From NCBI RefSeq assembly GCF_900101025.1, contig NZ_FMUH01000007.1:124001-188000 (forward strand): DNA of 64,000 nt. Reading direction: 5' to 3'. Below, in pieces: positions 1-64,000 of this stretch. The notes under the pieces are model-generated. The model searched no databases. It was not told where the DNA came from and worked only from the letters and a program-made list of their open reading frames with translations. The DNA is from Klenkia marina. Its GTDB lineage: Bacteria; Actinomycetota; Actinomycetes; Mycobacteriales; Geodermatophilaceae. A program made the position numbers and the translations under genes. The first letter of the stretch is position 1. Each line of letters opens with the position of its first letter.

Positions 1-569
1 TCGGAGGTGTCCCAGCGGTCTGCGGTGACGTCGATGCCGCCGGCGAAGGCCAGGCAGTCGTCGACGACGACGATCTTCTGGTGGTGCGCCCCGCCGAGGG
101 GGTGGAAGGCGTCGACCTTCATCTGGAACCGGTCGGGGGTGCGCCGGTTCAGCAGCACGATCGGCGCCAGCCCGCGGCCGAGGGCCTCGAGCATGCCGAG
201 GTCCCACTGCAGCACCCCGACGAAGAGGTCGGGGTTGGCCTCGACCGCGGCCTCGAGCACCCGGCCCACGCGGTCGTCGCGGCCCCGGCCCGGGGAGCGC
301 GGGTCCAGCCGGATGCGGGGGTCGAAGTCCCACCCGATGAACAGCACCTGCCGCTTCGCCTGCAGCACGACCTGCTTGAGGGTGGCGAAGTAGTCGGCGG
401 CGTCGACGAACACCGCGTGCTGGGTGGCCCGCTCGATGCGCCAGACCGTCTCGCCGGGCACCAGCACGCTGCCCGGCGCCGGGGCCGGGTCGACCGGCTC
501 GTGGACGCTGGGGACGGCGGCGGCGAACCCGCCGGTCTCCGGATCGGTCTCGGGGTCGGTGGTGGTCAC
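1..569 (-). CDS. Phospholipase D-family protein (C-terminus beyond window edge)
   Basis: The first 189 residues are present; the rest lies beyond the left edge. The GTG start at 569 overlaps the stop of the upstream NYN gene in GTGA, so the two are probably translationally coupled. Residues 163-170 carry one HxK(x)4D motif (H163, K165, D170), followed by GG at 177-178, as in the first catalytic half of phospholipase D and cardiolipin synthase enzymes. The family hydrolyses or transfers phosphodiester bonds and needs a second HKD motif, which would be in the missing part. Residues 60-85 (KRQVLFIGWDFDPR) match the start of the bacterial PLD fold. No signal peptide is visible. The substrate cannot be told from this half. 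Confidence 0.85.
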   Translation of the reverse strand, partial: MTTTDPETDPETGGFAAAVPSVHEPVDPAPAPGSVLVPGETVWRIERATQHAVFVDAADYFATLKQVVLQAKRQVLFIGWDFDPRIRLDPRSPGRGRDDRVGRVLEAAVEANPDLFVGVLQWDLGMLEALGRGLAPIVLLNRRTPDRFQMKVDAFHPLGGAHHQKIVVVDDCLAFAGGIDVTADRWDTS

Positions 570-1246
570 GGGTGCTTGGTGGCGTAGGCGGCCGCGGCGT
601 CGCGCAGGCTCTTGGTCGGGCGCAGCCAGGCGCCGTCGACCGGCAGCGAGTCCAGCCGCACCCGGTCCAGCGGGGCGGCGAAGGCACCGGGGACGTCCTC
701 GATGTCGACGAAGCGCAGCAGCTCCGAGGAACTGGCGTAGCCGGCCACCTCGGAGAACGCCACGACGACGACCTCGGTGCCGGCACGGGCCAGCTCCTCC
801 AGCGGCTCGGCGAAGTTGCGGCCGTCGCCGGAGAACACGACCAACCGGCGCAGCTGGTGGCTGTGCGCGCGCACCTCGATGTGGTCGAGCATCGACTGGT
901 CGATGTCGTCGTCGGGGCGGCTCTTGGGGCGGGCGAAGACCGAGTAGCCGAAGCTGCGCAGCGCCTCGACCCAGCCGCGCAGCGTGGTGACGTGCTGCGG
1001 CGGCACGTTCGCGAAGACGCACGCCTCGACGTCGTCGGCGTCGGCCCCGCCGACGAACCAGGCGGCGATGGCGTCGAATCGCGGCCGGGAGGCCGCGGTG
1101 GGGCGGGCGCCGATGACCGTCGCCAGCGTCATGTCGATGTTCGGGGCGTCCCAGACCAGCAGGTCCAGCGAGGGGCGGCCGTCCGGGCCGCGGTCGTCCG
1201 CGGGCGACCAGGCGGGTTCGGCGTCGGTGCTCACGGGCGCGCTCAC
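566..1246 (-). CDS. NYN-domain protein (LabA/DUF88-like putative ribonuclease)
   Basis: This 226-residue protein begins LDLLVWDAPNIDMTLA after a short N-terminal tail, the first Asp-containing strand of the NYN (PIN-like) nuclease fold. Later pieces LVVFSGDGRNFAEPLEEL and GTEVVVVAFSEVAGYASS match the second acidic strand and the closing strand. NYN proteins are metal-dependent RNA-processing enzymes or their inactive relatives; the RNA target here is unknown. The GTG at 1246 was chosen because upstream residues are low-complexity and Arg-rich; another GTG lies 12 nt downstream. The gene overlaps the following phospholipase D gene by 4 nt. Confidence 0.75.
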   Translation of the reverse strand: MSAPVSTDAEPAWSPADDRGPDGRPSLDLLVWDAPNIDMTLATVIGARPTAASRPRFDAIAAWFVGGADADDVEACVFANVPPQHVTTLRGWVEALRSFGYSVFARPKSRPDDDIDQSMLDHIEVRAHSHQLRRLVVFSGDGRNFAEPLEELARAGTEVVVVAFSEVAGYASSSELLRFVDIEDVPGAFAAPLDRVRLDSLPVDGAWLRPTKSLRDAAAAYATKHP

Positions 1247-1481
1247 CGGGCCAGTGTGCCCCGTCGGGTCCGGGTCCGGTGACCAGGTGCGGACGTCGGC
1301 CACCCGCGAGGGTGGTCCGGCAGGGGACGTCGCCCGCCGCGAGCGACGTCGACCGGAGGGCTCCACCCGGTCCATGGTGGCAGCCCCGCACGCACGGCGA
1401 GCGGGTGGTCGCGCACGGTTCTTCATTGACATCTCATAGAGTTCCGGGACGAAGCGGAACCGAACGGGACGAGGTACAGGC
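1247..1481. other. Intergenic region between divergent NYN and TetR genes
   Basis: These 235 bp hold no gene. They must contain promoters for both divergent genes. A 7-bp inverted repeat (GACGTCG at 1326-1332, CGACGTC at 1344-1350) is visible, as is a lone TTGACA at 1426-1431 with no good -10 at the right spacing. Neither is strong enough to call an operator or promoter. Confidence 0.4.
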
Positions 1482-2138
1482 ATGCAGTCGTCACGGCGCG
1501 ACCGCAAGCGCGAGCAGACTCGCCAGCACATCCTGGCCGAGGCCCGCCGGTTGTTCCTGGCCCAGGGCTTCGAGCGCACCACCGTGCTGCAGATCGCCGA
1601 GGCCGCGGACGTCGCCGTCCAGACGGTGTTCAACCACGCCCCCAGCAAGGAGGCGCTGTTCTTCCTGGGCCGCATCCCGTACCTGGAGGCCATGACCCGC
1701 CCGGTGGACCCGACGGGTGACCGCACGGCGGCCGAGGTGCTCGTCGCGCAGCTGGCCGAGCAGACCCTGGGCTACCTGCGCTCGCTGGAGGACCCGGACA
1801 ACCTGGCCATGGCCGCGCAGGTCGACTCCTCCCCCGCGCTGGCGCAGTACGAGCGCACCCTGCTGGCGCACTCGGAGGGCGACCTGGCGGCGGTGCTCGA
1901 GGAGCAGGTGCCCGGCGTCGACGGCTGGCTGGCCGCGGCCCTGCTGGTGGCCATCACCCGCACCCACGCCTACGTGCAACGGCGCCGCATCATCGGGGGC
2001 ACCCCGCCGGCCGAGGTCCTGGCCAGCCTCGAGCGCGACCTGCCCCGGCACCTGAACGCGGTGCTCGAGGTGGCCACCCGCGCCGAGCCCGACCTCGCCG
2101 ACCTGCCCGACACGATGCGGGTCATCGCCGAGACCTGA
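1482..2138 (+). CDS. TetR/AcrR-family transcriptional regulator
   Basis: This is a 218-residue protein with a TetR helix-turn-helix in residues 10-60 (TRQHILAEARRLFLAQGFERT, then VAVQTVFNHAPSKEALF) and a ligand-binding helical domain behind it. The helix-turn-helix reads VFNHAPSKEAL where many relatives have YYHFPSKEAL. The ATG at 1482 has a modest ribosome site (ACGAGG). The protein would be a dimeric repressor. A Nudix hydrolase gene starts 26 bp downstream on the same strand and could be co-transcribed. The ligand is unknown. Confidence 0.88.
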   Translation: MQSSRRDRKREQTRQHILAEARRLFLAQGFERTTVLQIAEAADVAVQTVFNHAPSKEALFFLGRIPYLEAMTRPVDPTGDRTAAEVLVAQLAEQTLGYLRSLEDPDNLAMAAQVDSSPALAQYERTLLAHSEGDLAAVLEEQVPGVDGWLAAALLVAITRTHAYVQRRRIIGGTPPAEVLASLERDLPRHLNAVLEVATRAEPDLADLPDTMRVIAET

Positions 2139-2164
2139 CGAGCGGAGCCTGACAGGCTGGGGCG

Positions 2165-2692
2165 GTGGAGACCACCAGCAGCCGTGAGGTGTACCGCAAC
2201 CCCTGGACCGTCGTCCGCGAGGACACCCTGCGCCTGACCGACGGCAGCGCGGGCCTGTACGGGGTGGTGGTGCGCCCGGACTACGGGTTGGTGATCCCCG
2301 CCCAGGACGACGGGTTCTGGCTGGTCGAGCAGTACCGGCACCCCGTCGGCCGGCGCTGCTGGGAGTTCCCGCAGGGCAGCTGGCCGGCGGGCCACTCCGG
2401 CACCGCCGAGGACCTCGCCCGCGCCGAGCTGGCCGAGGAGACCGGCTTCCGGGCCGGTCGGCTGCGCCACCTGGGCCGCCTCGACGACGCCCCGGGGCTG
2501 TCCACGCAGTGCTTCGACGTCTGGCTGGCCACCGAACTGACGCCGGGGCCGGCGGCGCGCGAGGCCAGCGAGGCCGACATGGTGCAGGCCTTCGTGCCCG
2601 AGACCGAGCTGGTCGCCCGCATCCGGGACGGCGGGATCACCGACGCCTCGACGCTGGCCGCCTACGCGTTGCTGCTGCTGGACCGGGCCTGA
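2165..2692 (+). CDS. Nudix hydrolase, ADP-ribose pyrophosphatase-like, with divergent Nudix box
   Basis: This is a 175-residue protein. FWLVEQYRHPVG and CWEFPQG are typical of the nucleoside-diphosphate-sugar (ADP-ribose) branch of Nudix enzymes, which split X-linked nucleoside diphosphates with Mg2+. The Nudix helix keeps AELAEETG, with the metal-binding Glu pair. The usual Arg before the first Glu is Ala, and the Gx5E part does not align at canonical spacing because the loop after PQG (SWPAGHSGTAEDL) differs. A family subgroup with this loop is likely, but the substrate is uncertain. The start is GTG at 2165. The gene follows the TetR gene by 26 bp and converges on the GNAT gene with a 3-bp gap. 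Confidence 0.82.
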   Translation: METTSSREVYRNPWTVVREDTLRLTDGSAGLYGVVVRPDYGLVIPAQDDGFWLVEQYRHPVGRRCWEFPQGSWPAGHSGTAEDLARAELAEETGFRAGRLRHLGRLDDAPGLSTQCFDVWLATELTPGPAAREASEADMVQAFVPETELVARIRDGGITDASTLAAYALLLLDRA

Positions 2693-2695
2693 CGC

Positions 2696-3370
2696 TCAGG
2701 CACGGCGGGCGGGCCACCGGCGGGGTTGCCGGCGGTGGAACGCTTCGGGACGGCGCGGACGCCACTCGGCCCGGGCGAGCGCGTACTCGACCTCGCCGAA
2801 CTCGGCGCCGGTGATCGGGGCGGTGCGGTCGTCCATGTAGGTCTGCCGCCAGGTCAGGCCGACCTTCTCCATGACACGGCGGCTGCCGGCGTTGACCGCG
2901 AGCGTGGTGGCCACGACCTCGTCGACGTCCGTGCCGGTGAACGCGGCGTCGACCAGAACGCGGGCCCCCTCGGTGGCCAGCCCCCGGCCCCACGCCGACC
3001 GGCGCAGCCGGTAGCCCAGCTCGACCGCGGCGATGGTCTCGGTGACCATCGGCCGCAGCTCGAACCAGCCGACGAAGGCGTCGGTCGCCCGGTCCTCGGC
3101 GGCCCAGTAGCCCAGCGGCAGCGGGCCGTGGTCGGCCAGCAGCCGGGGCAGGTCGCGGTGCCGCACGCGGGCCGGCGGCACGGGCCGGCCGGTGCCCAGG
3201 TGGCGCATGACCTCGGGGTCGCCGTGCAGCTCGACCACGGCGTCGCCGTCGGCGGGCCGGATGGGGCGCAGCCGCAGCCGCGGGGTGACCAGGGGTGGCA
3301 CGACCTCCTGCCGGCCCGGGCCGGGCACGGCACGCGGAGCGGCCAGCCGCCGCCTGAGGTCGATCGCCAT
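2696..3370 (-). CDS. GNAT-family N-acetyltransferase (RimJ/RimL type)
   Basis: This protein of about 224 residues has the RimJ/RimL arrangement. LVTPRLRLRPIRPADGDA near residue 30 is the first strand, GYWAAEDRATDAFVGWFEL the middle, and ELGYRLRRSAWGRGLATEG the acetyl-CoA pyrophosphate loop (RxxxGxG/A). NAGSRRVMEKVGL is the closing motif. It would acetylate a small molecule or a protein N-terminus in the cytoplasm. The ATG at 3370 is used; a GTG 9 nt upstream is equally possible and neither has a well-spaced ribosome site. The C-terminal 25 residues are Arg-rich. Confidence 0.83.
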   Translation of the reverse strand: MAIDLRRRLAAPRAVPGPGRQEVVPPLVTPRLRLRPIRPADGDAVVELHGDPEVMRHLGTGRPVPPARVRHRDLPRLLADHGPLPLGYWAAEDRATDAFVGWFELRPMVTETIAAVELGYRLRRSAWGRGLATEGARVLVDAAFTGTDVDEVVATTLAVNAGSRRVMEKVGLTWRQTYMDDRTAPITGAEFGEVEYALARAEWRPRRPEAFHRRQPRRWPARRA

Positions 3371-3444
3371 CTCCCCCACGCTAGCCTCTCCGCCCCGCAC
3401 GGTGGGTCACCGCCGGTGTGCCCGCCGTGTCGGAACGCCGCCGT

Positions 3445-3915
3445 TCAGCGCCACCGGCGCCACCAGGACCGTCGCGCCGGGGGCTCCGGCGCGGGCGGCA
3501 CCTCGACCGGGGCCGGCCGGTCGGCCCACCACTCGGCCACCCGTTCCTCCTCGTCGTGCATGCGCACCACCAGCGGCGGGCCGTCCAGCGGCTGCCGCCA
3601 GGCGGCGGCCACGCGGTCGTTGAACTCCCGGACGGCGGCGCGCACCCGGTCCTCGCTGGTCAGTGCGGCCAGCCGGCGGGGCAGGTCGTCGCGCTCGCGG
3701 CCCAGGGCCAGCGACGGCGGCAGGAACGAGGCGTCGGGCTCCTGCCGGCGGGCCCAGGCCAGCGCCCAGGCGTAGGTGTCCTCGGGGCCGTCGCGCTTCG
3801 GGAGGGGCTTGCCGGCGCCGGGCAGGTCGGCGAAGTCGCCGCGCTCGTCCGCCGTCCGGATCTGGTGCTCGACCCAGGTCTCGAAGGCCATGCCCTCGGG
3901 CTTGCGCTGCGTCAC
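3445..3915 (-). CDS. DUF1992 (DnaJ homologue subfamily C member 28-type) protein
   Basis: This 156-residue protein has the DUF1992 core in residues 8-75: FETWVEHQIRTADERGDF followed by LPGAGKPLP, the hallmark of the family. The middle is rich in charged helix, and the last 20 residues are Pro/Trp/Arg-rich (PPARRSWWRRWR). The function of the bacterial family is unknown. The start is GTG at 3915, 19 bp after the stop of the AidB-like gene on the same strand, so the two probably share a transcript. Confidence 0.82.
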   Translation of the reverse strand: MTQRKPEGMAFETWVEHQIRTADERGDFADLPGAGKPLPKRDGPEDTYAWALAWARRQEPDASFLPPSLALGRERDDLPRRLAALTSEDRVRAAVREFNDRVAAAWRQPLDGPPLVVRMHDEEERVAEWWADRPAPVEVPPAPEPPARRSWWRRWR

Positions 3916-3934
3916 CCCACCGATCGTCCCAGCG

Positions 3935-5563
3935 TCAGACCGGCGCGACCACCGCCCGGTCGACGATCTCGGCGACCGCGGTGCCGGCCGGCAGGGTGCC
4001 CAGCACGCTTCCCCAGTCGCCGGCCAGCCGCGTGGCGCAGAAGGCGTCGGCCACCGCCCCGGGGGCGTGCTGCAGCAACAGCGAGCCCTGCAGGCACAGG
4101 GCCAGCTGGCCGGCCACCCGCCGCGCACGCAGCGGCAGGTCGGCGGGGTCGGCCAGCTCGGCCCGCAGGCGGGCGACCGCGGCGTCGAACCGGTCGTCGG
4201 CGCCGGCGGCGGCCTCGACCTCGGCCAGGACGGCGGCCACGGAGGCGGAGTCGCGCTCCATCGCCCGCAGCACGTCGAGGGCGATGACGTTGCCGCTGCC
4301 CTCCCAGATCGAGTTCAGCGGCGACTGCCGGTACAGCCGGGGCAGCACCGACTCCTCGACGTAGCCGTTGCCGCCGAGCACCTCGAGCGCCTCGGCGACC
4401 ACGGCCGGGGTGCGCTTGCAGACGAAGAACTTGCCCGCCGCGCCGGCCAGCCGCAGGAAGTCGGTCTCGCCGGCGTCCTGCGCGGCGGCGAGCCTGATCG
4501 CCAGCGCGGTGGCCGCCTCGCTCTCGACCGCGACGTCGGCGAGCACGTTCTGCATGAGCGGCTGGTCGACGAGCCGGGCGCCGAAGGCCGAGCGGTGCCG
4601 GGCGTGGTGCAGCGCCTGCGTCAGCGCCGCCCGCACGGTGGACGCCGATCCCAGCACGCAGTCCAGCCGGGTGGTGGTGACCATCTCGAGGATCGCCCGC
4701 ACACCCCGGCCGGGTTCGCCGACCAGCCAGCCCACGGTGCGGTCGAACTCGACCTCGGACGAGGCGTTCGAGCGGTCGCCGAGCTTGTCCTTGAGCCGCT
4801 GCAGCCGGAACACGTTGCGCTCGCCGTCGGGCAGCATGCGCGGCACCAGGAAGCAGGAGACGCCCTCCTCGGTCTGCGCCAGCACCAGGAAGACGTCGCT
4901 CATCGGCGCCGAGGTGAACCACTTGTGCCCGGTCAGGTGGTACGTGCCGTCGATGCGGGCCACGGCCTTCGTCGTGCCGGCCCGCACGTCGGAGCCGCCC
5001 TGCTTCTCGGTCATGCCCATGCCGGCGACCAGCCCGGCCTTGGCGCGCGGGTCGGCCAGGCCGACCTCGTAGGACGTCGAGGTCAGGCCCGCCTCGAACA
5101 CCACCGCCAGCTCCGGCGCCCGGCGCAGGGCGGGGACGGCGGCGTAGGTCATGGTCACCGGGCAGCCGTGCCCGGCCTCGACCTGCGTCCAGCCCAGGTA
5201 GCCCACCGCACGGCGCACGTGGGCGTGCGCGTCGCCGGCCTCGGCGAGGGCCCACGGGGTGCCGGCCAGCCCGTGGCCCACGGCAGCGCTCATCAGCTCG
5301 TGCCAGGCGGGGTGGAACTCCACCTCGTCGATGCGGTGACCGGTGCGGTCGTGGGTGCGCAGCCGCGGCGGGTTCTCGTTCGCCAGCCGGCCCCACTCGG
5401 CGGCCTGCTCGCTGCCGGCCAGGGCGCCGAGGTCCTCGAGGGAGTCCAGGGTGAGCTCGTCGGCGTGCCGCAGGCAGGCCTCGACCAGCGCGGTGTCCCC
5501 GGCGATCGGGTCGTGCCCGACGAGCGGCGGCACCTGGTTGGTCACCGTGTGGGTCGCGTTCAC
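3935..5563 (-). CDS. aidB: AidB-like acyl-CoA dehydrogenase
   Basis: This is a 542-residue flavoprotein of the acyl-CoA dehydrogenase superfamily, close in layout to E. coli AidB. It has the long N-terminal part with NPPRLRTHDR and VEFHPAWHELM, the FAD-contact region GMGMTEKQGGSDVRAGTT, then GHKWFTSAPMSDVFLVLAQT. The C-terminal dehydrogenase helix bundle ends with APGAVADAFCATRLAGDWG. AidB binds DNA and is induced by alkylation; whether this protein protects DNA or acts as a dehydrogenase cannot be told from sequence. The GTG at 5563 gives a full-length match. The gene is followed 19 bp later by the DUF1992 gene. Confidence 0.87.
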   Translation of the reverse strand: MNATHTVTNQVPPLVGHDPIAGDTALVEACLRHADELTLDSLEDLGALAGSEQAAEWGRLANENPPRLRTHDRTGHRIDEVEFHPAWHELMSAAVGHGLAGTPWALAEAGDAHAHVRRAVGYLGWTQVEAGHGCPVTMTYAAVPALRRAPELAVVFEAGLTSTSYEVGLADPRAKAGLVAGMGMTEKQGGSDVRAGTTKAVARIDGTYHLTGHKWFTSAPMSDVFLVLAQTEEGVSCFLVPRMLPDGERNVFRLQRLKDKLGDRSNASSEVEFDRTVGWLVGEPGRGVRAILEMVTTTRLDCVLGSASTVRAALTQALHHARHRSAFGARLVDQPLMQNVLADVAVESEAATALAIRLAAAQDAGETDFLRLAGAAGKFFVCKRTPAVVAEALEVLGGNGYVEESVLPRLYRQSPLNSIWEGSGNVIALDVLRAMERDSASVAAVLAEVEAAAGADDRFDAAVARLRAELADPADLPLRARRVAGQLALCLQGSLLLQHAPGAVADAFCATRLAGDWGSVLGTLPAGTAVAEIVDRAVVAPV

Positions 5564-5613
5564 CCCGTGACCGTACGGCCGGGACCTGGTGGCCCGGACG
5601 GGTCAGGCCCGGG

Positions 5614-6003
5614 TCAGGGCCGGACCAGGCGCTGCAGGGCCGCGGCGGCCAGCGGCACGTAGCCGACGACCAGGGGCAGCGGGCCCGAGACGGTCAGGCC
5701 GGTGGTCGTCCCGCGCTCGGGGCCGGGGCGCACCCAGTGCATGAGCTGCAGGGTGCCGATGCCGATGTCCACCGACCACAGCCACTCGCGGGCGGCGTCG
5801 TCCACGGCGTCGACGACGAACGGGGCGGAGAACCCCAACGGCCCCAGCACCCGGCCGGTGACACCCGGGTCGATGCGCACGAACTCCGTGTCGACGCCGC
5901 GGATCTGCGGCGACCAGTCCGACCACCTGGCCGGGTGCAGGTAGCGGTCCCAGGCCTCCTCGGGGTCCACCAGACCGGTCGCGTGCAGGCGCATCGAGCT
6001 CAT
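5614..6003 (-). CDS. SRPBCC-family (polyketide cyclase/START-like) protein
   Basis: This 129-residue single-domain protein begins SMRLHATGLVDPEEAWDRY and PARWSDWSPQIRGV, the usual first helix of the helix-grip SRPBCC fold, a hydrophobic-ligand pocket. It ends with a hydrophobic helix. The ATG at 6003 has an AGGGG ribosome site about 8 nt upstream. The gene lies 40 bp after cinA on the same strand, and a perfect GTTCCACGTGGAAC palindrome falls in that gap. The ligand is unknown. Confidence 0.8.
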   Translation of the reverse strand: MSSMRLHATGLVDPEEAWDRYLHPARWSDWSPQIRGVDTEFVRIDPGVTGRVLGPLGFSAPFVVDAVDDAAREWLWSVDIGIGTLQLMHWVRPGPERGTTTGLTVSGPLPLVVGYVPLAAAALQRLVRP

Positions 6004-6025
6004 GGGCACCCCTGTATCCCGATCG

Positions 6026-6039
6026 GTTCCACGTGGAAC
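6026..6039. promoter_or_regulatory. parS-like centromere site 1
   Basis: GTTCCACGTGGAAC is a perfect 14-bp palindrome in the gap between cinA and the SRPBCC gene. The known ParB site is centred on the same CACGTG core (canonical form TGTTTCACGTGAAACA); this copy differs by one symmetric T-to-C/A-to-G change in each arm. An identical 14-mer lies at 35440-35453. Both are within about 60 kb of gyrA, where actinobacterial parS sites cluster. Confidence 0.72.
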
Positions 6040-6043
6040 GTGA

Positions 6044-7321
6044 TCAGGCCGGCGGGCCGCCGAGCAGCAGGGCGCGCAGCAGGTGCATGCCGACGGTGAC
6101 GGTGCGCTTGCGGAAGGCCGCCCGGTCACCCGGGACCACGAGCGAGCGGGTGACCACCCCGTCGGGGCCGACCGCGCACAGGTGCACGGTGCCCACCGGC
6201 TTGTCGGGGCTGCCACCACCGGGCCCGGCGATGCCGGTGACCCCGATGCCGACGTCGGCGCCGAACCGGGCCCGGGCACCGTCGGCGAGCTGGCGGGCCA
6301 CCTCGGGGCTGACCGCGCCGACGGTCGCCAGCGTCTCGGCGGAGACGCCCAGCAGCTGCTCCTTGGCGCTGTTGGCGTAGGACACCACCCCGCCCGGCAC
6401 CCACGCCGAGGCTCCGGGCCGGTCGATGAGCCGGGCGACCAGCTGGCCACCCGTGCACGACTCAGCCGTGGCCACGGTGAGCGACCGCTCCTCCAGCGCG
6501 CCGGCCACCAAGGTGTCGACGTCGGGGCCCTCGCTGAACAGGGTCGCCGCGTAGTCGCCGCGCACCGCGTCGACCAGGTGCGCGTAGGCGGCGGCCGCGT
6601 CGGGGGCGTAGCGGGTGACGATCTCGAGCTCGCCGTCGCGCAGGCAGGTGGTGATCTCCAGGCCGGCCAGCTGGTCCTCGACCCGGCGCAGCGTCGCCGC
6701 CAGCTCGGACTCGGGCGTGCCCCACAGCCGCAGGGTGTCCTGGCGCAGCTCGACCGCCCGGTCGAGCACGGCGCGCACCGGGGCGGCCTCGAGCGCGGCC
6801 GGCCACATGGCCTGCAGCTCGCTGGGCGGCCCGGGCAGGACGACGACCGGCGGCCCGTCCCCCTCGGCCGGGGGGACGACGAGACCCGGCGCGGTGCCCA
6901 CCGGCTCCAGCACCACGGCCCCGTGCGGCACCCGGGCCTGCTTGCGGGTGCCCGCCTCGGTCGCGGCCGGGTCGACCCGCCACCCGCGGCGGGACATCAA
7001 CCGCTCGACGATCGCGGTGATCCGCCCGGCCAGCGCCTCGTCGACCGCCGACGGGCGGCCGCAGAAGTCACCCACCACCTCGGCGGTCAGGTCGTCGGCG
7101 GTGGGGCCCAGACCGCCCGAGGTGAGCACCAGGTCGTTGGTCGCGGCCAGGTAGGCCAGCGCCGAGCGCAGGTCGTCGGGCCGGTCGCCGACGACGACCA
7201 CCTGGCCGACGTCCAGGCCGCGCCGGCGCAGCTGCTCGGCCAGCCACGGACCGTTGCGGTCGGTGACCCGGCCGGTCAGGACCTCGGTGCCGGTGACGAC
7301 GATCCCTGCGCGTGCTCCCAC
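6044..7321 (-). CDS. cinA: CinA-family protein (MoCF-like domain plus NMN deamidase domain)
   Basis: This 425-residue protein has both halves of full CinA. The N-terminal molybdopterin-binding-like domain starts GIVVTGTEVLTGRVTDRNGP and contains LTSGGLGPTADDLT; this domain type acts as an ADP-ribose pyrophosphatase in characterised CinA proteins. The C-terminal PncC-type nicotinamide-mononucleotide deamidase domain carries TVATAESCTGGQLVARLID, VVSYAN, and GVTGIAGPGGGSPDKPVGTV. Together they would recycle pyridine nucleotides made during DNA ligation. The GTG at 7321 is placed directly before the first strand; a longer form from 7342 is possible. A proline-rich membrane protein gene diverges 34 bp away. 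Confidence 0.92.
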   Translation of the reverse strand: MGARAGIVVTGTEVLTGRVTDRNGPWLAEQLRRRGLDVGQVVVVGDRPDDLRSALAYLAATNDLVLTSGGLGPTADDLTAEVVGDFCGRPSAVDEALAGRITAIVERLMSRRGWRVDPAATEAGTRKQARVPHGAVVLEPVGTAPGLVVPPAEGDGPPVVVLPGPPSELQAMWPAALEAAPVRAVLDRAVELRQDTLRLWGTPESELAATLRRVEDQLAGLEITTCLRDGELEIVTRYAPDAAAAYAHLVDAVRGDYAATLFSEGPDVDTLVAGALEERSLTVATAESCTGGQLVARLIDRPGASAWVPGGVVSYANSAKEQLLGVSAETLATVGAVSPEVARQLADGARARFGADVGIGVTGIAGPGGGSPDKPVGTVHLCAVGPDGVVTRSLVVPGDRAAFRKRTVTVGMHLLRALLLGGPPA

Positions 7322-7355
7322 ACGGCCGACAGTAGGCGCCACTACGGTGGCCCGC

Positions 7356-7997
7356 GTGAGCCAGCCGCCGTACCCCCCGCAGCCCTCGGCCGAGAACGAC
7401 CCGGCCCGCGCGCCGGAGCCGCCGTACGACCCGGCCCACCCGGCGCAGCCGACCGAGCCCGGCTACGACCCGCCGCGTCCGCCGCGCCCGGCCGAGCGGG
7501 CCTACGACCCGGCCTACCCGCCGCAGCCCACCGGTCCGATGGACGGCGGGTTCCCCGCACCCCCGCCGCCGCTCCCCGGTCCCGAGGTGTCCACCGGCCC
7601 GCGCGTCGGGGTGCGGCCGGCCCGCCGCAGCACCGCCGACCGGGCCGCCCTGACCGCGCTGGTGCTCGGCGCCCTCGGCGTCGTCCTGCTCGTGGCCGGC
7701 TTGTCGATGAACCTGTTCGAGGGCGGCCCGTCGTCCTGGACGGCCATCCCCGCCTGGGCGGTGTTCGCCACGCTGGCCGCCCTCGTCGCCCTCGTGCCGC
7801 ACGTGCCCAGCCGCGGCGGGCTGAGCCCCGCGCAGGTCTGGCAGGTGGGTGTCGCCGGTGCAGCCGGGGTCGTCGTCTCCTGGCTGCTCGTGGTCGTGTT
7901 CACCGGCGCCGGTGGCACCAACCGCGGGTTCGTGCTCACCCTGGCCACCGCCCTGGTGGCCGGCAGCGTCTGGCTGGCCCGCCGCCGCAGCGCCTGA
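7356..7997 (+). CDS. Proline-rich membrane protein, unknown function
   Basis: This is a 213-residue protein of unknown function. The first 85 residues are Pro/Tyr-rich and disordered, with repeated YDP(P/A) motifs (PPYDPAHPAQP, GYDPPRPPRP, YDPAYPPQP), and end in a positively charged stretch. Four hydrophobic segments follow, near residues 100-120, 130-150, 165-185 and 190-208. This Pro/Tyr-tail plus four-segment layout is common among small actinobacterial membrane proteins. The GTG at 7356 follows directly on the short divergent region shared with cinA, so the transcript may be nearly leaderless. Confidence 0.75.
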   Translation: MSQPPYPPQPSAENDPARAPEPPYDPAHPAQPTEPGYDPPRPPRPAERAYDPAYPPQPTGPMDGGFPAPPPPLPGPEVSTGPRVGVRPARRSTADRAALTALVLGALGVVLLVAGLSMNLFEGGPSSWTAIPAWAVFATLAALVALVPHVPSRGGLSPAQVWQVGVAGAAGVVVSWLLVVVFTGAGGTNRGFVLTLATALVAGSVWLARRRSA

Positions 7998-8012
7998 CGC
8001 GGCGGGCGGGGC

Positions 8013-9584
<1,572 letters not shown>

Positions 9585-9625
9585 CCGACCATGCTGCCCC
9601 CGCTCCGCCGTCCCGGCGACACCGG

Positions 9626-10144
9626 TCAGCCGGGCAGGTCCCGCACCGCTGCGTCCAGCTCGGCCACGAGCTGGGCCGGCCGGGACCGCCCGGCCGGTGC
9701 GGTCGGGTAGCGCAGCAGCACCGCACGCACCCGGGGGCCCGCACGCCCGGCGAGCTCCGCGACCCCCGCGCCCGAGCCGGTCAGCTCGGCCACCCGCGCG
9801 GCGCACGCGGCCGACCGGAGGACGTGCCCCACCTGGGTCGCCTGCGCGAGGGGGTGCAGGTAGGCCGCCGCTGCCGCGTCCCCGCACGCCTGCGCGCCGA
9901 GCCGGGCGACCTCGGTCGGCGCGGCCTTCGCGGCGCGGTGCGCGGCGACGGCCGTCGTCCGCTGCGCAAGGGTGCGCGGGCCGCCCCCGGCGAACGCCCG
10001 CGCCGCGTCGAGCGCCTCCCGCGGTCGGACGTCGTCGGGCACCGCTGCCTCGAACCCGGGGAGCACGAGCTCGGCGCAGTCGGCGGCGAACGCGGCCACG
10101 GCCCGGACGTCGTCCAGGGACAGGTCCACGCCGGCGTGGTCCAT
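9626..10144 (-). CDS. Putative Imm5-type immunity-like protein
   Basis: This 172-residue, mainly alpha-helical, Ala-rich cytosolic protein resembles the family annotated as putative immunity protein (Imm5-like). Matching pieces are VRAVAAFAADCAELVLPGFE, PREALDAARAFAGGGPRT and AAAAAYLHPLAQATQVGHVL. Such proteins are often found alone in actinobacteria without a toxin, and no toxin gene is seen here. Its ATG overlaps the efeB stop in TGATG, which suggests translational coupling to the iron-uptake operon. Function is not established. Confidence 0.62.
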   Translation of the reverse strand: MDHAGVDLSLDDVRAVAAFAADCAELVLPGFEAAVPDDVRPREALDAARAFAGGGPRTLAQRTTAVAAHRAAKAAPTEVARLGAQACGDAAAAAYLHPLAQATQVGHVLRSAACAARVAELTGSGAGVAELAGRAGPRVRAVLLRYPTAPAGRSRPAQLVAELDAAVRDLPG

Positions 10145-11379
10145 CAGGCGAACAGGCCCGAGCCCCACCAGTCGTCGTCGCCGGTCAGGCCGGGCGGGCA
10201 GGCGAAGACGCCCGACGACGTGTGCTTGACGTACTCGTTCATCTTGTCGGTGCGCAGGTTGCGCTGCACCTGCACGAACCCGGTGGACGGGTCGGACTGG
10301 TAGCAGAGGAAGAACAGCCCGGCGTCCAGCCGACCGAGCCCGTCGGAGCCGTCGACGAAGCTGTAGCCGCGGCGCAGGATCGCCGTCCCCGAGCTGCTGG
10401 GGTGGGCCAGCGCCACGTGCGAGGTGGCGGGCAGCGTCGCGGGGTCCACGGGGTCGAACTCGCCCGTCCGGCCGATCGGGGCGCCGCTGCCCTTGGTGCG
10501 GCCGACGGTGTCCTGCTGGTCGCGCAGGTTCTGCCGGTCCCACACCTCGACGAGCATGCGGATGCGCCGGCTGACCAGGTAGGAACCGCCGTCCATCCAG
10601 GTGCCGGTGCCCGACACCCACACGAAGCGGTCCAGCGCCTGCGGCTGGTCGGACTTGAGGTTGGCCGTGCCGTCCTTGAACCCGAACAGGTTGCGCGGGG
10701 TGGCCTGGTCCGACGTCGTCGACGAGGTGCGGCCGAACCCCAGCTGCGACCAGCAGACGCCGACCACGCCCTGCCCGATGCGGGCCAGGTTGCGCACCGC
10801 GTGGACGGCGACCTGCGGGTCGTCGGCGCAGGCCTGCACGCAGATGTCGCCGCCGCTGATCTCCGGGCGCAGCTCCTCGCCGGCGAAGGCGGGCAGCTCG
10901 ACCAGCTCGGCCGGCTGCCGGTCGGCCAGCCCGAACCGGTCGACGCCGTCGGCGGTGCGGAACAGGGTGGGCCCGAAGCCGATGGTGATCGTCAGCCCCG
11001 CCGGGGGCAGGCCGAGGGCCTCGCCGGTGTCGTCCGGCGGCGCGTACTCGTCGCCCGCCACCGCGCCGATCGGTCCGGCGTCCTCGCCGCGGGTCATGCG
11101 GCGGGCCGCCTCGGTCCAGGCCTGCAGCATGCGCACCAGGGCCGAGCGGTCGGTGGTGGTGACGTCGAAGGCGACGAAGTGCAGCCGGTCCTGCGCAGGC
11201 GTGACGATGCCGGCCTGGTGGTCGCCGTGGAAGGGCACCACGCCGCCGGCACCACCCGCGGCCGCCGGGTCGTCGGCCGCGGCGGCCCGGCCGGCGGCCA
11301 CACCGCCGGCGCCGAGCGCGACGACACCGGCCGCACCGACGCCCGCCGCGCCGAAGAAGTCGCGCCGGGAGAGCTTCAT
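10144..11379 (-). CDS. efeB: EfeB, Tat-exported Dyp-type heme peroxidase
   Basis: This 411-residue protein has a twin-arginine signal (LSRRDFFGAAG at residues 3-13) and a following hydrophobic Ala/Gly stretch, so it is exported folded. The mature part is a dye-decolourising peroxidase: GFKDGTAN contains the GxxDG motif with the distal Asp, and the C-terminal half holds VALAHPSSSGTAILRRGYSF and LFFLCYQSDPSTGF. In the EfeUOB system EfeB is thought to oxidise Fe2+ or heme at the cell surface to feed EfeO and EfeU. It starts 17 bp after efeO and is followed by an Imm5-like gene overlapping its stop. Confidence 0.95.
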   Translation of the reverse strand: MKLSRRDFFGAAGVGAAGVVALGAGGVAAGRAAAADDPAAAGGAGGVVPFHGDHQAGIVTPAQDRLHFVAFDVTTTDRSALVRMLQAWTEAARRMTRGEDAGPIGAVAGDEYAPPDDTGEALGLPPAGLTITIGFGPTLFRTADGVDRFGLADRQPAELVELPAFAGEELRPEISGGDICVQACADDPQVAVHAVRNLARIGQGVVGVCWSQLGFGRTSSTTSDQATPRNLFGFKDGTANLKSDQPQALDRFVWVSGTGTWMDGGSYLVSRRIRMLVEVWDRQNLRDQQDTVGRTKGSGAPIGRTGEFDPVDPATLPATSHVALAHPSSSGTAILRRGYSFVDGSDGLGRLDAGLFFLCYQSDPSTGFVQVQRNLRTDKMNEYVKHTSSGVFACPPGLTGDDDWWGSGLFA

Positions 11380-11396
11380 GACCCCACTGTCCCCGA

Positions 11397-12533
11397 TCAG
11401 CCCGCGACGACGGCGGGCACCTGGCTGACCTGCGCGGCGAGGGCGTTGAGCGAGTCCGACAGGCCCTGCACCTGCTCGGGGGTCAGCGTCGTGTAGAGCA
11501 CGAACCCGTCGCCGCTGGCGTACTGCGCGAGCTCGGCCTGGGTCGCGGCGAAGGCCTGGTCGAGTGCGGTGGCCAGGTCGGGGTCGGCCTCGGCGATCGC
11601 CGGGCGGAGCGACTGGACGGCGGCCTGCGAACCGTCGAGGTTGGCCTGGAAGTCCCACAGGTCGGTGTGGGAGTACCGCTCCTCCTCGCCGGTGACCTTG
11701 CCGCTGGCGATCTCGTCGAGCAGGGCGAGCGCGCCGTTGGCCAGGTCCAGCGGCTGCAGCTGGAGGTCCTGCACCCGGGTGGCCAGCTCGTCGATGTCGG
11801 CGACCAGCTGGTCGGCGACCGGGCCGGACTGCGACAGGTCCCCGGTGACCCACAGGTCGCGCTCGAGCACGTGGAAACCGGTCCAGGTGTCGCCGGGCTC
11901 GACGTCGTTCTCGCGGGCGTCGACCCGCGGGTCGAGGTCGCCGAAGCTCTCCGCGACCGGCTCGATCCGCTCCCAGTAGGTGCGCGCCACGGGGTACAGG
12001 GCCTGCGCCTGCGCCACGTCCCCGGCCTGCACCGCGGTGACGAACGCCTGGGTCTGCTCCTGCAGCGCGGTCACCTGGCTGCTCACGTACCGGGTGTAGT
12101 CGGCGACGGCGGCTTGCAGCGCCTCGTCGTCGGAGAGCTGCTCGGACTCGCCGGTGACCGTGAGGTCGGTGCGGATGCCGTCGCCGGTCATGCCCGGCTT
12201 GCACGCGGTCTGGTACTGCCCCGCGGGCAGCTCGACCAGCAGCGAGCGGGCCACGCCGGGGGCGATGTTCTCGACCTCGCCCATGATCCGGTCGCCCTCG
12301 GCGTAGACGTAGAACTCGTTGACCGAGCTGCCGCTGTTGGTCACCGTGAACTCGTGGGTGCCGGCCTCGAGCTCGGTGGCGTCGACGTCGCAGCTGGTGT
12401 CGCTCGCGGCCACGGCGATGTCGTCGGAGGCCTCGCCCCCACCGCTGCCGGCGTCCTCCCCGCCGCCGCAGGCGGCCAGCAGGGCGAGGGCGGCGGCTCC
12501 GGCCGCGACGAGAGGGGTCCTACGCGTGCGCAT
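11397..12533 (-). CDS. efeO: EfeO, iron-binding lipoprotein (cupredoxin plus M75 imelysin-like)
   Basis: This is a 378-residue lipoprotein precursor. The signal peptide ends in LALLAAC (lipobox, Cys near residue 22), followed by a Gly/Ser/Asp-rich linker. Residues 40-130 are a cupredoxin-like domain (CDVDATELEAGTHEFTVTN). The rest is the M75 helical bundle with the HxxE metal motif in GFHVLERDLW. EfeO captures iron and passes it to EfeU. The ATG lies inside the efeU 3' end (14-nt overlap) and efeB follows 17 bp later, so the three genes form one operon. Confidence 0.95.
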   Translation of the reverse strand: MRTRRTPLVAAGAAALALLAACGGGEDAGSGGGEASDDIAVAASDTSCDVDATELEAGTHEFTVTNSGSSVNEFYVYAEGDRIMGEVENIAPGVARSLLVELPAGQYQTACKPGMTGDGIRTDLTVTGESEQLSDDEALQAAVADYTRYVSSQVTALQEQTQAFVTAVQAGDVAQAQALYPVARTYWERIEPVAESFGDLDPRVDARENDVEPGDTWTGFHVLERDLWVTGDLSQSGPVADQLVADIDELATRVQDLQLQPLDLANGALALLDEIASGKVTGEEERYSHTDLWDFQANLDGSQAAVQSLRPAIAEADPDLATALDQAFAATQAELAQYASGDGFVLYTTLTPEQVQGLSDSLNALAAQVSQVPAVVAG

Positions 12534-13380
12534 CGACGGGCTCCGAGCGGGTGGTGGGGGTGGTCCGGGCCGAGCGGCCCGGGAGGAGGAAGAGCGTCAG
12601 CACGGGGACGAGGTAGGCCAGGTAGGCCACGACCTCGAGCACGGTCGGCTGCGCCGAGATGTGGAACACGCCGTCGAGCACCGCGCCGTACCAGCTGCCC
12701 GGCTGCAGCCACGCCGACGCGTCGTAGGCGTAGGTGGTCAGGCCGGGCAGGACGCCGGCCTCCTGGAAGTCGTGGACGCCGTACTTGAAGATGCCGGCGG
12801 CCACGAACACCAGCAGCACACCGCTGATGGTGAAGAACCTCGACAGGTTGATCCGGACCGCGCCGGCGTAGAGCGCGAACCCGAGGACGACGGCGGTCGC
12901 CAGCCCGGCGGCCAGCCCGACCAGCGGGGTGGCGCTCACCGCGCCCTGGGCGGAGGCGAAGAACAGCAGGGTGGTCTCGAGGCCCTCGCGCACCACGGAG
13001 GCGAACGCGATGCCGACGACGGCACCCAGGCCCAGGCCCACGGCGTCGTCGAGCTTGCCGCGCAGCTCGCCGGACAGCTGCCGGGCGGTGCGCCGCATCC
13101 AGAAGATCATCCAGGTGACCAGGGCGACGGCGATCACCGAGGTGATGGCGTCGAAGAGCTCCTGGCCGGGCCCGCCGAGCACGGTGGAGGAGACGTAGGA
13201 CAGCACCGCGCCGAACCCGACCGAGAGGACGACGGCCGCGGCCACCCCGCCCCACACCGGCAGCAGGTGCTGGCGCCGGCCGGTCTTGACCAGGTACGCG
13301 ACCAGCACGCTGACGACGAGGACCATCTCCAGGCCCTCGCGCAGGCCGATCAGGTAGCTGGGGAAGAACAGCGCACCCAC
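12520..13380 (-). CDS. efeU: EfeU, iron permease of the FTR1/OFeT family
   Basis: This 286-residue membrane protein has about seven hydrophobic segments and the two REGLE motifs of FTR1-type permeases (GLREGLEMVLV near the N-terminus and VVREGLETTLLF mid-protein), whose Glu residues carry iron across the membrane. The GTG at 13380 is preferred because a clear GGAGG lies 6 nt before it. An upstream ATG at 13431 would put the start inside the IdeR-like box. The gene heads efeUOB. The C-terminal tail is short, basic and Thr-rich. Confidence 0.93.
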   Translation of the reverse strand: MGALFFPSYLIGLREGLEMVLVVSVLVAYLVKTGRRQHLLPVWGGVAAAVVLSVGFGAVLSYVSSTVLGGPGQELFDAITSVIAVALVTWMIFWMRRTARQLSGELRGKLDDAVGLGLGAVVGIAFASVVREGLETTLLFFASAQGAVSATPLVGLAAGLATAVVLGFALYAGAVRINLSRFFTISGVLLVFVAAGIFKYGVHDFQEAGVLPGLTTYAYDASAWLQPGSWYGAVLDGVFHISAQPTVLEVVAYLAYLVPVLTLFLLPGRSARTTPTTRSEPVDAHA

Positions 13381-13418
13381 GGCAGCCTCCGGACGGATGA
13401 ATGCCCCCAGCAGGACGC

Positions 13419-13437
13419 TGAGGGCAGGCATACCTTA
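13419..13437 (-). promoter_or_regulatory. DtxR/IdeR-like iron box upstream of efeU
   Basis: The 19 bp at this position match the IdeR/DtxR consensus TTAGGTTAGGCTAACCTAA at 13 of 19 positions by hand count, including AGG, AGGC and CCT blocks. It sits 39-57 nt before the chosen efeU start, where a repressor could block transcription. This fits iron-repressed expression of efeUOB. It is a prediction from one sequence. Confidence 0.5.
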
Positions 13438-13461
13438 GGCGCGCTGTCGCCGGTACGACCA

Positions 13462-13507
13462 GGGGCCCCAGGAAGTTCCCAGTTGGCTGAGAATTCCCTG
13501 AGGCCCC
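13462..13507 (-). terminator. Hairpin downstream of katG
   Basis: An inverted repeat (GGGGCCCCAGG at 13462-13472 against CCTGAGGCCCC at 13497-13507, with one mismatched pair) begins 13 bp past the katG stop. It separates furA-katG from the efeU promoter region. No T-tract is evident, which is normal for high-GC actinobacteria. Confidence 0.6.
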
Positions 13508-13519
13508 CGGCCGGTCAGA

Positions 13520-15787
13520 TCAGCGCTTCAGCTCGAAGCGGTCGTTGTCCATGACCTTCGTCCACGCCTTCGCGAAGTCCTGCGCGAACTGCTCGGCGGC
13601 GTCGTCGGAGGAGTAGACCTCGACGATCCCGCGCAGGATGGCGTTGGAGTTGAACACCAGGTCGGCGGCGGTGGCGGTGTGCGCCACGGAGCCGTCGGCG
13701 CCCCCGCCCTCGTAGACGTCCTCCGCGTCGCGCGAGGTGCGCCACTGGATGCCCAGGTCGAGCACCGTGCGGAAGAAGTCCTGGCTCAGGACGCCCACCC
13801 GGTCGGTGAACACGCCGTGCTGCACGCCGCCGGTGTTGGCGCCCAGCACGCGCAGCCCGCCCACGAGCACGGTCATCTCCTTGGCGGTGAGGCCGAGGGT
13901 GAAGGCCTTGTCCACCAGCAGCTGCTCGGGCTGCAGCTTGCTGCCGGGCAGCAGGTAGCTGCGGAAGCCGTCGGCCTTGGGCTCGAGCCACCGGAAGTTC
14001 TCCGGGTCGGTCTGCTCCTGGGTGGCGTCGGTGCGGCCGGGCGTGAAGCCCACGGTCACCGGGACGCCGGCGTCGGCGGCGGCCTTCTCGACGGCGGCGG
14101 TGCCGGCGAGCACCACGAGGTCGGCGAAGGAGACGCGCTTGCCGGTCTCGGCCTCGAAGTCGGCCTTCACCTTCTCGATGGCCGGGATGACCTCGTCGAC
14201 GCCGGCGTTGGCCGCCCAGCCGCGCTGCGGCTCGAGGCGGATGCGGCCGCCGTTGGCGCCGCCGCGCTTGTCGGTGTCGCGGTAGGACGCCGCGGCCGAC
14301 CAGGCGGTGTGCACCAGCTGGGAGACCGTCGGGCCGGCGGCCAGCAGCCGCGCCTTCAGGTCGGCGATCTCCGCCTCGCCCACGAGCTCGTGGTCCACGG
14401 CCGGGACCGGGTCCTGCCAGACGAGCTCCTCGGACGGGACGTCGGGGCCCAGGTAGCGGGAGGTCGGGCCCATGTCGCGGTGCAGCAGCTTGAACCAGGC
14501 GCGGGCGTAGACGTCGGCGAAGTACTCCGGGTTCTCGTAGAACTTCTTCGAGATCTCGCGGAAGCCGGGGTCGACCACCAGGGCCATGTCGGCGGTGCTC
14601 ATCATCGGGGGGTTCTTCTTGCCCTCGATGTGGGCGTCGGGGACGAGCTCCTGCGCCTCGGGGTTGCTCGGACCCCACTGCTTGGCGCCGGCCGGGCTCT
14701 CGCCGAGCTCCCAGTCGTAGGAGAACAGCATCTCGAAGTAGGTGTTGTCCCACTGGGTGGGCGTGGGGGTCCACGCACCCTCGAGACCGCTGGTGATGGT
14801 GTCGGCACCCTTGCCGGTGCCGTACTGGCTGATCCAGCCCAGGCCGTTGCCGTGCACCGGGCAGCCGTTCGGCTCGGGGCCGACGAGCTCGGGGTTGCCG
14901 GCGCCGTGGGTCTTGCCGAAGGTGTGGCCGCCGGCGACCAGGGCGACGGTCTCCTCGTCGTTCATGCCCATGCGGCTGAAGGTGACGCGGATGTCGTGCG
15001 CGGAGCCCATCGGGTCGGGCTTGCCCTGCGGACCCTCGGGGTTGACGTAGATCAGACCCATGGTGACCGCGGCCAGGTGGCCCTCGTCCAGGTCGAGCGG
15101 GTCGCTCTCGGAGGCGTAGCGCTCGTCGCCGAGCCAGGTGTCCTCGGGACCCCAGAACACCTCGCTGGGCTTCCACTGGTCCTTGCGGCCGAAGGCGAAG
15201 CCGAACGTCTTCAGGCCCATGTCGTCGTGCGCCACGTTGCCGGCGAGCACCAGCAGGTCGGCCCACGAGATCTTGCGGCCGTACTTCTGCTTGATCGGCA
15301 GCAGCAGGCGGCGGGCCTTGTCCAGGTTGGCGTTGTCGGGCCAGCTGTTGAGCGGGGCGAAGCGCTGCCCGCCCTCGCCGCCGCCGCCGCGGCCGTCGGC
15401 GCTGCGGTAGGTGCCCGCGGCGTGCCAGGACATGCGGATGAACAGCGGGCCGTAGTGACCCCAGTCCGAGGGCCACCAGTCCTGCGAGGTGTGCATGACC
15501 TCGACCAGGTCGCGCTTGAGGGCCTCGACGTCGAGCTTCGCGAACTCGGCCGCGTAGTCGAAGTCGGGGCCGTAGGGGTCGGCCTCGGGGACCGAGCGGT
15601 CGAGCACCCGGAGGTCGACCTGGTTGGGCCACCAGTCCTGCTCGGTGCGCGGGCGACCGCCGTGCACCGGCTCCGGCGACTTGATGGCCGGGTTCTCGCT
15701 CTCGCTGGTGCTGGCCGACTCGGCCTTGGCGACCTCGGTCTTGTCGTAGTCCTCGGCGGCGACCGTGGACTTGTCGTGCTCGCTCAT
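13520..15787 (-). CDS. katG: Catalase-peroxidase KatG
   Basis: This is a 755-residue two-domain class I heme peroxidase that breaks down H2O2. The N-terminal active domain has the distal triad R118, W121, H122 (in [13 protein letters not shown]) and proximal His288 ([12 protein letters not shown]). The catalase-specific Trp-Tyr-Met adduct residues W121, Y247 ([10 protein letters not shown]) and M273 ([10 protein letters not shown]) are all present. The C-terminal domain is the usual degenerate copy. The ATG overlaps the furA stop in ATGA, the classic FurA-KatG arrangement of actinobacteria, so expression should be peroxide-inducible through FurA. Confidence 0.97.
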
Positions 15788-16248
15788 CGCGTGCCTCTCT
15801 CTGCGGGGGGTTCGAGGGTGGGCAGGACGGTGGGTGCCGCGCAGGCGCGGCACAGACCCCAGTAGATGACCTCGGCCTCGTCGACGACGAACCCGTGGTC
15901 CTCGGACGGGGTCAGACAGGGGGCGGCGCCGACCGCGCAGTCGACGTCGGCGATCGAGCCGCACGAGCGGCAGACCAGGTGGTGGTGGTTGTCGCCCACC
16001 CGCAGCTCGTAGCGGGCGACCGAGCCCTGCGGCTCGATGCGGCGCACGAGGCCGGTGGTGGTGAGCGCCCGGAGCACGTCGTACACGGCCTGGTGGGAGA
16101 CCTCGGGGTGCTGCTGGCGCACCAGACCGAGCACCTCGTCGGTGGTGGCGTGGGCGTGGCCGTGCAGGGCGGTCAGGACGGCGAGCCGCGGCCGGGTGAC
16201 CCGGAGCGCGGCGCCCCGCAGGGCCTGCTCCAGCTCGGGCGTCGACAT
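15784..16248 (-). CDS. furA: FurA-type peroxide/iron-responsive repressor
   Basis: This is a 154-residue Fur-family regulator. The winged helix occupies the first 85 residues ([20 protein letters not shown], then [19 protein letters not shown]). The metal region follows, with [18 protein letters not shown] and a second Cys pair, CRAC, near the C-terminus. It would repress furA-katG and release on peroxide oxidation. The ATG at 16248 matches the usual short N-terminus; an in-frame GTG 12 nt upstream is an alternative. A TTGA-N5-TCAA repeat lies 27-39 nt upstream. Confidence 0.94.
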
Positions 16249-16274
16249 CACGTCGTCCACCCTGCCGTGCAATC

Positions 16275-16287
16275 TTGAACGAGTCAA
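16275..16287 (-). promoter_or_regulatory. Candidate FurA operator
   Basis: TTGAACGAGTCAA is an AT-richer inverted repeat (TTGA-N5-TCAA) in an otherwise GC-rich divergent region, 27-39 nt before the furA start. On the minus strand it contains TTGACT, usable as a -35 element. FurA autoregulation through an AT-rich site next to its own promoter is known in mycobacteria and Streptomyces. The exact site here is an inference. Confidence 0.4.
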
Positions 16288-16386
16288 ATGAACACCGGGC
16301 GTCCACTGGTCGGGAGGTGGGCTTGCCCGGTCGCCGTCCGTCCGATTACCTGACCGGACGGTCAGCAACCCAGTCGAGGAGTGACG

Positions 16387-17622
16387 ATGGCGTCCGAGGT
16401 CTACCTGGTCGACGGTGTGCGCACCCCCCAGGGCAAGTACGGCGGCGCGCTGGCCGGCGTCCGGCCCGACGACCTGGCCGCGCTCGTGGTCGGGGAGGCC
16501 CTGCGCCGCTCCGGCGCCCCGGCCGACGCCGTCGAGGAGGTCGTGCTCGGTGCGGCCAACCAGGCCGGGGAGGACAACCGCGACGTCGCCCGCATGGCCG
16601 TGCTGCTGGCCGGCCTGCCCGACACCGTGCCCGGGTACACCACCAACCGGCTGTGCGCCTCGGGGCTGACCGCCACCGCCTCGGCCGCCGCGGCGATCCG
16701 GGCCGGCGAGCTCGACCTGGCCATCGCCGGCGGCGTCGAGTCCATGACCCGCGCCCCCTGGGTGATGGCCAAGCCCGGCACCCCCTGGGCCCGCCCGGGC
16801 GAGGTCGTGGACACCTCGCTGGGCTGGCGGTTCGTCAACCCCACCTTCGCCGCGCACGACCGCGCCGTGGAGCACCCCGAGGACCCCCGCACCCGCAAGA
16901 TCACCCTGTCGATGGGCGAGACCGCCGAGGAGATCGCCGCGCTCGACGGGCTGACCCGCGACGAGTGCGACGCCTTCGCCGTCCGCAGCCACGCCCGCGC
17001 CGTCGCGGCGCAGGAGGCCGGGCGCTTCGACGCCGAGATCGTGCCGGTCGACGTCGTCGGCCGGAAGGAGACCGTCACCGTCACCCGCGACGAGGGGCCG
17101 CGACCCGGGTCCTCCATCGAGTCGCTGGCCAAGCTCAAGCCGGTCTTCCGGTCCGGCGGCATCGTGACGGCCGGCAACAGCTCCCCGCTGTCGGACGGCG
17201 CCGCCGCTCTGGTGCTGGCCTCCGCCGAGGCCGTCGAGCGGCACGGGCTCACCCCCCGCGCCCGCGTCGTCGTCTCCGCCTCCGCCGGCGTCGCCCCCAA
17301 CGTGATGGGCCTGGGCCCGGTGCCCTCGACCGAGAAGGCGCTGGCCAAGGCCGGCTGGTCGGTCGCCGACCTCGACGCCGTCGAGCTCAACGAGGCCTTC
17401 GCCGCGCAGTCACTGGGCGTGCTGCGCCGGCTGGGCATCGACGAGGAGATCGTCAACGCCGACGGCGGCGCCATCGCCCTGGGCCACCCGCTGGGCTGCT
17501 CGGGCGCCCGCCTCCTGGTCACCCTCATGGGCCGGCTCGAGCGCGAGGGCGGCCGGCGCGGGCTGGCCACCCTCTGCGTCGGCGTCGGCCAGGGCGTCTC
17601 GATGCTCGTCGAGCGCGTCTGA
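16387..17622 (+). CDS. Acetyl-CoA acyltransferase (thiolase; 3-oxoacyl or 3-oxoadipyl-CoA type)
   Basis: This is a 411-residue thiolase. The nucleophile is Cys90 (NRLCASGL), with NEAFAAQSLGVL and the His motif GGAIALGHPLGCSGAR in the C-terminal half. The second active-site Cys is in LCVGVGQGVSM, where the usual CxGGGxG reads CVGVGQG. It would cleave 3-oxoacyl-CoA to acetyl-CoA and a shortened acyl-CoA. The ATG at 16387 has GAGGAG 6 nt upstream; the GTG 6 nt earlier is less likely. It heads a three-gene operon, and its stop overlaps the next gene in TGATG. The gene set resembles the lower phenylacetate route, but no paaABCDE or paaK is present. Confidence 0.9.
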   Translation: MASEVYLVDGVRTPQGKYGGALAGVRPDDLAALVVGEALRRSGAPADAVEEVVLGAANQAGEDNRDVARMAVLLAGLPDTVPGYTTNRLCASGLTATASAAAAIRAGELDLAIAGGVESMTRAPWVMAKPGTPWARPGEVVDTSLGWRFVNPTFAAHDRAVEHPEDPRTRKITLSMGETAEEIAALDGLTRDECDAFAVRSHARAVAAQEAGRFDAEIVPVDVVGRKETVTVTRDEGPRPGSSIESLAKLKPVFRSGGIVTAGNSSPLSDGAAALVLASAEAVERHGLTPRARVVVSASAGVAPNVMGLGPVPSTEKALAKAGWSVADLDAVELNEAFAAQSLGVLRRLGIDEEIVNADGGAIALGHPLGCSGARLLVTLMGRLEREGGRRGLATLCVGVGQGVSMLVERV

Positions 17623-18467
17623 TGGCCCGCACGGTCGGCGTCGTCGGCGGCGGGCGCATGGGCGGCGGCATCGCCCAGGGCCTGCTCGGCACCGGGGCGC
17701 ACGTGCACGTCGTCGAGGCCGGCAGCGAGGCGGCGCAGGCCGCGCACGACCGCATCGTGGCGGGGCTCGAGGAGTCCGCCCGACGCGCCAAGCTCGAGGG
17801 CACGGTCCAGGACGCCGCCGCCCGGCTGTCGATGGTCGACACCCCCGGCGAGCTGCCCGGCGACTGCGTGCTCGTCGTCGAGGCCGTGCCCGAGGTCCCC
17901 GCGCTCAAGGTCGAGGTGCTGCGGGCGGTCGAGGGCGCCATCGGCCCCGACGCGGTGCTGGCCACCAACACCAGCTCGCTGTCGGTGACCGAGCTGGCCG
18001 CCGCGCTCGACCGGCCGGCCCGCTTCGTCGGCATGCACTTCTTCAACCCGGTGCCGTCGTCGAAGCTGGTCGAGGTGGTGGTCGCCGCCGAGACCGCGCC
18101 CGACGTGGTGGAGACGGCCCGGCGGTGGGTCGACGAGCTGGGCAAGACCGGCATCGTCGTCCGCGACTCCCCCGGGTTCGCCTCGTCGCGGCTGGGCGTG
18201 CTGCTGGGCCTGGAGGCGATCCGCATGCTCGAGGAGGGCGTGGCCGACGCCGAGGCCATCGACACCGCGATGGAGCTGGGCTACCGCCACCCGATGGGCC
18301 CGCTGCGCTCGACCGACCTGGTGGGCCTCGACGTCCGGCTGGCCGTGGCCGAGTATCTGACCTCCACGCTGGGCGACCGGTTCGCTCCCCCGCAGCTGCT
18401 GCGTGACAAGGTGGCCGCCGGTGACCTGGGCCGCAAGACCGGCCGCGGGTTCCACGACTACAGCTGA
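17622..18467 (+). CDS. 3-hydroxyacyl-CoA dehydrogenase (HbdA/PaaH type)
   Basis: This 281-residue single-function enzyme starts with the NAD-binding Rossmann motif VGVVGGGRMGGGIAQ. The catalytic region is MHFFNPVPSSKLVEVV, with the His-Glu pair in the usual spacing, then DSPGFASSRLGVLLGLEA. C-terminal GYRHPMGPLRSTDLVGLD and KTGRGFHDYS complete the family pattern. It oxidises (3S)-3-hydroxyacyl-CoA to 3-oxoacyl-CoA, the substrate of the preceding thiolase. The ATG overlaps the thiolase stop in TGATG, indicating coupled translation. Confidence 0.92.
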   Translation: MARTVGVVGGGRMGGGIAQGLLGTGAHVHVVEAGSEAAQAAHDRIVAGLEESARRAKLEGTVQDAAARLSMVDTPGELPGDCVLVVEAVPEVPALKVEVLRAVEGAIGPDAVLATNTSSLSVTELAAALDRPARFVGMHFFNPVPSSKLVEVVVAAETAPDVVETARRWVDELGKTGIVVRDSPGFASSRLGVLLGLEAIRMLEEGVADAEAIDTAMELGYRHPMGPLRSTDLVGLDVRLAVAEYLTSTLGDRFAPPQLLRDKVAAGDLGRKTGRGFHDYS

Positions 18468-18477
18468 GGAGACGACG

Positions 18478-19245
18478 ATGTCCGTGCAGCGCACCGACGA
18501 CGGTGGCGTGGCCACGCTGACCCTGCCCGCGCCCGGGCTCACCCACGAGATCCGGCTGTCGATGATCGACCAGCTGCGGGCGGTGGCGGCCGACGAGTCG
18601 GTGCGGGCGGTGGTCATCACCGGCACGGGCAAGGCGTTCTGCGTCGGTCAGGACCTCGCCCAGCACGTCGAGGAGATCCGCGCGGGCAAGCCGGCCCTCG
18701 ACGTCGTGGTCAGCGAGTACAACCCGATGGTCCTGGCGCTGGCCGCACTGCGGGTGCCGGTCGTGGTGGCCGTCAACGGCGCCTGCGCGGGTGCCGGGCT
18801 GGGGCTGGCGCTGGGCGGCGACCTGCGGGTGGCCGCGGCCGGCGCGAAGTTCACCACCGCGTTCGTCGGGGTGGGCCTGGGCAGCGACTCGGCGCTGGCC
18901 TCGCGCCTGGTGCACTGCGTGGGGGGCTCCCGGGCGGCCGAGCTGCTGCTGTTCCCGACGCCGTTCACCGCCGAGGACGCCGCGAACTGGGGTCTGGTGC
19001 ACCGCGTGGTGCCGGCCGACGAGGTGCTGGCGACGGCCCAGGGCCTGGCCGCCCAGCTGGCCACCGGCCCCACCGCGGCCTACCGCGCGGTCAAGGAGGT
19101 CCTGGCCACCGCGGCCACCGACTCCCTCGAGACCACCCTGGCCCACGAGGCGCGCCTGCAGGCGCAGCTGGGCCACACCCACGACCACAGCGAGGCCGTC
19201 GAAGCCTTCCTGAGCAAGCGCAAGCCCGATTTCCGGGGCAACTAG
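18478..19245 (+). CDS. Enoyl-CoA hydratase/isomerase (crotonase) family protein
   Basis: This is a 255-residue crotonase-fold protein. AFCVGQDLAQHVEEI forms part of the CoA site, and VNGACAGAGLGLALGGDLRV gives the oxyanion hole. The segment GLGSDSALASRLVHCVGG sits where hydratases have GL(I/T)P(D/G)xGG; it keeps an Asp but lacks the usual Glu, as in isomerases such as PaaG. It is therefore more likely an isomerase or PaaG-like enzyme than a plain hydratase. The ATG at 18478 has TGAGGAGA upstream, 10 bp after the dehydrogenase stop. It is the last gene of the operon. Confidence 0.85.
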   Translation: MSVQRTDDGGVATLTLPAPGLTHEIRLSMIDQLRAVAADESVRAVVITGTGKAFCVGQDLAQHVEEIRAGKPALDVVVSEYNPMVLALAALRVPVVVAVNGACAGAGLGLALGGDLRVAAAGAKFTTAFVGVGLGSDSALASRLVHCVGGSRAAELLLFPTPFTAEDAANWGLVHRVVPADEVLATAQGLAAQLATGPTAAYRAVKEVLATAATDSLETTLAHEARLQAQLGHTHDHSEAVEAFLSKRKPDFRGN

Positions 19246-19259
19246 CCCCCCGCCGGAGG

Positions 19260-19319
19260 CGTCATGTGACGCCCAAGACCCAGTTCGGCCTCGTTCTGGG
19301 TCTCCAGCGTCGTATGACG
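19260..19319. repeat. R1 palindromic repeat, copy A
   Basis: This 60-bp element begins and ends with 12-bp near-palindromes (CGTCATGTGACG at 19260-19271, CGTCGTATGACG at 19308-19319). Inside, GACCCAG and CTGGGTC form a second stem, so the whole element can fold into one long hairpin with a 12-nt loop. It shares about 70-72% identity, without gaps, with copies at 20384 and 32500. It lies 15 bp after the crotonase gene. Confidence 0.78.
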
Positions 19320-19454
19320 ACTCCGAACCGATGGGTCGGGTGCTCGCTAGCACGTCCGACGACTCGCTGCTCGTCGTCGTCCACACGTGGGGGCTCTGTC
19401 CACCGGTCTGCGTCGGCACGCCCCGGTGTGCTCGCGGTCGCGGAGGGTCCAGGC

Positions 19455-20393
19455 ATGGTGGTGGACCCGACGACCCTGCTCGGCCGTGACGGCGCACGCC
19501 GCAGCAGCGAGGTGGTGCTCGTCTCCGGTCGCTCGAGCGTGGTCCGGTGGGTGCGCAGCGGCCGGCTGCTCCGACCGTTCCCCGGGGTGCTCGTCGACCC
19601 GGCGCGGGCGCAGGACTGGCGTGTCCGCGCAGCCGCCGCCGTCCTCTGGTCGGGTGGGCGGCTGACCGGTCGCAGCGCCCTGCACCTGGCTGACCTGCTG
19701 GGTGAGCCCGGCCCCCGGGTGCACATCGGGGTGCCGCCGTCACGCCACGTCGCGGTCACCCGTCCGCCGTGGCTGGTGGTGCACGTACGGCGCGAGCTGT
19801 CCGGGCTGGTGCGCAGGGGTCTCGCGGTCGTCGACGACGTCGCAGCCCTGCTCGATGCGTGGGGGTTCGCACACGGCAGTCGCGGGACGGCGCGGGAGGT
19901 GGAGGTGGCCCGGTCGACGGTCATCGGGGCCATCCGGCGGAGACGCGTGGACCCCGCCTTCCTCGTCGCCGCGCTGGAGCTGAACACACGTCTGCCCGGG
20001 AGGGCAGAACTCCTCCACCTCGTCGAGCTGGCGGGCAGCGGATCGCACAGCGAGTTCGAGATCTGGGGGCTGCAGCACCTCTTCGACATCCCCGGGCTGC
20101 CGCCGGTCGAGAGGCAGTACGCGCTCGAGACGGCGATCGGCACCATCCACCTGGACGGCGCTCTCCCGCGGGCCCGCCTGGGCATCGAGCTCGACGGGGC
20201 CGCCTACCACCGCAGTCCGGACAACTGGGCGGGTGACCGGCGGCGCGATGCGGCAGCACTGGCGCTCGACTGGGCGACGTTGCGGATCGACTTCCGCCGC
20301 GCGCACGAAGCGCCGGCCGCTGCCCGCGCGGAGATCGCGGCCGCCTACTGGGCCCGCCTGTCCCGTATCGAGCGACCGCGCGCCGTCATCTGA
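19455..20393 (+). CDS. AbiEi-antitoxin-like winged-helix protein with C-terminal DUF559 endonuclease-like domain
   Basis: This is a 312-residue protein. Residues 15-100 resemble the AbiEi-type N-terminal helix-turn-helix (VVLVSGRSSVVRWVRSGRLL then PGVLVDPARAQDWRVRAAAA). The middle is a helical linker. The C-terminal 90 residues (ARLGIELDGAAYHRS, then DRRRDAAALALDWATLRIDF) match the DUF559/Vsr-like PD-(D/E)XK fold, with the acidic strand ELDG. Such fusions are frequent and poorly understood in actinobacteria; a partner AbiEii toxin is not seen here. The ATG at 19455 has GGAGGG 8 nt upstream. The gene is bracketed by R1 copies A and B, and its TGA stop lies inside copy B. Confidence 0.72.
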   Translation: MVVDPTTLLGRDGARRSSEVVLVSGRSSVVRWVRSGRLLRPFPGVLVDPARAQDWRVRAAAAVLWSGGRLTGRSALHLADLLGEPGPRVHIGVPPSRHVAVTRPPWLVVHVRRELSGLVRRGLAVVDDVAALLDAWGFAHGSRGTAREVEVARSTVIGAIRRRRVDPAFLVAALELNTRLPGRAELLHLVELAGSGSHSEFEIWGLQHLFDIPGLPPVERQYALETAIGTIHLDGALPRARLGIELDGAAYHRSPDNWAGDRRRDAAALALDWATLRIDFRRAHEAPAAARAEIAAAYWARLSRIERPRAVI

Positions 20394-20443
20394 CGCTCAG
20401 GACTCGTTCCGCGGCTGTTCTGGGTCCCAGCCGTCACATGACG
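20384..20443. repeat. R1 palindromic repeat, copy B
   Basis: This 60-bp copy has end motifs CGTCATCTGACG (20384-20395) and CGTCACATGACG (20432-20443). It contains the invariant core GTTCTGGGTC at 20417-20426. It overlaps the last three codons and the stop of the AbiEi/DUF559-like gene. Identity is about 77% to copy C and 70% to copy A by hand count. The hairpin could also act as that gene's terminator. Confidence 0.78.
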
Positions 20444-20471
20444 GCTCGGTGGGGGTGGGTGGGGTTGCGGG

Positions 20472-20678
20472 TCAGCTGACGAGGTCGGCGCAGGACTCGC
20501 AGCTGTCCTCGTCGGCGCCGTCCCAGACCTGATCGAGGTCGACGCGGGCGAGGGCGCCGCACACCGCCACCTCGCAGGCGCCGTCCACCTCGGACGGGCT
20601 GCGGTGCAGCTCCACGGCGTGCCAGGTGCCGGTGCTGCGGCCCTGGGCGGCAGCGAGGGTCAGGACGAGTTCGCTCAT
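20472..20678 (-). CDS. Small conserved-looking protein with C-terminal Cys motif
   Basis: This 68-residue protein is of unknown function. It starts MSELVLTLAAAQGRSTGTWH. It has Cys residues at AVCGAL and at the end, DSCESCADLVS, with an acidic WDGADED between; the paired Cys could bind a metal. There is no membrane segment. The ATG at 20678 is preferred over an upstream in-frame start. It stands alone between copy B of R1 and the metal-dependent hydrolase gene. Confidence 0.6.
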   Translation of the reverse strand: MSELVLTLAAAQGRSTGTWHAVELHRSPSEVDGACEVAVCGALARVDLDQVWDGADEDSCESCADLVS

Positions 20679-20873
20679 GACCTGACGTTCGGCGCCCACC
20701 GGGGGTGCGTGCAGGGACGGGGCGCACGAATCACCCGTCCGGGTTGGTCACTTGTGCACCATCAAGCTCAGGAACCCCCAGGTGAGGACGGCGTGTCCGG
20801 GTGCCGGTCAGCAGCTGCGGGTCCGGCTGGACCACGTCGTGCGGTGCGCACGCGTGCATGGCACGGTCGAGCC

Positions 20874-21509
20874 ATGGAGCTCACCAAGCACGGGCACGCC
20901 TGCGTCGTCCTCTCCGACGGCGAGCGCCGCCTCCTCCTCGACCCCGGCGCCTTCACCGAGGAGTCCGCCTGGGCGGGCGCCACCGCGGTGCTCATCACGC
21001 ACGAGCACTTCGACCACCTCGACGTCGAGCGCACCACGCGCGCCCTGGCCGAGGACCCGGCCCTCGAGCTGTGGACCAACCGCTCGGTCGCCGAGCAGCT
21101 GGGCGCCGGCCAACAGGTGCACGTGGTCGGCCACGGGGACGCCTTCACCGCCGCCGGCTTCGAGGTGGGCGTGCAGGGCGAGTGGCACGCGGTGATCCAC
21201 CCCGACATCCCGCGCATCGCCAACATCGGCTTCGTGGTCGAGGGCCGGGTCTTCCACCCCGGCGACGCGCTCACCGTCCCGGAGTCCGACGTCGAGACGC
21301 TCCTGCTGCCGCTGCACGCCCCGTGGTCGAAGACCGGCGAGCTCATCGACTACGTCCGCGAGGTCGCACCGGCCCGGTCGTTCGCGGTGCACGACGGGCT
21401 GCTCAACGACACCGGTCTGATGGTGGGGGCGAACTTCCTCGGCGAGAACGGCCCCGGCGTCCCGGGCAGCTACCGCCGGTTGTCCCCTGGGGAGTCGGTC
21501 ACCATCTGA
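20874..21509 (+). CDS. MBL-fold metal-dependent hydrolase (UlaG/YcfU-like)
   Basis: This 211-residue protein begins ELTKHGHACVVLSDGERRLL and LDPGAF, typical of the UlaG-like branch of metallo-beta-lactamase-fold proteins. The metal motif HEHFDHLD (HxHxDH) is complete near residue 45, with later ligands in HPGDALTVPESDVETLLLP and AVHDGLL. It probably hydrolyses a small-molecule ester or lactone; the substrate is unknown. It is followed 32 bp later by a small acidic-protein gene on the same strand. Confidence 0.85.
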   Translation: MELTKHGHACVVLSDGERRLLLDPGAFTEESAWAGATAVLITHEHFDHLDVERTTRALAEDPALELWTNRSVAEQLGAGQQVHVVGHGDAFTAAGFEVGVQGEWHAVIHPDIPRIANIGFVVEGRVFHPGDALTVPESDVETLLLPLHAPWSKTGELIDYVREVAPARSFAVHDGLLNDTGLMVGANFLGENGPGVPGSYRRLSPGESVTI

Positions 21510-21541
21510 GTGCGTGCGGCCAGTTCGGGTAGGGCCCGCCC

Positions 21542-21820
21542 ATGCCTGTTGAGGACTACGACATCGAGGACCAGGGCGACCTGCAGTACGTCGTGCGGCT
21601 GAGCGACGGCGAGGAGGACGCCGAGGTCTGGTTCCGGCTGACCCCGTCGGTGCTGGAGCAGCTGGGCGTGGGCACCGACGACGCCGCTGACCTGGTCGCC
21701 GAGACCGTCGACTTCCTGCGCAAGCACCAGGAGATCCCCGACTTCCCCGACATGGTGGAGATCGAGGACGTGCTGGCCACCTACGACGACTACGAGCCGA
21801 CCGTCACGCGTCGTCGCTGA
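21542..21820 (+). CDS. Small acidic protein of unknown function
   Basis: This 92-residue, strongly acidic protein (MPVEDYDIEDQGDLQYV at the start, many Asp/Glu throughout, basic TRRR at the end) is of unknown function. It has no Cys, no membrane helix and no motif I recognise. The predicted order is strand-strand-helix. It probably shares a transcript with the MBL-fold gene 32 bp upstream. Its 3' end overlaps the convergent SRPBCC gene by 17 bp. Confidence 0.68.
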   Translation: MPVEDYDIEDQGDLQYVVRLSDGEEDAEVWFRLTPSVLEQLGVGTDDAADLVAETVDFLRKHQEIPDFPDMVEIEDVLATYDDYEPTVTRRR

Positions 21821-22292
21821 GCTGGGTCCGGGCCTGGGCGCCGGCCTGGGCGAGGTGCTCGGGCAGCTTGGCCAGCTCGCTGTCGACCGTGCGCTGCACC
21901 AGACGGGTGATGCCGCTGCGCTGCACGAAGCGCACCAGCCGCGACCCGCCGACCGGCTCGTGGGTGACGGTGATCGTCACGTCGGTGCCGTCGGCGCCGC
22001 CCTTGCCCACGTCGGCGAGCTCGATGCGCGTCGTCCAGGTCTCGGGGGTGAGCTCGAGCCGGGTCTCCACGACCCGGGCCGGCGTCCACTCGACGATGGT
22101 GCCCTTCGGCGCCCCGGCGCCGGGCGTCGCGCCCTCACCGGGGGCGCAGAGGAACGTCGTGCCCTGCTTCGTGGGTCCGTCGACGACGTAGGTGACGTCG
22201 CAGACCGCGCAGTAGGGGTGCAGGACGGCCAGCGCGGCCCACACGTCCGCACGGCGCTCGGGTACCCGGCGGGTTCCGCTGGCTGTGGTCAC
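21804..22292 (-). CDS. SRPBCC-family protein
   Basis: This is a 162-residue protein of the START/Bet v1-like fold. VPERRADVWAALAVLHPYC is the first helix region, WTPARVVETRLELTPETWTTRIEL the central strands, and FVQRSGITRLVQRTVDSELAKL the long C-terminal helix. It may bind a hydrophobic ligand; no enzymatic residues are recognisable. The GTG at 22292 is the likely start. The gene lies 35 bp downstream of the GntR gene on the same strand, so co-transcription is possible. Confidence 0.75.
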   Translation of the reverse strand: MTTASGTRRVPERRADVWAALAVLHPYCAVCDVTYVVDGPTKQGTTFLCAPGEGATPGAGAPKGTIVEWTPARVVETRLELTPETWTTRIELADVGKGGADGTDVTITVTHEPVGGSRLVRFVQRSGITRLVQRTVDSELAKLPEHLAQAGAQARTQLSDDA

Positions 22293-22327
22293 ACCCCAGA
22301 CGGTAGGACGACGCCCCGGGCGCGCCG

Positions 22328-23065
22328 TCAGCGGCCGTTGACCGAGACCTCGAACTCGACCTGGCTCACGTCGGGGCGCAGCCGCGAGAACGAGTGCACG
22401 AGCGGGTTGCCGAAGCCGTCGAGCACGGTCGTGCGGACGACGAGCAGCGGCGACCCGGCCACGACCTGCAGGACGTCGGCCTCCTCCGCGCCGGCCGTGC
22501 CGACGTCGACCACGATGCGGGCGCGGGCGAGGTCGGCCTCGTACTCGCGGCGCAGGAACTCGTACAGCGAGCCGTGGCCGAAGTCCTCGGTGGCCGCCTT
22601 CGGGTAGTCCTCGGCCGGCAGGAACGAGCGGACGACGTGGTTGGGCAGCCCGTCGACCGAGCGCAGCCGCACGAGCTCGACCACCTCGTCGGCCGGCTCC
22701 AGGCGCAGCTCGGCGGCGACGGCGGGCGGTGCGGCGAGCACCCGCTGGCCCAGCACGGTGGTGCCGACCTGGGCACCCTGCTCGGTCATCACGGAGTGGA
22801 AGCCGGCGATGCGGTGCACGAAGCTCTCGCGGTACTCGTGCCGGATGCCGGGTCGGGTCACGTAGGTGCCGCGGCCCTGCTCGCGCACGAGGTGGCCGTC
22901 GGCGACCAGGCCGTCGACCGCCCGGCGCAGCGTGATGCGGCTGACCCCGTACTCCTCGCACAGCACCGGCTCGGGCGGGAGCAGGGTGTGCTCGGCGAGG
23001 TCGGCCACGCGACGGCGCAGGTGCTCGCGCACGGCCAGGTACTTGGGGCCGGCGTCCGGGCTCAC
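22328..23065 (-). CDS. GntR/HutC-family transcriptional regulator
   Basis: This 245-residue regulator has an N-terminal winged helix (PPEPVLCEEYGVSRITLRRA, then REQGRGTYVTRPG) and a C-terminal UTRA effector domain (YEFLRREYEADLARARIVVD, VVAGSPLLVVRTTVLDGFG). HutC/UTRA regulators sense sugars, amino sugars or histidine intermediates. The start is GTG at 23065. A perfect GACGTCTAGACGTC palindrome lies 47-60 nt upstream in the region shared with a divergent TetR gene, the expected place for an autoregulatory operator. Confidence 0.9.
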   Translation of the reverse strand: MSPDAGPKYLAVREHLRRRVADLAEHTLLPPEPVLCEEYGVSRITLRRAVDGLVADGHLVREQGRGTYVTRPGIRHEYRESFVHRIAGFHSVMTEQGAQVGTTVLGQRVLAAPPAVAAELRLEPADEVVELVRLRSVDGLPNHVVRSFLPAEDYPKAATEDFGHGSLYEFLRREYEADLARARIVVDVGTAGAEEADVLQVVAGSPLLVVRTTVLDGFGNPLVHSFSRLRPDVSQVEFEVSVNGR

Positions 23066-23111
23066 CGTGCTGGTCCGTCGACGTCCACACCGGAAAGGTA
23101 CTCGATCGGCA

Positions 23112-23125
23112 GACGTCTAGACGTC
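23112..23125. promoter_or_regulatory. Candidate GntR/HutC operator palindrome
   Basis: GACGTCTAGACGTC is a perfect 14-bp palindrome between the divergent GntR and TetR genes. Its GTCTAGAC centre matches the core of operators bound by HutC-subfamily regulators such as DasR. It is one of few AT-containing symmetric sites in this gap. The regulator assignment is an inference from proximity. Confidence 0.6.
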
Positions 23126-23219
23126 ATGATGTCCCGGTCCCGTCCGTCGCCTCTGGCGGCGTCGCCGCACAACCCCTATTTTCAGACCGGCTTGTTCCGA
23201 TCTGCCCCGGGAGCGTGCG

Positions 23220-23828
23220 TTGGACACCGACACCTCGACGTCGCCCCGACCCGTGGGTCGACCGAGGGACCCCGCCCTCGACGTCGCCATCCTGCGGGCG
23301 GCCCTCGACCTGCTCGCCGAGGGCGGGCTCGAGGCCTGCGCGCTGGACGAGGTCGCCCGCCGGGCCGGGGTCGGCAAGGCCACCATCTACCGCCGGTGGC
23401 CCAGCAAGGACGACCTGGTCCGCGACGCCTTCGAGGGCACCGACCTCGGCCTGGTGCCCACCGAGGACGTCGGCTCGCTCGTCGAGGACTGCCGCCGGCT
23501 GCTGCTGGCCCTGGGCGCCGCGCTGCGCAGCCCCCGGGCCCGGGCCTGGCGCCGCACCGTCCCGGCTCTCGGGGTGGACTCGCCGCTGGCGGGCAGCCTG
23601 CCCATCGGGCCGGTCGAGGCCTGGAACGAGGCCGTGCTCGACATGCTGGACCGGGCCCGCCGGCGCGGTGAGGTGGCCGCCGACGGCCTGCACCCGCTGG
23701 TGGTGCAGGCCGCCTGCTCGACCGTGATGGCCCGCTGGTTCACCAACCCCGACGGCGACGAGGCCGGCGAGCGCGTGCTGGTCGAGCAGCTGCTCACCGT
23801 GCTCGTCGCGCCGCACCTGCGCCCCTGA
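23220..23828 (+). CDS. TetR-family transcriptional regulator
   Basis: This 202-residue regulator has its helix-turn-helix at about residues 20-65 (LDVAILRAALDLLAEGGLEA, VGKATIYRRWPSKDDLV), the RRWPSK form common in actinobacterial TetR proteins with a TetR_C_11-like C-terminus. No ATG or in-frame GTG lies near the expected start. TTG at 23220 is used, with GGGAG about 8 nt upstream. It diverges from the GntR gene and is followed 38 bp later by another TetR gene. Target and ligand are unknown. Confidence 0.83.
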   Translation: MDTDTSTSPRPVGRPRDPALDVAILRAALDLLAEGGLEACALDEVARRAGVGKATIYRRWPSKDDLVRDAFEGTDLGLVPTEDVGSLVEDCRRLLLALGAALRSPRARAWRRTVPALGVDSPLAGSLPIGPVEAWNEAVLDMLDRARRRGEVAADGLHPLVVQAACSTVMARWFTNPDGDEAGERVLVEQLLTVLVAPHLRP

Positions 23829-23866
23829 CCGGCGACGTGCGGCAGCGGACCTGGGACGATGCCCCG

Positions 23867-24442
23867 GTGGCGGAGCGAGACTGGCGGGCGCAGAAACGGG
23901 ACTCGACCCGTGCGCGGCTGACCGCGGCGGCCTTCGCGCTGTTCGACGAGCGCGGTTACTCGTCCGTCTCCGTAGGGGACATCGCGCACGGCGCCGGCGT
24001 CTCCGTGCCCACCTTCTACGCCTACTTCCGCACCAAGGAGCACGTCGTGCTCCCCGACCAGGACCTCGACTGGATCGCCGGGCACCTGGCCGCGCAGCCG
24101 CCCGACCTCCCGCTGCCCGAGCAGCTGCGGCTGGGCCTGCGGACGCTGGTGGCCGGGTTGACCCGGGAGCAGGAGGAGCTCGCGCTGCGCCGCTGGCGCT
24201 ACGTGCAAGCCGACCCCGGCCTGCAGATGCGCGCCGCCGAGCGCGAGAACCACTCGGCTCGGGTGGTCGTGGCCGAGCTGGGCGTCGACCCGGCGACGCC
24301 CGCGGGGTCGGCGATCGTCGTGGTCGTCGTCGCCTGCCTGCGGGCGGCCACCGCGGCCATGGTCCGCTGGGCCGCCGCCGACGGCCGCCACCCGCTGCCG
24401 GACCTGGTCGACGAGGCCTTCGCCGCGCTGCGGTCGATGTGA
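23867..24442 (+). CDS. TetR-family transcriptional regulator
   Basis: This 191-residue regulator has the helix-turn-helix TAAAFALFDERGYSSVSVGD and VSVPTFYAYFRTKEHVV within the first 60 residues. The effector domain is short and Ala/Val-rich. The GTG at 23867 gives a usual N-terminal length; an in-frame GTG at 23837 would add ten residues. It lies directly downstream of another TetR gene and converges on the metallophosphoesterase gene with only 1 bp between stops. It has no obvious structural gene partner. Confidence 0.82.
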   Translation: MAERDWRAQKRDSTRARLTAAAFALFDERGYSSVSVGDIAHGAGVSVPTFYAYFRTKEHVVLPDQDLDWIAGHLAAQPPDLPLPEQLRLGLRTLVAGLTREQEELALRRWRYVQADPGLQMRAAERENHSARVVVAELGVDPATPAGSAIVVVVVACLRAATAAMVRWAAADGRHPLPDLVDEAFAALRSM

Positions 24443-24443
24443 C

Positions 24444-25667
24444 TCAGCCGGGCTGCAGCTCGATGACGGTGATCTCCGGCCGGGCGCCGACCCTCATGGG
24501 CGGCCCCCAGTACCCGGCCCCCGACGTCACGTAGAGCTGCGTGTCGCCCTGGCGGGACAGGCCCTCGACGGCGGGCTGGTCGAGGGTGACCGCGTAGTCG
24601 AAGGGCCACAGCTGCCCGCCGTGGGTGTGCCCGCTCAGCTGCAGGTCGACCCCGGCGCGGCGGGCCTGCTCGACCTGCACGGGCTGGTGGGCCAGCAGCA
24701 CCACCGGCACCGAGTCGTCGCGGCCGTCGAGCGCGGCGTCGAGGTCGGCGCCGTGCCCGGGCAGCCCCGACGCCGCGGCCGTGCGGTCGTCGATGCCGGC
24801 CAGGTCGAAAGCACCCGCGCCCCGGCGGAGCGACACGCGCTCGTTGCGCAGCACCTGCAGGCCCAGCCCGTCGAGGTGGGTCAGCCAGGCGTCGGTGTCG
24901 ACGAAGTACTCGTGGTTGCCGGTGACGAAGTAGGCGCCGTCGCGGCTGACCAGGTCGCCCAGCGGGGCGGCGTCCCGCCGCAGCTCGGACACCTCGCCGT
25001 CGACCAGGTCGCCCACGACCGCGACCGCGTCCGGGGACTGCGCGTTGACCATCTCGACCAGCCGCTCGAACCGGCGCCCGCCGTAGGTCGCCGAGAGGTG
25101 GCCGTCGGAGAAGGTGACGATGCGGTAGCCGGCCAGCGCCGGGTCCAGTCCGGCGAGCGCGATCGGCACCCGGCGCACGACGGGCGCCGAGTTGGCCGCC
25201 CACAGCCCGTACCCGGCGGTGCCGACCGCGGCCGCGCCGGCCGTGACGGCCAGCGACCGGGCCAGGAACAACCGCCGGGACACGTCGACCGGTTCGGCCG
25301 CGGGCTCGGGTGCCGAAGCCGGTTCCGCCCCGGGTGCGGCGGGTGCCGCCTCCACCGCGGCCGGACGACGGCGCTGCACGGCCCGCAGCACCCACCGCAC
25401 CGGCTCGAGCACCAGCAGCGCCAGGAAGGCGTAGAACGCGACGCCCAGCCAGGTGTAGCCGACCCAGTCCAGCGGCGCCTGCACCGCGAAGGGCAGCGAC
25501 CGCCGTCCCAGCACGGCTGCGGTGGGCAGCAGCGCCAGGACGACGGCCAGCACGGTCAGCCACCGCCGCACCCGACCCGGGCGGGTGGTGCTGCGCACGA
25601 GCCGGAACCACAGCCAGCCGTGCAGCAGCACCATCGCGAGGGCGACGACGGCACCGAAGGCGATCAC
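24444..25667 (-). CDS. Membrane-anchored metallophosphoesterase
   Basis: This is a 407-residue protein. Four hydrophobic segments occupy roughly residues 1-20, 38-58, 72-95 and 135-160, the last preceded by VSRRLFLARS. The calcineurin-like phosphoesterase domain follows: FSDGHLS (usual DxH), VGDLVDGE, TGNHEYFVDT, LLAHQP and LSGHTHGGQLWPF supply the two-metal site. This is the YkuE/YaeI-like layout, with the catalytic part probably outside the membrane. It begins 10 bp after the CYTH-CHAD gene on the same strand, so the two likely form an operon. The substrate is unknown. Confidence 0.88.
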   Translation of the reverse strand: MIAFGAVVALAMVLLHGWLWFRLVRSTTRPGRVRRWLTVLAVVLALLPTAAVLGRRSLPFAVQAPLDWVGYTWLGVAFYAFLALLVLEPVRWVLRAVQRRRPAAVEAAPAAPGAEPASAPEPAAEPVDVSRRLFLARSLAVTAGAAAVGTAGYGLWAANSAPVVRRVPIALAGLDPALAGYRIVTFSDGHLSATYGGRRFERLVEMVNAQSPDAVAVVGDLVDGEVSELRRDAAPLGDLVSRDGAYFVTGNHEYFVDTDAWLTHLDGLGLQVLRNERVSLRRGAGAFDLAGIDDRTAAASGLPGHGADLDAALDGRDDSVPVVLLAHQPVQVEQARRAGVDLQLSGHTHGGQLWPFDYAVTLDQPAVEGLSRQGDTQLYVTSGAGYWGPPMRVGARPEITVIELQPG

Positions 25668-25677
25668 CGCCCCATTG

Positions 25678-27606
25678 TCAGCGCTTGCGCGTGACCCCGT
25701 TCAGCACGGGCCCCAGCGTGGGCCACAGCGCCCAGAAGTCGCGCTCGGCCTGCATGGCCCGCATCTCCTCCAGGGCGTGCAGCCGGCCGTAGGTCCAGGC
25801 GTTCTCGCCGGCGGCGAAGGCGGCCAGCCCCAGGGTGCGGCACAGCTCGCGGGTGACCACGGTGTCCTGCCGGTCACCGAGCACGTCCTGCAGCTGCTTC
25901 ATCGCGTCGACCACGCCCATGGCGGCGCCGTTCTTCTTCTTGCCGCCGCCGTCGAGCACGGGCGCGGCGACCTCGGCGGTGTAGCGCACCCGCTTGCCGG
26001 CCTTGCGCACCTCGTGCAGCGCGAGCTCGTAGGGGCTCTCCGCCGCACCGTGCTCGGCGAGCGCGTGCCCGGCGGGGCCGTCCTCGGCGAACTCGGCGTC
26101 CTCGGCGGTGTCGACCAGCTTCTGCAGCCGCTTCACCGTGCGCCGCAGCACCGCGGCCAGGACCTCCTCGGCCGGCTCGGCGGCCAGCTCGGTCAGCGGG
26201 GGCTGGTCGACCAGGGCGTGCAGGGTGTCCAGCAGCGTCAGGTAGCGCGGCGTGCTCATCGCGGCGACGGCGTGCCCGGCGCCCTGCGTGCCGCCCTGGA
26301 GCTCGGCCTGCTGCAGGCGGGCGGCCACCGGGCCGAGCACGAACTCCACCGGCTGCGCGGCGACCAGCTCGCGCAGGTGCTCGACCGACACCTCGGCGTC
26401 GCGGGTGCCCGAGAGCTCCTGGCCCAGCCACTGCAGCTCGTCGCGGACGGCGTCGGTGCGGGTGCGGTCGATGACCGGCCGGTAGGCGGCCAGGATGCTG
26501 CGCAGCCGGCGGGCGGCGACGCGCACCTGGTGGACGCCGTCGGGGACGTCGGTGCGCACCATCAGGTCGGCCCGCTGCAGGGCGGCCAGCTGCCCGGCGA
26601 GCGCGGCGACGACGACGTCCCCGGCCTTGGGGACCGCGGCCAGCCGGGCCTGCTCGGCGGCCTCGTGCTCGGCGGCCTCCTGCGCCTTCGCAGCCCTCTT
26701 CGCGTCCTTCTTCGCCGTCTTCTTCGCCGCCTTCTCGGCGGCCTTGGCCGCGGCCTTCGCCGCCGCCGCACGACGGGCGATCTCCTTGGCCCGGGCCTTC
26801 TTGCCGGTGGGCAGCGGCTCCTCGGGGACGGGCTGCTCGGACAGGTCGTCCACGACGCCGTCCTGCTCGCCGGCGGCCGCGTCGTCGGCGCCGTCGGCCG
26901 CCGCGCCCTCGGCGACGGCGTCCTCGGCAGCGTCGTCCTCGTCGTCCTCGTCGTCGTCCTCGTCCTGGACGGCGGCCGGCGGCGGGCCGGCCAGGCGGTC
27001 GGCGAGCACGCGGGCGAGCTTGGCGGCCGAGGCCGACGGCCGGGCACCGGAGACCTCGAGCTCGGCGCCGACGGCGCTGAGCAGCCCCTCGTCGCCGTCG
27101 ACCAGCTCGACCTCGACCTCGCGCCACGTGGTGACCACGACCGCGTCGCCGGGGGTGGCCGGCAGGGCGGTGCCGGTGACCTGGTCGTCGGCGACCTCGG
27201 CCAGCACCCGGCCGTCCTCGGCCAGCAGGGTGGTCAGGGTGCGGCGGGTGGCCAGCGTCGCGACCTGGGCGGTCGGGGCGCGCCGGACCACGCCGAGCAC
27301 CGGCGCGAGCGTCGCCCGGGGCGGGGCCTTGACGGCCCGGCCCAGCGGCGAGTGCAGCTCGCGGCGGGCACCGGCCTCGGCGGGGAGCTTGAGGTGCCAG
27401 CCCGCGTCGGTGCCGCCGGTGCGCCGGCGCAGGGTGATCTTCGCGCGGGCCAGGCGCAGGTCGGCGGTGTCGTAGTAGGTGGCCGACAGCTCGTGCACGA
27501 CGGGCTCACCGACCGAGGCCACCCCGGGCACCCCGGAGAGGTCGGGCACCACGAACGTCTCCTCGACGTCGAACTTGCGCTCGATCTCGGTGTGCTCGGT
27601 CGCCAC
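25678..27606 (-). CDS. CYTH and CHAD domain protein with acidic and Ala/Lys-rich linker
   Basis: This is a 642-residue protein. The N-terminal CYTH triphosphate tunnel domain has EIERKFDV (ExExK) at the start, ITLRRRTGG and WHLKLPAEAG. The linker begins with a run of Asp/Glu (about residue 222) and continues as a long Ala/Lys helix (around residues 270-320). The C-terminal CHAD domain contains VHQVRVAARRLRSILAAYRP and LHEVRKAGKRVRYTAE, with conserved basic residues that bind polyphosphate in characterised CHAD proteins. A role in polyphosphate or inorganic triphosphate handling is likely. The GTG at 27606 has AGGAG 8 nt upstream. Confidence 0.9.
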   Translation of the reverse strand: MATEHTEIERKFDVEETFVVPDLSGVPGVASVGEPVVHELSATYYDTADLRLARAKITLRRRTGGTDAGWHLKLPAEAGARRELHSPLGRAVKAPPRATLAPVLGVVRRAPTAQVATLATRRTLTTLLAEDGRVLAEVADDQVTGTALPATPGDAVVVTTWREVEVELVDGDEGLLSAVGAELEVSGARPSASAAKLARVLADRLAGPPPAAVQDEDDDEDDEDDAAEDAVAEGAAADGADDAAAGEQDGVVDDLSEQPVPEEPLPTGKKARAKEIARRAAAAKAAAKAAEKAAKKTAKKDAKRAAKAQEAAEHEAAEQARLAAVPKAGDVVVAALAGQLAALQRADLMVRTDVPDGVHQVRVAARRLRSILAAYRPVIDRTRTDAVRDELQWLGQELSGTRDAEVSVEHLRELVAAQPVEFVLGPVAARLQQAELQGGTQGAGHAVAAMSTPRYLTLLDTLHALVDQPPLTELAAEPAEEVLAAVLRRTVKRLQKLVDTAEDAEFAEDGPAGHALAEHGAAESPYELALHEVRKAGKRVRYTAEVAAPVLDGGGKKKNGAAMGVVDAMKQLQDVLGDRQDTVVTRELCRTLGLAAFAAGENAWTYGRLHALEEMRAMQAERDFWALWPTLGPVLNGVTRKR

Positions 27607-27686
27607 GGCGCATCCACTCCTGCTGATCAACGGGTTGAGGTGCGCTTTCTACCGCAACCAGGTGAACGGCAACCCCGTGGCCGATC

Positions 27687-28649
27687 ATGGCTGCGATGAG
27701 CACCGTGCGGCGCGACCTCCTGCCCCTGGCCCTCGCGACCCCCTGGGCGGTGTGCGCGGGGCTGCGCGCGACCGGGGCCGAGCGCGGCTGGCCGCTGGTC
27801 CCGGCGATGTCGTTCGTGCCCTACGCGGCGGCCTCGGCGGTGCTGCCGCTGGGCGTCGCACTGGCCCGCCGGTCCCCCGTCGCGACCGCGGTGTCGGCCG
27901 CCGCGGCCGGGGTGCTGGCCGGCGCCGTGGCCGCCCGCGGGCGGGGCGGGGCAGCCGCCGGCCCGGGCCCGCGGGTGCGCATCGTGTCGGCGAACCTGCT
28001 GCACGGCCGGGCCGACCCGCGCGCCGTCGTCGACCTGGTGCGCCGCCTGGACGCCGACGTCCTGTGCCTGGTCGAGCTGACCCCGGCCGCCGACGAGGCG
28101 TTCCGGGCCTCCGGGCTGCCCGAGCTGCTGCCGCACGAGCACGTGCGCGGGCACCGGCCGGGCGCGCCGCCGGCAGCCGGGGGCGCGGTGTGGACCCGCC
28201 TCGAGGTGCTCGAGCGGGGCGGGGCGCCGGGCCGGTTCGAACAGCCCGTCGTCCGGTTGGCCGTGCCGGGGGCGCCCGACCTCGAGGTGACCGCGGTGCA
28301 CACCGACCCCCCGGTGACCCGGTCGCGCACCCGCCGGTGGGAGCGCGAGATGGCCCAGCTGCCGGGGGCGACCGACGACGTCCTTCGCGTGCTGGCCGGG
28401 GACTTCAACGCCACGCCCGACCACGCCACGTTCCGGCGGCTGCTGGCCCGGGGCTACGCCGACGCCGGCGCCCGCACCGGGCGGGCGCTGGTGCACACCT
28501 GGAGCCCCGAGCAGCGCCCGCAGCCCCGGCTGACCATCGACCACGTGCTGGCCGACCGGCGGGTCGGGGTGGCGGCGTTCTCGGTGCACGACCTGCCCGG
28601 CAGCGACCACCGGGCCCTGGCGGCGGAGCTGGTGCTGCCGGCCCGGTAG
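27687..28649 (+). CDS. Endonuclease/exonuclease/phosphatase-family membrane protein
   Basis: This 320-residue protein has two to three N-terminal hydrophobic segments (to about residue 85) followed by an EEP-fold domain. VRIVSANLLHGRADP holds the metal-binding Asn, LCLVELTP the Glu, VLAGDFNATPDH the Asp-Asn pair and GSDHRALAAEL the final Asp-His. This form is frequent in actinobacteria, where it may act on a phosphodiester outside the membrane. ATG at 27687 is used, with ATG at 27696 as an alternative. The antiporter gene follows 16 bp later. Confidence 0.85.
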   Translation: MAAMSTVRRDLLPLALATPWAVCAGLRATGAERGWPLVPAMSFVPYAAASAVLPLGVALARRSPVATAVSAAAAGVLAGAVAARGRGGAAAGPGPRVRIVSANLLHGRADPRAVVDLVRRLDADVLCLVELTPAADEAFRASGLPELLPHEHVRGHRPGAPPAAGGAVWTRLEVLERGGAPGRFEQPVVRLAVPGAPDLEVTAVHTDPPVTRSRTRRWEREMAQLPGATDDVLRVLAGDFNATPDHATFRRLLARGYADAGARTGRALVHTWSPEQRPQPRLTIDHVLADRRVGVAAFSVHDLPGSDHRALAAELVLPAR

Positions 28650-28665
28650 GCACGAGGATCGAGCG

Positions 28666-30285
28666 GTGCGCGCGCTCGAGGTCCTGGTCGTCGTCGGTGT
28701 CCTGGTGCTGGTCGGCTCGGTGCTGGCCCGCCGGTTGCGGTTGCCCCCGCCGCTGGTGCTGCTGGCGCTGGGCACCGTCGTCGGCTTCCTGCCCGGGGTC
28801 GGCGGGGTCGAGATGCCGCCGGACGTCGTCCTGTTCCTGTTCCTGCCGGCGCTGCTGTACTGGGAGTCGCTGACCATCTCGCTGCGCCAGATCCGCGCCG
28901 ACCTGCGGGTGATCAGCCTGATGTCGATCGCCCTGGTGCTGATCACGGCCGGCACCGTCGCGGTGGTCGCGCACGCCCTGGGGCTGGACTGGCCGATGGC
29001 GTTCGTGCTCGGCGCGGTGCTGGCCCCCACCGACGCCACCGCCGTGTCGACCGTCGCCGGGCTGCTGCCCCGCCGGGCGCGCACCATCCTGCGGGCCGAG
29101 AGCCTGGTCAACGACGGCACCGCGCTGGTGGTCTTCGGGGTGGCGGTCGGCGTGGCCGTGGGCACGCTGGACGTCGGCCCGGGCGGCATCGCGTGGCGGC
29201 TGGTGCTGTCCTACGCCGGGGGCATCGCGGTCGGGCTGGCGCTTGCCTTCGCCGTGGTCGCGGTGCGCCGACGGCTGCACGACACCCGGCTGGAGAACGT
29301 GCTCAGCGTGCTCACCCCGTTCCTGGCCTACCTGCCGGCTGAGCTTCTGGGCGTCTCCGGCGTCGTCGCCGTGGTGACCTGCGGCCTGACCCTCACCCAG
29401 ATCTCCACGCGGGTGATCTCGGCCCGCACCCGCGTGCAGTCCACCAGCTTCTGGACCCTCACCACGTTCCTGCTCAACGGGGCGCTGTTCGTGCTGGTCG
29501 GCCTCGAGCTGCACGCCGTGGTCGAGGGCCGCACCGCCGACGAGCTGTGGTCCGGCGTCGTGGCGACGCTGTGGATCGCGCTGACCGTCGTCGGCACCCG
29601 CCTGGTGTGGGGCAACACCACCCCGTTCGTGATCCGGGCGCTGGACCGCCGGCCGGCGCAGCGCGCCCGTCGGGTCGGGTTCCGCGGTCGGCTGCCCACC
29701 CAGTGGGCCGGGTTCCGCGGCGCGGTGTCGCTGGCCGCGGCCCTGGCGGTGCCGACGACGACCGCCGACGGCACCCCGCTGGAGGGTCGGGACCTGGTGC
29801 TGCTGGTGACCTTCGGCGTCATCACCGTCCTGCTGGTGGTGCAGGGCCTGACCCTGCCGGCCGTGATCCGGTTCTCCCGGTTGCAGCAGGACCCCGCCGA
29901 GGAGGAGGAACGGCTCCTCGCCGAACGCGAGATGACCCGGGCCGGCGCCGAGGCGATCGAGCAGCGGGCCACCGAGCTGGGCGTGCCCGAGGTCGTGGTC
30001 GAGCGGGTGCGCGAGTCCTACGAGACCCGCATGCGCCAGCAGCACGTCGAGCAGGTGCTGGCCGACGGCCGGGTCACCGACCCCGACCACGTCGCCGCCA
30101 AGCGCCGGGTGCTCGCCGACGCGGCCGCCGAGTCGCAGCTGCGGCTGGCCCTGCTGGCCGACAAGCGCGAGGCGGTGGTGCGGCTGCGCGACGAGCACAC
30201 CATCGACGACGGCGTGCTGCGCCGGCTGACGGCCCAGCTCGACGTCGAGGAGGTCCGCCTGCTGGGCGTCGAGACCGACGAGTAG
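28666..30285 (+). CDS. Cation/proton antiporter of the CPA1 (NhaP-like) family
   Basis: This 539-residue protein has about twelve transmembrane segments through residue 400, then a long charged cytoplasmic tail. Family marks are FLFLPALLYWESL in an early helix, LGAVLAPTDATAVSTVAG (the ion-binding Asp region) and RAESLVNDGTALVVF (the ND pair). The tail from about residue 415 is rich in Glu/Arg with coiled-coil character. It would exchange Na+ or K+ for H+ for pH and salt balance. The GTG at 28666 has GAGGA upstream. Confidence 0.92.
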   Translation: MRALEVLVVVGVLVLVGSVLARRLRLPPPLVLLALGTVVGFLPGVGGVEMPPDVVLFLFLPALLYWESLTISLRQIRADLRVISLMSIALVLITAGTVAVVAHALGLDWPMAFVLGAVLAPTDATAVSTVAGLLPRRARTILRAESLVNDGTALVVFGVAVGVAVGTLDVGPGGIAWRLVLSYAGGIAVGLALAFAVVAVRRRLHDTRLENVLSVLTPFLAYLPAELLGVSGVVAVVTCGLTLTQISTRVISARTRVQSTSFWTLTTFLLNGALFVLVGLELHAVVEGRTADELWSGVVATLWIALTVVGTRLVWGNTTPFVIRALDRRPAQRARRVGFRGRLPTQWAGFRGAVSLAAALAVPTTTADGTPLEGRDLVLLVTFGVITVLLVVQGLTLPAVIRFSRLQQDPAEEEERLLAEREMTRAGAEAIEQRATELGVPEVVVERVRESYETRMRQQHVEQVLADGRVTDPDHVAAKRRVLADAAAESQLRLALLADKREAVVRLRDEHTIDDGVLRRLTAQLDVEEVRLLGVETDE

Positions 30286-30288
30286 CCC

Positions 30289-30303
30289 GGAGGGGGTCCC
30301 TCC
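30289..30303. terminator. Short hairpin between convergent genes
   Basis: GGAGGG-GGT-CCCTCC forms a 6-bp stem with a 3-nt loop between the antiporter stop (30285) and the convergent omega-amidase stop (30305). It is a likely bidirectional terminator without a T-tract. Confidence 0.5.
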
Positions 30304-30304
30304 C

Positions 30305-31063
30305 CTAGCCGCGGTCCTGGAGGAAGGGGAACCGCGCGCGGACGCGGGCGACCTCGGCGGCGTCGACGTCGGCCAGCAGCACCATCTCGCCGTCGCCGGC
30401 CTCGGCCAGCAGCTCGCCCAGCGGGCTGACGATGCGGCTGTCGCCGCTGTGCTGCGTACCGTCGCCGGCGGTGCCCACGCGGTTCACGCCCACCACGTAG
30501 GCCTGGTTCTCGATGGCCCGGGCGCGCAGCAGCGTCGTCCAGTGCTCGCGGCGGGCGGCCGGCCAGTTGGCCGGCACCAGGTAGACGTCGGTGTCGGGCG
30601 CCAGCGCCCAGAAACCGTCGGCGAAGCGGAGGTCGTAGCAGACGAACAGGGTCACCCGCAGGTCACCGACCTGCACGGTCAGCGGCGCGGAGCCGGCGCG
30701 GTACCGCTCGTGCTCGCCGGCGTAGGTGAACGGGTGCTGCTTGCGGTAGCGGTGCACGGTGCCGTCGGGCCCGGCCAGCACGAAGGAGTTGAACGGGAGC
30801 TCCTCGCCGACGGCGATCTCCGCGCACGACCCGCCCACCCAGACCCCGTGCTGCTGCGCCTGCTCGGTCAGCCACTGCGCCGACGACCCGCCCTCGGGCT
30901 CGCCGATGCCCGGGGTCATGGAGAACCCGGTGGAGAACGTCTCGCTGAGCAGCACCAGCTCGGCGCCCTGCTCGACCGCCCGGGCCACGTGGCCGGCCAG
31001 TGCCGCGTGGTTGGCGGCGCGGTCCTCCCAGACGATGTCGTGCTGGATCGCGGCGATCCTCAT
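30305..31063 (-). CDS. Omega-amidase-like carbon-nitrogen hydrolase (YafV/Nit2 type)
   Basis: This 252-residue nitrilase-superfamily enzyme has the complete Glu-Lys-Cys triad: E41 (LLSETFSTGF), K108 (HRYRKQHPF) and C142 (FVCYDLRF). The compact form and FSTGFSMTP resemble YafV/omega-amidase, which hydrolyses 2-oxoglutaramate or 2-oxosuccinamate to the 2-oxo acid and ammonia. Its ATG overlaps the stop of the upstream aminotransferase in ATGA. In other bacteria this pair makes a glutamine-transaminase/omega-amidase route used to salvage 2-oxo acids such as the methionine keto acid. The function fits both sequence and neighbour. Confidence 0.87.
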   Translation of the reverse strand: MRIAAIQHDIVWEDRAANHAALAGHVARAVEQGAELVLLSETFSTGFSMTPGIGEPEGGSSAQWLTEQAQQHGVWVGGSCAEIAVGEELPFNSFVLAGPDGTVHRYRKQHPFTYAGEHERYRAGSAPLTVQVGDLRVTLFVCYDLRFADGFWALAPDTDVYLVPANWPAARREHWTTLLRARAIENQAYVVGVNRVGTAGDGTQHSGDSRIVSPLGELLAEAGDGEMVLLADVDAAEVARVRARFPFLQDRG

Positions 31064-32235
31064 GCGGTCAACCTCCGGACTGCCTCGTCGAGCACCTCGT
31101 CGCGCTTGCAGAACGCGAACCGCACCAGGTCGCGGCCGTCGCCGGCGTGCTGCGGGGTGTAGAACGCCGACATCGGGACGGCGACGACGCCCACCCGGTG
31201 CGGCAGCTCGCGGCAGAACGCCAGCCCGTCGCCGTCGACCCGCGCGGTGGCGAAGTAGGTGGCCTGCGGGCTGACCACCGGCAACCCGGCGGCCGCGAGC
31301 CCGGCCACCAGGCGGTCACGCCTGCCCTCCAGCTCGGCGGCCACCCCCGTGAAGTACGCGTCGGGCAGACCCAGGCCGGCGGCGATCGCGGGCTGGAAGG
31401 GTCCGGCGTTGACGTAGGTGAGGAACTGCTTGGCCGTGCGCACGCAGGCCACCAGCCCCGCCGGCCCGCACACCCAGCCGACCTTCCAGCCGGTGGTGGA
31501 GAAGGTCTTGCCGCCGCTGCCGACCACCAGCGTGCGCTCGCGCATGCCCGGCAGCTGCGCCAGCGAGACGTGCTCGGCGCCCGAGAACACCAGGTGCTCG
31601 TAGACCTCGTCGGTGACGGCCAGCAGGTCGTGCTCGAGGACGACGTCGGCCACCACCTCGAGCTCCGCGCGGTCGAGGACCTTCCCGGTGGGGTTGTGCG
31701 GGGTGTTGAGCAGCACCAGCTTGGTGCGCGGGGTGACCGCGGCGCGCAGCTCGTCGGGGTCGAACGTCCACGGCGCGGTGGAGACCTCGCCCGGCGCGAC
31801 CGGCGGGGGCCGCAGCGGCACCGGGACGACGACGCCCCCGGCCATCGCGACGCCGGCCGCGTAGCTGTCGTAGAGCGGCTCGAGCACCATGACCTCGTCG
31901 CCCGGGTCGAGCAGCCCGAGCATCGCCCCGGCCAGGGCCTCGGTGGCACCCGCCGTCACCAGCACCTCGCTGCCCGGGTCGTAGGCCAGGCCGCGGAACC
32001 GCTGCACGTGGGCGGCGATGGCCTCCCTCAGCACGGGCAGCCCGGGGCCGGGCGGGTACTGGTCCAGCGGGGTGCCGATCGCGGCGCGCGCGACGTCGAG
32101 CACCTCGGCCGGCCCGGGGGTGTCGGGGAAGCCCTGCCCGAGGTTCACCGAGCCGGTGGCCACCGCCAGTGCGCTCATCTCGGCGAAGACCGTCGTCCCG
32201 AAGCCCTGCAGGCGGGCGGCGAGGTGGGTGCTCAC
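31060..32235 (-). CDS. Pyridoxal-phosphate aminotransferase, kynurenine/glutamine transaminase K-like
   Basis: This 391-residue fold-type I aminotransferase has the N-terminal region NLGQGFPDTPGPAEVLD typical of the kynurenine/glutamine transaminase K branch (MetC-like YbdL). The remaining marks are NTPHNPTGKVL, AVTDEVYEHLVFSG and GSGGKTFSTTGWKVGWV, where the Lys of SGGK holds PLP. It would transaminate glutamine or another amino acid with a 2-oxo acid, yielding 2-oxoglutaramate for the downstream omega-amidase. The start is GTG at 32235, overlapping the stop of a small upstream gene in GTGA. Confidence 0.9.
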   Translation of the reverse strand: MSTHLAARLQGFGTTVFAEMSALAVATGSVNLGQGFPDTPGPAEVLDVARAAIGTPLDQYPPGPGLPVLREAIAAHVQRFRGLAYDPGSEVLVTAGATEALAGAMLGLLDPGDEVMVLEPLYDSYAAGVAMAGGVVVPVPLRPPPVAPGEVSTAPWTFDPDELRAAVTPRTKLVLLNTPHNPTGKVLDRAELEVVADVVLEHDLLAVTDEVYEHLVFSGAEHVSLAQLPGMRERTLVVGSGGKTFSTTGWKVGWVCGPAGLVACVRTAKQFLTYVNAGPFQPAIAAGLGLPDAYFTGVAAELEGRRDRLVAGLAAAGLPVVSPQATYFATARVDGDGLAFCRELPHRVGVVAVPMSAFYTPQHAGDGRDLVRFAFCKRDEVLDEAVRRLTA

Positions 32236-32459
32236 GCGGTCGAGCCTGCCACCTTGACCAGCACGTCGGGCGGCACCACCCAGGGGCGGTCGGGGTAGCG
32301 GTCGAGCACGACCGTCACCTTCGACCGGCCCAGCGACGCGATGCGGCCGACCTCGCCGCCCAGGTAGGCGGGCACCCCTCGACGCGTGCGGGTGGGCGCG
32401 ATGCGCACCCGGTCGTCGACGGCGATCGGGTCGCCCCGGTAGTCCGTGAACCCCGCCAT
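32232..32459 (-). CDS. Small KOW/SH3-like protein of unknown function
   Basis: This 75-residue basic protein (MAGFTDYRGDPIAVDDRVRI at the start; GGEVGRIASLGRSKVTVVLD in the middle) reads like a KOW- or SH3-type small barrel, as in proteins that contact RNA or regulate enzyme flow, but no family can be named. Its stop overlaps the GTG of the aminotransferase in GTGA, so it heads a three-gene operon. R1 copy C lies 41 bp upstream of its ATG. Confidence 0.65.
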   Translation of the reverse strand: MAGFTDYRGDPIAVDDRVRIAPTRTRRGVPAYLGGEVGRIASLGRSKVTVVLDRYPDRPWVVPPDVLVKVAGSTA

Positions 32460-32499
32460 CCCCCGAGTGTGCTCCCGCCGCCACACGCACGCCGTGAGC

Positions 32500-32559
32500 C
32501 GTCGCACGACGCCGAGGACCCGTTCCGGGCGCGTTCTGGGTCCTGGGCGTCACATGACG
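32500..32559. repeat. R1 palindromic repeat, copy C
   Basis: This 60-bp copy has ends CGTCGCACGACG (32500-32511) and CGTCACATGACG (32548-32559) and the invariant GTTCTGGGTC core at 32533-32542. The stem GGACCCG/TGGGTCC is also kept. It lies in the divergent gap between the small KOW-like gene and the FAD-oxidase gene. That position cannot be a shared 3' terminator for both, so the element is not simply a terminator. It is 12 kb from copies A and B. Confidence 0.78.
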
Positions 32560-32627
32560 CCTGCGGGCGGGGGCGGGGCGACACGGGGCCGGGGCGGCAG
32601 CGGTGGATCGGGGCGACACTCGGGGGC

Positions 32628-34010
32628 ATGACGACGTCCACCACCTCCCTGGTCGACGAGCTGCGCGCGGCGCTCCCCGACGGACAGCTCGTCGACGACC
32701 CGCAGATCGCCGAGTCCTACCGGCACGACGAGGCCGAGTGGGCGCCGTACGGCACGCCGCTGGCCGTCGTCCGGGCGCGGTCGACCGCCGACGTCCAGGC
32801 GGTCGTGCAGGCCTGCCTGCGGCACCGCGTCCCGCTGGTGACCCGGGGCGCCGGGACCGGGCTGTCGGGCGGGGCCAACGCGGTCGAGGGCTGCGTCGTG
32901 CTCAGCACCGAGCAGATGACCGCGGTGCTCGAGGTCGACCCGGTCGAGCGGCTGTGCGTGGTGCAGCCCGGTGTGGTCAACGACGACCTGCGGGCCCACG
33001 TGGCCGGGTTCGGGCTCTGGTACCCGCCGGACCCGGCGTCCTCGCCCTGGTCGACGATCGGCGGCAACGTGGCCACCAACGCCGGGGGCCTGTGCTGCGT
33101 GAAGTACGGCGTGACCCGCGACTTCGTGCTCGGCATGGAGGTCGTGACCGGCACCGGCGAGGTGGTGCGGCTGGGCCGCCGGACGGCGAAGGGCGTGGCC
33201 GGCTACGACCTGACCGGCTTGATGGTGGGCAGCGAGGGCACGCTCGGCGTGGTCACCGAGGTGACGCTGCGGCTGCGCCCGGCCCGGCTGCCCGAGCACA
33301 CGGTGGCCGGCTACTTCGACTCGGTGGTGGCCGCGGGCGACGCCGTCCGGGCGGTGGGGGCCGCCGGGTTGACGCCGTCGGCGCTCGAACTGGTCGACCG
33401 GCACTGCCTGGCCGCCGTCGACGCCTGGAAGAACATGGGCCTGTCCACCGAGGCGCAGGTCGTGCTGCTCGGCCGCACCGACACCCCCGGCGCGGCCGGC
33501 GACGCCGAGGCCGACGCGCTGCTGGCCTGCTTCGAGTCCGCCGGCGCCACCTGGGCTGCCCGCTCGACCGACCAGGAGGAGGCCGACGCACTGTTCGCCG
33601 CCCGCCGGCTGGCCTACCCGGCGCTCGAGCGGCTGGGTCCGGTGCTCACCGAGGACGTCTGCGTGCCCATCGCCGCGGTGCCGTCGGTGCTGGGCCGCAT
33701 CGAGGAGATCGCCGCCGAGCACGACGTCCTCATCGCCAACATCGCCCACGCCGGCGACGGCAACCTGCACCCGCTGATCATCACGCCGCCCGGCGACGAG
33801 CCGGCCCGGGCGCGGGCGATGCTGGCCTTCGACGAGATCATCGTGGCGGCGCTCGCCGCCGGCGGCACGGTCACCGGCGAGCACGGCGTCGGCCTGCTCA
33901 AGCGGCCCGGGCTCGCCGACGAGGTGGGCCCGGCGGTGATGGCGATGCAGCGTGCGGTCAAGCAGGCCCTGGACCCCGCCGGCATCCTCAACCCCGGCAA
34001 GGTCGTCTAG
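32628..34010 (+). CDS. FAD-binding oxidase (GlcD/D-lactate or 2-hydroxyacid dehydrogenase type)
   Basis: This is a 460-residue flavoenzyme. The FAD-binding PCMH domain lies in residues 40-215, with VTRGAGTGLSGGANAVEG as the pyrophosphate loop and IGGNVATNAGGLCCVKYGVT for FAD contact. The C-terminal FAD-oxidase domain contains DGNLHPLIITP (substrate and metal His) and GEHGVGLLKR. Relatives oxidise glycolate or D-2-hydroxyacids to 2-oxo acids. The single gene lacks GlcE/GlcF partners, so a soluble 2-hydroxyacid dehydrogenase is more likely than the full glycolate oxidase. The ATG is at 32628. Confidence 0.9.
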   Translation: MTTSTTSLVDELRAALPDGQLVDDPQIAESYRHDEAEWAPYGTPLAVVRARSTADVQAVVQACLRHRVPLVTRGAGTGLSGGANAVEGCVVLSTEQMTAVLEVDPVERLCVVQPGVVNDDLRAHVAGFGLWYPPDPASSPWSTIGGNVATNAGGLCCVKYGVTRDFVLGMEVVTGTGEVVRLGRRTAKGVAGYDLTGLMVGSEGTLGVVTEVTLRLRPARLPEHTVAGYFDSVVAAGDAVRAVGAAGLTPSALELVDRHCLAAVDAWKNMGLSTEAQVVLLGRTDTPGAAGDAEADALLACFESAGATWAARSTDQEEADALFAARRLAYPALERLGPVLTEDVCVPIAAVPSVLGRIEEIAAEHDVLIANIAHAGDGNLHPLIITPPGDEPARARAMLAFDEIIVAALAAGGTVTGEHGVGLLKRPGLADEVGPAVMAMQRAVKQALDPAGILNPGKVV

Positions 34011-34029
34011 GCCCGGGACGGGTGACCGG

Positions 34030-35415
34030 TCAGGCCGGCGCGAACCGCACGGTGCGGGTGGCCGGGTCGGCCTCGGTCAGCCGCACCCGGACGACGTCCC
34101 CGGGGGTCAGCCGGCCGTCGCAGCGGGCCTGCACGGCGAGGTCGGCGAGCACGACGGTCGAGCGCTTCTCCTCGGCGTCGAGCACCACGGCGTCGAACAC
34201 CTCGCCGACCCGACCGGACAGCATCGTGGCCTCGACCAGGTCGACGACGGCCCGCTCCACCGCGTGGGTGCGCCGGTCGGAGGCGGCCATGAGCGCGGGC
34301 AGCTCCGGCAGGGCGGCCCGCAGCTCGGCCGAGGGCTGCTCCCCCGCGGCCAGCGCCAGGCAGACCTCGGTGCCGAAGCGGTCGACCAGCCGGCGCAGCG
34401 GGGCGGTGACGTGGGCGTACGGCCCGCCGACCCCGCCGTGCCCGGGCTCAGCCGGGGCCTCGCCGTCGAAGGCGGTGTAACCGGCGCCGCGCAGCAACGA
34501 GGTCGCGGCGTCGAGGAAGGCGGCATGCCGGGGCCGGGCCGGGTCGAGGGTCCCGATCACCTCGCCGGGCCCGGCGCCGTCGGGCCACGCGACGCCCAGG
34601 CCGGGGGCCAGCCGCCGCAGGGCCTCGACCGCGCCCGGGTCGGGGGCGGGCAGCGTGCGCAGGATGCCCACCCCGCCCTCGAGCATCAGCCGGGCCGCGC
34701 ACCGGCCGGTCAGCAGCGAGATCTGCGCGTTCCAGCCCTCGACGTCGGACTGGCCACGGAACGCAACGGTCCAGCCGCCGTCCGGACCGGGCTCGACCTC
34801 CTGGGACGGCGTCCCGAGCTCGATCGCACCCCGGTCGCGGGCGCGGGCCTGGAGCAGCCGGCCGATCTCGGGCAGCAGCTCCAGCTCGGCGGGCAGGTCG
34901 GCGCCGACCGCGACGTAGTCCAGCTGGGCACGGCTGCGCACCCGGGCCCGCCGCAGGTCGACCGCGGTGATCTCGCCGGCGGCGTCCAGGTCGATCGTCC
35001 ACAGCGCGGCGGGGCGGAGCTGGTCGGGCAGCAGGCTGGCCGCGCCCTCGCTCAGCTGCGGCGGGTGCAGCGGGGTGCGGCCGTCGGGGCAGTAGACGGT
35101 CTGCCCACGACGACGGGCCTCGGCGTCGACCGCGCTGCCCAGCGGCACGAAGGCGCCGACGTCGGCGATGGCGTAGGAGACGCGGTAGCCGCCGTCCCGT
35201 CGCGCGAGGTGCATCGCCTGGTCGAGGTCGCGCGCGCCCGGCGGGTCGACGGTGACCAGCGGCAGGTCGGTGGCGTCGTGGTCGGGCAACGGGGGCGCGG
35301 CTGCGACGCGGTCGGCCTCGGCCAGGACGTCGGGCGGGAACTCGGCCGGGACCTCGAACTCCGCCCGGACCGCGGCGAAGTCGAGCGGACCGGACACCTT
35401 CAGCACGCGAGCCAC
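34030..35415 (-). CDS. RNB-domain ribonuclease (RNase II/R family, short form)
   Basis: This 461-residue protein is dominated by the RNB exonuclease domain. DPPGARDLDQAMHLARRDGG carries the catalytic Asp cluster, SYAIADVGAFVPLGSAVDAE and QTVYCPDGRTPLHPPQLSEG are the conserved loops, and GPYAHVTAPLRRLVDRFGTE closes the active site. It ends with a possible small OB/S1-like domain. Unlike full RNase R it lacks the N-terminal cold-shock domains. It would degrade RNA 3'-5'. The GTG at 35415 is used. A parS-like site lies 25 bp upstream. Confidence 0.88.
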   Translation of the reverse strand: MARVLKVSGPLDFAAVRAEFEVPAEFPPDVLAEADRVAAAPPLPDHDATDLPLVTVDPPGARDLDQAMHLARRDGGYRVSYAIADVGAFVPLGSAVDAEARRRGQTVYCPDGRTPLHPPQLSEGAASLLPDQLRPAALWTIDLDAAGEITAVDLRRARVRSRAQLDYVAVGADLPAELELLPEIGRLLQARARDRGAIELGTPSQEVEPGPDGGWTVAFRGQSDVEGWNAQISLLTGRCAARLMLEGGVGILRTLPAPDPGAVEALRRLAPGLGVAWPDGAGPGEVIGTLDPARPRHAAFLDAATSLLRGAGYTAFDGEAPAEPGHGGVGGPYAHVTAPLRRLVDRFGTEVCLALAAGEQPSAELRAALPELPALMAASDRRTHAVERAVVDLVEATMLSGRVGEVFDAVVLDAEEKRSTVVLADLAVQARCDGRLTPGDVVRVRLTEADPATRTVRFAPA

Positions 35416-35439
35416 CCCGCCACCGTGGCACACCCGCAC

Positions 35440-35453
35440 GTTCCACGTGGAAC
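35440..35453. promoter_or_regulatory. parS-like centromere site 2
   Basis: GTTCCACGTGGAAC is identical to site 1 at 6026; flanking C and G extend the palindrome to 16 bp. It lies in the 45-bp gap between the ArsR and RNB ribonuclease genes, both on the minus strand. Two identical perfect 14-mers in 64 kb next to the origin region support a ParB-binding role over chance. Confidence 0.75.
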
Positions 35454-35460
35454 GACGACC

Positions 35461-35922
35461 TCAGCGCAGGACGCCGCCCAGGTCCGCCGAGGCCAGCAGC
35501 AGCACGAGCACCGGGACGACGCCCGTGGCCGGCACGCGGTAGCGCCCGCCGCCGTCGGCCTCCACCACACCGGCGCCGGTGAGGGTCGTCAGGTGGTGGT
35601 ACAGCTGCCCGGACGACGACCCGCCCACCGCCTCGACCAGCTCGGCGACGCTGGCCGGACCGCGCAGCAGGTGGCGCACGACCTCCAGCCGGACGGCGTG
35701 CCCGAGCGCCGCGAGCACCCGGACCCCCGCTGCGGGCGGCAGCCCGAGCACTGCGTCTGCGTCGTAGCCGATCTCCCACGCCACCTCGCCGTGCAGCCGC
35801 ACCTGGCCGCCGTAGGTGACGGTGCCCGCGTCGCCGGCACCGCCCGGAGCGGGCGCGCCCTCCAGCGCGGCCACCCGGGCCTCGAGCTCGGCCAGCCGTG
35901 CGGCCAGCTCCTCCGTCGTCAC
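35461..35922 (-). CDS. ArsR-like winged-helix regulator with N-terminal coiled coil
   Basis: This is a 153-residue protein. The first 20 residues form a short coiled coil (EELAARLAELEARVAALEG). A Gly/Ala linker leads to an ArsR-type winged helix: LAALGHAVRLEVVRHLLRGP, VAELVEAVGGSSSGQLYHHL and a wing at EADGGGRYRVP. No metal-binding Cys is seen, so it is probably not a metal sensor. The GTG start is at 35922. The serine-hydrolase gene ends 23 bp upstream on the same strand and may be co-transcribed. Confidence 0.82.
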   Translation of the reverse strand: MTTEELAARLAELEARVAALEGAPAPGGAGDAGTVTYGGQVRLHGEVAWEIGYDADAVLGLPPAAGVRVLAALGHAVRLEVVRHLLRGPASVAELVEAVGGSSSGQLYHHLTTLTGAGVVEADGGGRYRVPATGVVPVLVLLLASADLGGVLR

Positions 35923-35945
35923 GGCACCATGCTCACACCCGTCGA

Positions 35946-37013
35946 TCAGCGCAGCGCGCACTCCAGCTGCGCCCGGGCGTCGGGGTCGGTCATCGCGGCG
36001 AGCAGCACCTGCTGCTGCGGGAGGCCGGAGGTCAGCGCCCCGGCCCACTCGCCGACCGCCATGCCCTCGACGAGGAGCACACCGACGGTGACCTCGCCGT
36101 CGGCGGTGCGCAGGGCGATGGCCTCGGTCAGCACCCCGGGCAGGGAGCCGCCCTTGAACCCCAGCCCGGCGTACCCCTCGGGCGGTCCCTGCCACTCGAG
36201 CTGGGCCCGGGCCGCCGGGAGCGCTCCCGCGCCGATCGCGGCGTGCACCGCCGCGAGACCCTCGGCCGTGCCGGCCACCGAGTCCGCCGCCCAGGTGGTC
36301 TGCGCGGCGGGGTCGGGCAACGGCAGGGCCTGGACGCGGGCAGCCTCGGCGGGGTCGTCGACGTAGCGCTGGGCGGCGGTCTCGGGGTCGACCCCTGGCT
36401 CCAGCACGCGCAGGAGGTCGCCGAGGAAGCTGCCCGTGGGGGCGCCGTCCCAGCCGAGGTCCGCGGCGGTGGCGGCGAGCACCTCGGGACCGAGCAGCTC
36501 GCGGAGCAGGTCGGGGGCGGCGTTGTCGCTCTCCTGCACCATCGCCGAGACGACGTCGGAGACCAGCACCGGCGTGGCCGGGTCCGTCGCCCGGACCCCG
36601 TCGGTGGCGATGCCCAGCCGGGTGAGCGCGGCGACGTGCGCGCCGCCGTCGGTGCCGGGGAGGTACCAGCGCTCCCACCGCCCGACCGGCACGGAGGCGT
36701 CGGGGGCGAGGCGACCGTCCTCGACGAGGGTGGCCCAGGCGGCCAGGTGCACGACCTTGCGGGCCGAGGCGAGCGGCCGGGCCCGGTCGCCGAGGTGCTC
36801 GACCCGATCGCCGTCGTCGAGCACCAGCGAGGCGTCGTCGGGGTGCGCGGCCAGCCAGCCGAGGAAGTCCTCGGGCGTGGTCGTGCCCGGGGTCGGCGAG
36901 GCCGTGCACGCGGTGGGGGTCGGTGACCCGGACGCCGTCGCCTCGGCGGCCGGGGTGGCCGTGCAGGCGGTCATCAGCAGGCCGACGGGCAGGGCGGTGA
37001 GCAGGCGGCGCAT
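35946..37013 (-). CDS. Serine hydrolase lipoprotein (beta-lactamase / D,D-carboxypeptidase fold)
   Basis: This is a 355-residue lipoprotein precursor. The signal ends LLMTAC with Cys near residue 16, followed by a Thr/Pro/Ser-rich spacer. The penicillin-binding fold motifs are present: SxxK in ASARKVVHLA, SDN in VQESDNAAPDLL and KGG in GFKGGSLPG. It would be anchored on the outer face of the membrane and act on peptidoglycan peptides or beta-lactams. No class A Glu166-type signature is recognised, so the enzyme type is open. The ATG at 37013 follows GGGGA. Confidence 0.85.
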   Translation of the reverse strand: MRRLLTALPVGLLMTACTATPAAEATASGSPTPTACTASPTPGTTTPEDFLGWLAAHPDDASLVLDDGDRVEHLGDRARPLASARKVVHLAAWATLVEDGRLAPDASVPVGRWERWYLPGTDGGAHVAALTRLGIATDGVRATDPATPVLVSDVVSAMVQESDNAAPDLLRELLGPEVLAATAADLGWDGAPTGSFLGDLLRVLEPGVDPETAAQRYVDDPAEAARVQALPLPDPAAQTTWAADSVAGTAEGLAAVHAAIGAGALPAARAQLEWQGPPEGYAGLGFKGGSLPGVLTEAIALRTADGEVTVGVLLVEGMAVGEWAGALTSGLPQQQVLLAAMTDPDARAQLECALR

Positions 37014-37027
37014 CGTCTTTCCCCGTT

Positions 37028-37051
37028 CATCCGGAATTACGTACATCCGGA
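37028..37051. promoter_or_regulatory. Repeated CATCCGGA pair in divergent promoter region
   Basis: Two CATCCGGA copies (37028-37035 and 37044-37051) are 16 bp apart start to start and flank an AT-rich centre, ATTACGTA. Because TCCGGA is itself a palindrome, the pair reads as both a direct and an inverted repeat. It lies 15-38 bp before the serine-hydrolase start and could be an operator or overlap its promoter. Confidence 0.3.
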
Positions 37052-37096
37052 GAATGGCAGGACGCGGGCCGGTGCGCCACCGGGTGGACAGAGGCC

Positions 37097-37932
37097 ATGC
37101 CCGAGGGACACATGATCCACGTGGACGCCCGCCGGTTCGCCGAGGCGATGGGTGGCCACGTGGTGCACGCCGAGAGCCCGTTCGGCCCCGCCGCAGGGGC
37201 CCGGCGTGCGCGGAGCGTGCGGTGGGGGGCGGCGGGGTCCTTCTGCTCTTCCTGCGGTTCTCCGGCGACTCACCGCAGTACCTGCACGTGCACCTGGGCC
37301 TCATCGGCGGCTGGACCTGGTGGGACCGCGACCACCAGCAGCTCGCGGGCCGGCCGGTGGTGGAGGCCGACGACAGCAACGTGCGGCTGCGGTTGCGCTC
37401 GGGCCGGGGGGACGCCGAGCGCAGCGCCGAGCTGCGCGGGGCCATCACCTGCACGCTGGTCGACGAGGAGGGCCTGGACTCCGCCGTCGCCGAGCTCGGC
37501 CCCGACCCGCTGCGCGACGACGCCGACCCCGACGTCGCCTGGGCCAAGGTGCGGAAGTCGAGGAAGCCGATCGGGGGCCTGCTGCTCGACCAGGCCGTCA
37601 CCGCCAGCGCCGGGCTGATCTGGCGGGCCGAGGTGCCGTTCCTGGCCGGCGTCGACCCGCACCGCCCCGGCGTCGACGTCACCGAGGACGAGTTCACGAC
37701 GATGTGGTCGGAGATGCGCCGGGTGATGAAGGGCGCCGTCGAGCGCGGCGGCACGGAGATCACCACCGACCCCGAGGACCGGCCGCAGACCGACGGCCAC
37801 GTCAGCCGCGACGACGCCTTCTACGTCTTCCGCCGCGAGGGCGAGGGCTGCCTGCGCTGCGGGACGCCGGTCGAGGTCGCCGAGATGGGGACCCGCAAGG
37901 TCTGGTGGTGCCCAGGGTGTCAGCCCCGCTAG
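37097..37932 (+). pseudogene. nei: Fpg/Nei-family DNA glycosylase gene, disrupted by hairpin repeat R2a
   Basis: The start is intact: MPEGHMIHVDARRFAEAMGG has the catalytic Pro2-Glu3 of Fpg/Nei base-excision glycosylases. The family sequence breaks off at about residue 30 (SPFG). It resumes in another reading frame at 37246 with LFLRFSGDSPQYLHVHLGL and runs to the stop at 37932, ending in a complete zinc finger (CLRCG near 37850, CPGC near 37910). The missing stretch should contain about 23 residues, including the WGKHLF Lys needed by the family. In its place are 59 nt that coincide with repeat R2a. The first frame stays open to 37618 but is unrelated after the break. The gene should not yield an active enzyme. 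Confidence 0.82.
37184..37243. repeat. R2 hairpin repeat, copy a (inside nei)
   Basis: These 60 bp match R2b at 37946 without gaps at about 50 of 60 positions. The ends GGCCCCGCCGC and GCGGCGGGGTC form an 11-bp stem with one G-T pair. It occupies exactly the stretch where the nei reading frame is lost. Confidence 0.68.
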
Positions 37933-37945
37933 GGACGTCGGCGTT

Positions 37946-38005
37946 GGCCCCGTCGCAGGGTTCCGGGGCGCGCGCAGCGTGCCGCGGGGGGCGACGGGGC
38001 CCTTC
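37946..38005. repeat. R2 hairpin repeat, copy b (after nei)
   Basis: This 60-bp element with perfect 11-bp arms (GGCCCCGTCGC, GCGACGGGGCC) starts 14 bp after the nei stop. Relative to copy a, position 8 (T/C) and its pairing partner at position 49 (A/G) change together, keeping the base pair. That compensating change suggests the folded form matters. It may also terminate the nei transcript. Confidence 0.68.
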
Positions 38006-38025
38006 CAGCAGCCCCACTGAGCTCG

Positions 38026-38088
38026 CGCCGAGTGCACGACGGCGGTGGTCTCGGGCCGCCGGAGTCCACCGCAGCAGTGCACTCGGCG
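38026..38088. repeat. R3 hairpin repeat upstream of unknown gene
   Basis: These 63 bp have perfect 12-bp arms (CGCCGAGTGCAC at 38026-38037, GTGCACTCGGCG at 38077-38088) and a second inner stem, GCGGTGG/CCACCGC. The element ends 11 bp before the ATG of the following gene, so it could fold in that gene's leader. The left half shares CGCCGA, GCAC and GCGGTGGTCTCG, at the same spacing, with a sequence at 38955. Confidence 0.65.
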
Positions 38089-38099
38089 ATCATGGCGCC

Positions 38100-38876
38100 A
38101 TGAGCGCGAACGGCCCGGGGGTCTTCGATGACGACCTCACGTGCGACGTCCGGGACACCTACCGGCGCTTGCTGCAGGACCGGGTCCCCGACGACGAGGC
38201 GACCCGGCAGACGATCGCTGGCTGGGCCGACCTCGGGCCGGACGAGGAGCCGCGGCTCTGGCTGGCCCTGGCCGCCACCCAGTCGTCGGTGGGTCGGCTC
38301 GACGACTCGGTCCTCCGCCGCGCGCTCGAGGTCATCGACACCGGTCGGGATCTCGAGTCCTGGAGCGAGCTCGGGGACGAGTGGGTCGTCGCCCGGGCCG
38401 GTGCACTGGCCGATCTCCGCGCTCGGCTGACCGGACCGCAGCCGACCCGGAAGGCGGTGAGGCGCCCGTGGCGCTGGGTCACGGACCTCACCGTGGGAAC
38501 CGTCCTCGCCTGGAGGAGGAGCGACGGCGACGTGGTGGTGCTGCGGGTCGTCCACACCCCGGAGGACCGGTTCACCGGGTCGGTCGGCGTGGTGCTGCAA
38601 CGGCTGGCATGGTCCGGCCCGGATCTGCCTCCGCCCGACCAGCTCGCCTCCCTGCCACCAGGACCGGACGTCGTCCCCCCGGACCCGTACGGAGGAAGGG
38701 GTCAGCCGGGGGCCTGCATTCCGTTCCGGTGGCGGAAGAGCCATGCCGACTGGGCCGACGTCGGCTTCGTGGTCTGCGGCTCCGTCCCCCCTCGCGACGG
38801 CGACGCGGGCGACTGGGAGCTGCACGTCCCGCACATGTGGTGGGAGACGCTCACCTTCCACCTCGACCAGGACTGA
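38100..38876 (+). CDS. Unknown protein, DUF4259-like N-terminus
   Basis: This is a 258-residue cytosolic protein. The N-terminal half (GPGVFDDDLTCDVRDTYRRL, EATRQTIAGWADLGPDEEPR, LWLALAATQSSVGRLDD) recalls small proteins annotated as DUF4259-like, known from many bacteria and of unknown role. The C-terminal half has a strand-rich stretch (TDLTVGTVLAWRRSDGDVVV) and ends in Trp-rich VPHMWWETLTFHLDQD. The ATG at 38100 is the only good start. The gene lies between hairpin repeats R3 and R3', in a stretch that also holds the broken nei gene. Confidence 0.68.
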   Translation: MSANGPGVFDDDLTCDVRDTYRRLLQDRVPDDEATRQTIAGWADLGPDEEPRLWLALAATQSSVGRLDDSVLRRALEVIDTGRDLESWSELGDEWVVARAGALADLRARLTGPQPTRKAVRRPWRWVTDLTVGTVLAWRRSDGDVVVLRVVHTPEDRFTGSVGVVLQRLAWSGPDLPPPDQLASLPPGPDVVPPDPYGGRGQPGACIPFRWRKSHADWADVGFVVCGSVPPRDGDAGDWELHVPHMWWETLTFHLDQD

Positions 38877-38954
38877 GGGCCTCCCCGGCTCGACCTGCCG
38901 ATCCGGTCCCCGCCTTCGGCCCCGCGTGACCGCACGCCGTGCGCCACAGCACCG

Positions 38955-39026
38955 CGCCGACCGCACCCCTGCGGTGGTCTCGAGGCGCCCGGGACAGCTG
39001 CAGGGGTGGATTCGAGTGCACCGCAG
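38955..39026. repeat. R3-related hairpin (R3') downstream of unknown gene
   Basis: The left 30 bp align with R3 (CGCCGA, GCAC, GCGGTGGTCTCG conserved at the same spacing). CTGCGGTG-GT-CTCG (38969-38982) pairs with CGAG-TG-CACCGCAG (39013-39026) to give a 58-nt hairpin with a 2-nt internal mismatch. It ends 5 bp before the stop of the convergent S4 gene and could serve as a terminator for both genes. Confidence 0.55.
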
Positions 39027-39030
39027 CCGG

Positions 39031-39246
39031 TCAGCCGACGCGGAAGTCGCCCAGGCCCTCGATGGTCACGACGTCGCCGGCGCGCAGCTGGCGGCCGCGG
39101 CGGTCCTCGGGCTCCCCGTTGACCTGCACCACGCCGTCGGTCAGCACGTCCTTCACCTGCGCACCCGTCGGGACGGCGTCGACCAGCTTGAGCAGCTGAC
39201 CCAGCCGGATGACGTCCTCGCCGGCACGGAGCTCCACGGTCTGCAT
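39031..39246 (-). CDS. Small S4-domain RNA-binding protein (YbcJ-like)
   Basis: This 71-residue protein consists of one S4 domain: IRLGQLLKLVDAVPTGAQVK, LTDGVVQVNGEPEDRRGRQL and RAGDVVTIEG are the conserved strands and helix of the YbcJ family. It would bind structured RNA, probably ribosomal. The ATG at 39246 gives the usual family length; an in-frame ATG at 39258 would overlap the MOSC gene stop. Either way it is tightly coupled to the MOSC gene (5-bp gap or overlap). Confidence 0.82.
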   Translation of the reverse strand: MQTVELRAGEDVIRLGQLLKLVDAVPTGAQVKDVLTDGVVQVNGEPEDRRGRQLRAGDVVTIEGLGDFRVG

Positions 39247-39251
39247 GCCGC

Positions 39252-39956
39252 TCACCATGCCTGCAGCTCGTCGCCGACCGCGATCCGGCCACCCGTCGAG
39301 GGCATCGCGCCCACCGACAGCATGCCGTCGCGCTCGCGGTGGATGCTCTTGAGCACCCCGGTGTCCCGCCCGACGCCGCCGGGCTGCGGCCGCGTCGTCA
39401 TCACGCAGCGCGGCACGCGGGCCGAGACGTCGAGCACCGTCGTCCCCAACCGCACCCGCTGACCGACCAGCGCGTCCTCGCCCGAGCCCTCGAGCAGCAC
39501 GTTGGCCCGGAACCGGCGCGGCGCCCACGACCCCGTCGACCCGGTCGACAGCAGCGTGATCCGCGAGTTCGCGTTGTCGTGGAAGGCGCCGTCGGCACCG
39601 GAGAACGGGTTCCACCGCGACTCGGTCTCCAGGTCCGCGGGGTTCTCGTACGTGCGCGGTCCGGGGTAGCTGGCCGGCCGCAGCTCGACCGGCCTGCCCA
39701 CCCAGTCCGACAGGACGGCGTCGTCGCTGGTCACCGTGCCGTCGGGCAGCACGACGTCCGGCCGGCCGCCCGTCGTGCGGGCCGCGGCGAACAGCAGGTC
39801 GGGCACCCGCCGGGCGGTCAGCCCGAACCCGGTCGCGGTGTCGAACAGCGCCCAGGCCCGGTCGCCGACGATCCCCTCGGCGCCGACCTCGACGGCGTCG
39901 CACCGCTCCCCCTGCAACGACTTGACCGGGTAGCGCCACAGCTCGATGACCTGCAT
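39252..39956 (-). CDS. MOSC-domain protein
   Basis: This 234-residue protein combines a short MOSC N-terminal beta-barrel domain (VIELWRYPVKSLQGERCDAV) with a MOSC domain. RRFRANVLLEG, ARVPRCVMTTRPQPG (the conserved Cys that carries sulfur or contacts the molybdenum cofactor) and TGVLKSIHRERDGM follow the family pattern. It is likely a molybdenum-cofactor-dependent reductase or sulfur-carrier enzyme of the YcbX/mARC branch, without the ferredoxin domain of YcbX. The ATG start is at 39956. Confidence 0.87.
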   Translation of the reverse strand: MQVIELWRYPVKSLQGERCDAVEVGAEGIVGDRAWALFDTATGFGLTARRVPDLLFAAARTTGGRPDVVLPDGTVTSDDAVLSDWVGRPVELRPASYPGPRTYENPADLETESRWNPFSGADGAFHDNANSRITLLSTGSTGSWAPRRFRANVLLEGSGEDALVGQRVRLGTTVLDVSARVPRCVMTTRPQPGGVGRDTGVLKSIHRERDGMLSVGAMPSTGGRIAVGDELQAW

Positions 39957-40042
39957 GCCAGCAGTGTGCCGCGCCGCAGATCCCCCCGCGGCCGCCGGCG
40001 CCGTGCGAACCTGGGCCGCCTTCGAGACCAGGAGTGGACGAG

Positions 40043-40687
40043 ATGACCGACGGCGAGGACCTCCCCGGGCCCCGCAGCGTGCTCGACGTGCACGTGCCCG
40101 ACCGCGACGACCTGCTCATCTCCTTCGTCCCCGAGGAGCAGCCCGACGACGGCGTCCTGGTCGTGACCGTGGCCCAGGACCGCACCGGGCGCCGCATCCG
40201 CGTGCCGGTCGGCGACACCGTGGAGCTCATCTGGTCCAGCCGCCGCGGACCCCGTGCCCGCAGCGCCCGGGTGGTCGAGGTCGTCACCACCGGCGAGCCC
40301 GTGTGGCGCCTGGAGCCCCTGGGCACGGTGCGCGACGGCCAGCGCCGGGGCGCCGTGCGCGCCGAGGTGGGCCTGCCCGTGACGCTGGTCGACGGCAGCC
40401 GGACGGCGGCCGGCACCAGCCTCGACCTCAGCGAGACCGGGGTGCGGGGGCGCTGGCCGCTGGAGTCCGGGTGGCCGGCGGTGGGCGACGAGGTCGTGCT
40501 GACGGTCGTGCTGTCCGAGGCCCGCACCCTCACCGGCCCGGCCCGGGTGCGCCGGGCCTACCCGACCACCGACGGACGGGTCGAGGCGTCGCTGGAGTTC
40601 GTGGGCTGGCCCGAGAAGGCGCAGGACCAGCTGCGCGGTCGCGTGTTCGAGCGCCTGCGGCAGCTGGCCCGGCGCGGCGACCTCTAG
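40043..40687 (+). CDS. PilZ-domain protein, likely c-di-GMP effector
   Basis: This is a 214-residue protein. The N-terminal half is a YcgR-N-like strand-rich domain (DLLISFVPEEQPDDGVLVVT). The C-terminal half is a PilZ domain with both c-di-GMP motifs: RxxxR in QRRGAVRAEV and DxSxxG in LDLSETGVRG. It would change conformation on binding c-di-GMP; its partner is unknown. The ATG at 40043 has AGGAG about 9 nt upstream, better placed than the GTG at 40034. It converges on the hydrolase-mutarotase gene, and the stops overlap by 2 bp. Confidence 0.85.
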   Translation: MTDGEDLPGPRSVLDVHVPDRDDLLISFVPEEQPDDGVLVVTVAQDRTGRRIRVPVGDTVELIWSSRRGPRARSARVVEVVTTGEPVWRLEPLGTVRDGQRRGAVRAEVGLPVTLVDGSRTAAGTSLDLSETGVRGRWPLESGWPAVGDEVVLTVVLSEARTLTGPARVRRAYPTTDGRVEASLEFVGWPEKAQDQLRGRVFERLRQLARRGDL

Positions 40688-42534
40688 GCCGGCCGCCAGG
40701 ACAAGGTCCAGCTGCCCGACCACGCCTCGTCCGGGGCGAGCACCACCAGGTCGGTGCCGTCGGCCAGGGCGTTCGGCGGGCAGGTCATCGGCTCCACCGC
40801 GACGCTGCGCCGGCGCTGGCCCTCGGGCAGCGTGTCGCCGGTGTAGACCTGCAGCCACGGCCACGCGGCGTCCACCGCCAGCTCGAGCTCGCCCTCGGAG
40901 CCGGCCAGCCGCACCCGGGCCCAGCCGTCGTCGTCGCGCACGAGGTCGGTGAGGGCGTCGTCCAGTGCCCGGTCGCCGATCGTGCCGACCGCCCCGTCGA
41001 AGGGGTGCCGCCCGCCGGTGGGCAGGCCGCCGTCCAGGTCCAGGCCCGTGCGGGCGGGGACGTCGAGGGTGGCCGCACCCACGTCGCCGTCCTGGCCGGA
41101 CCCGACGTGCAGGTAGGGGTGCATGCCCACGCCGAACGGCGCGTCGTGGGTGCCGACGTTGCGCACCCGGACCGTGACGGTCAGCCGGTCGGGCTCCAGG
41201 CCGTAGTCGACCGCGACGGCCAGCCGGAACGGGTACCCCGAACGGGGTTCGAGCACGGTGCCGACGGTGACGGCGTCCTGGGTGCGGGCCAGCACGGTGA
41301 ACGGCTGCCAGGACAGCAGACCGTGCATGGCCGACCCCTCGGCGGCGGTGTCCAGCTGCAGGTCGCTGTCCCCCCAGGACCACCGCCCGTCGCGCAGCCG
41401 GTTGGGCCACGGCAGCAGCAGGCCACCCCGGCGCCCCTTCGGGACGATGCCGGTGCGGTAGCCGTCGAGCACGTCCCAGTCGCCGACGGCGAGCCGTCGC
41501 AGCCCTCCTCCGCGCAGGTCGACCGCCACCCGGGCGGCGCCGCGCTCGAGCCAGGCGCCCAGCGGCTCGGTGGTCGGCCAGGCCTCGGGGTCAGGGGTGA
41601 TGCCCGGGGTGCCGAGCAGGTCGGCCAGCACGTCGAGCACCTCGGCACGGCGGACGGCGGCGGCCGGCGCGATCTCGGTCAGCCCGAAGTAGCCGTGCAC
41701 CAGCCCCGGCCCGGGCAGGTGGACGACGTGCACCCCGGCGGCGGCCAGCTCGACGGCGTAGGTGTCGCCCTCGTCGCGCAGCGGGTCGAACTCGGCGGTG
41801 GCCACCACGGCCGGCGGCAGCCCGGTGAGGTCGGTGCCCAGCGGGGCGACGTAGCGGTCGCCGCCGTCGGGCACGTACCAGTCCCAGAACCGGCGCATGT
41901 CGGACTTCTCGAGGAACAGCCCGGTGGCGTTCTGCTCGGTCGAGGGCATGGCCATGGTCGGGTCCAGGCCCGGGTAGACCAGCAGCTGGGCGGCCAGCAC
42001 CGGTCCGTCGTCGTCGCGGCAGCGCAGCGCGACCCCGGCCGCGAGCCCGGCGCCGGCGCTGTCGCCGGCCACCACCAGCGGCGCGGTCGGCCAGCGGCGC
42101 GCGGCCCACCGGACGGCGGCCAGGCTGTCCTCCAGGGGTGCGGGGTGCGGGTGCTCGGGGGCCAGCCGGTAGTCGACCGCGACGACGGTGGCGCCCAGCC
42201 GGTTGGCCACCGCTCGGCACACGGGGTCGTGGGTGTCGAGGTCGCCGACCGCCCAGCCGCCCCCGTGCAGCCAGACGACGACCGGACGGGTGCGGTCGCC
42301 CACCCGGCCCAGCCCCGAGCGGTAGATGCGCACCGACAGCTCGCCGCCCGGGCCCTCGATCGTGCGGTCCTCGACGTCGGCGACCGGCTCGGGGCGGTAG
42401 CCGTCGCCGCGGCGGGCCAGCGACAGCGCCCGGTAGCGCTCGCGGTCGACGGCGGCGTCGCCGCTGACCAGCGGGGTGGCCCCGGCGGCGGTGAGGCGCT
42501 CGAGGAAGGGCGGGAAGTGCGGGTCGATCGGCAC
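40684..42534 (-). CDS. Fusion of alpha/beta-hydrolase (HSL esterase) and aldose 1-epimerase-like domains
   Basis: This is a 616-residue single open frame. Residues 1-310 are a hormone-sensitive-lipase-type esterase: HGGGWAVGDLDTHD (oxyanion loop), VVAGDSAGAGLAAGV (GDSAG nucleophile Ser), the Asp in EFDPLRDEG and the His in GLVHGYFGL. Residues 325-616 are a mutarotase: LLLPWPNRLRDGRWSW, GMHPYLHVG (active-site His) and VAVEPMTCPPNAL with the catalytic Glu region. The join (around LADLLGTPGITPDPEAWPTT) has no stop or obvious internal start. The two halves normally occur as separate proteins. The GTG start is at 42534. The esterase could act on acylated sugars and the mutarotase on the sugar freed, but this is inference. 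Confidence 0.85.
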   Translation of the reverse strand: MPIDPHFPPFLERLTAAGATPLVSGDAAVDRERYRALSLARRGDGYRPEPVADVEDRTIEGPGGELSVRIYRSGLGRVGDRTRPVVVWLHGGGWAVGDLDTHDPVCRAVANRLGATVVAVDYRLAPEHPHPAPLEDSLAAVRWAARRWPTAPLVVAGDSAGAGLAAGVALRCRDDDGPVLAAQLLVYPGLDPTMAMPSTEQNATGLFLEKSDMRRFWDWYVPDGGDRYVAPLGTDLTGLPPAVVATAEFDPLRDEGDTYAVELAAAGVHVVHLPGPGLVHGYFGLTEIAPAAAVRRAEVLDVLADLLGTPGITPDPEAWPTTEPLGAWLERGAARVAVDLRGGGLRRLAVGDWDVLDGYRTGIVPKGRRGGLLLPWPNRLRDGRWSWGDSDLQLDTAAEGSAMHGLLSWQPFTVLARTQDAVTVGTVLEPRSGYPFRLAVAVDYGLEPDRLTVTVRVRNVGTHDAPFGVGMHPYLHVGSGQDGDVGAATLDVPARTGLDLDGGLPTGGRHPFDGAVGTIGDRALDDALTDLVRDDDGWARVRLAGSEGELELAVDAAWPWLQVYTGDTLPEGQRRRSVAVEPMTCPPNALADGTDLVVLAPDEAWSGSWTLSWRPA

Positions 42535-42558
42535 GGGGTCACCTCACCACGTGCGGGG

Positions 42559-43194
42559 TCACCCGGCGAGCGGGTCCTCGCCCTTCCCGAGCAGCGACAC
42601 CCGCACCAGGCCGGCGGCGAAGCGGGCCAGGTCGTCGCCGTCGACCAGCCCGGCGAGCGCGGCGGGGTCGGTGGGCAGCCCCACCCGCTCGGCGCCGCGC
42701 ACGGCGCGGTCGTCGAGGTGCGGGCGCAGCCACGGCCACACCTGCTGCGCCTCGCGCAGGAACACGTGCGCACCGGTGGGCCCGAACCCCGGGAACTCCT
42801 GCAGCAGCGCAGCGGCCCGGTCGGCGTCGCCGTCGGCCTCGGCGGCCAGCCGGCGCAGGTCGCCGTGCCAGCGGTCGCGCACCTGGGTGGCGAGGTCGCC
42901 GAGCTGGCGCGAGGTGCGCTCGTCGTAGCGGCGGTAGTGGCCGCGGCCCAGGGCGTCGACCCGGTCCTGCCAGCTGGCCTCGAGCATGTGCTCGGGGGTG
43001 GTCAGCCCGGCGTCGAGCAGCTCGGTGGTGGCGGCGACGGCGATGCCGGCGTCGATGCGGGCGCTGAGCAGCTCGGCCAGCACCAGCAGCTGCCACAGCG
43101 GCGCGGGGGTGTCGGCCAGCCGGATGCCGGCGTCGGTCGCGTAGGTGGTGCCGTGCTTCTCCAGGACGGCGGCGGCGGTGTCGCGGTGGGTCAT
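42559..43194 (-). CDS. HhH-GPD superfamily DNA glycosylase-like protein (endonuclease III fold)
   Basis: This 211-residue protein has an EndoIII-type helical fold: LWQLLVLAELLSARIDAGIA near the start, then the helix-hairpin-helix LLQEFPGFGPTGAHVFLREA. The Gly/Pro-Asp part is less standard (WPWLRPHLDDRAVRGA). The four-Cys iron-sulfur cluster of EndoIII/MutY is absent. A role in base excision or a related DNA function is likely but the lesion is unknown. The ATG at 43194 is used. The hydrolase-mutarotase gene follows 24 bp downstream on the same strand. Confidence 0.75.
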   Translation of the reverse strand: MTHRDTAAAVLEKHGTTYATDAGIRLADTPAPLWQLLVLAELLSARIDAGIAVAATTELLDAGLTTPEHMLEASWQDRVDALGRGHYRRYDERTSRQLGDLATQVRDRWHGDLRRLAAEADGDADRAAALLQEFPGFGPTGAHVFLREAQQVWPWLRPHLDDRAVRGAERVGLPTDPAALAGLVDGDDLARFAAGLVRVSLLGKGEDPLAG

Positions 43195-43281
43195 CGCCAC
43201 CCCGTACCCGTGACGGCAGCGAGGGCACATCGATGACGGACGTCAGTGGTACGGGGTCCTCCCGGAGGGAAGACTCCAGGC

Positions 43282-43686
43282 ATGCCCGCCACCGAGCTCC
43301 GCGCCGCCGACACCGACCGCACCGCCGTCGCCGAGGCCCTCGGCCGGGCCCTCCACGAGGGTCGCCTCACCGTGGCCGAGTACGACGAGCGCCTCGCCTC
43401 GGCCTACGCCGCCCGCACCCACGCCGACCTCGCCGTCCTCACCGCCGACCTGCCCACCCCGGCGACCACCTCACCGGTGTCCTACGGCAGCTGCGGCGGG
43501 GACGGCGACCTGCGCAATGCCTGGCGCGGTTACCTGACCGTCGCGCTCATCGTCTGGGCGGTCTACCTGGCGTCCTCGGTCGCCGGCGGGTTCGGCTACC
43601 CCTGGCCGGTCTGGGTCGTCGGCCCCTGGGGCGCCGTCCTCGTCGCCCGCACGCTGAGCACCCGCGGCGCCCTCGCCCGCCGCTGA
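43282..43686 (+). CDS. DUF1707 membrane protein
   Basis: This 134-residue protein starts with a DUF1707 domain (ELRAADTDRTAVAEALGRAL, LTVAEYDERLASAYAARTHA, DLAVLTADLP), followed by a short linker and two transmembrane helices (LTVALIVWAVYLASSVAGG; WPVWVVGPWGAVLVA). The domain is common in actinobacteria, usually at the cytoplasmic face of small membrane proteins of unknown role. The ATG at 43282 follows GGAGGGA. A strong terminator hairpin follows 9 bp after the stop. Confidence 0.85.
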   Translation: MPATELRAADTDRTAVAEALGRALHEGRLTVAEYDERLASAYAARTHADLAVLTADLPTPATTSPVSYGSCGGDGDLRNAWRGYLTVALIVWAVYLASSVAGGFGYPWPVWVVGPWGAVLVARTLSTRGALARR

Positions 43687-43695
43687 CCCACCGAC

Positions 43696-43734
43696 GACGA
43701 GAGGCCCCACCCGGATCGGGTGGGGCCTCTCGTC
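43696..43734. terminator. Perfect 18-bp stem terminator between DUF1707 gene and tRNA-Leu
   Basis: The 18-bp arm at 43696-43713 (starting GACGAGAGG) pairs perfectly with 43717-43734 around a 3-nt loop, GAT. It lies between the DUF1707 stop and the 3' end of the convergent tRNA-Leu, so it can end transcription from both sides. It is the strongest hairpin in the window. Confidence 0.88.
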
Positions 43735-43741
43735 TGCACTG

Positions 43742-43824
43742 TGGGCAAGGGGGGAGTTGAACCCCCACGTCCTTTCGGACACACGGACCTGAACCGTGCG
43801 CGTCTGCCATTCCGCCACTTGCCC
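43742..43824 (-). tRNA. tRNA-Leu (anticodon CAG)
   Basis: An 83-nt class II tRNA with acceptor stem GGGCAAG/CTTGCCC and D-arm GTGGCGGAATGGCAGACGC. The anticodon stem-loop CACGG-TTCAGGT-CCGTG (anticodon CAG) is followed by a long variable arm, TGTCCGAAAGGACG. The T-arm is GGGGGTTCAACTCCCCC. The CCA end is not encoded. This tRNA beside fhaA is a conserved neighbour in actinobacteria. Confidence 0.97.
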
Positions 43825-43965
43825 TGGCGGAGGAGAACACTAGCAGCCCCCTCCGGAGAACATTCCGCCGGGGCGTCGCGGGCTCGCCGACCGGACCACG
43901 GGCCCCGTCCCGGTTACGATCGCCGTCGGAGTTCGTGGGAGGTCAGCCGAGCGTAGGGAGCGACT

Positions 43966-44814
43966 GTGGGTGTGCTGCAGCGCTTCGAGCGACGGCTGGA
44001 GGGCATGGTCGGGCTCGCGTTCGCCCGCATCTTCAAGGGCAAGGTCCACCCCGCCGAGATCGCCAAGGCCCTGCAGCGCGAGGCCACCGAGCAGCGCAAG
44101 GTGATGGGCGAGGGCCGTGTGCTGGTCCCCAACGTCTACGACGTGCGGCTGGGCCCGGCCGACTACGACAACCTCGCCGAGTGGTCCGAGCAGTTGGCCG
44201 CCGAGCTGGCCGACATGGTCGCCGAGCACGTCGAGGACGAGGGCTTCCAGACCTTCGGCGACATCCAGGTCCGCCTCGAGCGCGACGACGAGCTGCACAC
44301 CGGCGTCTTCGAGGTCGCCTCGCACGTCGCCGACCCGCGCGCCGACCGCCCCTCCCGCTACAGCACCGACCTGTCCGACGACTGGGGCGGCCCGGTCCCC
44401 GGCGTCAACGCCGCCCCGCCCGTGCCCGCCCCGGCCGGTCGCCCACCGGTGCCGCCGCTGCCCCCGCTGCGCGGGCGCGAGCCGGCCGGCCCCGCCGTGG
44501 TCGGCCGCTCGGGCCAGCGCCCCGGGGTCACGCACGTCCTGGTCGTCGACGGCCCGGGCACCCGGCACGTGCTGTCGGCGGGCAGCAACGTCATCGGCCG
44601 CGGCACCGAGGCCGACATCCGGCTGCCCGACACCGGCGTCAGCCGCAAGCACGTCGACGTCGTGCTCGAGGGCCCGGTCGCCGCGGTGCACGACCTCGGC
44701 TCGACCAACGGCACCCTGGTGAACGGTCGCCGGGTGGGTCGTCAGCCGCTGTCCGACGGCGACGTCATCCGCATCGGGCACTCGGTGCTGGTCTACCGGC
44801 AGGACGGCGCATGA
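43966..44814 (+). CDS. fhaA: FhaA, DUF3662 and FHA-domain protein
   Basis: This 282-residue protein begins with the DUF3662 domain (QRFERRLEGMVGLAFARIFK, VHPAEIAKALQREA). A Pro-rich linker follows (around residues 140-175), and a C-terminal FHA domain carries NVIGRGTEADIRL, GVSRKHVDVVLEG and DLGSTNGTLVNGRR, the residues that bind phosphothreonine. In mycobacteria the homologue binds the phosphorylated pseudokinase MviN to control peptidoglycan precursor export. The GTG at 43966 has GGGAG 6 nt upstream. It heads a seven-gene series, and its stop overlaps fhaB in ATGA. TACGAT at 43915-43920 is a possible -10. Confidence 0.95.
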   Translation: MGVLQRFERRLEGMVGLAFARIFKGKVHPAEIAKALQREATEQRKVMGEGRVLVPNVYDVRLGPADYDNLAEWSEQLAAELADMVAEHVEDEGFQTFGDIQVRLERDDELHTGVFEVASHVADPRADRPSRYSTDLSDDWGGPVPGVNAAPPVPAPAGRPPVPPLPPLRGREPAGPAVVGRSGQRPGVTHVLVVDGPGTRHVLSAGSNVIGRGTEADIRLPDTGVSRKHVDVVLEGPVAAVHDLGSTNGTLVNGRRVGRQPLSDGDVIRIGHSVLVYRQDGA

Positions 44815-45268
44815 CCGCCGAGATCGTGCTGCAGGCGTTCCGGTTCGGGTTCCTGCTGCTGCTCTGGCTGTTCATCTTCGCCGCCTTCCGGGTGGTGCGC
44901 GCCGACCTGCTGGGCGGCCGCACCGGCCGCGTGTCCTCGGTGCCCCCGCGTGCCCAGGCCGGCAAGAAGAAGGGCAACCGCGGCCCGAAGAACCTCTTCG
45001 TCACCGCCGGCCCGCTGTCCGGCACCAAGATCACCCTCGGCGAGCAGGCCATCCTCATCGGCCGCGCCGACGACTCCACCCTCGTGCTGACCGACGACTT
45101 CGCCAGCTCCCGGCACGCCCGGCTCACCAACCGTGGCGGTGCCTGGTACGTCGAGGACCTCGGCTCGACCAACGGCACCTACCTCGACCAGCAGCGCGTG
45201 CAGGGTCCGCTGCTGGTCGCCCCCGGCCAACCGATCCGGATCGGACAGACCGTGCTGGAGCTCCGCTC

Positions 45269-45272
<4 letters not shown>
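44811..45272 (+). CDS. fhaB: FhaB (FipA), membrane-anchored FHA protein
   Basis: This 153-residue protein has an N-terminal transmembrane helix (FRFGFLLLLWLFIFAAFRVV), a basic linker (QAGKKKGNRGPK) and an FHA domain with AILIGRADDSTLVL, FASSRHARLTNRGGAW and EDLGSTNGTYLDQQ. The mycobacterial homologue (FipA/FhaB) is phosphorylated by PknA/PknB and links signalling to FtsZ and division. It overlaps fhaA and pstP by 4 nt on either side (ATGA), so translation is coupled. Confidence 0.95.
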
Positions 45273-46644
<1,372 letters not shown>

Positions 46645-46645
<1 letters not shown>

Positions 46646-48093
46646 TGGCGGCCCCCGCCGCCGGTCCGGTCAAGGGCCCGGGCACCGACCCCAAGCAGGG
46701 CGCCCCCGGGGTCACCACCCCGCCCAAGCGTCGCGGCACCGAGCTGGTGATGCTGGCCTTCGCCGTCGTCATCACCCTCGCCGCGCAGACCATCGTCGAC
46801 ATCACCGTCACCGGGTCGCCCAGCCCCGAGATCGCCACGTTCGGCCTCTGGTTCACCGGCCTGTGGGTGGTGGCGCACCTCGTGGTGCGCCGGTTCGCGC
46901 CCTACGCCGACCCGCTGCTGCTGCCCTGCGTCGCCGTGCTCACCGGTCTGGGCCTGTCGATGATCCACCGCCTGGACATCGCCGCCAACGCCCTCGGCGA
47001 GTCGGTGTCGGCCCGCGAGGACGCCCCCACCCAGCTGCTGTGGGCCACCGTCGGCATGGTCCTGTTCGTCGCCGTCCTGACCGTGGTGCGCGACCACCGT
47101 GCGCTCTCCCGGCTGGCGTACACGATCGGCCTGGTCGGGCTGGTGCTGCTGGCCATCCCCGCGGTGCTGCCCTCGGCGCTGTCGGAGGTCAACGGCGCCA
47201 AGATCTGGATCCGGGTGGCCGGGTTCTCGATCCAGCCCGGCGAGTTCGCCAAGATCTGCCTGGTCATCTTCTTCGCCGCCTACCTGGTCGACAAGCGCGA
47301 CGTCCTCGCCCTCGCCAGCCGCCGCGTGCTGGGCCTCGAGGTGCCGCGCGCCCGCGACCTCGGCCCGGTCCTGGTGGCCTGGGGCGTGTCGATCCTCGTG
47401 CTGGTCTTCGAGCGCGACCTGGGCAGCTCGCTGCTGCTGTTCGGGATCTTCGTGGTCATGCTCTACGTCGCCACCGAGCGGGCATCCTGGCTGGTCATCG
47501 GCGTGCTGCTGTTCGCCGTCGGCGGCACCGTGGCCTACCAGCTGTTCGGCCACGTGCGCGTGCGGGTGGACACCTGGTTGGACCCCTTCGCCTACTACCC
47601 CGACGGCGGCGGCTACCAGGTCGTGCAGTCGCTGTTCGGCCTGGGCACCGGTGGCCTGTTCGGCGCCGGCCTGGGCGGCGGGCGCCCGGACCAGGTGCCG
47701 GTGGCCAAGAGCGACTTCATCGCCGCCGCGATCGGTGAGGAGCTCGGCCTGTTCGGGCTGGTCGCCGTCGTCGTCCTGTACCTCGTGCTGGTCGAGCGCG
47801 GCCTGCGCACCTCGCTCGTCGTGCGCGACGGCTTCGGCAAGCTGCTGGCCGCGGGCCTGGCCTTCGGGGTCGCCTGGCAGGTGTTCGTCGTCCTCGGCGG
47901 CGTCACCGGGCTGCTGCCGCTGACCGGCCTCACGACCCCGTTCGTGGCCTACGGCGGTTCGTCGCTGGTGGCCAACTTCGGCCTGGTCGCGCTGCTGGTG
48001 CGGATCAGCGACGCCGCCCGCCGCCCGGCCGCCCCGCCGGCGCCGCCCGCCCCGAAGCTGGGCGAGGCGCTGACCGAGGTGGTCAAGCCGTGA
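46645..48093 (+). CDS. rodA: RodA/FtsW-family SEDS peptidoglycan glycosyltransferase
   Basis: This 482-residue polytopic protein has about twelve transmembrane helices. SEDS motifs are clear: NGAKIWIRVAGFSIQPGEFA, VFERDLGSSLLLFGIF, YQVVQSLFGLGTGGLFGAGL, and FIAAAIGEELGLFG with the essential Glu region. GLTTPFVAYGGSSLVAN is near the C-terminus. It polymerises lipid II together with the class B transpeptidase encoded next to it. The N-terminal 30 residues are Pro/Lys-rich and may be a phosphorylation site. It overlaps pstP and pbpA. Confidence 0.95.
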
Positions 48094-49541
48094 ACTCGCC
48101 GCTGCGCAAGGTGTCGATCAGCGTCCTGGTGCTGTTCACGCTGCTGATCCTCAACGCCAACTACATCCAGGTCGTGCGGTCGTCCGAGCTGCGCGCCAAC
48201 CCCTCGAACACCCGCATCCTGGCCGAGGAGTACGACCGCGAGCGCGGCCAGATCGTCGTCGACGGCAACCCGGTGGCCACCTCCGTGCGCACCGACGACG
48301 CCCTCACCTACCTGCGGCAGTACCCGCAGGGCGAGCTGTACTCGTCGGTCACCGGCTACTACTCCCTGGTCTACGGCAACACCGGCATCGAGCGCGCCGA
48401 GAACGAGATCCTCTCCGGCTCCGACGACCGCCTGGCCTTCCGCCGCATCGCCGACCTGTTCACCGGTCGCGACCCCTCCGGCGGCAACGTCGAGCTCACC
48501 CTCGACCCCGCCGCCCAGCAGGCCGCCTTCGACGGGCTCGACGGCGTCCAGGGGTCCGTCGTGGCGCTGGACCCCAGCACCGGCGCGGTGCTGGCCATGG
48601 TCAGCAGCCCCGGGTACGACCCCAACCAGCTCTCCAGCCACGACCCCGCCGCCATCCGCGCCTACTCCGACACCCTCGGCGCGATGGACCCCGACCCCCG
48701 GGTCAACGGCACGGTCGACGAGCGGCACTCCCCCGGGTCGGTGTTCAAGCTGATCACCTCGGCCGCCGCCCTCGAGGACGGCTACAGCTCCGACTCGGTC
48801 GTCCCGGCGCCGCAGACCTACCGGCTGCCCGGCACCAGCCGGGACCTGTCCAACTTCGGCGGCGAGGTGTGCGACCCCAGCGGGCAGCAGACCCTCGCCG
48901 ACGCCCTGCGGATCTCGTGCAACACCGCCTTCGCCCAGCTGGGCGTCGAGCTCGGCGAGGACCGCATCCGCGAGACCGCCCAGGCCTTCGGCATCGACGA
49001 GGAGCCCGAGCCGATGCCGCTGCCGGTCGTGCAGAGCACCGTGGGCGACATCGACGGCGACGCGCAGCTGGCGGTGGCCTCCATCGGTCAGCAGAACGTG
49101 CAGATCACGCCGCTGCAGGGGGCGATGATCGCCGCGGCCATCGCCAACGACGGCTCGCTCATGCAGCCCTACCTGGTCGACCAGCTGCAGGCGCCCGACC
49201 TCACGGTGATCGACCAGACCGAGCCCGAGGAGCAGAGCCGACCGGTCTCCGCCGACGTCGCCACCCAGCTCCAGCAGATGATGGTCGGCGTCGTCGAGGG
49301 CGGCTCCGGTCGCCGGGCGCAGATCGACGGCTACACCGTCGGCGGCAAGACCGGCACCGCGCAGACCACCGCCGACGGCGACGACAACCAGTGGTTCGTC
49401 GGCTTCGCCGGCCCCGAGGGCGAACCGCAGATCGCCGTCGCCGTCTTCATCCAGGGCGGGCAGGGCACCGGCGGCGACCTGTCCGCGCCCGTCGCCCAGC
49501 AGGTCATGGCGGCCTACCTGGCCGCCGACGGGGGCAACTAG
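48090..49541 (+). CDS. pbpA: PbpA, class B penicillin-binding protein (transpeptidase)
   Basis: This 483-residue protein has an N-terminal signal anchor (VSISVLVLFTLLILNANYIQ), a dimerisation-like domain (to about residue 150) and a transpeptidase domain. The catalytic SxxK is in SPGSVFKLITSAAAL, SxN in RISCNTAFAQLG and KTG in VGGKTGTAQTT. It cross-links peptidoglycan as RodA's partner. The GTG at 48090 overlaps the rodA stop in GTGA; pknA begins directly after its stop codon. Confidence 0.96.
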   Translation: MNSPLRKVSISVLVLFTLLILNANYIQVVRSSELRANPSNTRILAEEYDRERGQIVVDGNPVATSVRTDDALTYLRQYPQGELYSSVTGYYSLVYGNTGIERAENEILSGSDDRLAFRRIADLFTGRDPSGGNVELTLDPAAQQAAFDGLDGVQGSVVALDPSTGAVLAMVSSPGYDPNQLSSHDPAAIRAYSDTLGAMDPDPRVNGTVDERHSPGSVFKLITSAAALEDGYSSDSVVPAPQTYRLPGTSRDLSNFGGEVCDPSGQQTLADALRISCNTAFAQLGVELGEDRIRETAQAFGIDEEPEPMPLPVVQSTVGDIDGDAQLAVASIGQQNVQITPLQGAMIAAAIANDGSLMQPYLVDQLQAPDLTVIDQTEPEEQSRPVSADVATQLQQMMVGVVEGGSGRRAQIDGYTVGGKTGTAQTTADGDDNQWFVGFAGPEGEPQIAVAVFIQGGQGTGGDLSAPVAQQVMAAYLAADGGN

Positions 49542-50999
49542 ATGGCACTGCACGTCGGCAGCGTCCTGGCCGGGCGCTACGAGATCACCGCCCCCATTGC
49601 GACCGGTGGCATGGGTGAGGTGTGGCGGGCCACCGACCGCACGCTGGGCCGCACGGTCGCGGCCAAGGTGCTCAAGAGCGAGTACACCGGCGACCGCAAC
49701 TTCCTCGAGCGGTTCCGCAACGAGGCCCGGCACACCGCCGGCCTCACCCACCAGAACATCGCCTCGGTCTTCGACTACGGCGAGACCCGGGACGACGACG
49801 GCCGCGACCTGGCGTTCCTGGTGATGGAGTACGTCGAGGGCGAGCCGCTGGTCGCCATCCTCGACCGCGAGATCACCCTGTCGCCCGAGCGCACCCTCGA
49901 CGTCCTCGCCCAGGCCGGCGAGGGCCTCTCCGCCGCGCACCGGGCCGGGGTCGTGCACCGCGACATCAAGCCCGGCAACCTCATGGTGCGCCCCGACGGC
50001 GTCGTGAAGCTCACCGACTTCGGCATCGCCTGGGCCCGCGACGCCGCCCCGCTCACCCGCACCGGCATGGTCGTGGGCACCGCCCAGTACCTCTCGCCCG
50101 AGCAGGCGCAGGGCTTCCAGGTCACCGCCGCCTCCGACGTCTACTCCCTGGGCATCCTGGGCTACGAGTGCCTGGCCGGGAACCGCCCCTTCGACGGCGA
50201 GTCCCAGGTCGCCATCGCACTGGCCCAGATCAACCGGCCGCCCCCGCCGCTGCCCCCCGAGGTGCCCGCGCCGGTCCGCGCCCTGGTCGAGAAGGCCCTG
50301 TCCAAGGACCCGGCCGCGCGCTTCCCCGACGGCGGTGCCTTCGCCGCCGCCGCCCGCCGGGTCGCCGCCGGGGGCCCCGGCCCCGAGACGTCGGCCGCCA
50401 CGACCTACATCCCGGCCGTCGGTGGCGACGGCACGCAGATGATCGGCGCCGCCGGCGCCGCCGCGGGCCCGGCGACCGGCCCGTCCACCGCACCGCGCAC
50501 CATGCCCCCGCTGCAGGCCTCCCCGGTCGACGAGGACGTCGACGACTGGGACGACGACACCCGCCGTCGCCGCTCGCCGTGGCCCTGGGTCGCGGCCGCC
50601 GCGGTGCTGCTGCTCGTGCTCGGCGCCGTCCTGGCCTTCACGCTCATGGACGGCGACGGCGACGCCGAACGCTCCCCCGGGACCACGACCACGCCCCCGG
50701 CCACCTCGACCTCGGCGCCGGCCACCTCCACCGCCCCCAGCACCTCGGCGGGCGAGAGCACGGCCGAGGAGACCACCGGCGGCGACGACGACGGCGAGGA
50801 ACCGACGGAGGACCCGGGGCAGGACACCACCCAGGCGCCGGCCCCCGCCACGACGACCACGCCCCGCACCACGCCCCGCCCCACCACCCCGGCGCCCACC
50901 AGCACGACACCACCGGCGCCGACGACGACCCCCACCACGACCACCCCCGCGGAGACCACCGTGGCGCCCGGCCAGCCCGATGCGGGGGCCACGACGTGA
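49542..50999 (+). CDS. pknA: PknA-like Ser/Thr protein kinase
   Basis: This 485-residue protein has a kinase domain in residues 10-275: IATGGMGEVWRA, AAKVLKSEY (Lys42), HRDIKPGNLMV, DFGIAWARD and GTAQYLSPEQAQG. A Ala/Gly linker and RRRRSPWPWVAAAAVLLLVL (transmembrane) are followed by an outside tail of almost only Thr, Pro, Ser and Ala. There is no PASTA repeat, so it fits PknA rather than PknB. PknA phosphorylates division and wall-synthesis proteins. Its ATG follows the pbpA stop without a gap. The kinase at 8013 is its paralogue. Confidence 0.94.
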   Translation: MALHVGSVLAGRYEITAPIATGGMGEVWRATDRTLGRTVAAKVLKSEYTGDRNFLERFRNEARHTAGLTHQNIASVFDYGETRDDDGRDLAFLVMEYVEGEPLVAILDREITLSPERTLDVLAQAGEGLSAAHRAGVVHRDIKPGNLMVRPDGVVKLTDFGIAWARDAAPLTRTGMVVGTAQYLSPEQAQGFQVTAASDVYSLGILGYECLAGNRPFDGESQVAIALAQINRPPPPLPPEVPAPVRALVEKALSKDPAARFPDGGAFAAAARRVAAGGPGPETSAATTYIPAVGGDGTQMIGAAGAAAGPATGPSTAPRTMPPLQASPVDEDVDDWDDDTRRRRSPWPWVAAAAVLLLVLGAVLAFTLMDGDGDAERSPGTTTTPPATSTSAPATSTAPSTSAGESTAEETTGGDDDGEEPTEDPGQDTTQAPAPATTTTPRTTPRPTTPAPTSTTPPAPTTTPTTTTPAETTVAPGQPDAGATT

Positions 51000-51105
51000 C
51001 CGTCTCCTCACCCGACGCGGCCGCGGACAGCCCGGTCGTGTCACCCGGATCGCCTACGCTGCCCGGTGGCCGACCGGCCCCGGCCGCACCTCGAGAGGAC
51101 CCCCG

Positions 51106-52887
<1,782 letters not shown>

Positions 52888-52921
52888 GGGGTGCACATCG
52901 CGATCCTCCGGATCGCACCCC
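52888..52921 (+). terminator. Terminator-like hairpin after pknB
   Basis: Directly after the pknB stop, GCGATCC-TCC-GGATCGC forms a 7-bp stem, extended by an outer GGGGT/ACCCC pair of arms across an internal loop. It probably ends the fhaA-pknB transcript. Confidence 0.72.
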
Positions 52922-53263
52922 GGCCAGGGGCCGTGCCCGACCTCCGCTGAGCCCGCACGTGCCCCGCCGACGGGTTGCGGGGTTCTCGTCCTCCGACCGG
53001 CCGCTGAGGGGGCGGGAACCCCGCACCCGGCGTGCACCCACACCCCGTCCCTGGCCCGCACCCCTCGGCGGCCGGCCAGGACGGGGTCTGGGGGGCCTCG
53101 GCGGCGACCACGAGCCCCCGAACCCCGTTCTCGCTGTGCACGCACGGTGCTGGCCCGACCCGGCCACCCACGGGAGGGCATGCGCCCAGCGCAGTGGGCT
53201 CAGCGCACGCCGGGGACGGCTGCTGGCCGAGGTGCGGTCCGCAGGACCGCGATCAGCCCGGCC
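52922..53263. other. Non-coding stretch with serial hairpins between pknB and trpG-like gene
   Basis: No gene fits these 342 bp. Three more hairpins follow the terminator. One spans 52971-53029, with a 14-bp stem (CGGG/CCCG outside GCGGGGTTC/GAACCCCGC) carrying one bulge. One spans 53042-53087, with arms ACCCCGTC-CTGGCC and GGCCAG-GACGGGGT and one bulged base. One spans 53091-53119, with GGGGG-CTCG and CGAG-CCCCC. The region separates two convergent transcription units. I see no tRNA-like or known RNA fold. Confidence 0.6.
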
Positions 53264-53905
53264 TCAGACGAGCAGCTTGCGGGCCGCGGTGCTGGCGGTC
53301 TCGACGAGCTGGGGGTCGGGGGCCAAGCCGCACTGGTCCAGCCAGTTGGACAGCATCTGGTGGCCGCCCTCGGTGAGCACCGACTCGGGGTGGAACTGCA
53401 CGCCCTCGATGGGCAGCTCGCGGTGGCGCAGCGCCATGACGATGCCCGACGGCGTGCGGCCGGTGACCTCGAGCTCGTCCGGGAACGTCTCGGACTCCAC
53501 GGCCAGCGAGTGGTAGCGCGTGGCGGTGAAGGGCGAGGGCAGGCCGGCCAGCACCCCGGCGCCGTCGTGCACGACCTGGCTGGTCTTGCCGTGCAGCAGC
53601 TCGGGGGCGCGCACGACGTCGCCGCCGAAGGCCTCGGCGATGGCCTGGTGGCCCAGGCAGACGCCCAGCACGGGCAGGCCGGCCTCGGCGGCGGCCTGCA
53701 CCATCGGCACGGTCACCCCGGCGTCGGCGGGTGTGCCGGGTCCCGGGGACAGCAGCACGCCGGCGACGTCCAGGTCGGCGAGCTCGTCGGTGGAGACGGC
53801 GTCGTTGCGGCGCACCACGCTGGCGACGCCGAGCTGGCCCAGGTACTGGACCAGGTTGTAGACGAAGCTGTCGAAGTTGTCGACCACGAGCACACGAGCT
53901 GTCAC
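53264..53905 (-). CDS. Class I glutamine amidotransferase (TrpG/PabA-like)
   Basis: This 213-residue protein begins VLVVDNFDSFVYNLVQYLG and has LLSPGPGTP, the nucleophile Cys in LGVCLGHQAIAEAFGG, and VQFHPESVLTEGG with the His-Glu pair. It supplies ammonia from glutamine to a chorismate-using partner (anthranilate or aminodeoxychorismate synthase). The partner gene is not in the window, so trpG and pabA cannot be distinguished; the same gene sits here in mycobacteria. The GTG at 53905 overlaps the upstream small gene in GTGA. Confidence 0.93.
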   Translation of the reverse strand: MTARVLVVDNFDSFVYNLVQYLGQLGVASVVRRNDAVSTDELADLDVAGVLLSPGPGTPADAGVTVPMVQAAAEAGLPVLGVCLGHQAIAEAFGGDVVRAPELLHGKTSQVVHDGAGVLAGLPSPFTATRYHSLAVESETFPDELEVTGRTPSGIVMALRHRELPIEGVQFHPESVLTEGGHQMLSNWLDQCGLAPDPQLVETASTAARKLLV

Positions 53906-54060
53906 TGGTCCACCGTCACGTCGTTGAAGGGCAGCTTGGGTTCGACCCAGGGGAAGACCACGAACAGCAGCAGCGCGCACACCGCCAGCACGAGCACCAG
54001 CGCCTGCACGGTCTTCAGGGCGGTCCCGCCCGGCAGGTGCCGCCAGATCCAGGTGTACAT
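53902..54060 (-). CDS. Small single-span membrane protein between sortase and trpG-like genes
   Basis: This 52-residue protein begins with MYTWIWRHLPGGTALK. One transmembrane helix follows (VQALVLVLAVCALLLFVVFP), then an acidic tail ending NDVTVDQ. Its ATG overlaps the sortase stop in TGATG and its stop overlaps the next GTG, so it is tightly fixed in the operon. Similar tiny proteins sit at this place in related genomes, but the function is unknown. It is too short for most automatic gene calls. Confidence 0.8.
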   Translation of the reverse strand: MYTWIWRHLPGGTALKTVQALVLVLAVCALLLFVVFPWVEPKLPFNDVTVDQ

Positions 54061-55094
54061 CAGCCCTCGCTCAGAGCCGGCGGCCCGTCGGGGGCCTCGG
54101 CCTTCGGGATTGCCGCGCCGTCGAGCACCGCGTGCACGATGAGCCGTTCGCGGGCGGAGAACTTGGGGTGGCAGGTGGTCAGCGTCAGGTAGGCGCCGCT
54201 GGCCGGCCCGTCGAGCGGGCCGTTGGGGGTGGGCGCGATGACCGAGACGTCGGTGGGCAGCACGATCTGCTGACCGGGGACGCCGTTGGGGTCGTCGGCA
54301 CCCAGCACCCGGTAGACGTACCAGTCGGTCTGGGTCTCGATGACGATCGGGTCGCCGGCCTGCAGCTGGTCGAGGTCCAGGAACGGCGAGCCCTTGCCCA
54401 CCCGGTGGCCCGCGAGGGCGAAGTTGCCCTGCTCGCCGGGCATGGCGGAGTCGACGTAGTGGCCGGGGCCCTCGACCAGCTCGTCCTCGTCGGTGCCCTC
54501 GAGCACCACCTTGACGTAGTCGGCCCCGAAGCGCGGGATGCGGATGAAGGCGAAGCCCTCGCCCAGCGGCACCTCGGACAACCCGCCCGAGGGCAGGGTC
54601 GGCACGGTCGGGTCGTCGCCCTGCCAGTCCTCGCGGAGCTCGCTGGACAGCGCGTCCTGCTTGCGGTCGCTGGTGAGGTCGGTGACCCACACCTCGTAGA
54701 CGACGAACAGCAGCACGACGAGCCCGGCGGTGACCAGCAGCTGGCCCACGCCGCGGATGCCGGTGCGCACCAGGTCGCCCGTGGTGCGCTCGGGCCGCCG
54801 CACCGCCCGGGGTTCGTCCTCCTGGACCGCGTGGTCCGCGGTGGCGCGGTCCGCGGCCACGTCGTCCTCGGTCACGCGGTCCTCGGTCACGCGGTCCGCG
54901 CTCGCGTCGTCCTCGGTGCCGTCGCCCTCGGCCGAGGACGCGGAGGCCGTAGGGGGCACGGGGGGCACGGACGGGACGGCGGGCACGCGGTCGGTCCAGA
55001 CCGTGGCGTCGTCGGCGGGCGGCGGCGGGGGCGGTGCGGCGGGTTCCTCGGGAGCATGGCGGCCGCGGGGACCGCCGGTCTGCGCGTCGTCCAT
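54060..55094 (-). CDS. Class E sortase
   Basis: This is a 344-residue protein. The N-terminal 110 residues are a Pro/Asp/Glu-rich cytoplasmic region with repeated (S/E)ADRVTED-like units. One transmembrane helix follows (GQLLVTAGLVVLLFVVYEVW), then the sortase fold: ALAGHRVGKGSPFLDLDQL with the active His, and TLTTCHPKFSARERLIVHA with the active Cys and Arg. Class E enzymes recognise LAxTG-like sorting signals and join proteins to peptidoglycan in high-GC Gram-positives. No substrate is encoded nearby. The ATG at 55094 follows GGAGG. It starts the sortase, small-protein and trpG-like chain. Confidence 0.93.
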   Translation of the reverse strand: MDDAQTGGPRGRHAPEEPAAPPPPPPADDATVWTDRVPAVPSVPPVPPTASASSAEGDGTEDDASADRVTEDRVTEDDVAADRATADHAVQEDEPRAVRRPERTTGDLVRTGIRGVGQLLVTAGLVVLLFVVYEVWVTDLTSDRKQDALSSELREDWQGDDPTVPTLPSGGLSEVPLGEGFAFIRIPRFGADYVKVVLEGTDEDELVEGPGHYVDSAMPGEQGNFALAGHRVGKGSPFLDLDQLQAGDPIVIETQTDWYVYRVLGADDPNGVPGQQIVLPTDVSVIAPTPNGPLDGPASGAYLTLTTCHPKFSARERLIVHAVLDGAAIPKAEAPDGPPALSEG

Positions 55095-55119
55095 GCTTCC
55101 TCCCCGTGCCCGAGCAGCC

Positions 55120-55857
55120 TCAGCCGGCGGCCGTGGCGTACTGCAGGTCCAGCGCGCCATCGTAGGCGGGCAGGGTGACCTCCGAGCGGTCCTGCACCCG
55201 GTAGGTGAGCCCGAACCGGTCGACGGCCTGCTGGAGCAGGGAGACCTCGTAGGACTCGCCGAGCCGGTCGCGCATCGCGTCGGCGTCGCCGACCGCGGTG
55301 ATCACGAAGGGCGGGGAGTAGGTGCGCCCCTGCAGCAGCAGCACGTTGCCGACGCAGCGCACGGCGCTGGTGGCTATCAGCCGCTGGCCCATGATCGTGA
55401 CGCCGTCGGCACCCGCGGCCCACAGGGCGTTGACCACGCCCTGCACGTCGGACTGGTGGATGACCAGGTCGTCGGGCCCGGCTCCCCGCGGCAGGTCGCC
55501 GCTGGCGGTGTCCGGGGCGTCGTCCAGGGTGATCTCGACACCGGCGCCGCTGAGCGCGGTGAACCCGGCGGAGGCCTCCTCCGCCGCACCCGCGGCCGAG
55601 GCGGCGGCGACCGCCCCGTTGCGGCCGGCCTCGGCGTCGGTGAGCGCCTGCGCCCGCGCCGACAGGACGCTGAGCTGGGCCTCGGTGGCGTCGTTGGCCG
55701 TCTCGAGCTGGCGGATCAGCTCGGAGAGCTCGGTGACGTCACCGGCCCGCAGATCGGTGCCGCGGGCGGTCTGCCCCGACGTGGCGAACAGCAGGCCCGC
55801 GGCGAGGGCCACCACCGGCACCAGGGCGCCCCACACGGTGGGTCGACGTCGGCGCAC
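55120..55857 (-). CDS. DUF881 protein
   Basis: This 245-residue protein has one N-terminal transmembrane or signal segment (ALVPVVALAAGLLFATSG), a coiled coil (TELSELIRQLETANDATEAQ) and the DUF881 domain (GVEITLDDAP, LVIHQSDVQGVVNALWAAGA, ERI-like GQRLIATSAVRCVGNVLLLQ). The family lies next to crgA and trpG in many actinobacteria and near division genes in Firmicutes. Its role is unknown but probably at the cell envelope. The GTG at 55857 has GGAGGTGG upstream. The sortase gene follows 25 bp later. Confidence 0.92.
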   Translation of the reverse strand: MRRRRPTVWGALVPVVALAAGLLFATSGQTARGTDLRAGDVTELSELIRQLETANDATEAQLSVLSARAQALTDAEAGRNGAVAAASAAGAAEEASAGFTALSGAGVEITLDDAPDTASGDLPRGAGPDDLVIHQSDVQGVVNALWAAGADGVTIMGQRLIATSAVRCVGNVLLLQGRTYSPPFVITAVGDADAMRDRLGESYEVSLLQQAVDRFGLTYRVQDRSEVTLPAYDGALDLQYATAAG

Positions 55858-56022
55858 GGACCACCTCCGGAGGGGGACGACGGCGCCCGGTGCGGGCCGT
55901 CTGCCCGCCGTCGCGCCACCTGCAGCTTAGGCTGGGGGCGGTCCGGACCGGCCACGACGGCCGGTCCTGCGCAGGTCCGCCCAGCTGGGCGGACCGTGAG
56001 GTCGGTTCGAGGAGTCGTCGCG

Positions 56023-56295
56023 GTGCCCAAGAGCAAGGTGCGCAAGAAGTCGGTGTACACCCCGCCGGAGGGCGTGCTCCCCTCCAGCGCCAGCCGAGCC
56101 CGCGCTGCTGCGCCCAGCCCCCGCTGGTACGCGCCGGTCATGATCGCCCTGATGCTGCTCGGGCTGGTCTGGATCGTCGTCTACTACGTGGCCGGCGACC
56201 AGATCCCGTTCATGGTGTCGCTGTCGGCCTGGAACTTCGCGATCGGCTTCGGCGCCATGGTGGCCGGGCTGGTCATGAGCATGCGCTGGCGCTGA
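56023..56295 (+). CDS. crgA: CrgA, cell division protein
   Basis: This 90-residue protein has a basic, Ser-rich N-terminus (MPKSKVRKKSVYTPPEGVLP) and two transmembrane helices (WYAPVMIALMLLGLVWIVVY; AWNFAIGFGAMVAGLVMSMR). The KSKVRK-YTPP start and short cytoplasmic tail are diagnostic. CrgA sits at the division septum and recruits or restrains FtsZ, PBPs and CwsA. The GTG at 56023 has GAGGAG 9 nt upstream. It diverges from the DUF881 gene across 165 bp. Confidence 0.96.
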   Translation: MPKSKVRKKSVYTPPEGVLPSSASRARAAAPSPRWYAPVMIALMLLGLVWIVVYYVAGDQIPFMVSLSAWNFAIGFGAMVAGLVMSMRWR

Positions 56296-56299
56296 CCCC

Positions 56300-57067
56300 T
56301 CAGTTCTGAGGTACCTCGGCGTCGATCGAGGGCTGGTCGGCGAACAGCGGCGGCAGGTAGCGCAGCATCAGCGCCGACCACGTGAGGTGGGTGAGCACCG
56401 GGGCCTGGATGCCGCCGGTGATCTTGCGCTGCCAGCCGAACAACAGCCCCATGGCCACCGAGGCCAGCACCAGGGCCGGGTTGCGGGTCGAGGTCGTGGC
56501 CAGCCCGTAGACGGCGGTCGACTTCAGCACCGGGTTGCCGGTGCCCGCGGCGGCGTACAGCGCACCCCGGAAGAAGACCTCCTCGGCGACCCCGTTGGTG
56601 AGGGTGGTCATCGTGACCAGCGCCGGGTTGCCCTGGTGGGCGTACCGCAGGATGCGGGTCACCGCCGCGTTGAGCACCGGGATGCGCTTGGACACCAGGG
56701 CCGCCCCGTAGAACAGCCCGAAGACCCCCGCGCCGGTGACCACCGGCGTGATGACCGGACGGTGCAGCGTCTCGCGCGAGGAGCGCATCCACCCGCGGTG
56801 CAGCGGCCCCGAGGCCACCCCGCCGGCCACCCACGTGCCGGCGACGGCCATGGTCAGCGCGTAGAACTCCTTGGAGTCCGGTTTCTGGGAGAGCGAGACC
56901 CCCAGCAGCCCGGCGCCCGTGACCGCCACCGCGGCGGTGACCCGGCGGCGGCGCCGGAACGCCGCGTCGGTCTCCAGGTGGTCGCGCGGCACCGGGTCCA
57001 CCAGCCAGGCCGGCGCGCTGGCGACCAGGCGGTCGACCAGCCGGCCCATCCGCCGTCCGGCAGTCAC
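56300..57067 (-). CDS. CPBP-family intramembrane protease-like protein
   Basis: This is a 255-residue membrane protein. The N-terminal region has charged and hydrophobic parts (RRRRRVTAAVAVTGAGLLGV). The CPBP (Abi/CAAX prenyl protease-like) motifs are TNGVAEEVFFRGALYAA, with the Glu-Glu and Arg of motif 1, and LTHLTWSALM with the His of the last motif. It may be an intramembrane peptidase. The GTG at 57067 overlaps the stop of the NAD(P)-binding protein gene in GTGA. It converges on crgA with a 4-bp gap. Confidence 0.85.
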   Translation of the reverse strand: MTAGRRMGRLVDRLVASAPAWLVDPVPRDHLETDAAFRRRRRVTAAVAVTGAGLLGVSLSQKPDSKEFYALTMAVAGTWVAGGVASGPLHRGWMRSSRETLHRPVITPVVTGAGVFGLFYGAALVSKRIPVLNAAVTRILRYAHQGNPALVTMTTLTNGVAEEVFFRGALYAAAGTGNPVLKSTAVYGLATTSTRNPALVLASVAMGLLFGWQRKITGGIQAPVLTHLTWSALMLRYLPPLFADQPSIDAEVPQN

Positions 57068-58011
57068 GACCGGGCCCCCCGGGCCAGCAGGCCGCCGTGC
57101 CGCTTGCGCTGCCCGGCCACCTCGCGACGCTCCCGGGCACGCTCGCCCAGCGCCTGCAGCACCGCACTGTCGTAGTCCATCGGCTCGAAGGGCACGACCT
57201 GCCGGATCGCGTCGTCGTGCACCACGACCTCGTTGCTCATCGAGTCGATGAGGTTGCGGCCGGTCTGCAGGTCGACGTCGGTGACCAGCGACAGCCAGCG
57301 CGAGGACAACCGCGGGCTCAGCAGCGGCACGGGGAGCACGAACAGGTGCCGGCCCTGGATCTCGGCGACCCGGGTGAGCATCTCGAGGTACTCCAGGACG
57401 TCGGGGCCACCCACCTCGAACACGCGACCCTCGGCCTCGGGGGCCTCGAGCACGCCCACCAGGTAGCGCACGACGTCGTCCACGGCGATGGGCTGGGTGC
57501 GGGTGTGCACCCACTGCGGGGTGACCATGGCGGGTAGGTGGGCGACCAGCTGGCGGGTCATCTCCCACGAGACGCCGCCGTGGCCCACGACGATGCCGGC
57601 GCGCAGGACGGTGACCGGCACCCCGCCCTCGCCGAGCAGGGTCTCGACCTCGCGCCGGCTGCGGAGGTGGTCGGACAGGTCGTCGGCGTCGTCCCCGAGC
57701 CCGCCCAGGTAGACGATGCGCCGCACGCCCTGGGCGGCGCAGGCCCGGCCGAACCGCCGGGCGGCTGCGGCGTCCTCCTCGACGAAGGAGGCGTCGCCGA
57801 GGGAGTGCACCAGGTAGTAGGCGGCCTCGCAGCCCTCGAGCGCAGCCCGCAGGGACGCCTCGTCGGACACGTCGCCGGCCACCGGTTCCCCGGCCCCGCC
57901 GTACGCCTCGGGACGGCGGGTCATCGCCCGCACGTCGTGGCCCTCCTCGACCAGGGCCGGCGCCAGCCGACCACCCACGAACCCGGACGCACCCGTCACC
58001 AGAACCTGCAC
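57064..58011 (-). CDS. NAD(P)H-binding SDR-family epimerase-like protein
   Basis: This 315-residue protein starts with the nucleotide-binding loop VLVTGASGFVGGRLAPAL. The phrase AAYYLVHSLGDASFVEED, then VRRIVYLGGLGDDADDLSDH and VTVLRAGIVVGHGGVSWEMT, place it in the atypical SDR group often called NAD(P)H-binding or NmrA-like. It lacks a clear YxxxK catalytic pair. It may reduce or isomerise a lipid or sugar, or act as a redox sensor. The GTG start is at 58011. It is coupled to the downstream CPBP gene by a 4-nt overlap. Confidence 0.85.
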   Translation of the reverse strand: MQVLVTGASGFVGGRLAPALVEEGHDVRAMTRRPEAYGGAGEPVAGDVSDEASLRAALEGCEAAYYLVHSLGDASFVEEDAAAARRFGRACAAQGVRRIVYLGGLGDDADDLSDHLRSRREVETLLGEGGVPVTVLRAGIVVGHGGVSWEMTRQLVAHLPAMVTPQWVHTRTQPIAVDDVVRYLVGVLEAPEAEGRVFEVGGPDVLEYLEMLTRVAEIQGRHLFVLPVPLLSPRLSSRWLSLVTDVDLQTGRNLIDSMSNEVVVHDDAIRQVVPFEPMDYDSAVLQALGERARERREVAGQRKRHGGLLARGARS

Positions 58012-58127
58012 CCGTCCACCCTCGCGGTTGCCACCGCCCCGCGCAGGACGAGTGCGACGAACCGGTCCGGTCGAGGTCGAGAAGTCGACCCCGGGACGGC
58101 GGGTCACGTGTGCACAGGCCGCTGACC

Positions 58128-58470
58128 TGATCCACAACGCCGCTGACCGACCGCCCCCAGGTTTGTCCACCGAGTGTGGAGAGCGCCGCGGCCACCGCAG
58201 GCCGCTGACCTGCGCGATCGCCCACCGTGTGACCAGTGGGACGACGGGACCACCCGCGTAGTTACATCCCTGTTCTTCTGTCCCCACCTGTGCACACAGG
58301 TGTGGACGAATCGACTCGTGGACCGTGACGACCCCGTCCGGGGGCCCCCTCACCGGGCGTGTCCGAACCGTCGCCCACAGCATGAAAGACGAGGTCGGAC
58401 CGCGGGTCGCGGTGTCCGCGCACCGGCCTGTGGACAACCGGGGAGGATGGGGGCCGTGCACTGGTCCACA
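58128..58470. promoter_or_regulatory. Cluster of DnaA-box-like sequences
   Basis: The actinobacterial DnaA box is TTGTCCACA. One exact box is present on the minus strand (58429-58437). Three differ by one base (TTGTCCACC at 58163, TGTGGACGA at 58301 on the minus strand, TGGTCCACA at 58462), and TGATCCACA at 58128 differs by two. All are within 343 bp of a 444-bp divergent gap. An 18-bp near-palindrome, CACCTGTG-CA-CACAGGTG, lies at 58285. The region is not oriC itself, which is expected between dnaA and dnaN. Confidence 0.45.
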
Positions 58471-58854
58471 CGTCCCGTCGAGACGGCCGTCGCGGCGGCC
58501 GCAGCCGTCGTCCTGGGCGGGGTGCTCCTGCTGCTCGACGTGCCGGGGCGGCTGCTCGTCGGTGCCGCGGTGCTGCTCCTGGTGGGCGTCGTCGTCCGGG
58601 ACCTCCGGCTCCGGCCGCGGCTGCGGGCCGACGAGACCGCGGTCGCCGTCCGGGGCCTGGGCGGCACCACGACCATCCCGCGGGCACGGCTGCGCGCCCG
58701 GGTGCGCACCGGGCGACGGCTGGGGGTGCGCAGCACCTCGCTGGAGCTGGAGGACACCGCCGACGAGACCGTGCTGCTCGTGCTCGGCCGCCGCGACCTG
58801 GGCGCCGACCCCGAGCAGGTGGGCGCCCAGCTGCTCGGGCACCGACCGGTCTAG
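58456..58854 (+). CDS. PH-domain-like small membrane protein
   Basis: This 132-residue protein begins VHWSTRPVETAVAAAAAVVL. Two hydrophobic segments are followed by a bacterial PH-like (bPH2/YdbT-type) strand domain (VRDLRLRPRLRADETAVAVR, then GTTTIPRARLRARVRTGRRL). The same gene occupies this position in mycobacteria. Its role is unknown. The GTG at 58456 has GGGAGG 9 nt upstream, better than the ATG at 58447. Its stop overlaps the convergent rhomboid stop. Confidence 0.82.
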   Translation: MHWSTRPVETAVAAAAAVVLGGVLLLLDVPGRLLVGAAVLLLVGVVVRDLRLRPRLRADETAVAVRGLGGTTTIPRARLRARVRTGRRLGVRSTSLELEDTADETVLLVLGRRDLGADPEQVGAQLLGHRPV

Positions 58855-59675
58855 CGGATCCCGCCGAAGGTCAGCACGAGCAGGACGACGACCACGGCGG
58901 CGACCCCGGCCACGGCCAGCGCGGTGCGCCTGCGGGCCCACAGCAGCACGGCGGCGGTGGCCGCACCGGCGACCAGGCCGCCCAGGTGGCCCAGCAGCGA
59001 GACGCCGGGCAGGAAGCTGATGACCAGGTTGATGGCCAGCAGGGTGAGCAGGCCGCGGAGGTCCTGCTTCTGCTTGACCAGCACCACGCCGAAGGCGCCG
59101 AGCAGGCCGTAGATGGCGCCGGAGGCCCCGACGACCCCGCCGAGGTACTCGCCGAACAGCTGCAGCGCGGCCGCGCCGCCGAGGGCCGAGACCAGGTAGA
59201 CGGTGAGGTAGCGGGCCTTGCCGATGGTGCGCTCGAGCTCGGAGCCGAACAGCAGCAGGGCCAGCATGTTGAGCGCCAGGTGCACCACGCCGGCGTGGGT
59301 GAAGGCGCTGGTGACCACCCGCCACCACTGACCCGCGTCGACGAGCACCGGGGCGGTGAGCAGCTCGGACTGCAGCGGGGACGAGAAGGAGCTGATCGGG
59401 TTGCCCCCGACCAGCAGCGCGGAGACGGCGGTGCCGACGGCGACCGCGAGGTTCAGGGCGACGAGGACGACGGTGACGACGCCCCAGCGGCGACCGGCCA
59501 CCCGGACGCCGGTGGTGCGCTTGGGGGCCCGCACGGTGCGGCGGGCGTCGGCGATCTCCTCGGGGCACTGGAAGCCCACGGAGGCGGGGTGCATGCAGTC
59601 GGGGCAGATGGGCCGGCCGCAGCGCACGCAGGAGATGCGGGTGGGCCGGTCGGGGTGCCGGTAGCAGGTGGGCAC
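58851..59675 (-). CDS. Rhomboid-family intramembrane serine protease with N-terminal zinc ribbon
   Basis: This is a 274-residue protein. The N-terminus is a B-box-like zinc motif (CYRHPDRPTRISCVRCGRPI, then CPDC). Six or seven transmembrane segments follow. Rhomboid residues are present: N136 in HLALNMLAL, catalytic S185 in GASGAIYG and H230 in LLGHLGGL. It would cleave membrane proteins within their helices. The GTG at 59675 is the first in-frame start after the ppiA stop, 47 bp upstream. The gene is conserved between gyrA and crgA in actinobacteria. Confidence 0.93.
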   Translation of the reverse strand: MPTCYRHPDRPTRISCVRCGRPICPDCMHPASVGFQCPEEIADARRTVRAPKRTTGVRVAGRRWGVVTVVLVALNLAVAVGTAVSALLVGGNPISSFSSPLQSELLTAPVLVDAGQWWRVVTSAFTHAGVVHLALNMLALLLFGSELERTIGKARYLTVYLVSALGGAAALQLFGEYLGGVVGASGAIYGLLGAFGVVLVKQKQDLRGLLTLLAINLVISFLPGVSLLGHLGGLVAGAATAAVLLWARRRTALAVAGVAAVVVVLLVLTFGGIR

Positions 59676-59722
59676 CGGGGGCGCGGGCTGCTCGCCCGCA
59701 CCCCCGGGTCCGGTGGGTGTGC

Positions 59723-60265
59723 TCAGCTGCGCTGCACCTCGACCGAGGTGATCACGACGTCCTCGAGGGGCTTGTCGCCGCGCGCGGTCGGGACCTTCGC
59801 GATGGCGTCGACGACCTGGCGGGAGGCGTCGTCGGCCACCTCGCCGAAGATCGTGTGCTTGTTGTTCAGGTGCGGGGTGTTGGTGACGGTGATGAAGAAC
59901 TGCGAGCCGTTCGTGCCCGGGCCGGCGTTGGCCATGGCCAGCAGGTAGGGCTTGGAGAACTGCAGGTCGGGGTGGAACTCGTCGCCGAAGCGGTAGCCGG
60001 GGCCGCCGGTGCCCTGACCCAGCGGGTCACCGCCCTGGATCATGAAGCCGTCGATGACCCGGTGGAAGATCGTGCCGTCGTACAGCTTGTCGGTCGTCTT
60101 GGCCCGGGTGCGGGGGTCCACCCACTCGCGGCTGCCCTCGGCGAGCTCGGCGAAGTTGGCGACGGTCTTGGGGGCGTGGTCCGGGAACAGGTCCACGGTG
60201 ATGTCGCCGTGGTTGGTGTGCAGGACTGCGCGCCGCGCAGGAGTCGATTCGGTCACGCGCTCCAT
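59723..60265 (-). CDS. ppiA: Peptidyl-prolyl cis-trans isomerase, cyclophilin type
   Basis: This is a 180-residue cytosolic cyclophilin. TNHGDITVDLFPDHAPKTVA, YDGTIFHRVIDGFMIQGGDP with the catalytic Arg, LAMANAGPGTNGSQFFITV and NKHTIFGEVADD are all conserved. No signal peptide is present. It catalyses proline isomerisation during folding. The ATG at 60265 has AGGTGG upstream; GTG at 60256 is an alternative. It begins 25 bp after the DUF2020 lipoprotein gene on the same strand. Confidence 0.95.
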   Translation of the reverse strand: MERVTESTPARRAVLHTNHGDITVDLFPDHAPKTVANFAELAEGSREWVDPRTRAKTTDKLYDGTIFHRVIDGFMIQGGDPLGQGTGGPGYRFGDEFHPDLQFSKPYLLAMANAGPGTNGSQFFITVTNTPHLNNKHTIFGEVADDASRQVVDAIAKVPTARGDKPLEDVVITSVEVQRS

Positions 60266-60290
60266 CGTCCCACCTGCGGTGATGGCTCGC

Positions 60291-60833
60291 TCAGACCGCC
60301 CCGACGACGGCCTGCGCGATCTCCCGCGCCTGCAGGCTGGACTCCTGGTTGATGGTGACCACCACGACCAGGGTGCCGTCGGCGACGGCCAGCACGGTGG
60401 GCTGGCCGACGGCGATGCCGCCGCCGTCGGCGATGTCGGTGACCGCGGTGCCCCCGATGCCGGCCACCCGCTCGACGGCCGCGGTGCGCGCGGCCACGGA
60501 GTCGGCGGCCTGGCTGATCTCGACGGTGAGCGCGGCCTCCCCGTTCGGCTTGGCGAAGGTGCACGAGGGCGGGGGGCCACCGGGGACGCCGGTCGTGGTG
60601 ACCGTGGGGGTCTTCTGCCCGACGACGTCCTCGACGGTGGTGGTGTCGAGGTAGGGGCAGTCCTGCTCGGTCGTGACCGGCTCGGCGGCGGTCGTCGGCG
60701 CCGGCGTCGCCGAGGTGGTGGCCGGGGCCGCACTGGTGGTGGCGGCGGGCGACCCGGGCGCGGGTTCGGCGGTGCCGCCGCACGCGGCCAGCAGCAGGGC
60801 CACGGCGGGCAGGAGCATCGTGCGGCGCGACAT
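60291..60833 (-). CDS. DUF2020 lipoprotein
   Basis: This is a 180-residue lipoprotein precursor. The signal ends VALLLAAC with Cys near residue 18, followed by a Thr/Ala/Pro-rich spacer. The DUF2020-like domain runs from CPYLDTTTVEDVVGQKTPTV to the end, with one further Cys (PPSCTFAKPNGEAAL) that could pair with the first. It would sit on the outer face of the membrane; the function is unknown. The ATG begins only 2 nt past the mature 3' end of tRNA-Ala, so it has no leader of its own unless processed from the tRNA transcript. Confidence 0.85.
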   Translation of the reverse strand: MSRRTMLLPAVALLLAACGGTAEPAPGSPAATTSAAPATTSATPAPTTAAEPVTTEQDCPYLDTTTVEDVVGQKTPTVTTTGVPGGPPPSCTFAKPNGEAALTVEISQAADSVAARTAAVERVAGIGGTAVTDIADGGGIAVGQPTVLAVADGTLVVVVTINQESSLQAREIAQAVVGAV

Positions 60834-60835
60834 CG

Positions 60836-60908
60836 TGGAGACGAGGGGAATCGAACCCCTGACCCCCGCCTTGCAAAGGCGGTGCTCTACCAATTGAGCT
60901 ACGTCCCC
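60836..60908 (-). tRNA. tRNA-Ala (anticodon TGC)
   Basis: A 73-nt tRNA with acceptor stem GGGGACG/CGTCTCC, D-arm GTAGCTCAATTGGTAGAGC, anticodon arm CCGCC-TTTGCAA-GGCGG (TGC) and T-arm AGGGGTTCGATTCCCCT. CCA is not encoded. It is the usual partner of tRNA-Ile next to gyrA. Confidence 0.97.
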
Positions 60909-60928
60909 GAGGGGTGGTTCGTCGCGGT

Positions 60929-61069
60929 TCAGCGCTGGGTGGTGCGGACTGCGCCGGGGGCCCGGGTGGCCTCGGCCCAGAGGTCGTCGTCCCCCTTGGC
61001 CGCGGAGCGCTTGCGCAGCGCCAGGAGGGCTCCGGCGGCTAGTGCCGCAGCGGCGACCGACTTCAGCAC
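60929..61069 (-). CDS. DLW-39 family small protein
   Basis: This 46-residue protein has a short hydrophobic N-terminal helix (MLKSVAAAALAAGALLALRK) and the family mark DDDLWAEATR near the C-terminus. It belongs to the DLW-39 family, tiny single-span proteins found between tRNA-Ile and tRNA-Ala beside gyrA in actinobacteria. The function is unknown. The GTG start is at 61069. It is easily missed by gene callers. Confidence 0.88.
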   Translation of the reverse strand: MLKSVAAAALAAGALLALRKRSAAKGDDDLWAEATRAPGAVRTTQR

Positions 61070-61117
61070 GGGTGCCGACCTCCTCGCCGTGGGGTGCGTG
61101 GGTGGAGCAGTGCACGG

Positions 61118-61191
61118 TGGGCCTGGGAGGACTTGAACCTCCGGCCTCATCCTTATCAGGGATGCGCTCTAACCGTCTGAGCTACAGGCCC
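61118..61191 (-). tRNA. tRNA-Ile (anticodon GAT)
   Basis: A 74-nt tRNA with acceptor GGGCCTG/CAGGCCC, D-arm GTAGCTCAGACGGTTAGAGC, anticodon arm CATCC-CTGATAA-GGATG (GAT) and T-arm GGAGGTTCAAGTCCTCC. CCA is not encoded. It lies directly after the DUF3566 gene. Confidence 0.97.
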
Positions 61192-61251
61192 GTGAACCTC
61201 GGAAAGCATACGTGGCCCCCGGGCGACTGCGTCGCCCGGGGGTGCCGACCC

Positions 61252-62148
61252 CTAGTCCCGCTCGGAGAGGGTGACCTCGAGGCCGCCGACGAGGTCGGCG
61301 CAGAGGTTGTAGATGAAGGTGCCCACGGTGCACAGCGCGGTGAACAGGACGATGTTGACCGCACCGATGACCGCCGCGCCGCCGAACACGATGCCCGGGG
61401 TGATGACGTCGCTGCCACCGCTGTCGCCGGAGGAGCTGCCGAGCTGACCGATGAGGTCGTTCAGCGTGGTGAAGACACCGAGCCCGTTGAGCACGCCGTA
61501 CAGCACGCCCACGGCGACCATCCACACGAAGAACAGCGCGATGGCCAGCACCAGCGAGATCTTCAGCGCCGACCAGGTGTCGATGTGCCGCAGCTGCAGG
61601 CGCGCCCGACGCGGACCCTTGCCCCCCGAGCCGCGGACGGCGCGCACTCCACCGGGGCGGTCACCCTCACCGGTCGGGCGTCCGGAGACCTCGGCCGGAC
61701 GCACCGCGGCGCCGCCCTGACGGCCGGCGCCCTGGCGCGGGGCACCGGCGGCGTCCCGGTTGGCGGGGCGGGCGCCGGTCTGCGGGGCCGCGGCCCGTGC
61801 ACCCACGGTGGCCTGCTGGCCCTGCGAGGCCGATGCCTGCTTCGGGGGAGCCTGCTTGGCCGGCGCCTGCTTCCCGCCGGCGGACTTGCCGGCCGCGGGC
61901 TTGGCCGCCGCCGGCTGGGTCGGGCCCGCCGGGGGCTGACCAGCAGGACGGGCGGCGGGGGCCTGGGAGGTGGCGGGCGCCTGGCGGCCCGACGGGGTGG
62001 CTCCGCCCCACCCGGGGGCGGCCCCCGCGGCGGGCTTGGCGGCGGACTTCCCGGCAGCGGGCTCCTCGGCCGGGATGGCCGCGGTCTGGGGGTCCTCGTC
62101 CGAGGCGTTGCCGTCGGTCCGCACCGAGCCCTGCGTCCGGTCGCTCAT
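61252..62148 (-). CDS. DUF3566 transmembrane protein
   Basis: This is a 298-residue protein. The first 180 residues are disordered and rich in Ala, Pro, Gly and Lys (repeated AAGKSAxK-like and KQAPxKQA units). The conserved DUF3566 part comprises RLQLRHIDTWSALKISLVLA, a first membrane helix (ALFFVWMVAVGVLYGVLNGL), GVFTTLNDLIGQLGSSSGDS and a second helix region (GAVNIVLFTALCTVGTFIYN). The family always follows gyrA in actinobacteria. Its role is unknown. The ATG at 62148 is used. The 226-bp gap to gyrA holds the gyrA hairpin. Confidence 0.92.
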   Translation of the reverse strand: MSDRTQGSVRTDGNASDEDPQTAAIPAEEPAAGKSAAKPAAGAAPGWGGATPSGRQAPATSQAPAARPAGQPPAGPTQPAAAKPAAGKSAGGKQAPAKQAPPKQASASQGQQATVGARAAAPQTGARPANRDAAGAPRQGAGRQGGAAVRPAEVSGRPTGEGDRPGGVRAVRGSGGKGPRRARLQLRHIDTWSALKISLVLAIALFFVWMVAVGVLYGVLNGLGVFTTLNDLIGQLGSSSGDSGGSDVITPGIVFGGAAVIGAVNIVLFTALCTVGTFIYNLCADLVGGLEVTLSERD

Positions 62149-62335
62149 GCCGCTCTCCGTCCCAGGGGCGATCGTCTCGCCCCCGTCGCGCCCGGCGCCG
62201 CCCGGGAGGGCGACGTCCGCACATCGGTCGTCGATCCGCCGGCCGGTCGGCGCCTCGCGGCGCGTCCCGGGCACGGCATCCGCCCCAGCCTAGGCGCCAG
62301 CAGCCTCGCCGGGCGCCGGCTGCCGGACCGGCACG

Positions 62336-62366
62336 CCGCACACCTCGCCGTGGGCAAGGTGTGCGG
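62336..62366 (-). terminator. Hairpin after gyrA
   Basis: Perfect 10-bp arms CCGCACACCT (62336-62345) and AGGTGTGCGG (62357-62366) lie around an 11-nt loop, 8 bp past the gyrA stop. It is a likely terminator or attenuator between gyrA and the DUF3566 gene. Confidence 0.72.
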
Positions 62367-62374
62367 CTTGCCGA

Positions 62375-64000
62375 TCAGAGCAGGGGCTGGGCCGGATCGA
62401 CCGGCTCGTCGTTGTCCGTCGTGCGCGCGATCGCCACGATCGAGACGTCCTCGGGCAGGTTCATGAGCTTGACGCCCATCGTGGCGCGGTCCTTGTTGTG
62501 CCGGACGCCGTTGACCGGGGTGCGGATGACCCCGCCGGTCGAGGTGATGGCGTACAGCTCGTCGCCGAGGACCACCGAGAGCGCCCCGACCAGCACGCCC
62601 TTGCGGGCCTTCGGGTCGGCGGTGAGCACGCCCTTGCCGCCGCGGTTCTGCTCGGGGTAGTTCTCGATGCCGGTGCGCTTGGCGTAGCCGCCCTCGGTGG
62701 CCACCAGCACGTCGACGCCCTCGGTCACCACGATCATCGACAGCAGCCGGTCGTCGTCGGCCAGCGAGATGCCGCGGACGCCCTCGGTCGCCCGGCCCAT
62801 GGGGCGCAGCTGGGCGTCGTCGGCCTTGAAGCAGATGCTCATGGCCTTGCGGGTGACCAGCAGCAGGTTCTGCTCGGGGTCGATGAGGGCCGCGCCGACC
62901 AGCTCGTCGCCCTCGCGCAGGTTGATCGCGATGACGCCACCGCTGCGCGGGGAGTCGAAGTCGGCCAGCCGGGTCTTCTTGACCTGGCCGTTCGCGGTGG
63001 CCAGCACCAGGTACGGGGCGACCCCGTAGTCCTTGATCTGGATGACCTGGGCGATCTTCTCGTCGGGCTGGAAGGCCAGGATGTTGGCCACGTGCGCGCC
63101 GCGGGCGGTGCGGGCGGCCTCGGGCAGCTCGTAGGCCTTGGCCCGGTAGACCCGGCCCTTGTTCGTGAAGAACAGGATCCAGTCGTGGGTCGAGCCCACG
63201 AAGAACTGCTGGATGAGGTCGTCCTGCTTGAGGGTGGCCCCCATGACGCCCTTGCCGCCGCGGCGCTGCGAGCGGTAGAGGTCGGCCTTGGTGCGCTTGG
63301 CGTAGCCGGTGCGGGTGATCGTGACGACCACCTGCTCCTCGGCGATGAGGTCCTCCATCGACACGTCGCCGTCGTGGGCGACGAACTGGGTGCGCCGGTC
63401 GTCGCCGTACTTGTCGACGATCTCCTTGAGCTCGTCGTGGACGATCTGCCGCTGCCGCTCGGGGGACTCGAGGATGGCCTGCAGGTCGGCGATGGTGGCC
63501 TCGATCTCGGCCAGCTCGTCGAGGATGCGCTGGCGCTCGAGCGCGGCCAGGCGGCGCAGCTGCAGGTCGAGGATGGCCAGCGCCTGGACCTCGTCGACCT
63601 CCAGCAGCTCCATCAGCCCGGTGCGGGCGGCCTCGGCCGACGCGCTGGCCCGGATGAGGGCGATGACGGCGTCGAGCTGGTCGAGGGCCTTGGCGTAGCC
63701 GCGCAGGATGTGCGCTCGCTCCTCGGCCTTGCGCAGCCGGTACCGGGTGCGCCGCTGGATGACCTCGATCTGGTGGACGACCCAGTTGCGGACGAGCTCG
63801 TCCAGGCGCAGCGTGCGCGGCACGCCGTCGACGATCGAGAGCATGTTGCAGCCGAAGGAGGTCTGCAGCTGGGTGTGCTTGTAGAGGTTGTTCAGCACCA
63901 CCTTGGCGACGGCGTCGCGGCGCAGGGTGATGACCAGCCGGCGGCCGACGCGGTCGGAGGACTCGTCGGCGATCTCGGAGATGCCCTGCAGCCGGCCATC
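62375..64000 (-). CDS. gyrA: DNA gyrase subunit A (N-terminus beyond window edge)
   Basis: The last 541 residues are present; the quinolone-determining region and active-site Tyr lie past the right edge. Visible parts are the end of the breakage-reunion domain (TSFGCNMLSIVDGVPRTLRL), the coiled-coil tower (LRKAEERAHILRGYAKALDQ) and the six-bladed DNA-wrapping C-terminal domain. The GyrA box YRSQRRGGKGVMG is intact, marking it as gyrase rather than topoisomerase IV. Further blade motifs include NRGGKGVLTADPKARKG. The gene lies 226 bp upstream of the DUF3566 gene on the same strand, as in other actinobacteria. Confidence 0.98.
   Translation of the reverse strand, partial: DGRLQGISEIADESSDRVGRRLVITLRRDAVAKVVLNNLYKHTQLQTSFGCNMLSIVDGVPRTLRLDELVRNWVVHQIEVIQRRTRYRLRKAEERAHILRGYAKALDQLDAVIALIRASASAEAARTGLMELLEVDEVQALAILDLQLRRLAALERQRILDELAEIEATIADLQAILESPERQRQIVHDELKEIVDKYGDDRRTQFVAHDGDVSMEDLIAEEQVVVTITRTGYAKRTKADLYRSQRRGGKGVMGATLKQDDLIQQFFVGSTHDWILFFTNKGRVYRAKAYELPEAARTARGAHVANILAFQPDEKIAQVIQIKDYGVAPYLVLATANGQVKKTRLADFDSPRSGGVIAINLREGDELVGAALIDPEQNLLLVTRKAMSICFKADDAQLRPMGRATEGVRGISLADDDRLLSMIVVTEGVDVLVATEGGYAKRTGIENYPEQNRGGKGVLTADPKARKGVLVGALSVVLGDELYAITSTGGVIRTPVNGVRHNKDRATMGVKLMNLPEDVSIVAIARTTDNDEPVDPAQPLL

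Follow-up and report, generated by a model that had tools for sequence, protein, structure and literature searches.

The locus considered here lies in the window, by which we mean the whole 64,000-nucleotide stretch of Klenkia marina DNA that was analysed, and comprises three copies of a 60-bp palindrome, R1, two of which flank a gene whose product is predicted to be a nuclease while the third stands alone. The features are:

18403-19245: enoyl-CoA hydratase-like gene upstream of R1a (Pfam ECH_1)
19260..19319, no strand: R1a, the 60-bp palindrome to the left of the nuclease gene, separated by 14 bp from the stop codon of the enoyl-CoA hydratase-like frame
19260..19271, no strand: outer left 12-mer of R1a, CGTC-N4-GACG; the right 12-mer is 19308-19319
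19276..19303, no strand: inner stem-loop of R1a, positions 17-23 pairing with 38-44, loop about 24-37
19320..19454, plus strand: 135-bp leader from R1a to the start codon, presumed promoter region
19455..20393, plus strand: 312-aa nuclease gene, predicted AbiEi-like N-terminal part and C-terminal Vsr/DUF559/MTES_1575 nuclease domain, stop codon inside R1b
20384..20443, no strand: R1b, the 60-bp palindrome to the right of the nuclease gene, with which it shares the gene's final 10 bases
32500..32559, no strand: R1c, solo 60-bp palindrome with a minus-strand frame on one side and a plus-strand gene on the other
Neighbours of R1c (starts by eye): minus-strand reading frame starting at about 32459, then an aminotransferase-like gene; plus-strand gene with its ATG at 32628

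The coordinates, length and gap-free alignment of the three copies are exactly as in the original prediction, with pairwise identities of 42, 43 and 46 of 60 (70-77%). The predicted 12-bp ends are likewise there, CGTC-N4-GACG standing at both ends of each copy, and GTTCTGGGTC, claimed to be invariant, occupies columns 34-43 of all three and is found nowhere else in the window. The strict frame CGTCN4GACG-N36-CGTCN4GACG has just three matches in the window, at 19260, 20384 and 32500, with 0.00012 expected from base composition. As RNA all three copies fold end to end (z of -7.45, -2.22 and -3.56); no known RNA family was found for R1, the window giving only three tRNAs at gathering score. Since R1 is nearly palindromic, 34-42 of the 60 positions equalling their own reverse complement, the earlier remark that the copies lie in one orientation means little, and R1a and R1c indeed agree at 45 positions in reverse but at 43 when compared directly.

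The family has further copies in its own genome, so that the outcome named beforehand as refuting it did not occur: a model of the three R1 copies finds 10 places at E<1e-6, 7 of them outside the training set. Strong copies are present in six of the nine genomes of the genus, and in a search of 60 genomes with stricter filters all hits below E 1e-7 were confined to six Klenkia genomes. Among 58 distinct 60-mers (a set that excludes the 5 of 49 hits in relatives that are not 60 bp, L006 with 59 bp and L012 with 61 bp in the own genome, and weaker hits), positions 1-4 and 9-12 are nearly invariant, positions 5-8 covary with 53-56, the strongest covariation falls on pairs 17-20, and base pairing exceeds that of all of 500 shuffles. 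Arms of about 24 bp surround a 12-bp middle. This anatomy, dispersed, mostly extragenic, of constant length and with compensating changes, bears out the REP-like half of the proposed REP/MITE-like family. A second palindrome class (GTGCGC...) occurs in 53 of 112 genomes of the family Geodermatophilaceae, at up to 13 places per genome, the reversed pattern giving one place in one genome as a control.

The gene between R1a and R1b had been overlooked in the original prediction. Its 312-aa product is predicted to combine an AbiEi-like DNA-binding part with a Vsr/DUF559 nuclease of the homing-endonuclease type in one chain. The predicted structure (pLDDT 92, pTM 0.80) has as its best PDB matches AbiEi (6y8q, E 1.9e-5) and Rv2827c (1zel, 2.3e-4), followed, at E above 0.001, by the catalytic domain of the homing endonuclease I-Bth0305I (3r3p, 0.012) and by NGO0050 (3hrl, 0.16), both with a TM-score of 0.78 on the target. 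A sequence profile search of the PDB returned no convincing relative: apart from NGO0050 at E 0.33 it matched only short parts of designed or repeat beta-propellers, and these matches we regard as artefacts. In the window protein the Pfam match to the nuclease domain covers 238-295 and lies under the curated cut-off; at E<=0.01, MTES_1575 matches all 77 family members, DUF559 72 and AbiEi_4 26. One alignment (A3) has 2 of 26 members (L073, L066) differing at a conserved nuclease residue, and another (A4) leaves out 4 of 80 loci with stops or a frameshift.

Full-length orthologues with 62-75% identity occur in exactly the six Klenkia genomes that have strong palindrome copies, and in these six species the gene is syntenic. 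The best matches in G004 and G005 reach 51% and 50% identity, and G008, which is 73% complete, has 37% over the full length and one 64-residue match at 64%; at the corresponding locus these three genomes carry another gene, phosphatase-like by eye, rather than an empty site. Between G000 and G002 the nuclease gene shows 71% nucleotide identity, against 87% upstream and 82% downstream. More widely, the DUF559/MTES_1575-type gene family occurs in many actinobacteria, with 55 of 296 genomes giving a match at E<=1e-20.

Palindromes gather beside these genes in most of the Geodermatophilaceae relatives examined. At the 80 loci kept of 147 found among relatives, the three 100-bp bins beside the gene hold 97 palindromes, the 77 other bins hold 70, and the gene itself 3. 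Palindromes of about 59-61 bp and score >=12 stand on both sides of the gene at 45 of 78 loci, compared with 1 of 310 shifted windows, and in 18 of 27 gene contexts; at 34 of the 80 loci fewer than two palindromes reach that score. Left and right palindromes resemble each other within loci (42.3 of 60) more than between loci (28.8; 0 of 10,000 permutations, 46 loci). Protein identity and palindrome similarity go together over 45 loci (Spearman 0.80, 0 of 2000 permutations), a figure from which shared descent is not removed and part of which shared descent explains. The partial correlations of palindrome similarity with the two protein domains are 0.38 and 0.39, the nuclease domain doing as well as the N-terminal part, so that DNA binding is not pinned to one domain. 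When the nuclease-flanking copies are held separate, solo copies show a modest fit to the type of the resident nuclease (41.9 versus 39.2 of 60, 33 of 720 label permutations being equally good); in G002 only 3 of 10 are of the same type as its own nuclease. Among 29 relatives outside the Geodermatophilaceae, 16 have no palindrome in the scan, and a matching pair was seen by eye only at L309.

Our analysis thus points to the AbiEi/Vsr-type nuclease as the likely partner of the R1 palindromes, and we lean, if only slightly, towards the view that R1 is the DNA half of a REP/RAYT-like two-part system, with the AbiEi-Vsr nuclease from the gene between R1a and R1b as its protein half. The partner enzyme that had been suggested, a RAYT-type transposase, is not to be seen: PF01797 (Y1/RAYT transposase) has no match in the nine genomes of the genus, and the control is positive in 5 of 14 reference genomes.

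How might such a system work? We infer binding, cutting and copying, and likewise which party benefits. The palindromes would be putative binding sites of the nuclease, whose AbiEi-like N-terminal part would most likely bind the two arms as a pair of monomers; we propose that this is what fixes the palindrome length at 59-61 bp. The Vsr/homing-type domain would then nick or cut at the palindrome, and repair would, at a low rate, place copies of palindromes at the ends of other genes and also overwrite existing ones, so that, as we propose, the dispersed set turns over along with the protein. Many copies lie at orthologous places in several species, and movement is therefore slow at best. The copy at 32500 is missing at the corresponding place in G006 and is missing in G003, where other DNA lies in between, and solo copy L004 is missing in G005 and G006; neither the nuclease locus nor the two solo positions searched gave an empty site with an exact junction, the intergenic DNA being too diverged.

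One could suppose instead that the palindromes are operators and that the AbiEi-nuclease is a regulator repressing itself and a small regulon, with sites held by selection and no spreading. AbiEi proteins are reported to autoregulate via inverted repeats (PMC7319586), and both the structural matches to AbiEi and Rv2827c and the orthology of many sites fit this reading, which we nevertheless consider unlikely. A rough gene caller (by eye wrong in placing at least L001 inside a gene) puts 15 of the 48 solo copies between convergent genes, 23 between tandem genes and 4 between divergent ones, with 5 inside genes and 1 undetermined, a poor fit for operators. Moreover, a palindrome of score >=12 also lies downstream of the nuclease gene at 59 of 78 loci, against 33 of 310 control windows, and the nuclease-type residues are invariant in 77 members, which would be unexpected in a mere repressor.

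Quite improbable, in our judgement, is a defence nuclease that attacks foreign or replicating DNA while the chromosomal palindromes titrate it, tether it or mark self. AbiEi and Vsr/REase parts are both described from conflict systems (PMC3710099; PMC3985639), and of three proteins compared with PADLOC, L120 and L135 match its AbiEi models; the third, the window protein, has no PADLOC match, however, and about 10 copies per genome are few for self-marking. Nor did the viral contigs of IMG/VR or the plasmids of PLSDB yield any relative, a result that also disfavours a virus- or plasmid-borne gene.

It is very improbable that the palindromes are ordinary terminators or RNA hairpins of accidental likeness, with the nuclease uninvolved: they do fold strongly and sit mostly at gene ends, but in none of 54 copies do three or more consecutive Ts lie within 12 nt of an end, which disfavours an intrinsic terminator (GC hairpin plus T-run), 44 of 49 hits in relatives are exactly 60 bp with nearly invariant CGTC-N4-GACG ends, one gene family has palindromes on both sides as counted above, and the palindromes co-diverge with the nuclease protein. 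It is equally improbable that R1 is a MITE mobilised by a DDE transposase of conventional type, although it is a short inverted-repeat element that codes for nothing. Abutting direct repeats of 2-8 bp are not above shuffles in 54 copies, so that a MITE with target-site duplication is disfavoured and the MITE-like half of the original proposal gains no support from such duplications; the gene enclosed by paired copies about 1.1 kb apart in G000, G001, G003 and G006 is the nuclease, and palindrome type tracks the nuclease.

More generally, we see an even chance that the REP/RAYT way of life was invented a second time, independently, by a large AbiEi-Vsr family in Geodermatophilaceae, with clade-specific palindromes of a fixed length of about 60 bp that stand at either end of the gene and are dispersed along the chromosome, and an enzyme that copies and rewrites them by cut-and-repair. 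To our knowledge, an established partner enzyme for scattered short bacterial palindromes is found only in RAYT-type systems, and if our reading is true this would be the first dispersed-palindrome system we know of with a non-HUH enzyme. If the pairing is right, an unrelated nuclease fold can found a REP/RAYT-like system, a DUF559/MTES_1575-type gene family of many actinobacteria acquires a function, and dozens of naturally diverged protein-site pairs would make a DNA-recognition code readable.

With REP/RAYT systems (REPtron, REPIN; features compared after PMC2817692) the present one shares the scattering of palindromes outside genes, a nuclease gene lying between copies of its own palindrome, co-divergence of protein and palindrome, and an enzyme gene that changes more quickly than the genes around it, as seen here between G000 and G002. 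It differs in having an AbiEi-Vsr/DUF559 nuclease rather than an HUH Y1 transposase related to IS200/IS605, palindromes of about 60 bp rather than the 20-40 given in PMC3733652, CGTC-N4-GACG at both ends and no GTAG tag, and about 10 copies per genome where PMC2817692 speaks of usually more than 100. CGTC-tagged REPs (Di Nocera 2013, PMC3733652), which that source says have no dedicated transposase, are extragenic palindromes that also bear CGTC terminally; as described there, however, they are 20-40 bp long with an unpaired CGTC at one end, whereas ours are 60 bp with CGTC paired with GACG at both. Since other palindrome classes of the present family lack CGTC ends, the shared motif is probably a coincidence. 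According to PMC7319586, the inverted repeats bound by AbiEi relatives are 23 bp long and come in pairs with a spacing of 3 or 13 bp, and the AbiEi antitoxins and Rv2827c with their operators share with our system the predicted N-terminal fold and a length, 23+13+23 = 59 bp, equal to that of the palindromes, whose arms of about 24 bp around a 12-bp middle agree with this layout; the nuclease fusion, the two-sided flanking of the gene and the dispersal of palindromes in the genome set the present system apart. Finally, I-Bth0305I, a Vsr/EDxHD-type homing endonuclease, resembles our protein in the predicted fold of the catalytic domain, but here the gene is chromosomal and has dispersed palindromes of its own.

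The three R1 elements lie exactly where they had been placed, each is 60 bp long, and they align without gaps, with 42-46 of 60 letters identical.

19260-19319, R1a, 60-bp palindrome
19455-20393 (+), 312-aa gene with a predicted AbiEi-like part and a Vsr/DUF559 nuclease domain
20384-20443, R1b, 60-bp palindrome
32500-32559, R1c, 60-bp palindrome

All three fold end to end, and the strict frame CGTC-N4-GACG-N36-CGTC-N4-GACG occurs at only three places in the window, all of them R1, where 0.00012 are expected. Their single orientation, on which the original prediction had remarked, carries no meaning, since R1 is nearly identical to its own reverse complement. A set of 58 distinct 60-mers shows almost no variation at positions 1-4 and 9-12 or at the positions paired with them; pairing exceeds that of shuffled letters at 5-8/53-56 and 17-23/38-44 (pair 22/39 being invariant), and no pairing beyond shuffled letters is seen at 13-16/45-48. 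Total pairing was greater than in all 500 shuffles, which ignore the relatedness of the sequences, and a smaller set of 12 sequences gave the same outcome. It follows that the unit has CGTC-N4-GACG at either end and, joined by a linker of about 4 bp, an inner stem with its loop.

Searching the 4.22-Mb genome with a covariance model built from the three copies gave ten places at E<1e-6, seven of them outside the training set, so that the proposed family does extend beyond the window. A second model, built from 12 copies and run on 60 genomes, gave matches at E<=1e-4 in 15 of them; all matches below 1e-7 were confined to six of the nine Klenkia genomes, and weaker ones, some likewise 60 bp long, occurred in other genera of Geodermatophilaceae (e.g. 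at 1.7e-7 in genome G030). The length is exactly 60 bp in 44 of the 49 matches inspected in five relatives. The second base outside the 60-mer is G on the left in 41 of 54 cases and C on the right in 40 of 54, and the conserved unit may thus be slightly longer than 60 bp.

The only gene between R1a and R1b is the predicted nuclease gene, which ends with its stop codon inside R1b. The only Pfam match of its protein is a weak one to the nuclease MTES_1575 (E 2.2e-6, below the curated cut-off); at E<=0.01, 77 family members match MTES_1575 (77/77), DUF559 (72/77) and AbiEi_4 (26/77). With the AlphaFold2 model (pLDDT 92), Foldseek retrieved AbiEi (6y8q, E 1.9e-5), Rv2827c (1zel, E 2.3e-4), a homing endonuclease catalytic domain (3r3p, E 0.012, TM 0.78 on target) and NGO0050 (3hrl, E 0.16, TM 0.78); the order of the AbiEi-like and nuclease parts is inferred from Pfam positions. 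Residues S199, E202, D234, E245, D247, G248, H252, D261 and D265 are invariant in all 77 members of protein alignment A4, and two of the 26 members of alignment A3 deviate (L073 at D247, L066 at H252); from what is known of the Vsr family, we take the conserved residues to be putatively catalytic. Nuclease copies L053, L064, L106, L134, L138 and L163 are interrupted by stops or frameshifts within the part that was matched, which suggests decay in some lineages.

Besides K. marina, full-length orthologues (62-75% identity) are found in the Klenkia genomes G001, G002, G003, G006 and G007, and the genomes that have them are exactly those with strong R1 repeats. The best relatives in G004 and G005 reach 51% and 50% identity. 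In the 73%-complete G008, R1 was not found and the best full-length relative has 37% identity; a separate 64-residue match at 64% (C289:4750-4941) is possibly a partial or diverged closer relative. The syntenic place in G004, G005 and G008 (L241-L243) holds a different gene, by eye histidine-phosphatase-like.

K. marina itself carries a second, diverged paralogue of the nuclease gene (C5:69377-70345), about 50 bp from a palindrome (L013, C5:69262-69324) of a second class, GAACGCC...GGCCCAGAACC/GGTTCTGGGCC, of which a solo copy lies elsewhere in this genome (L015, C14:261041-261101). Upstream of a third paralogue (L045, C7:377567-378433) is a palindrome of yet another, GGTATCGGAAGC-like class.

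Among 296 actinobacterial genomes searched with a profile, 55 have relatives of the nuclease at E<=1e-20. In GTDB genomes we found 147 relatives and kept 80 loci, all from Geodermatophilaceae genera except L119, labelled unverified Bacillus and probably mislabelled. Palindromes of 44-76 bp at these loci number 97 in the three 100-bp bins next to the gene (upstream 0-199, downstream 0-99), compared with 70 across the remaining 77 bins and 3 within the gene. A score of 12 was reached on both sides at 45 of 78 loci (two were too near the end of a contig); when windows were shifted along these loci as a control, 1 of 310 did so. Two-sided palindromes are present in 18 of 27 gene contexts. Where both palindromes exist (46 of 80 loci), the two have median spans of 59 and 61 bp; left and right share 42.3 of 60 letters within a locus versus 28.8 between loci (reached in 0 of 10,000 permutations), and 41 of the 46 pairs lie above the 99th percentile of random palindromes. 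About ten classes can be told apart by eye, and palindrome similarity increases with protein identity (Spearman 0.80, 45 loci, 0 of 2000 permutations). A class other than that of R1, GTGCGC..., occurs in 53 of 112 family genomes at up to 13 places each, some of them nuclease flanks, versus one place for a reversed-pattern control. Outside Geodermatophilaceae, the scan found no palindrome at 16 of 29 loci and a matching pair, by eye, at L309 only; the distant relative L302, from another actinobacterial family, has two upstream palindromes. Together L309 and L302 hint at an association that may predate Geodermatophilaceae.

Many solo copies, away from any nuclease gene, occupy orthologous places in different species, yet their types differ; L007, for instance, is of type A, L171 and L200 of type B. 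Because the surrounding intergenic DNA has diverged likewise, such differences alone are no proof of copying. Counterparts are not present for the copy at 32500 in G006 and G003, nor for copy L004 in G005 and G006; in place of the 60-mer, the L004 site of G003 (L244) has a different hairpin, GTGACAGCTGAGCGTGGTC..., about 50 bp long, which may represent one more palindrome class. At two sites with a single copy in relatives, G006 has doublets of adjacent 60-mers with starts 70 and 94 bp apart (L193, L194); L193 combines types A and B, and L194 looks like a tandem duplication. On average solo copies share 41.9 of 60 letters with the resident nuclease's palindromes versus 39.2 with those of others (33 of 720 label permutations were as good), G002 being an exception.

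How might such an enzyme and such repeats fit together? AbiEi proteins bind to 23-bp inverted repeats that come in pairs, spaced by 3 bp (S. agalactiae) or 13 bp (Rv2827c) (PMC7319586). The latter arrangement gives 23+13+23 = 59 bp, and the palindrome fixed here at 59-61 bp therefore suits an AbiEi-type DNA-binding pair, which would need just such a fixed length. Titles and abstract beginnings among the matches listed in open-licence literature other than bioRxiv gave no description of a palindrome-nuclease association. The anatomy parallels that described for RAYTs and their REPs (PMC2817692): a gene with palindromes at both ends and scattered copies elsewhere, here with a homing-type nuclease joined to the AbiEi-like part. 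Of the suggested REP/MITE-like family, the REP-like anatomy thus stands and membership of REP/RAYT does not, since the enzyme is unrelated to Y1 transposases and no Y1 transposase, the proposed RAYT-type partner, was found in the nine genus genomes. Given this parallel anatomy and unrelated enzyme, our reading is that the palindromes and the AbiEi-nuclease work like a REP/RAYT system rather than belonging to it, with putative binding, cutting and spreading.
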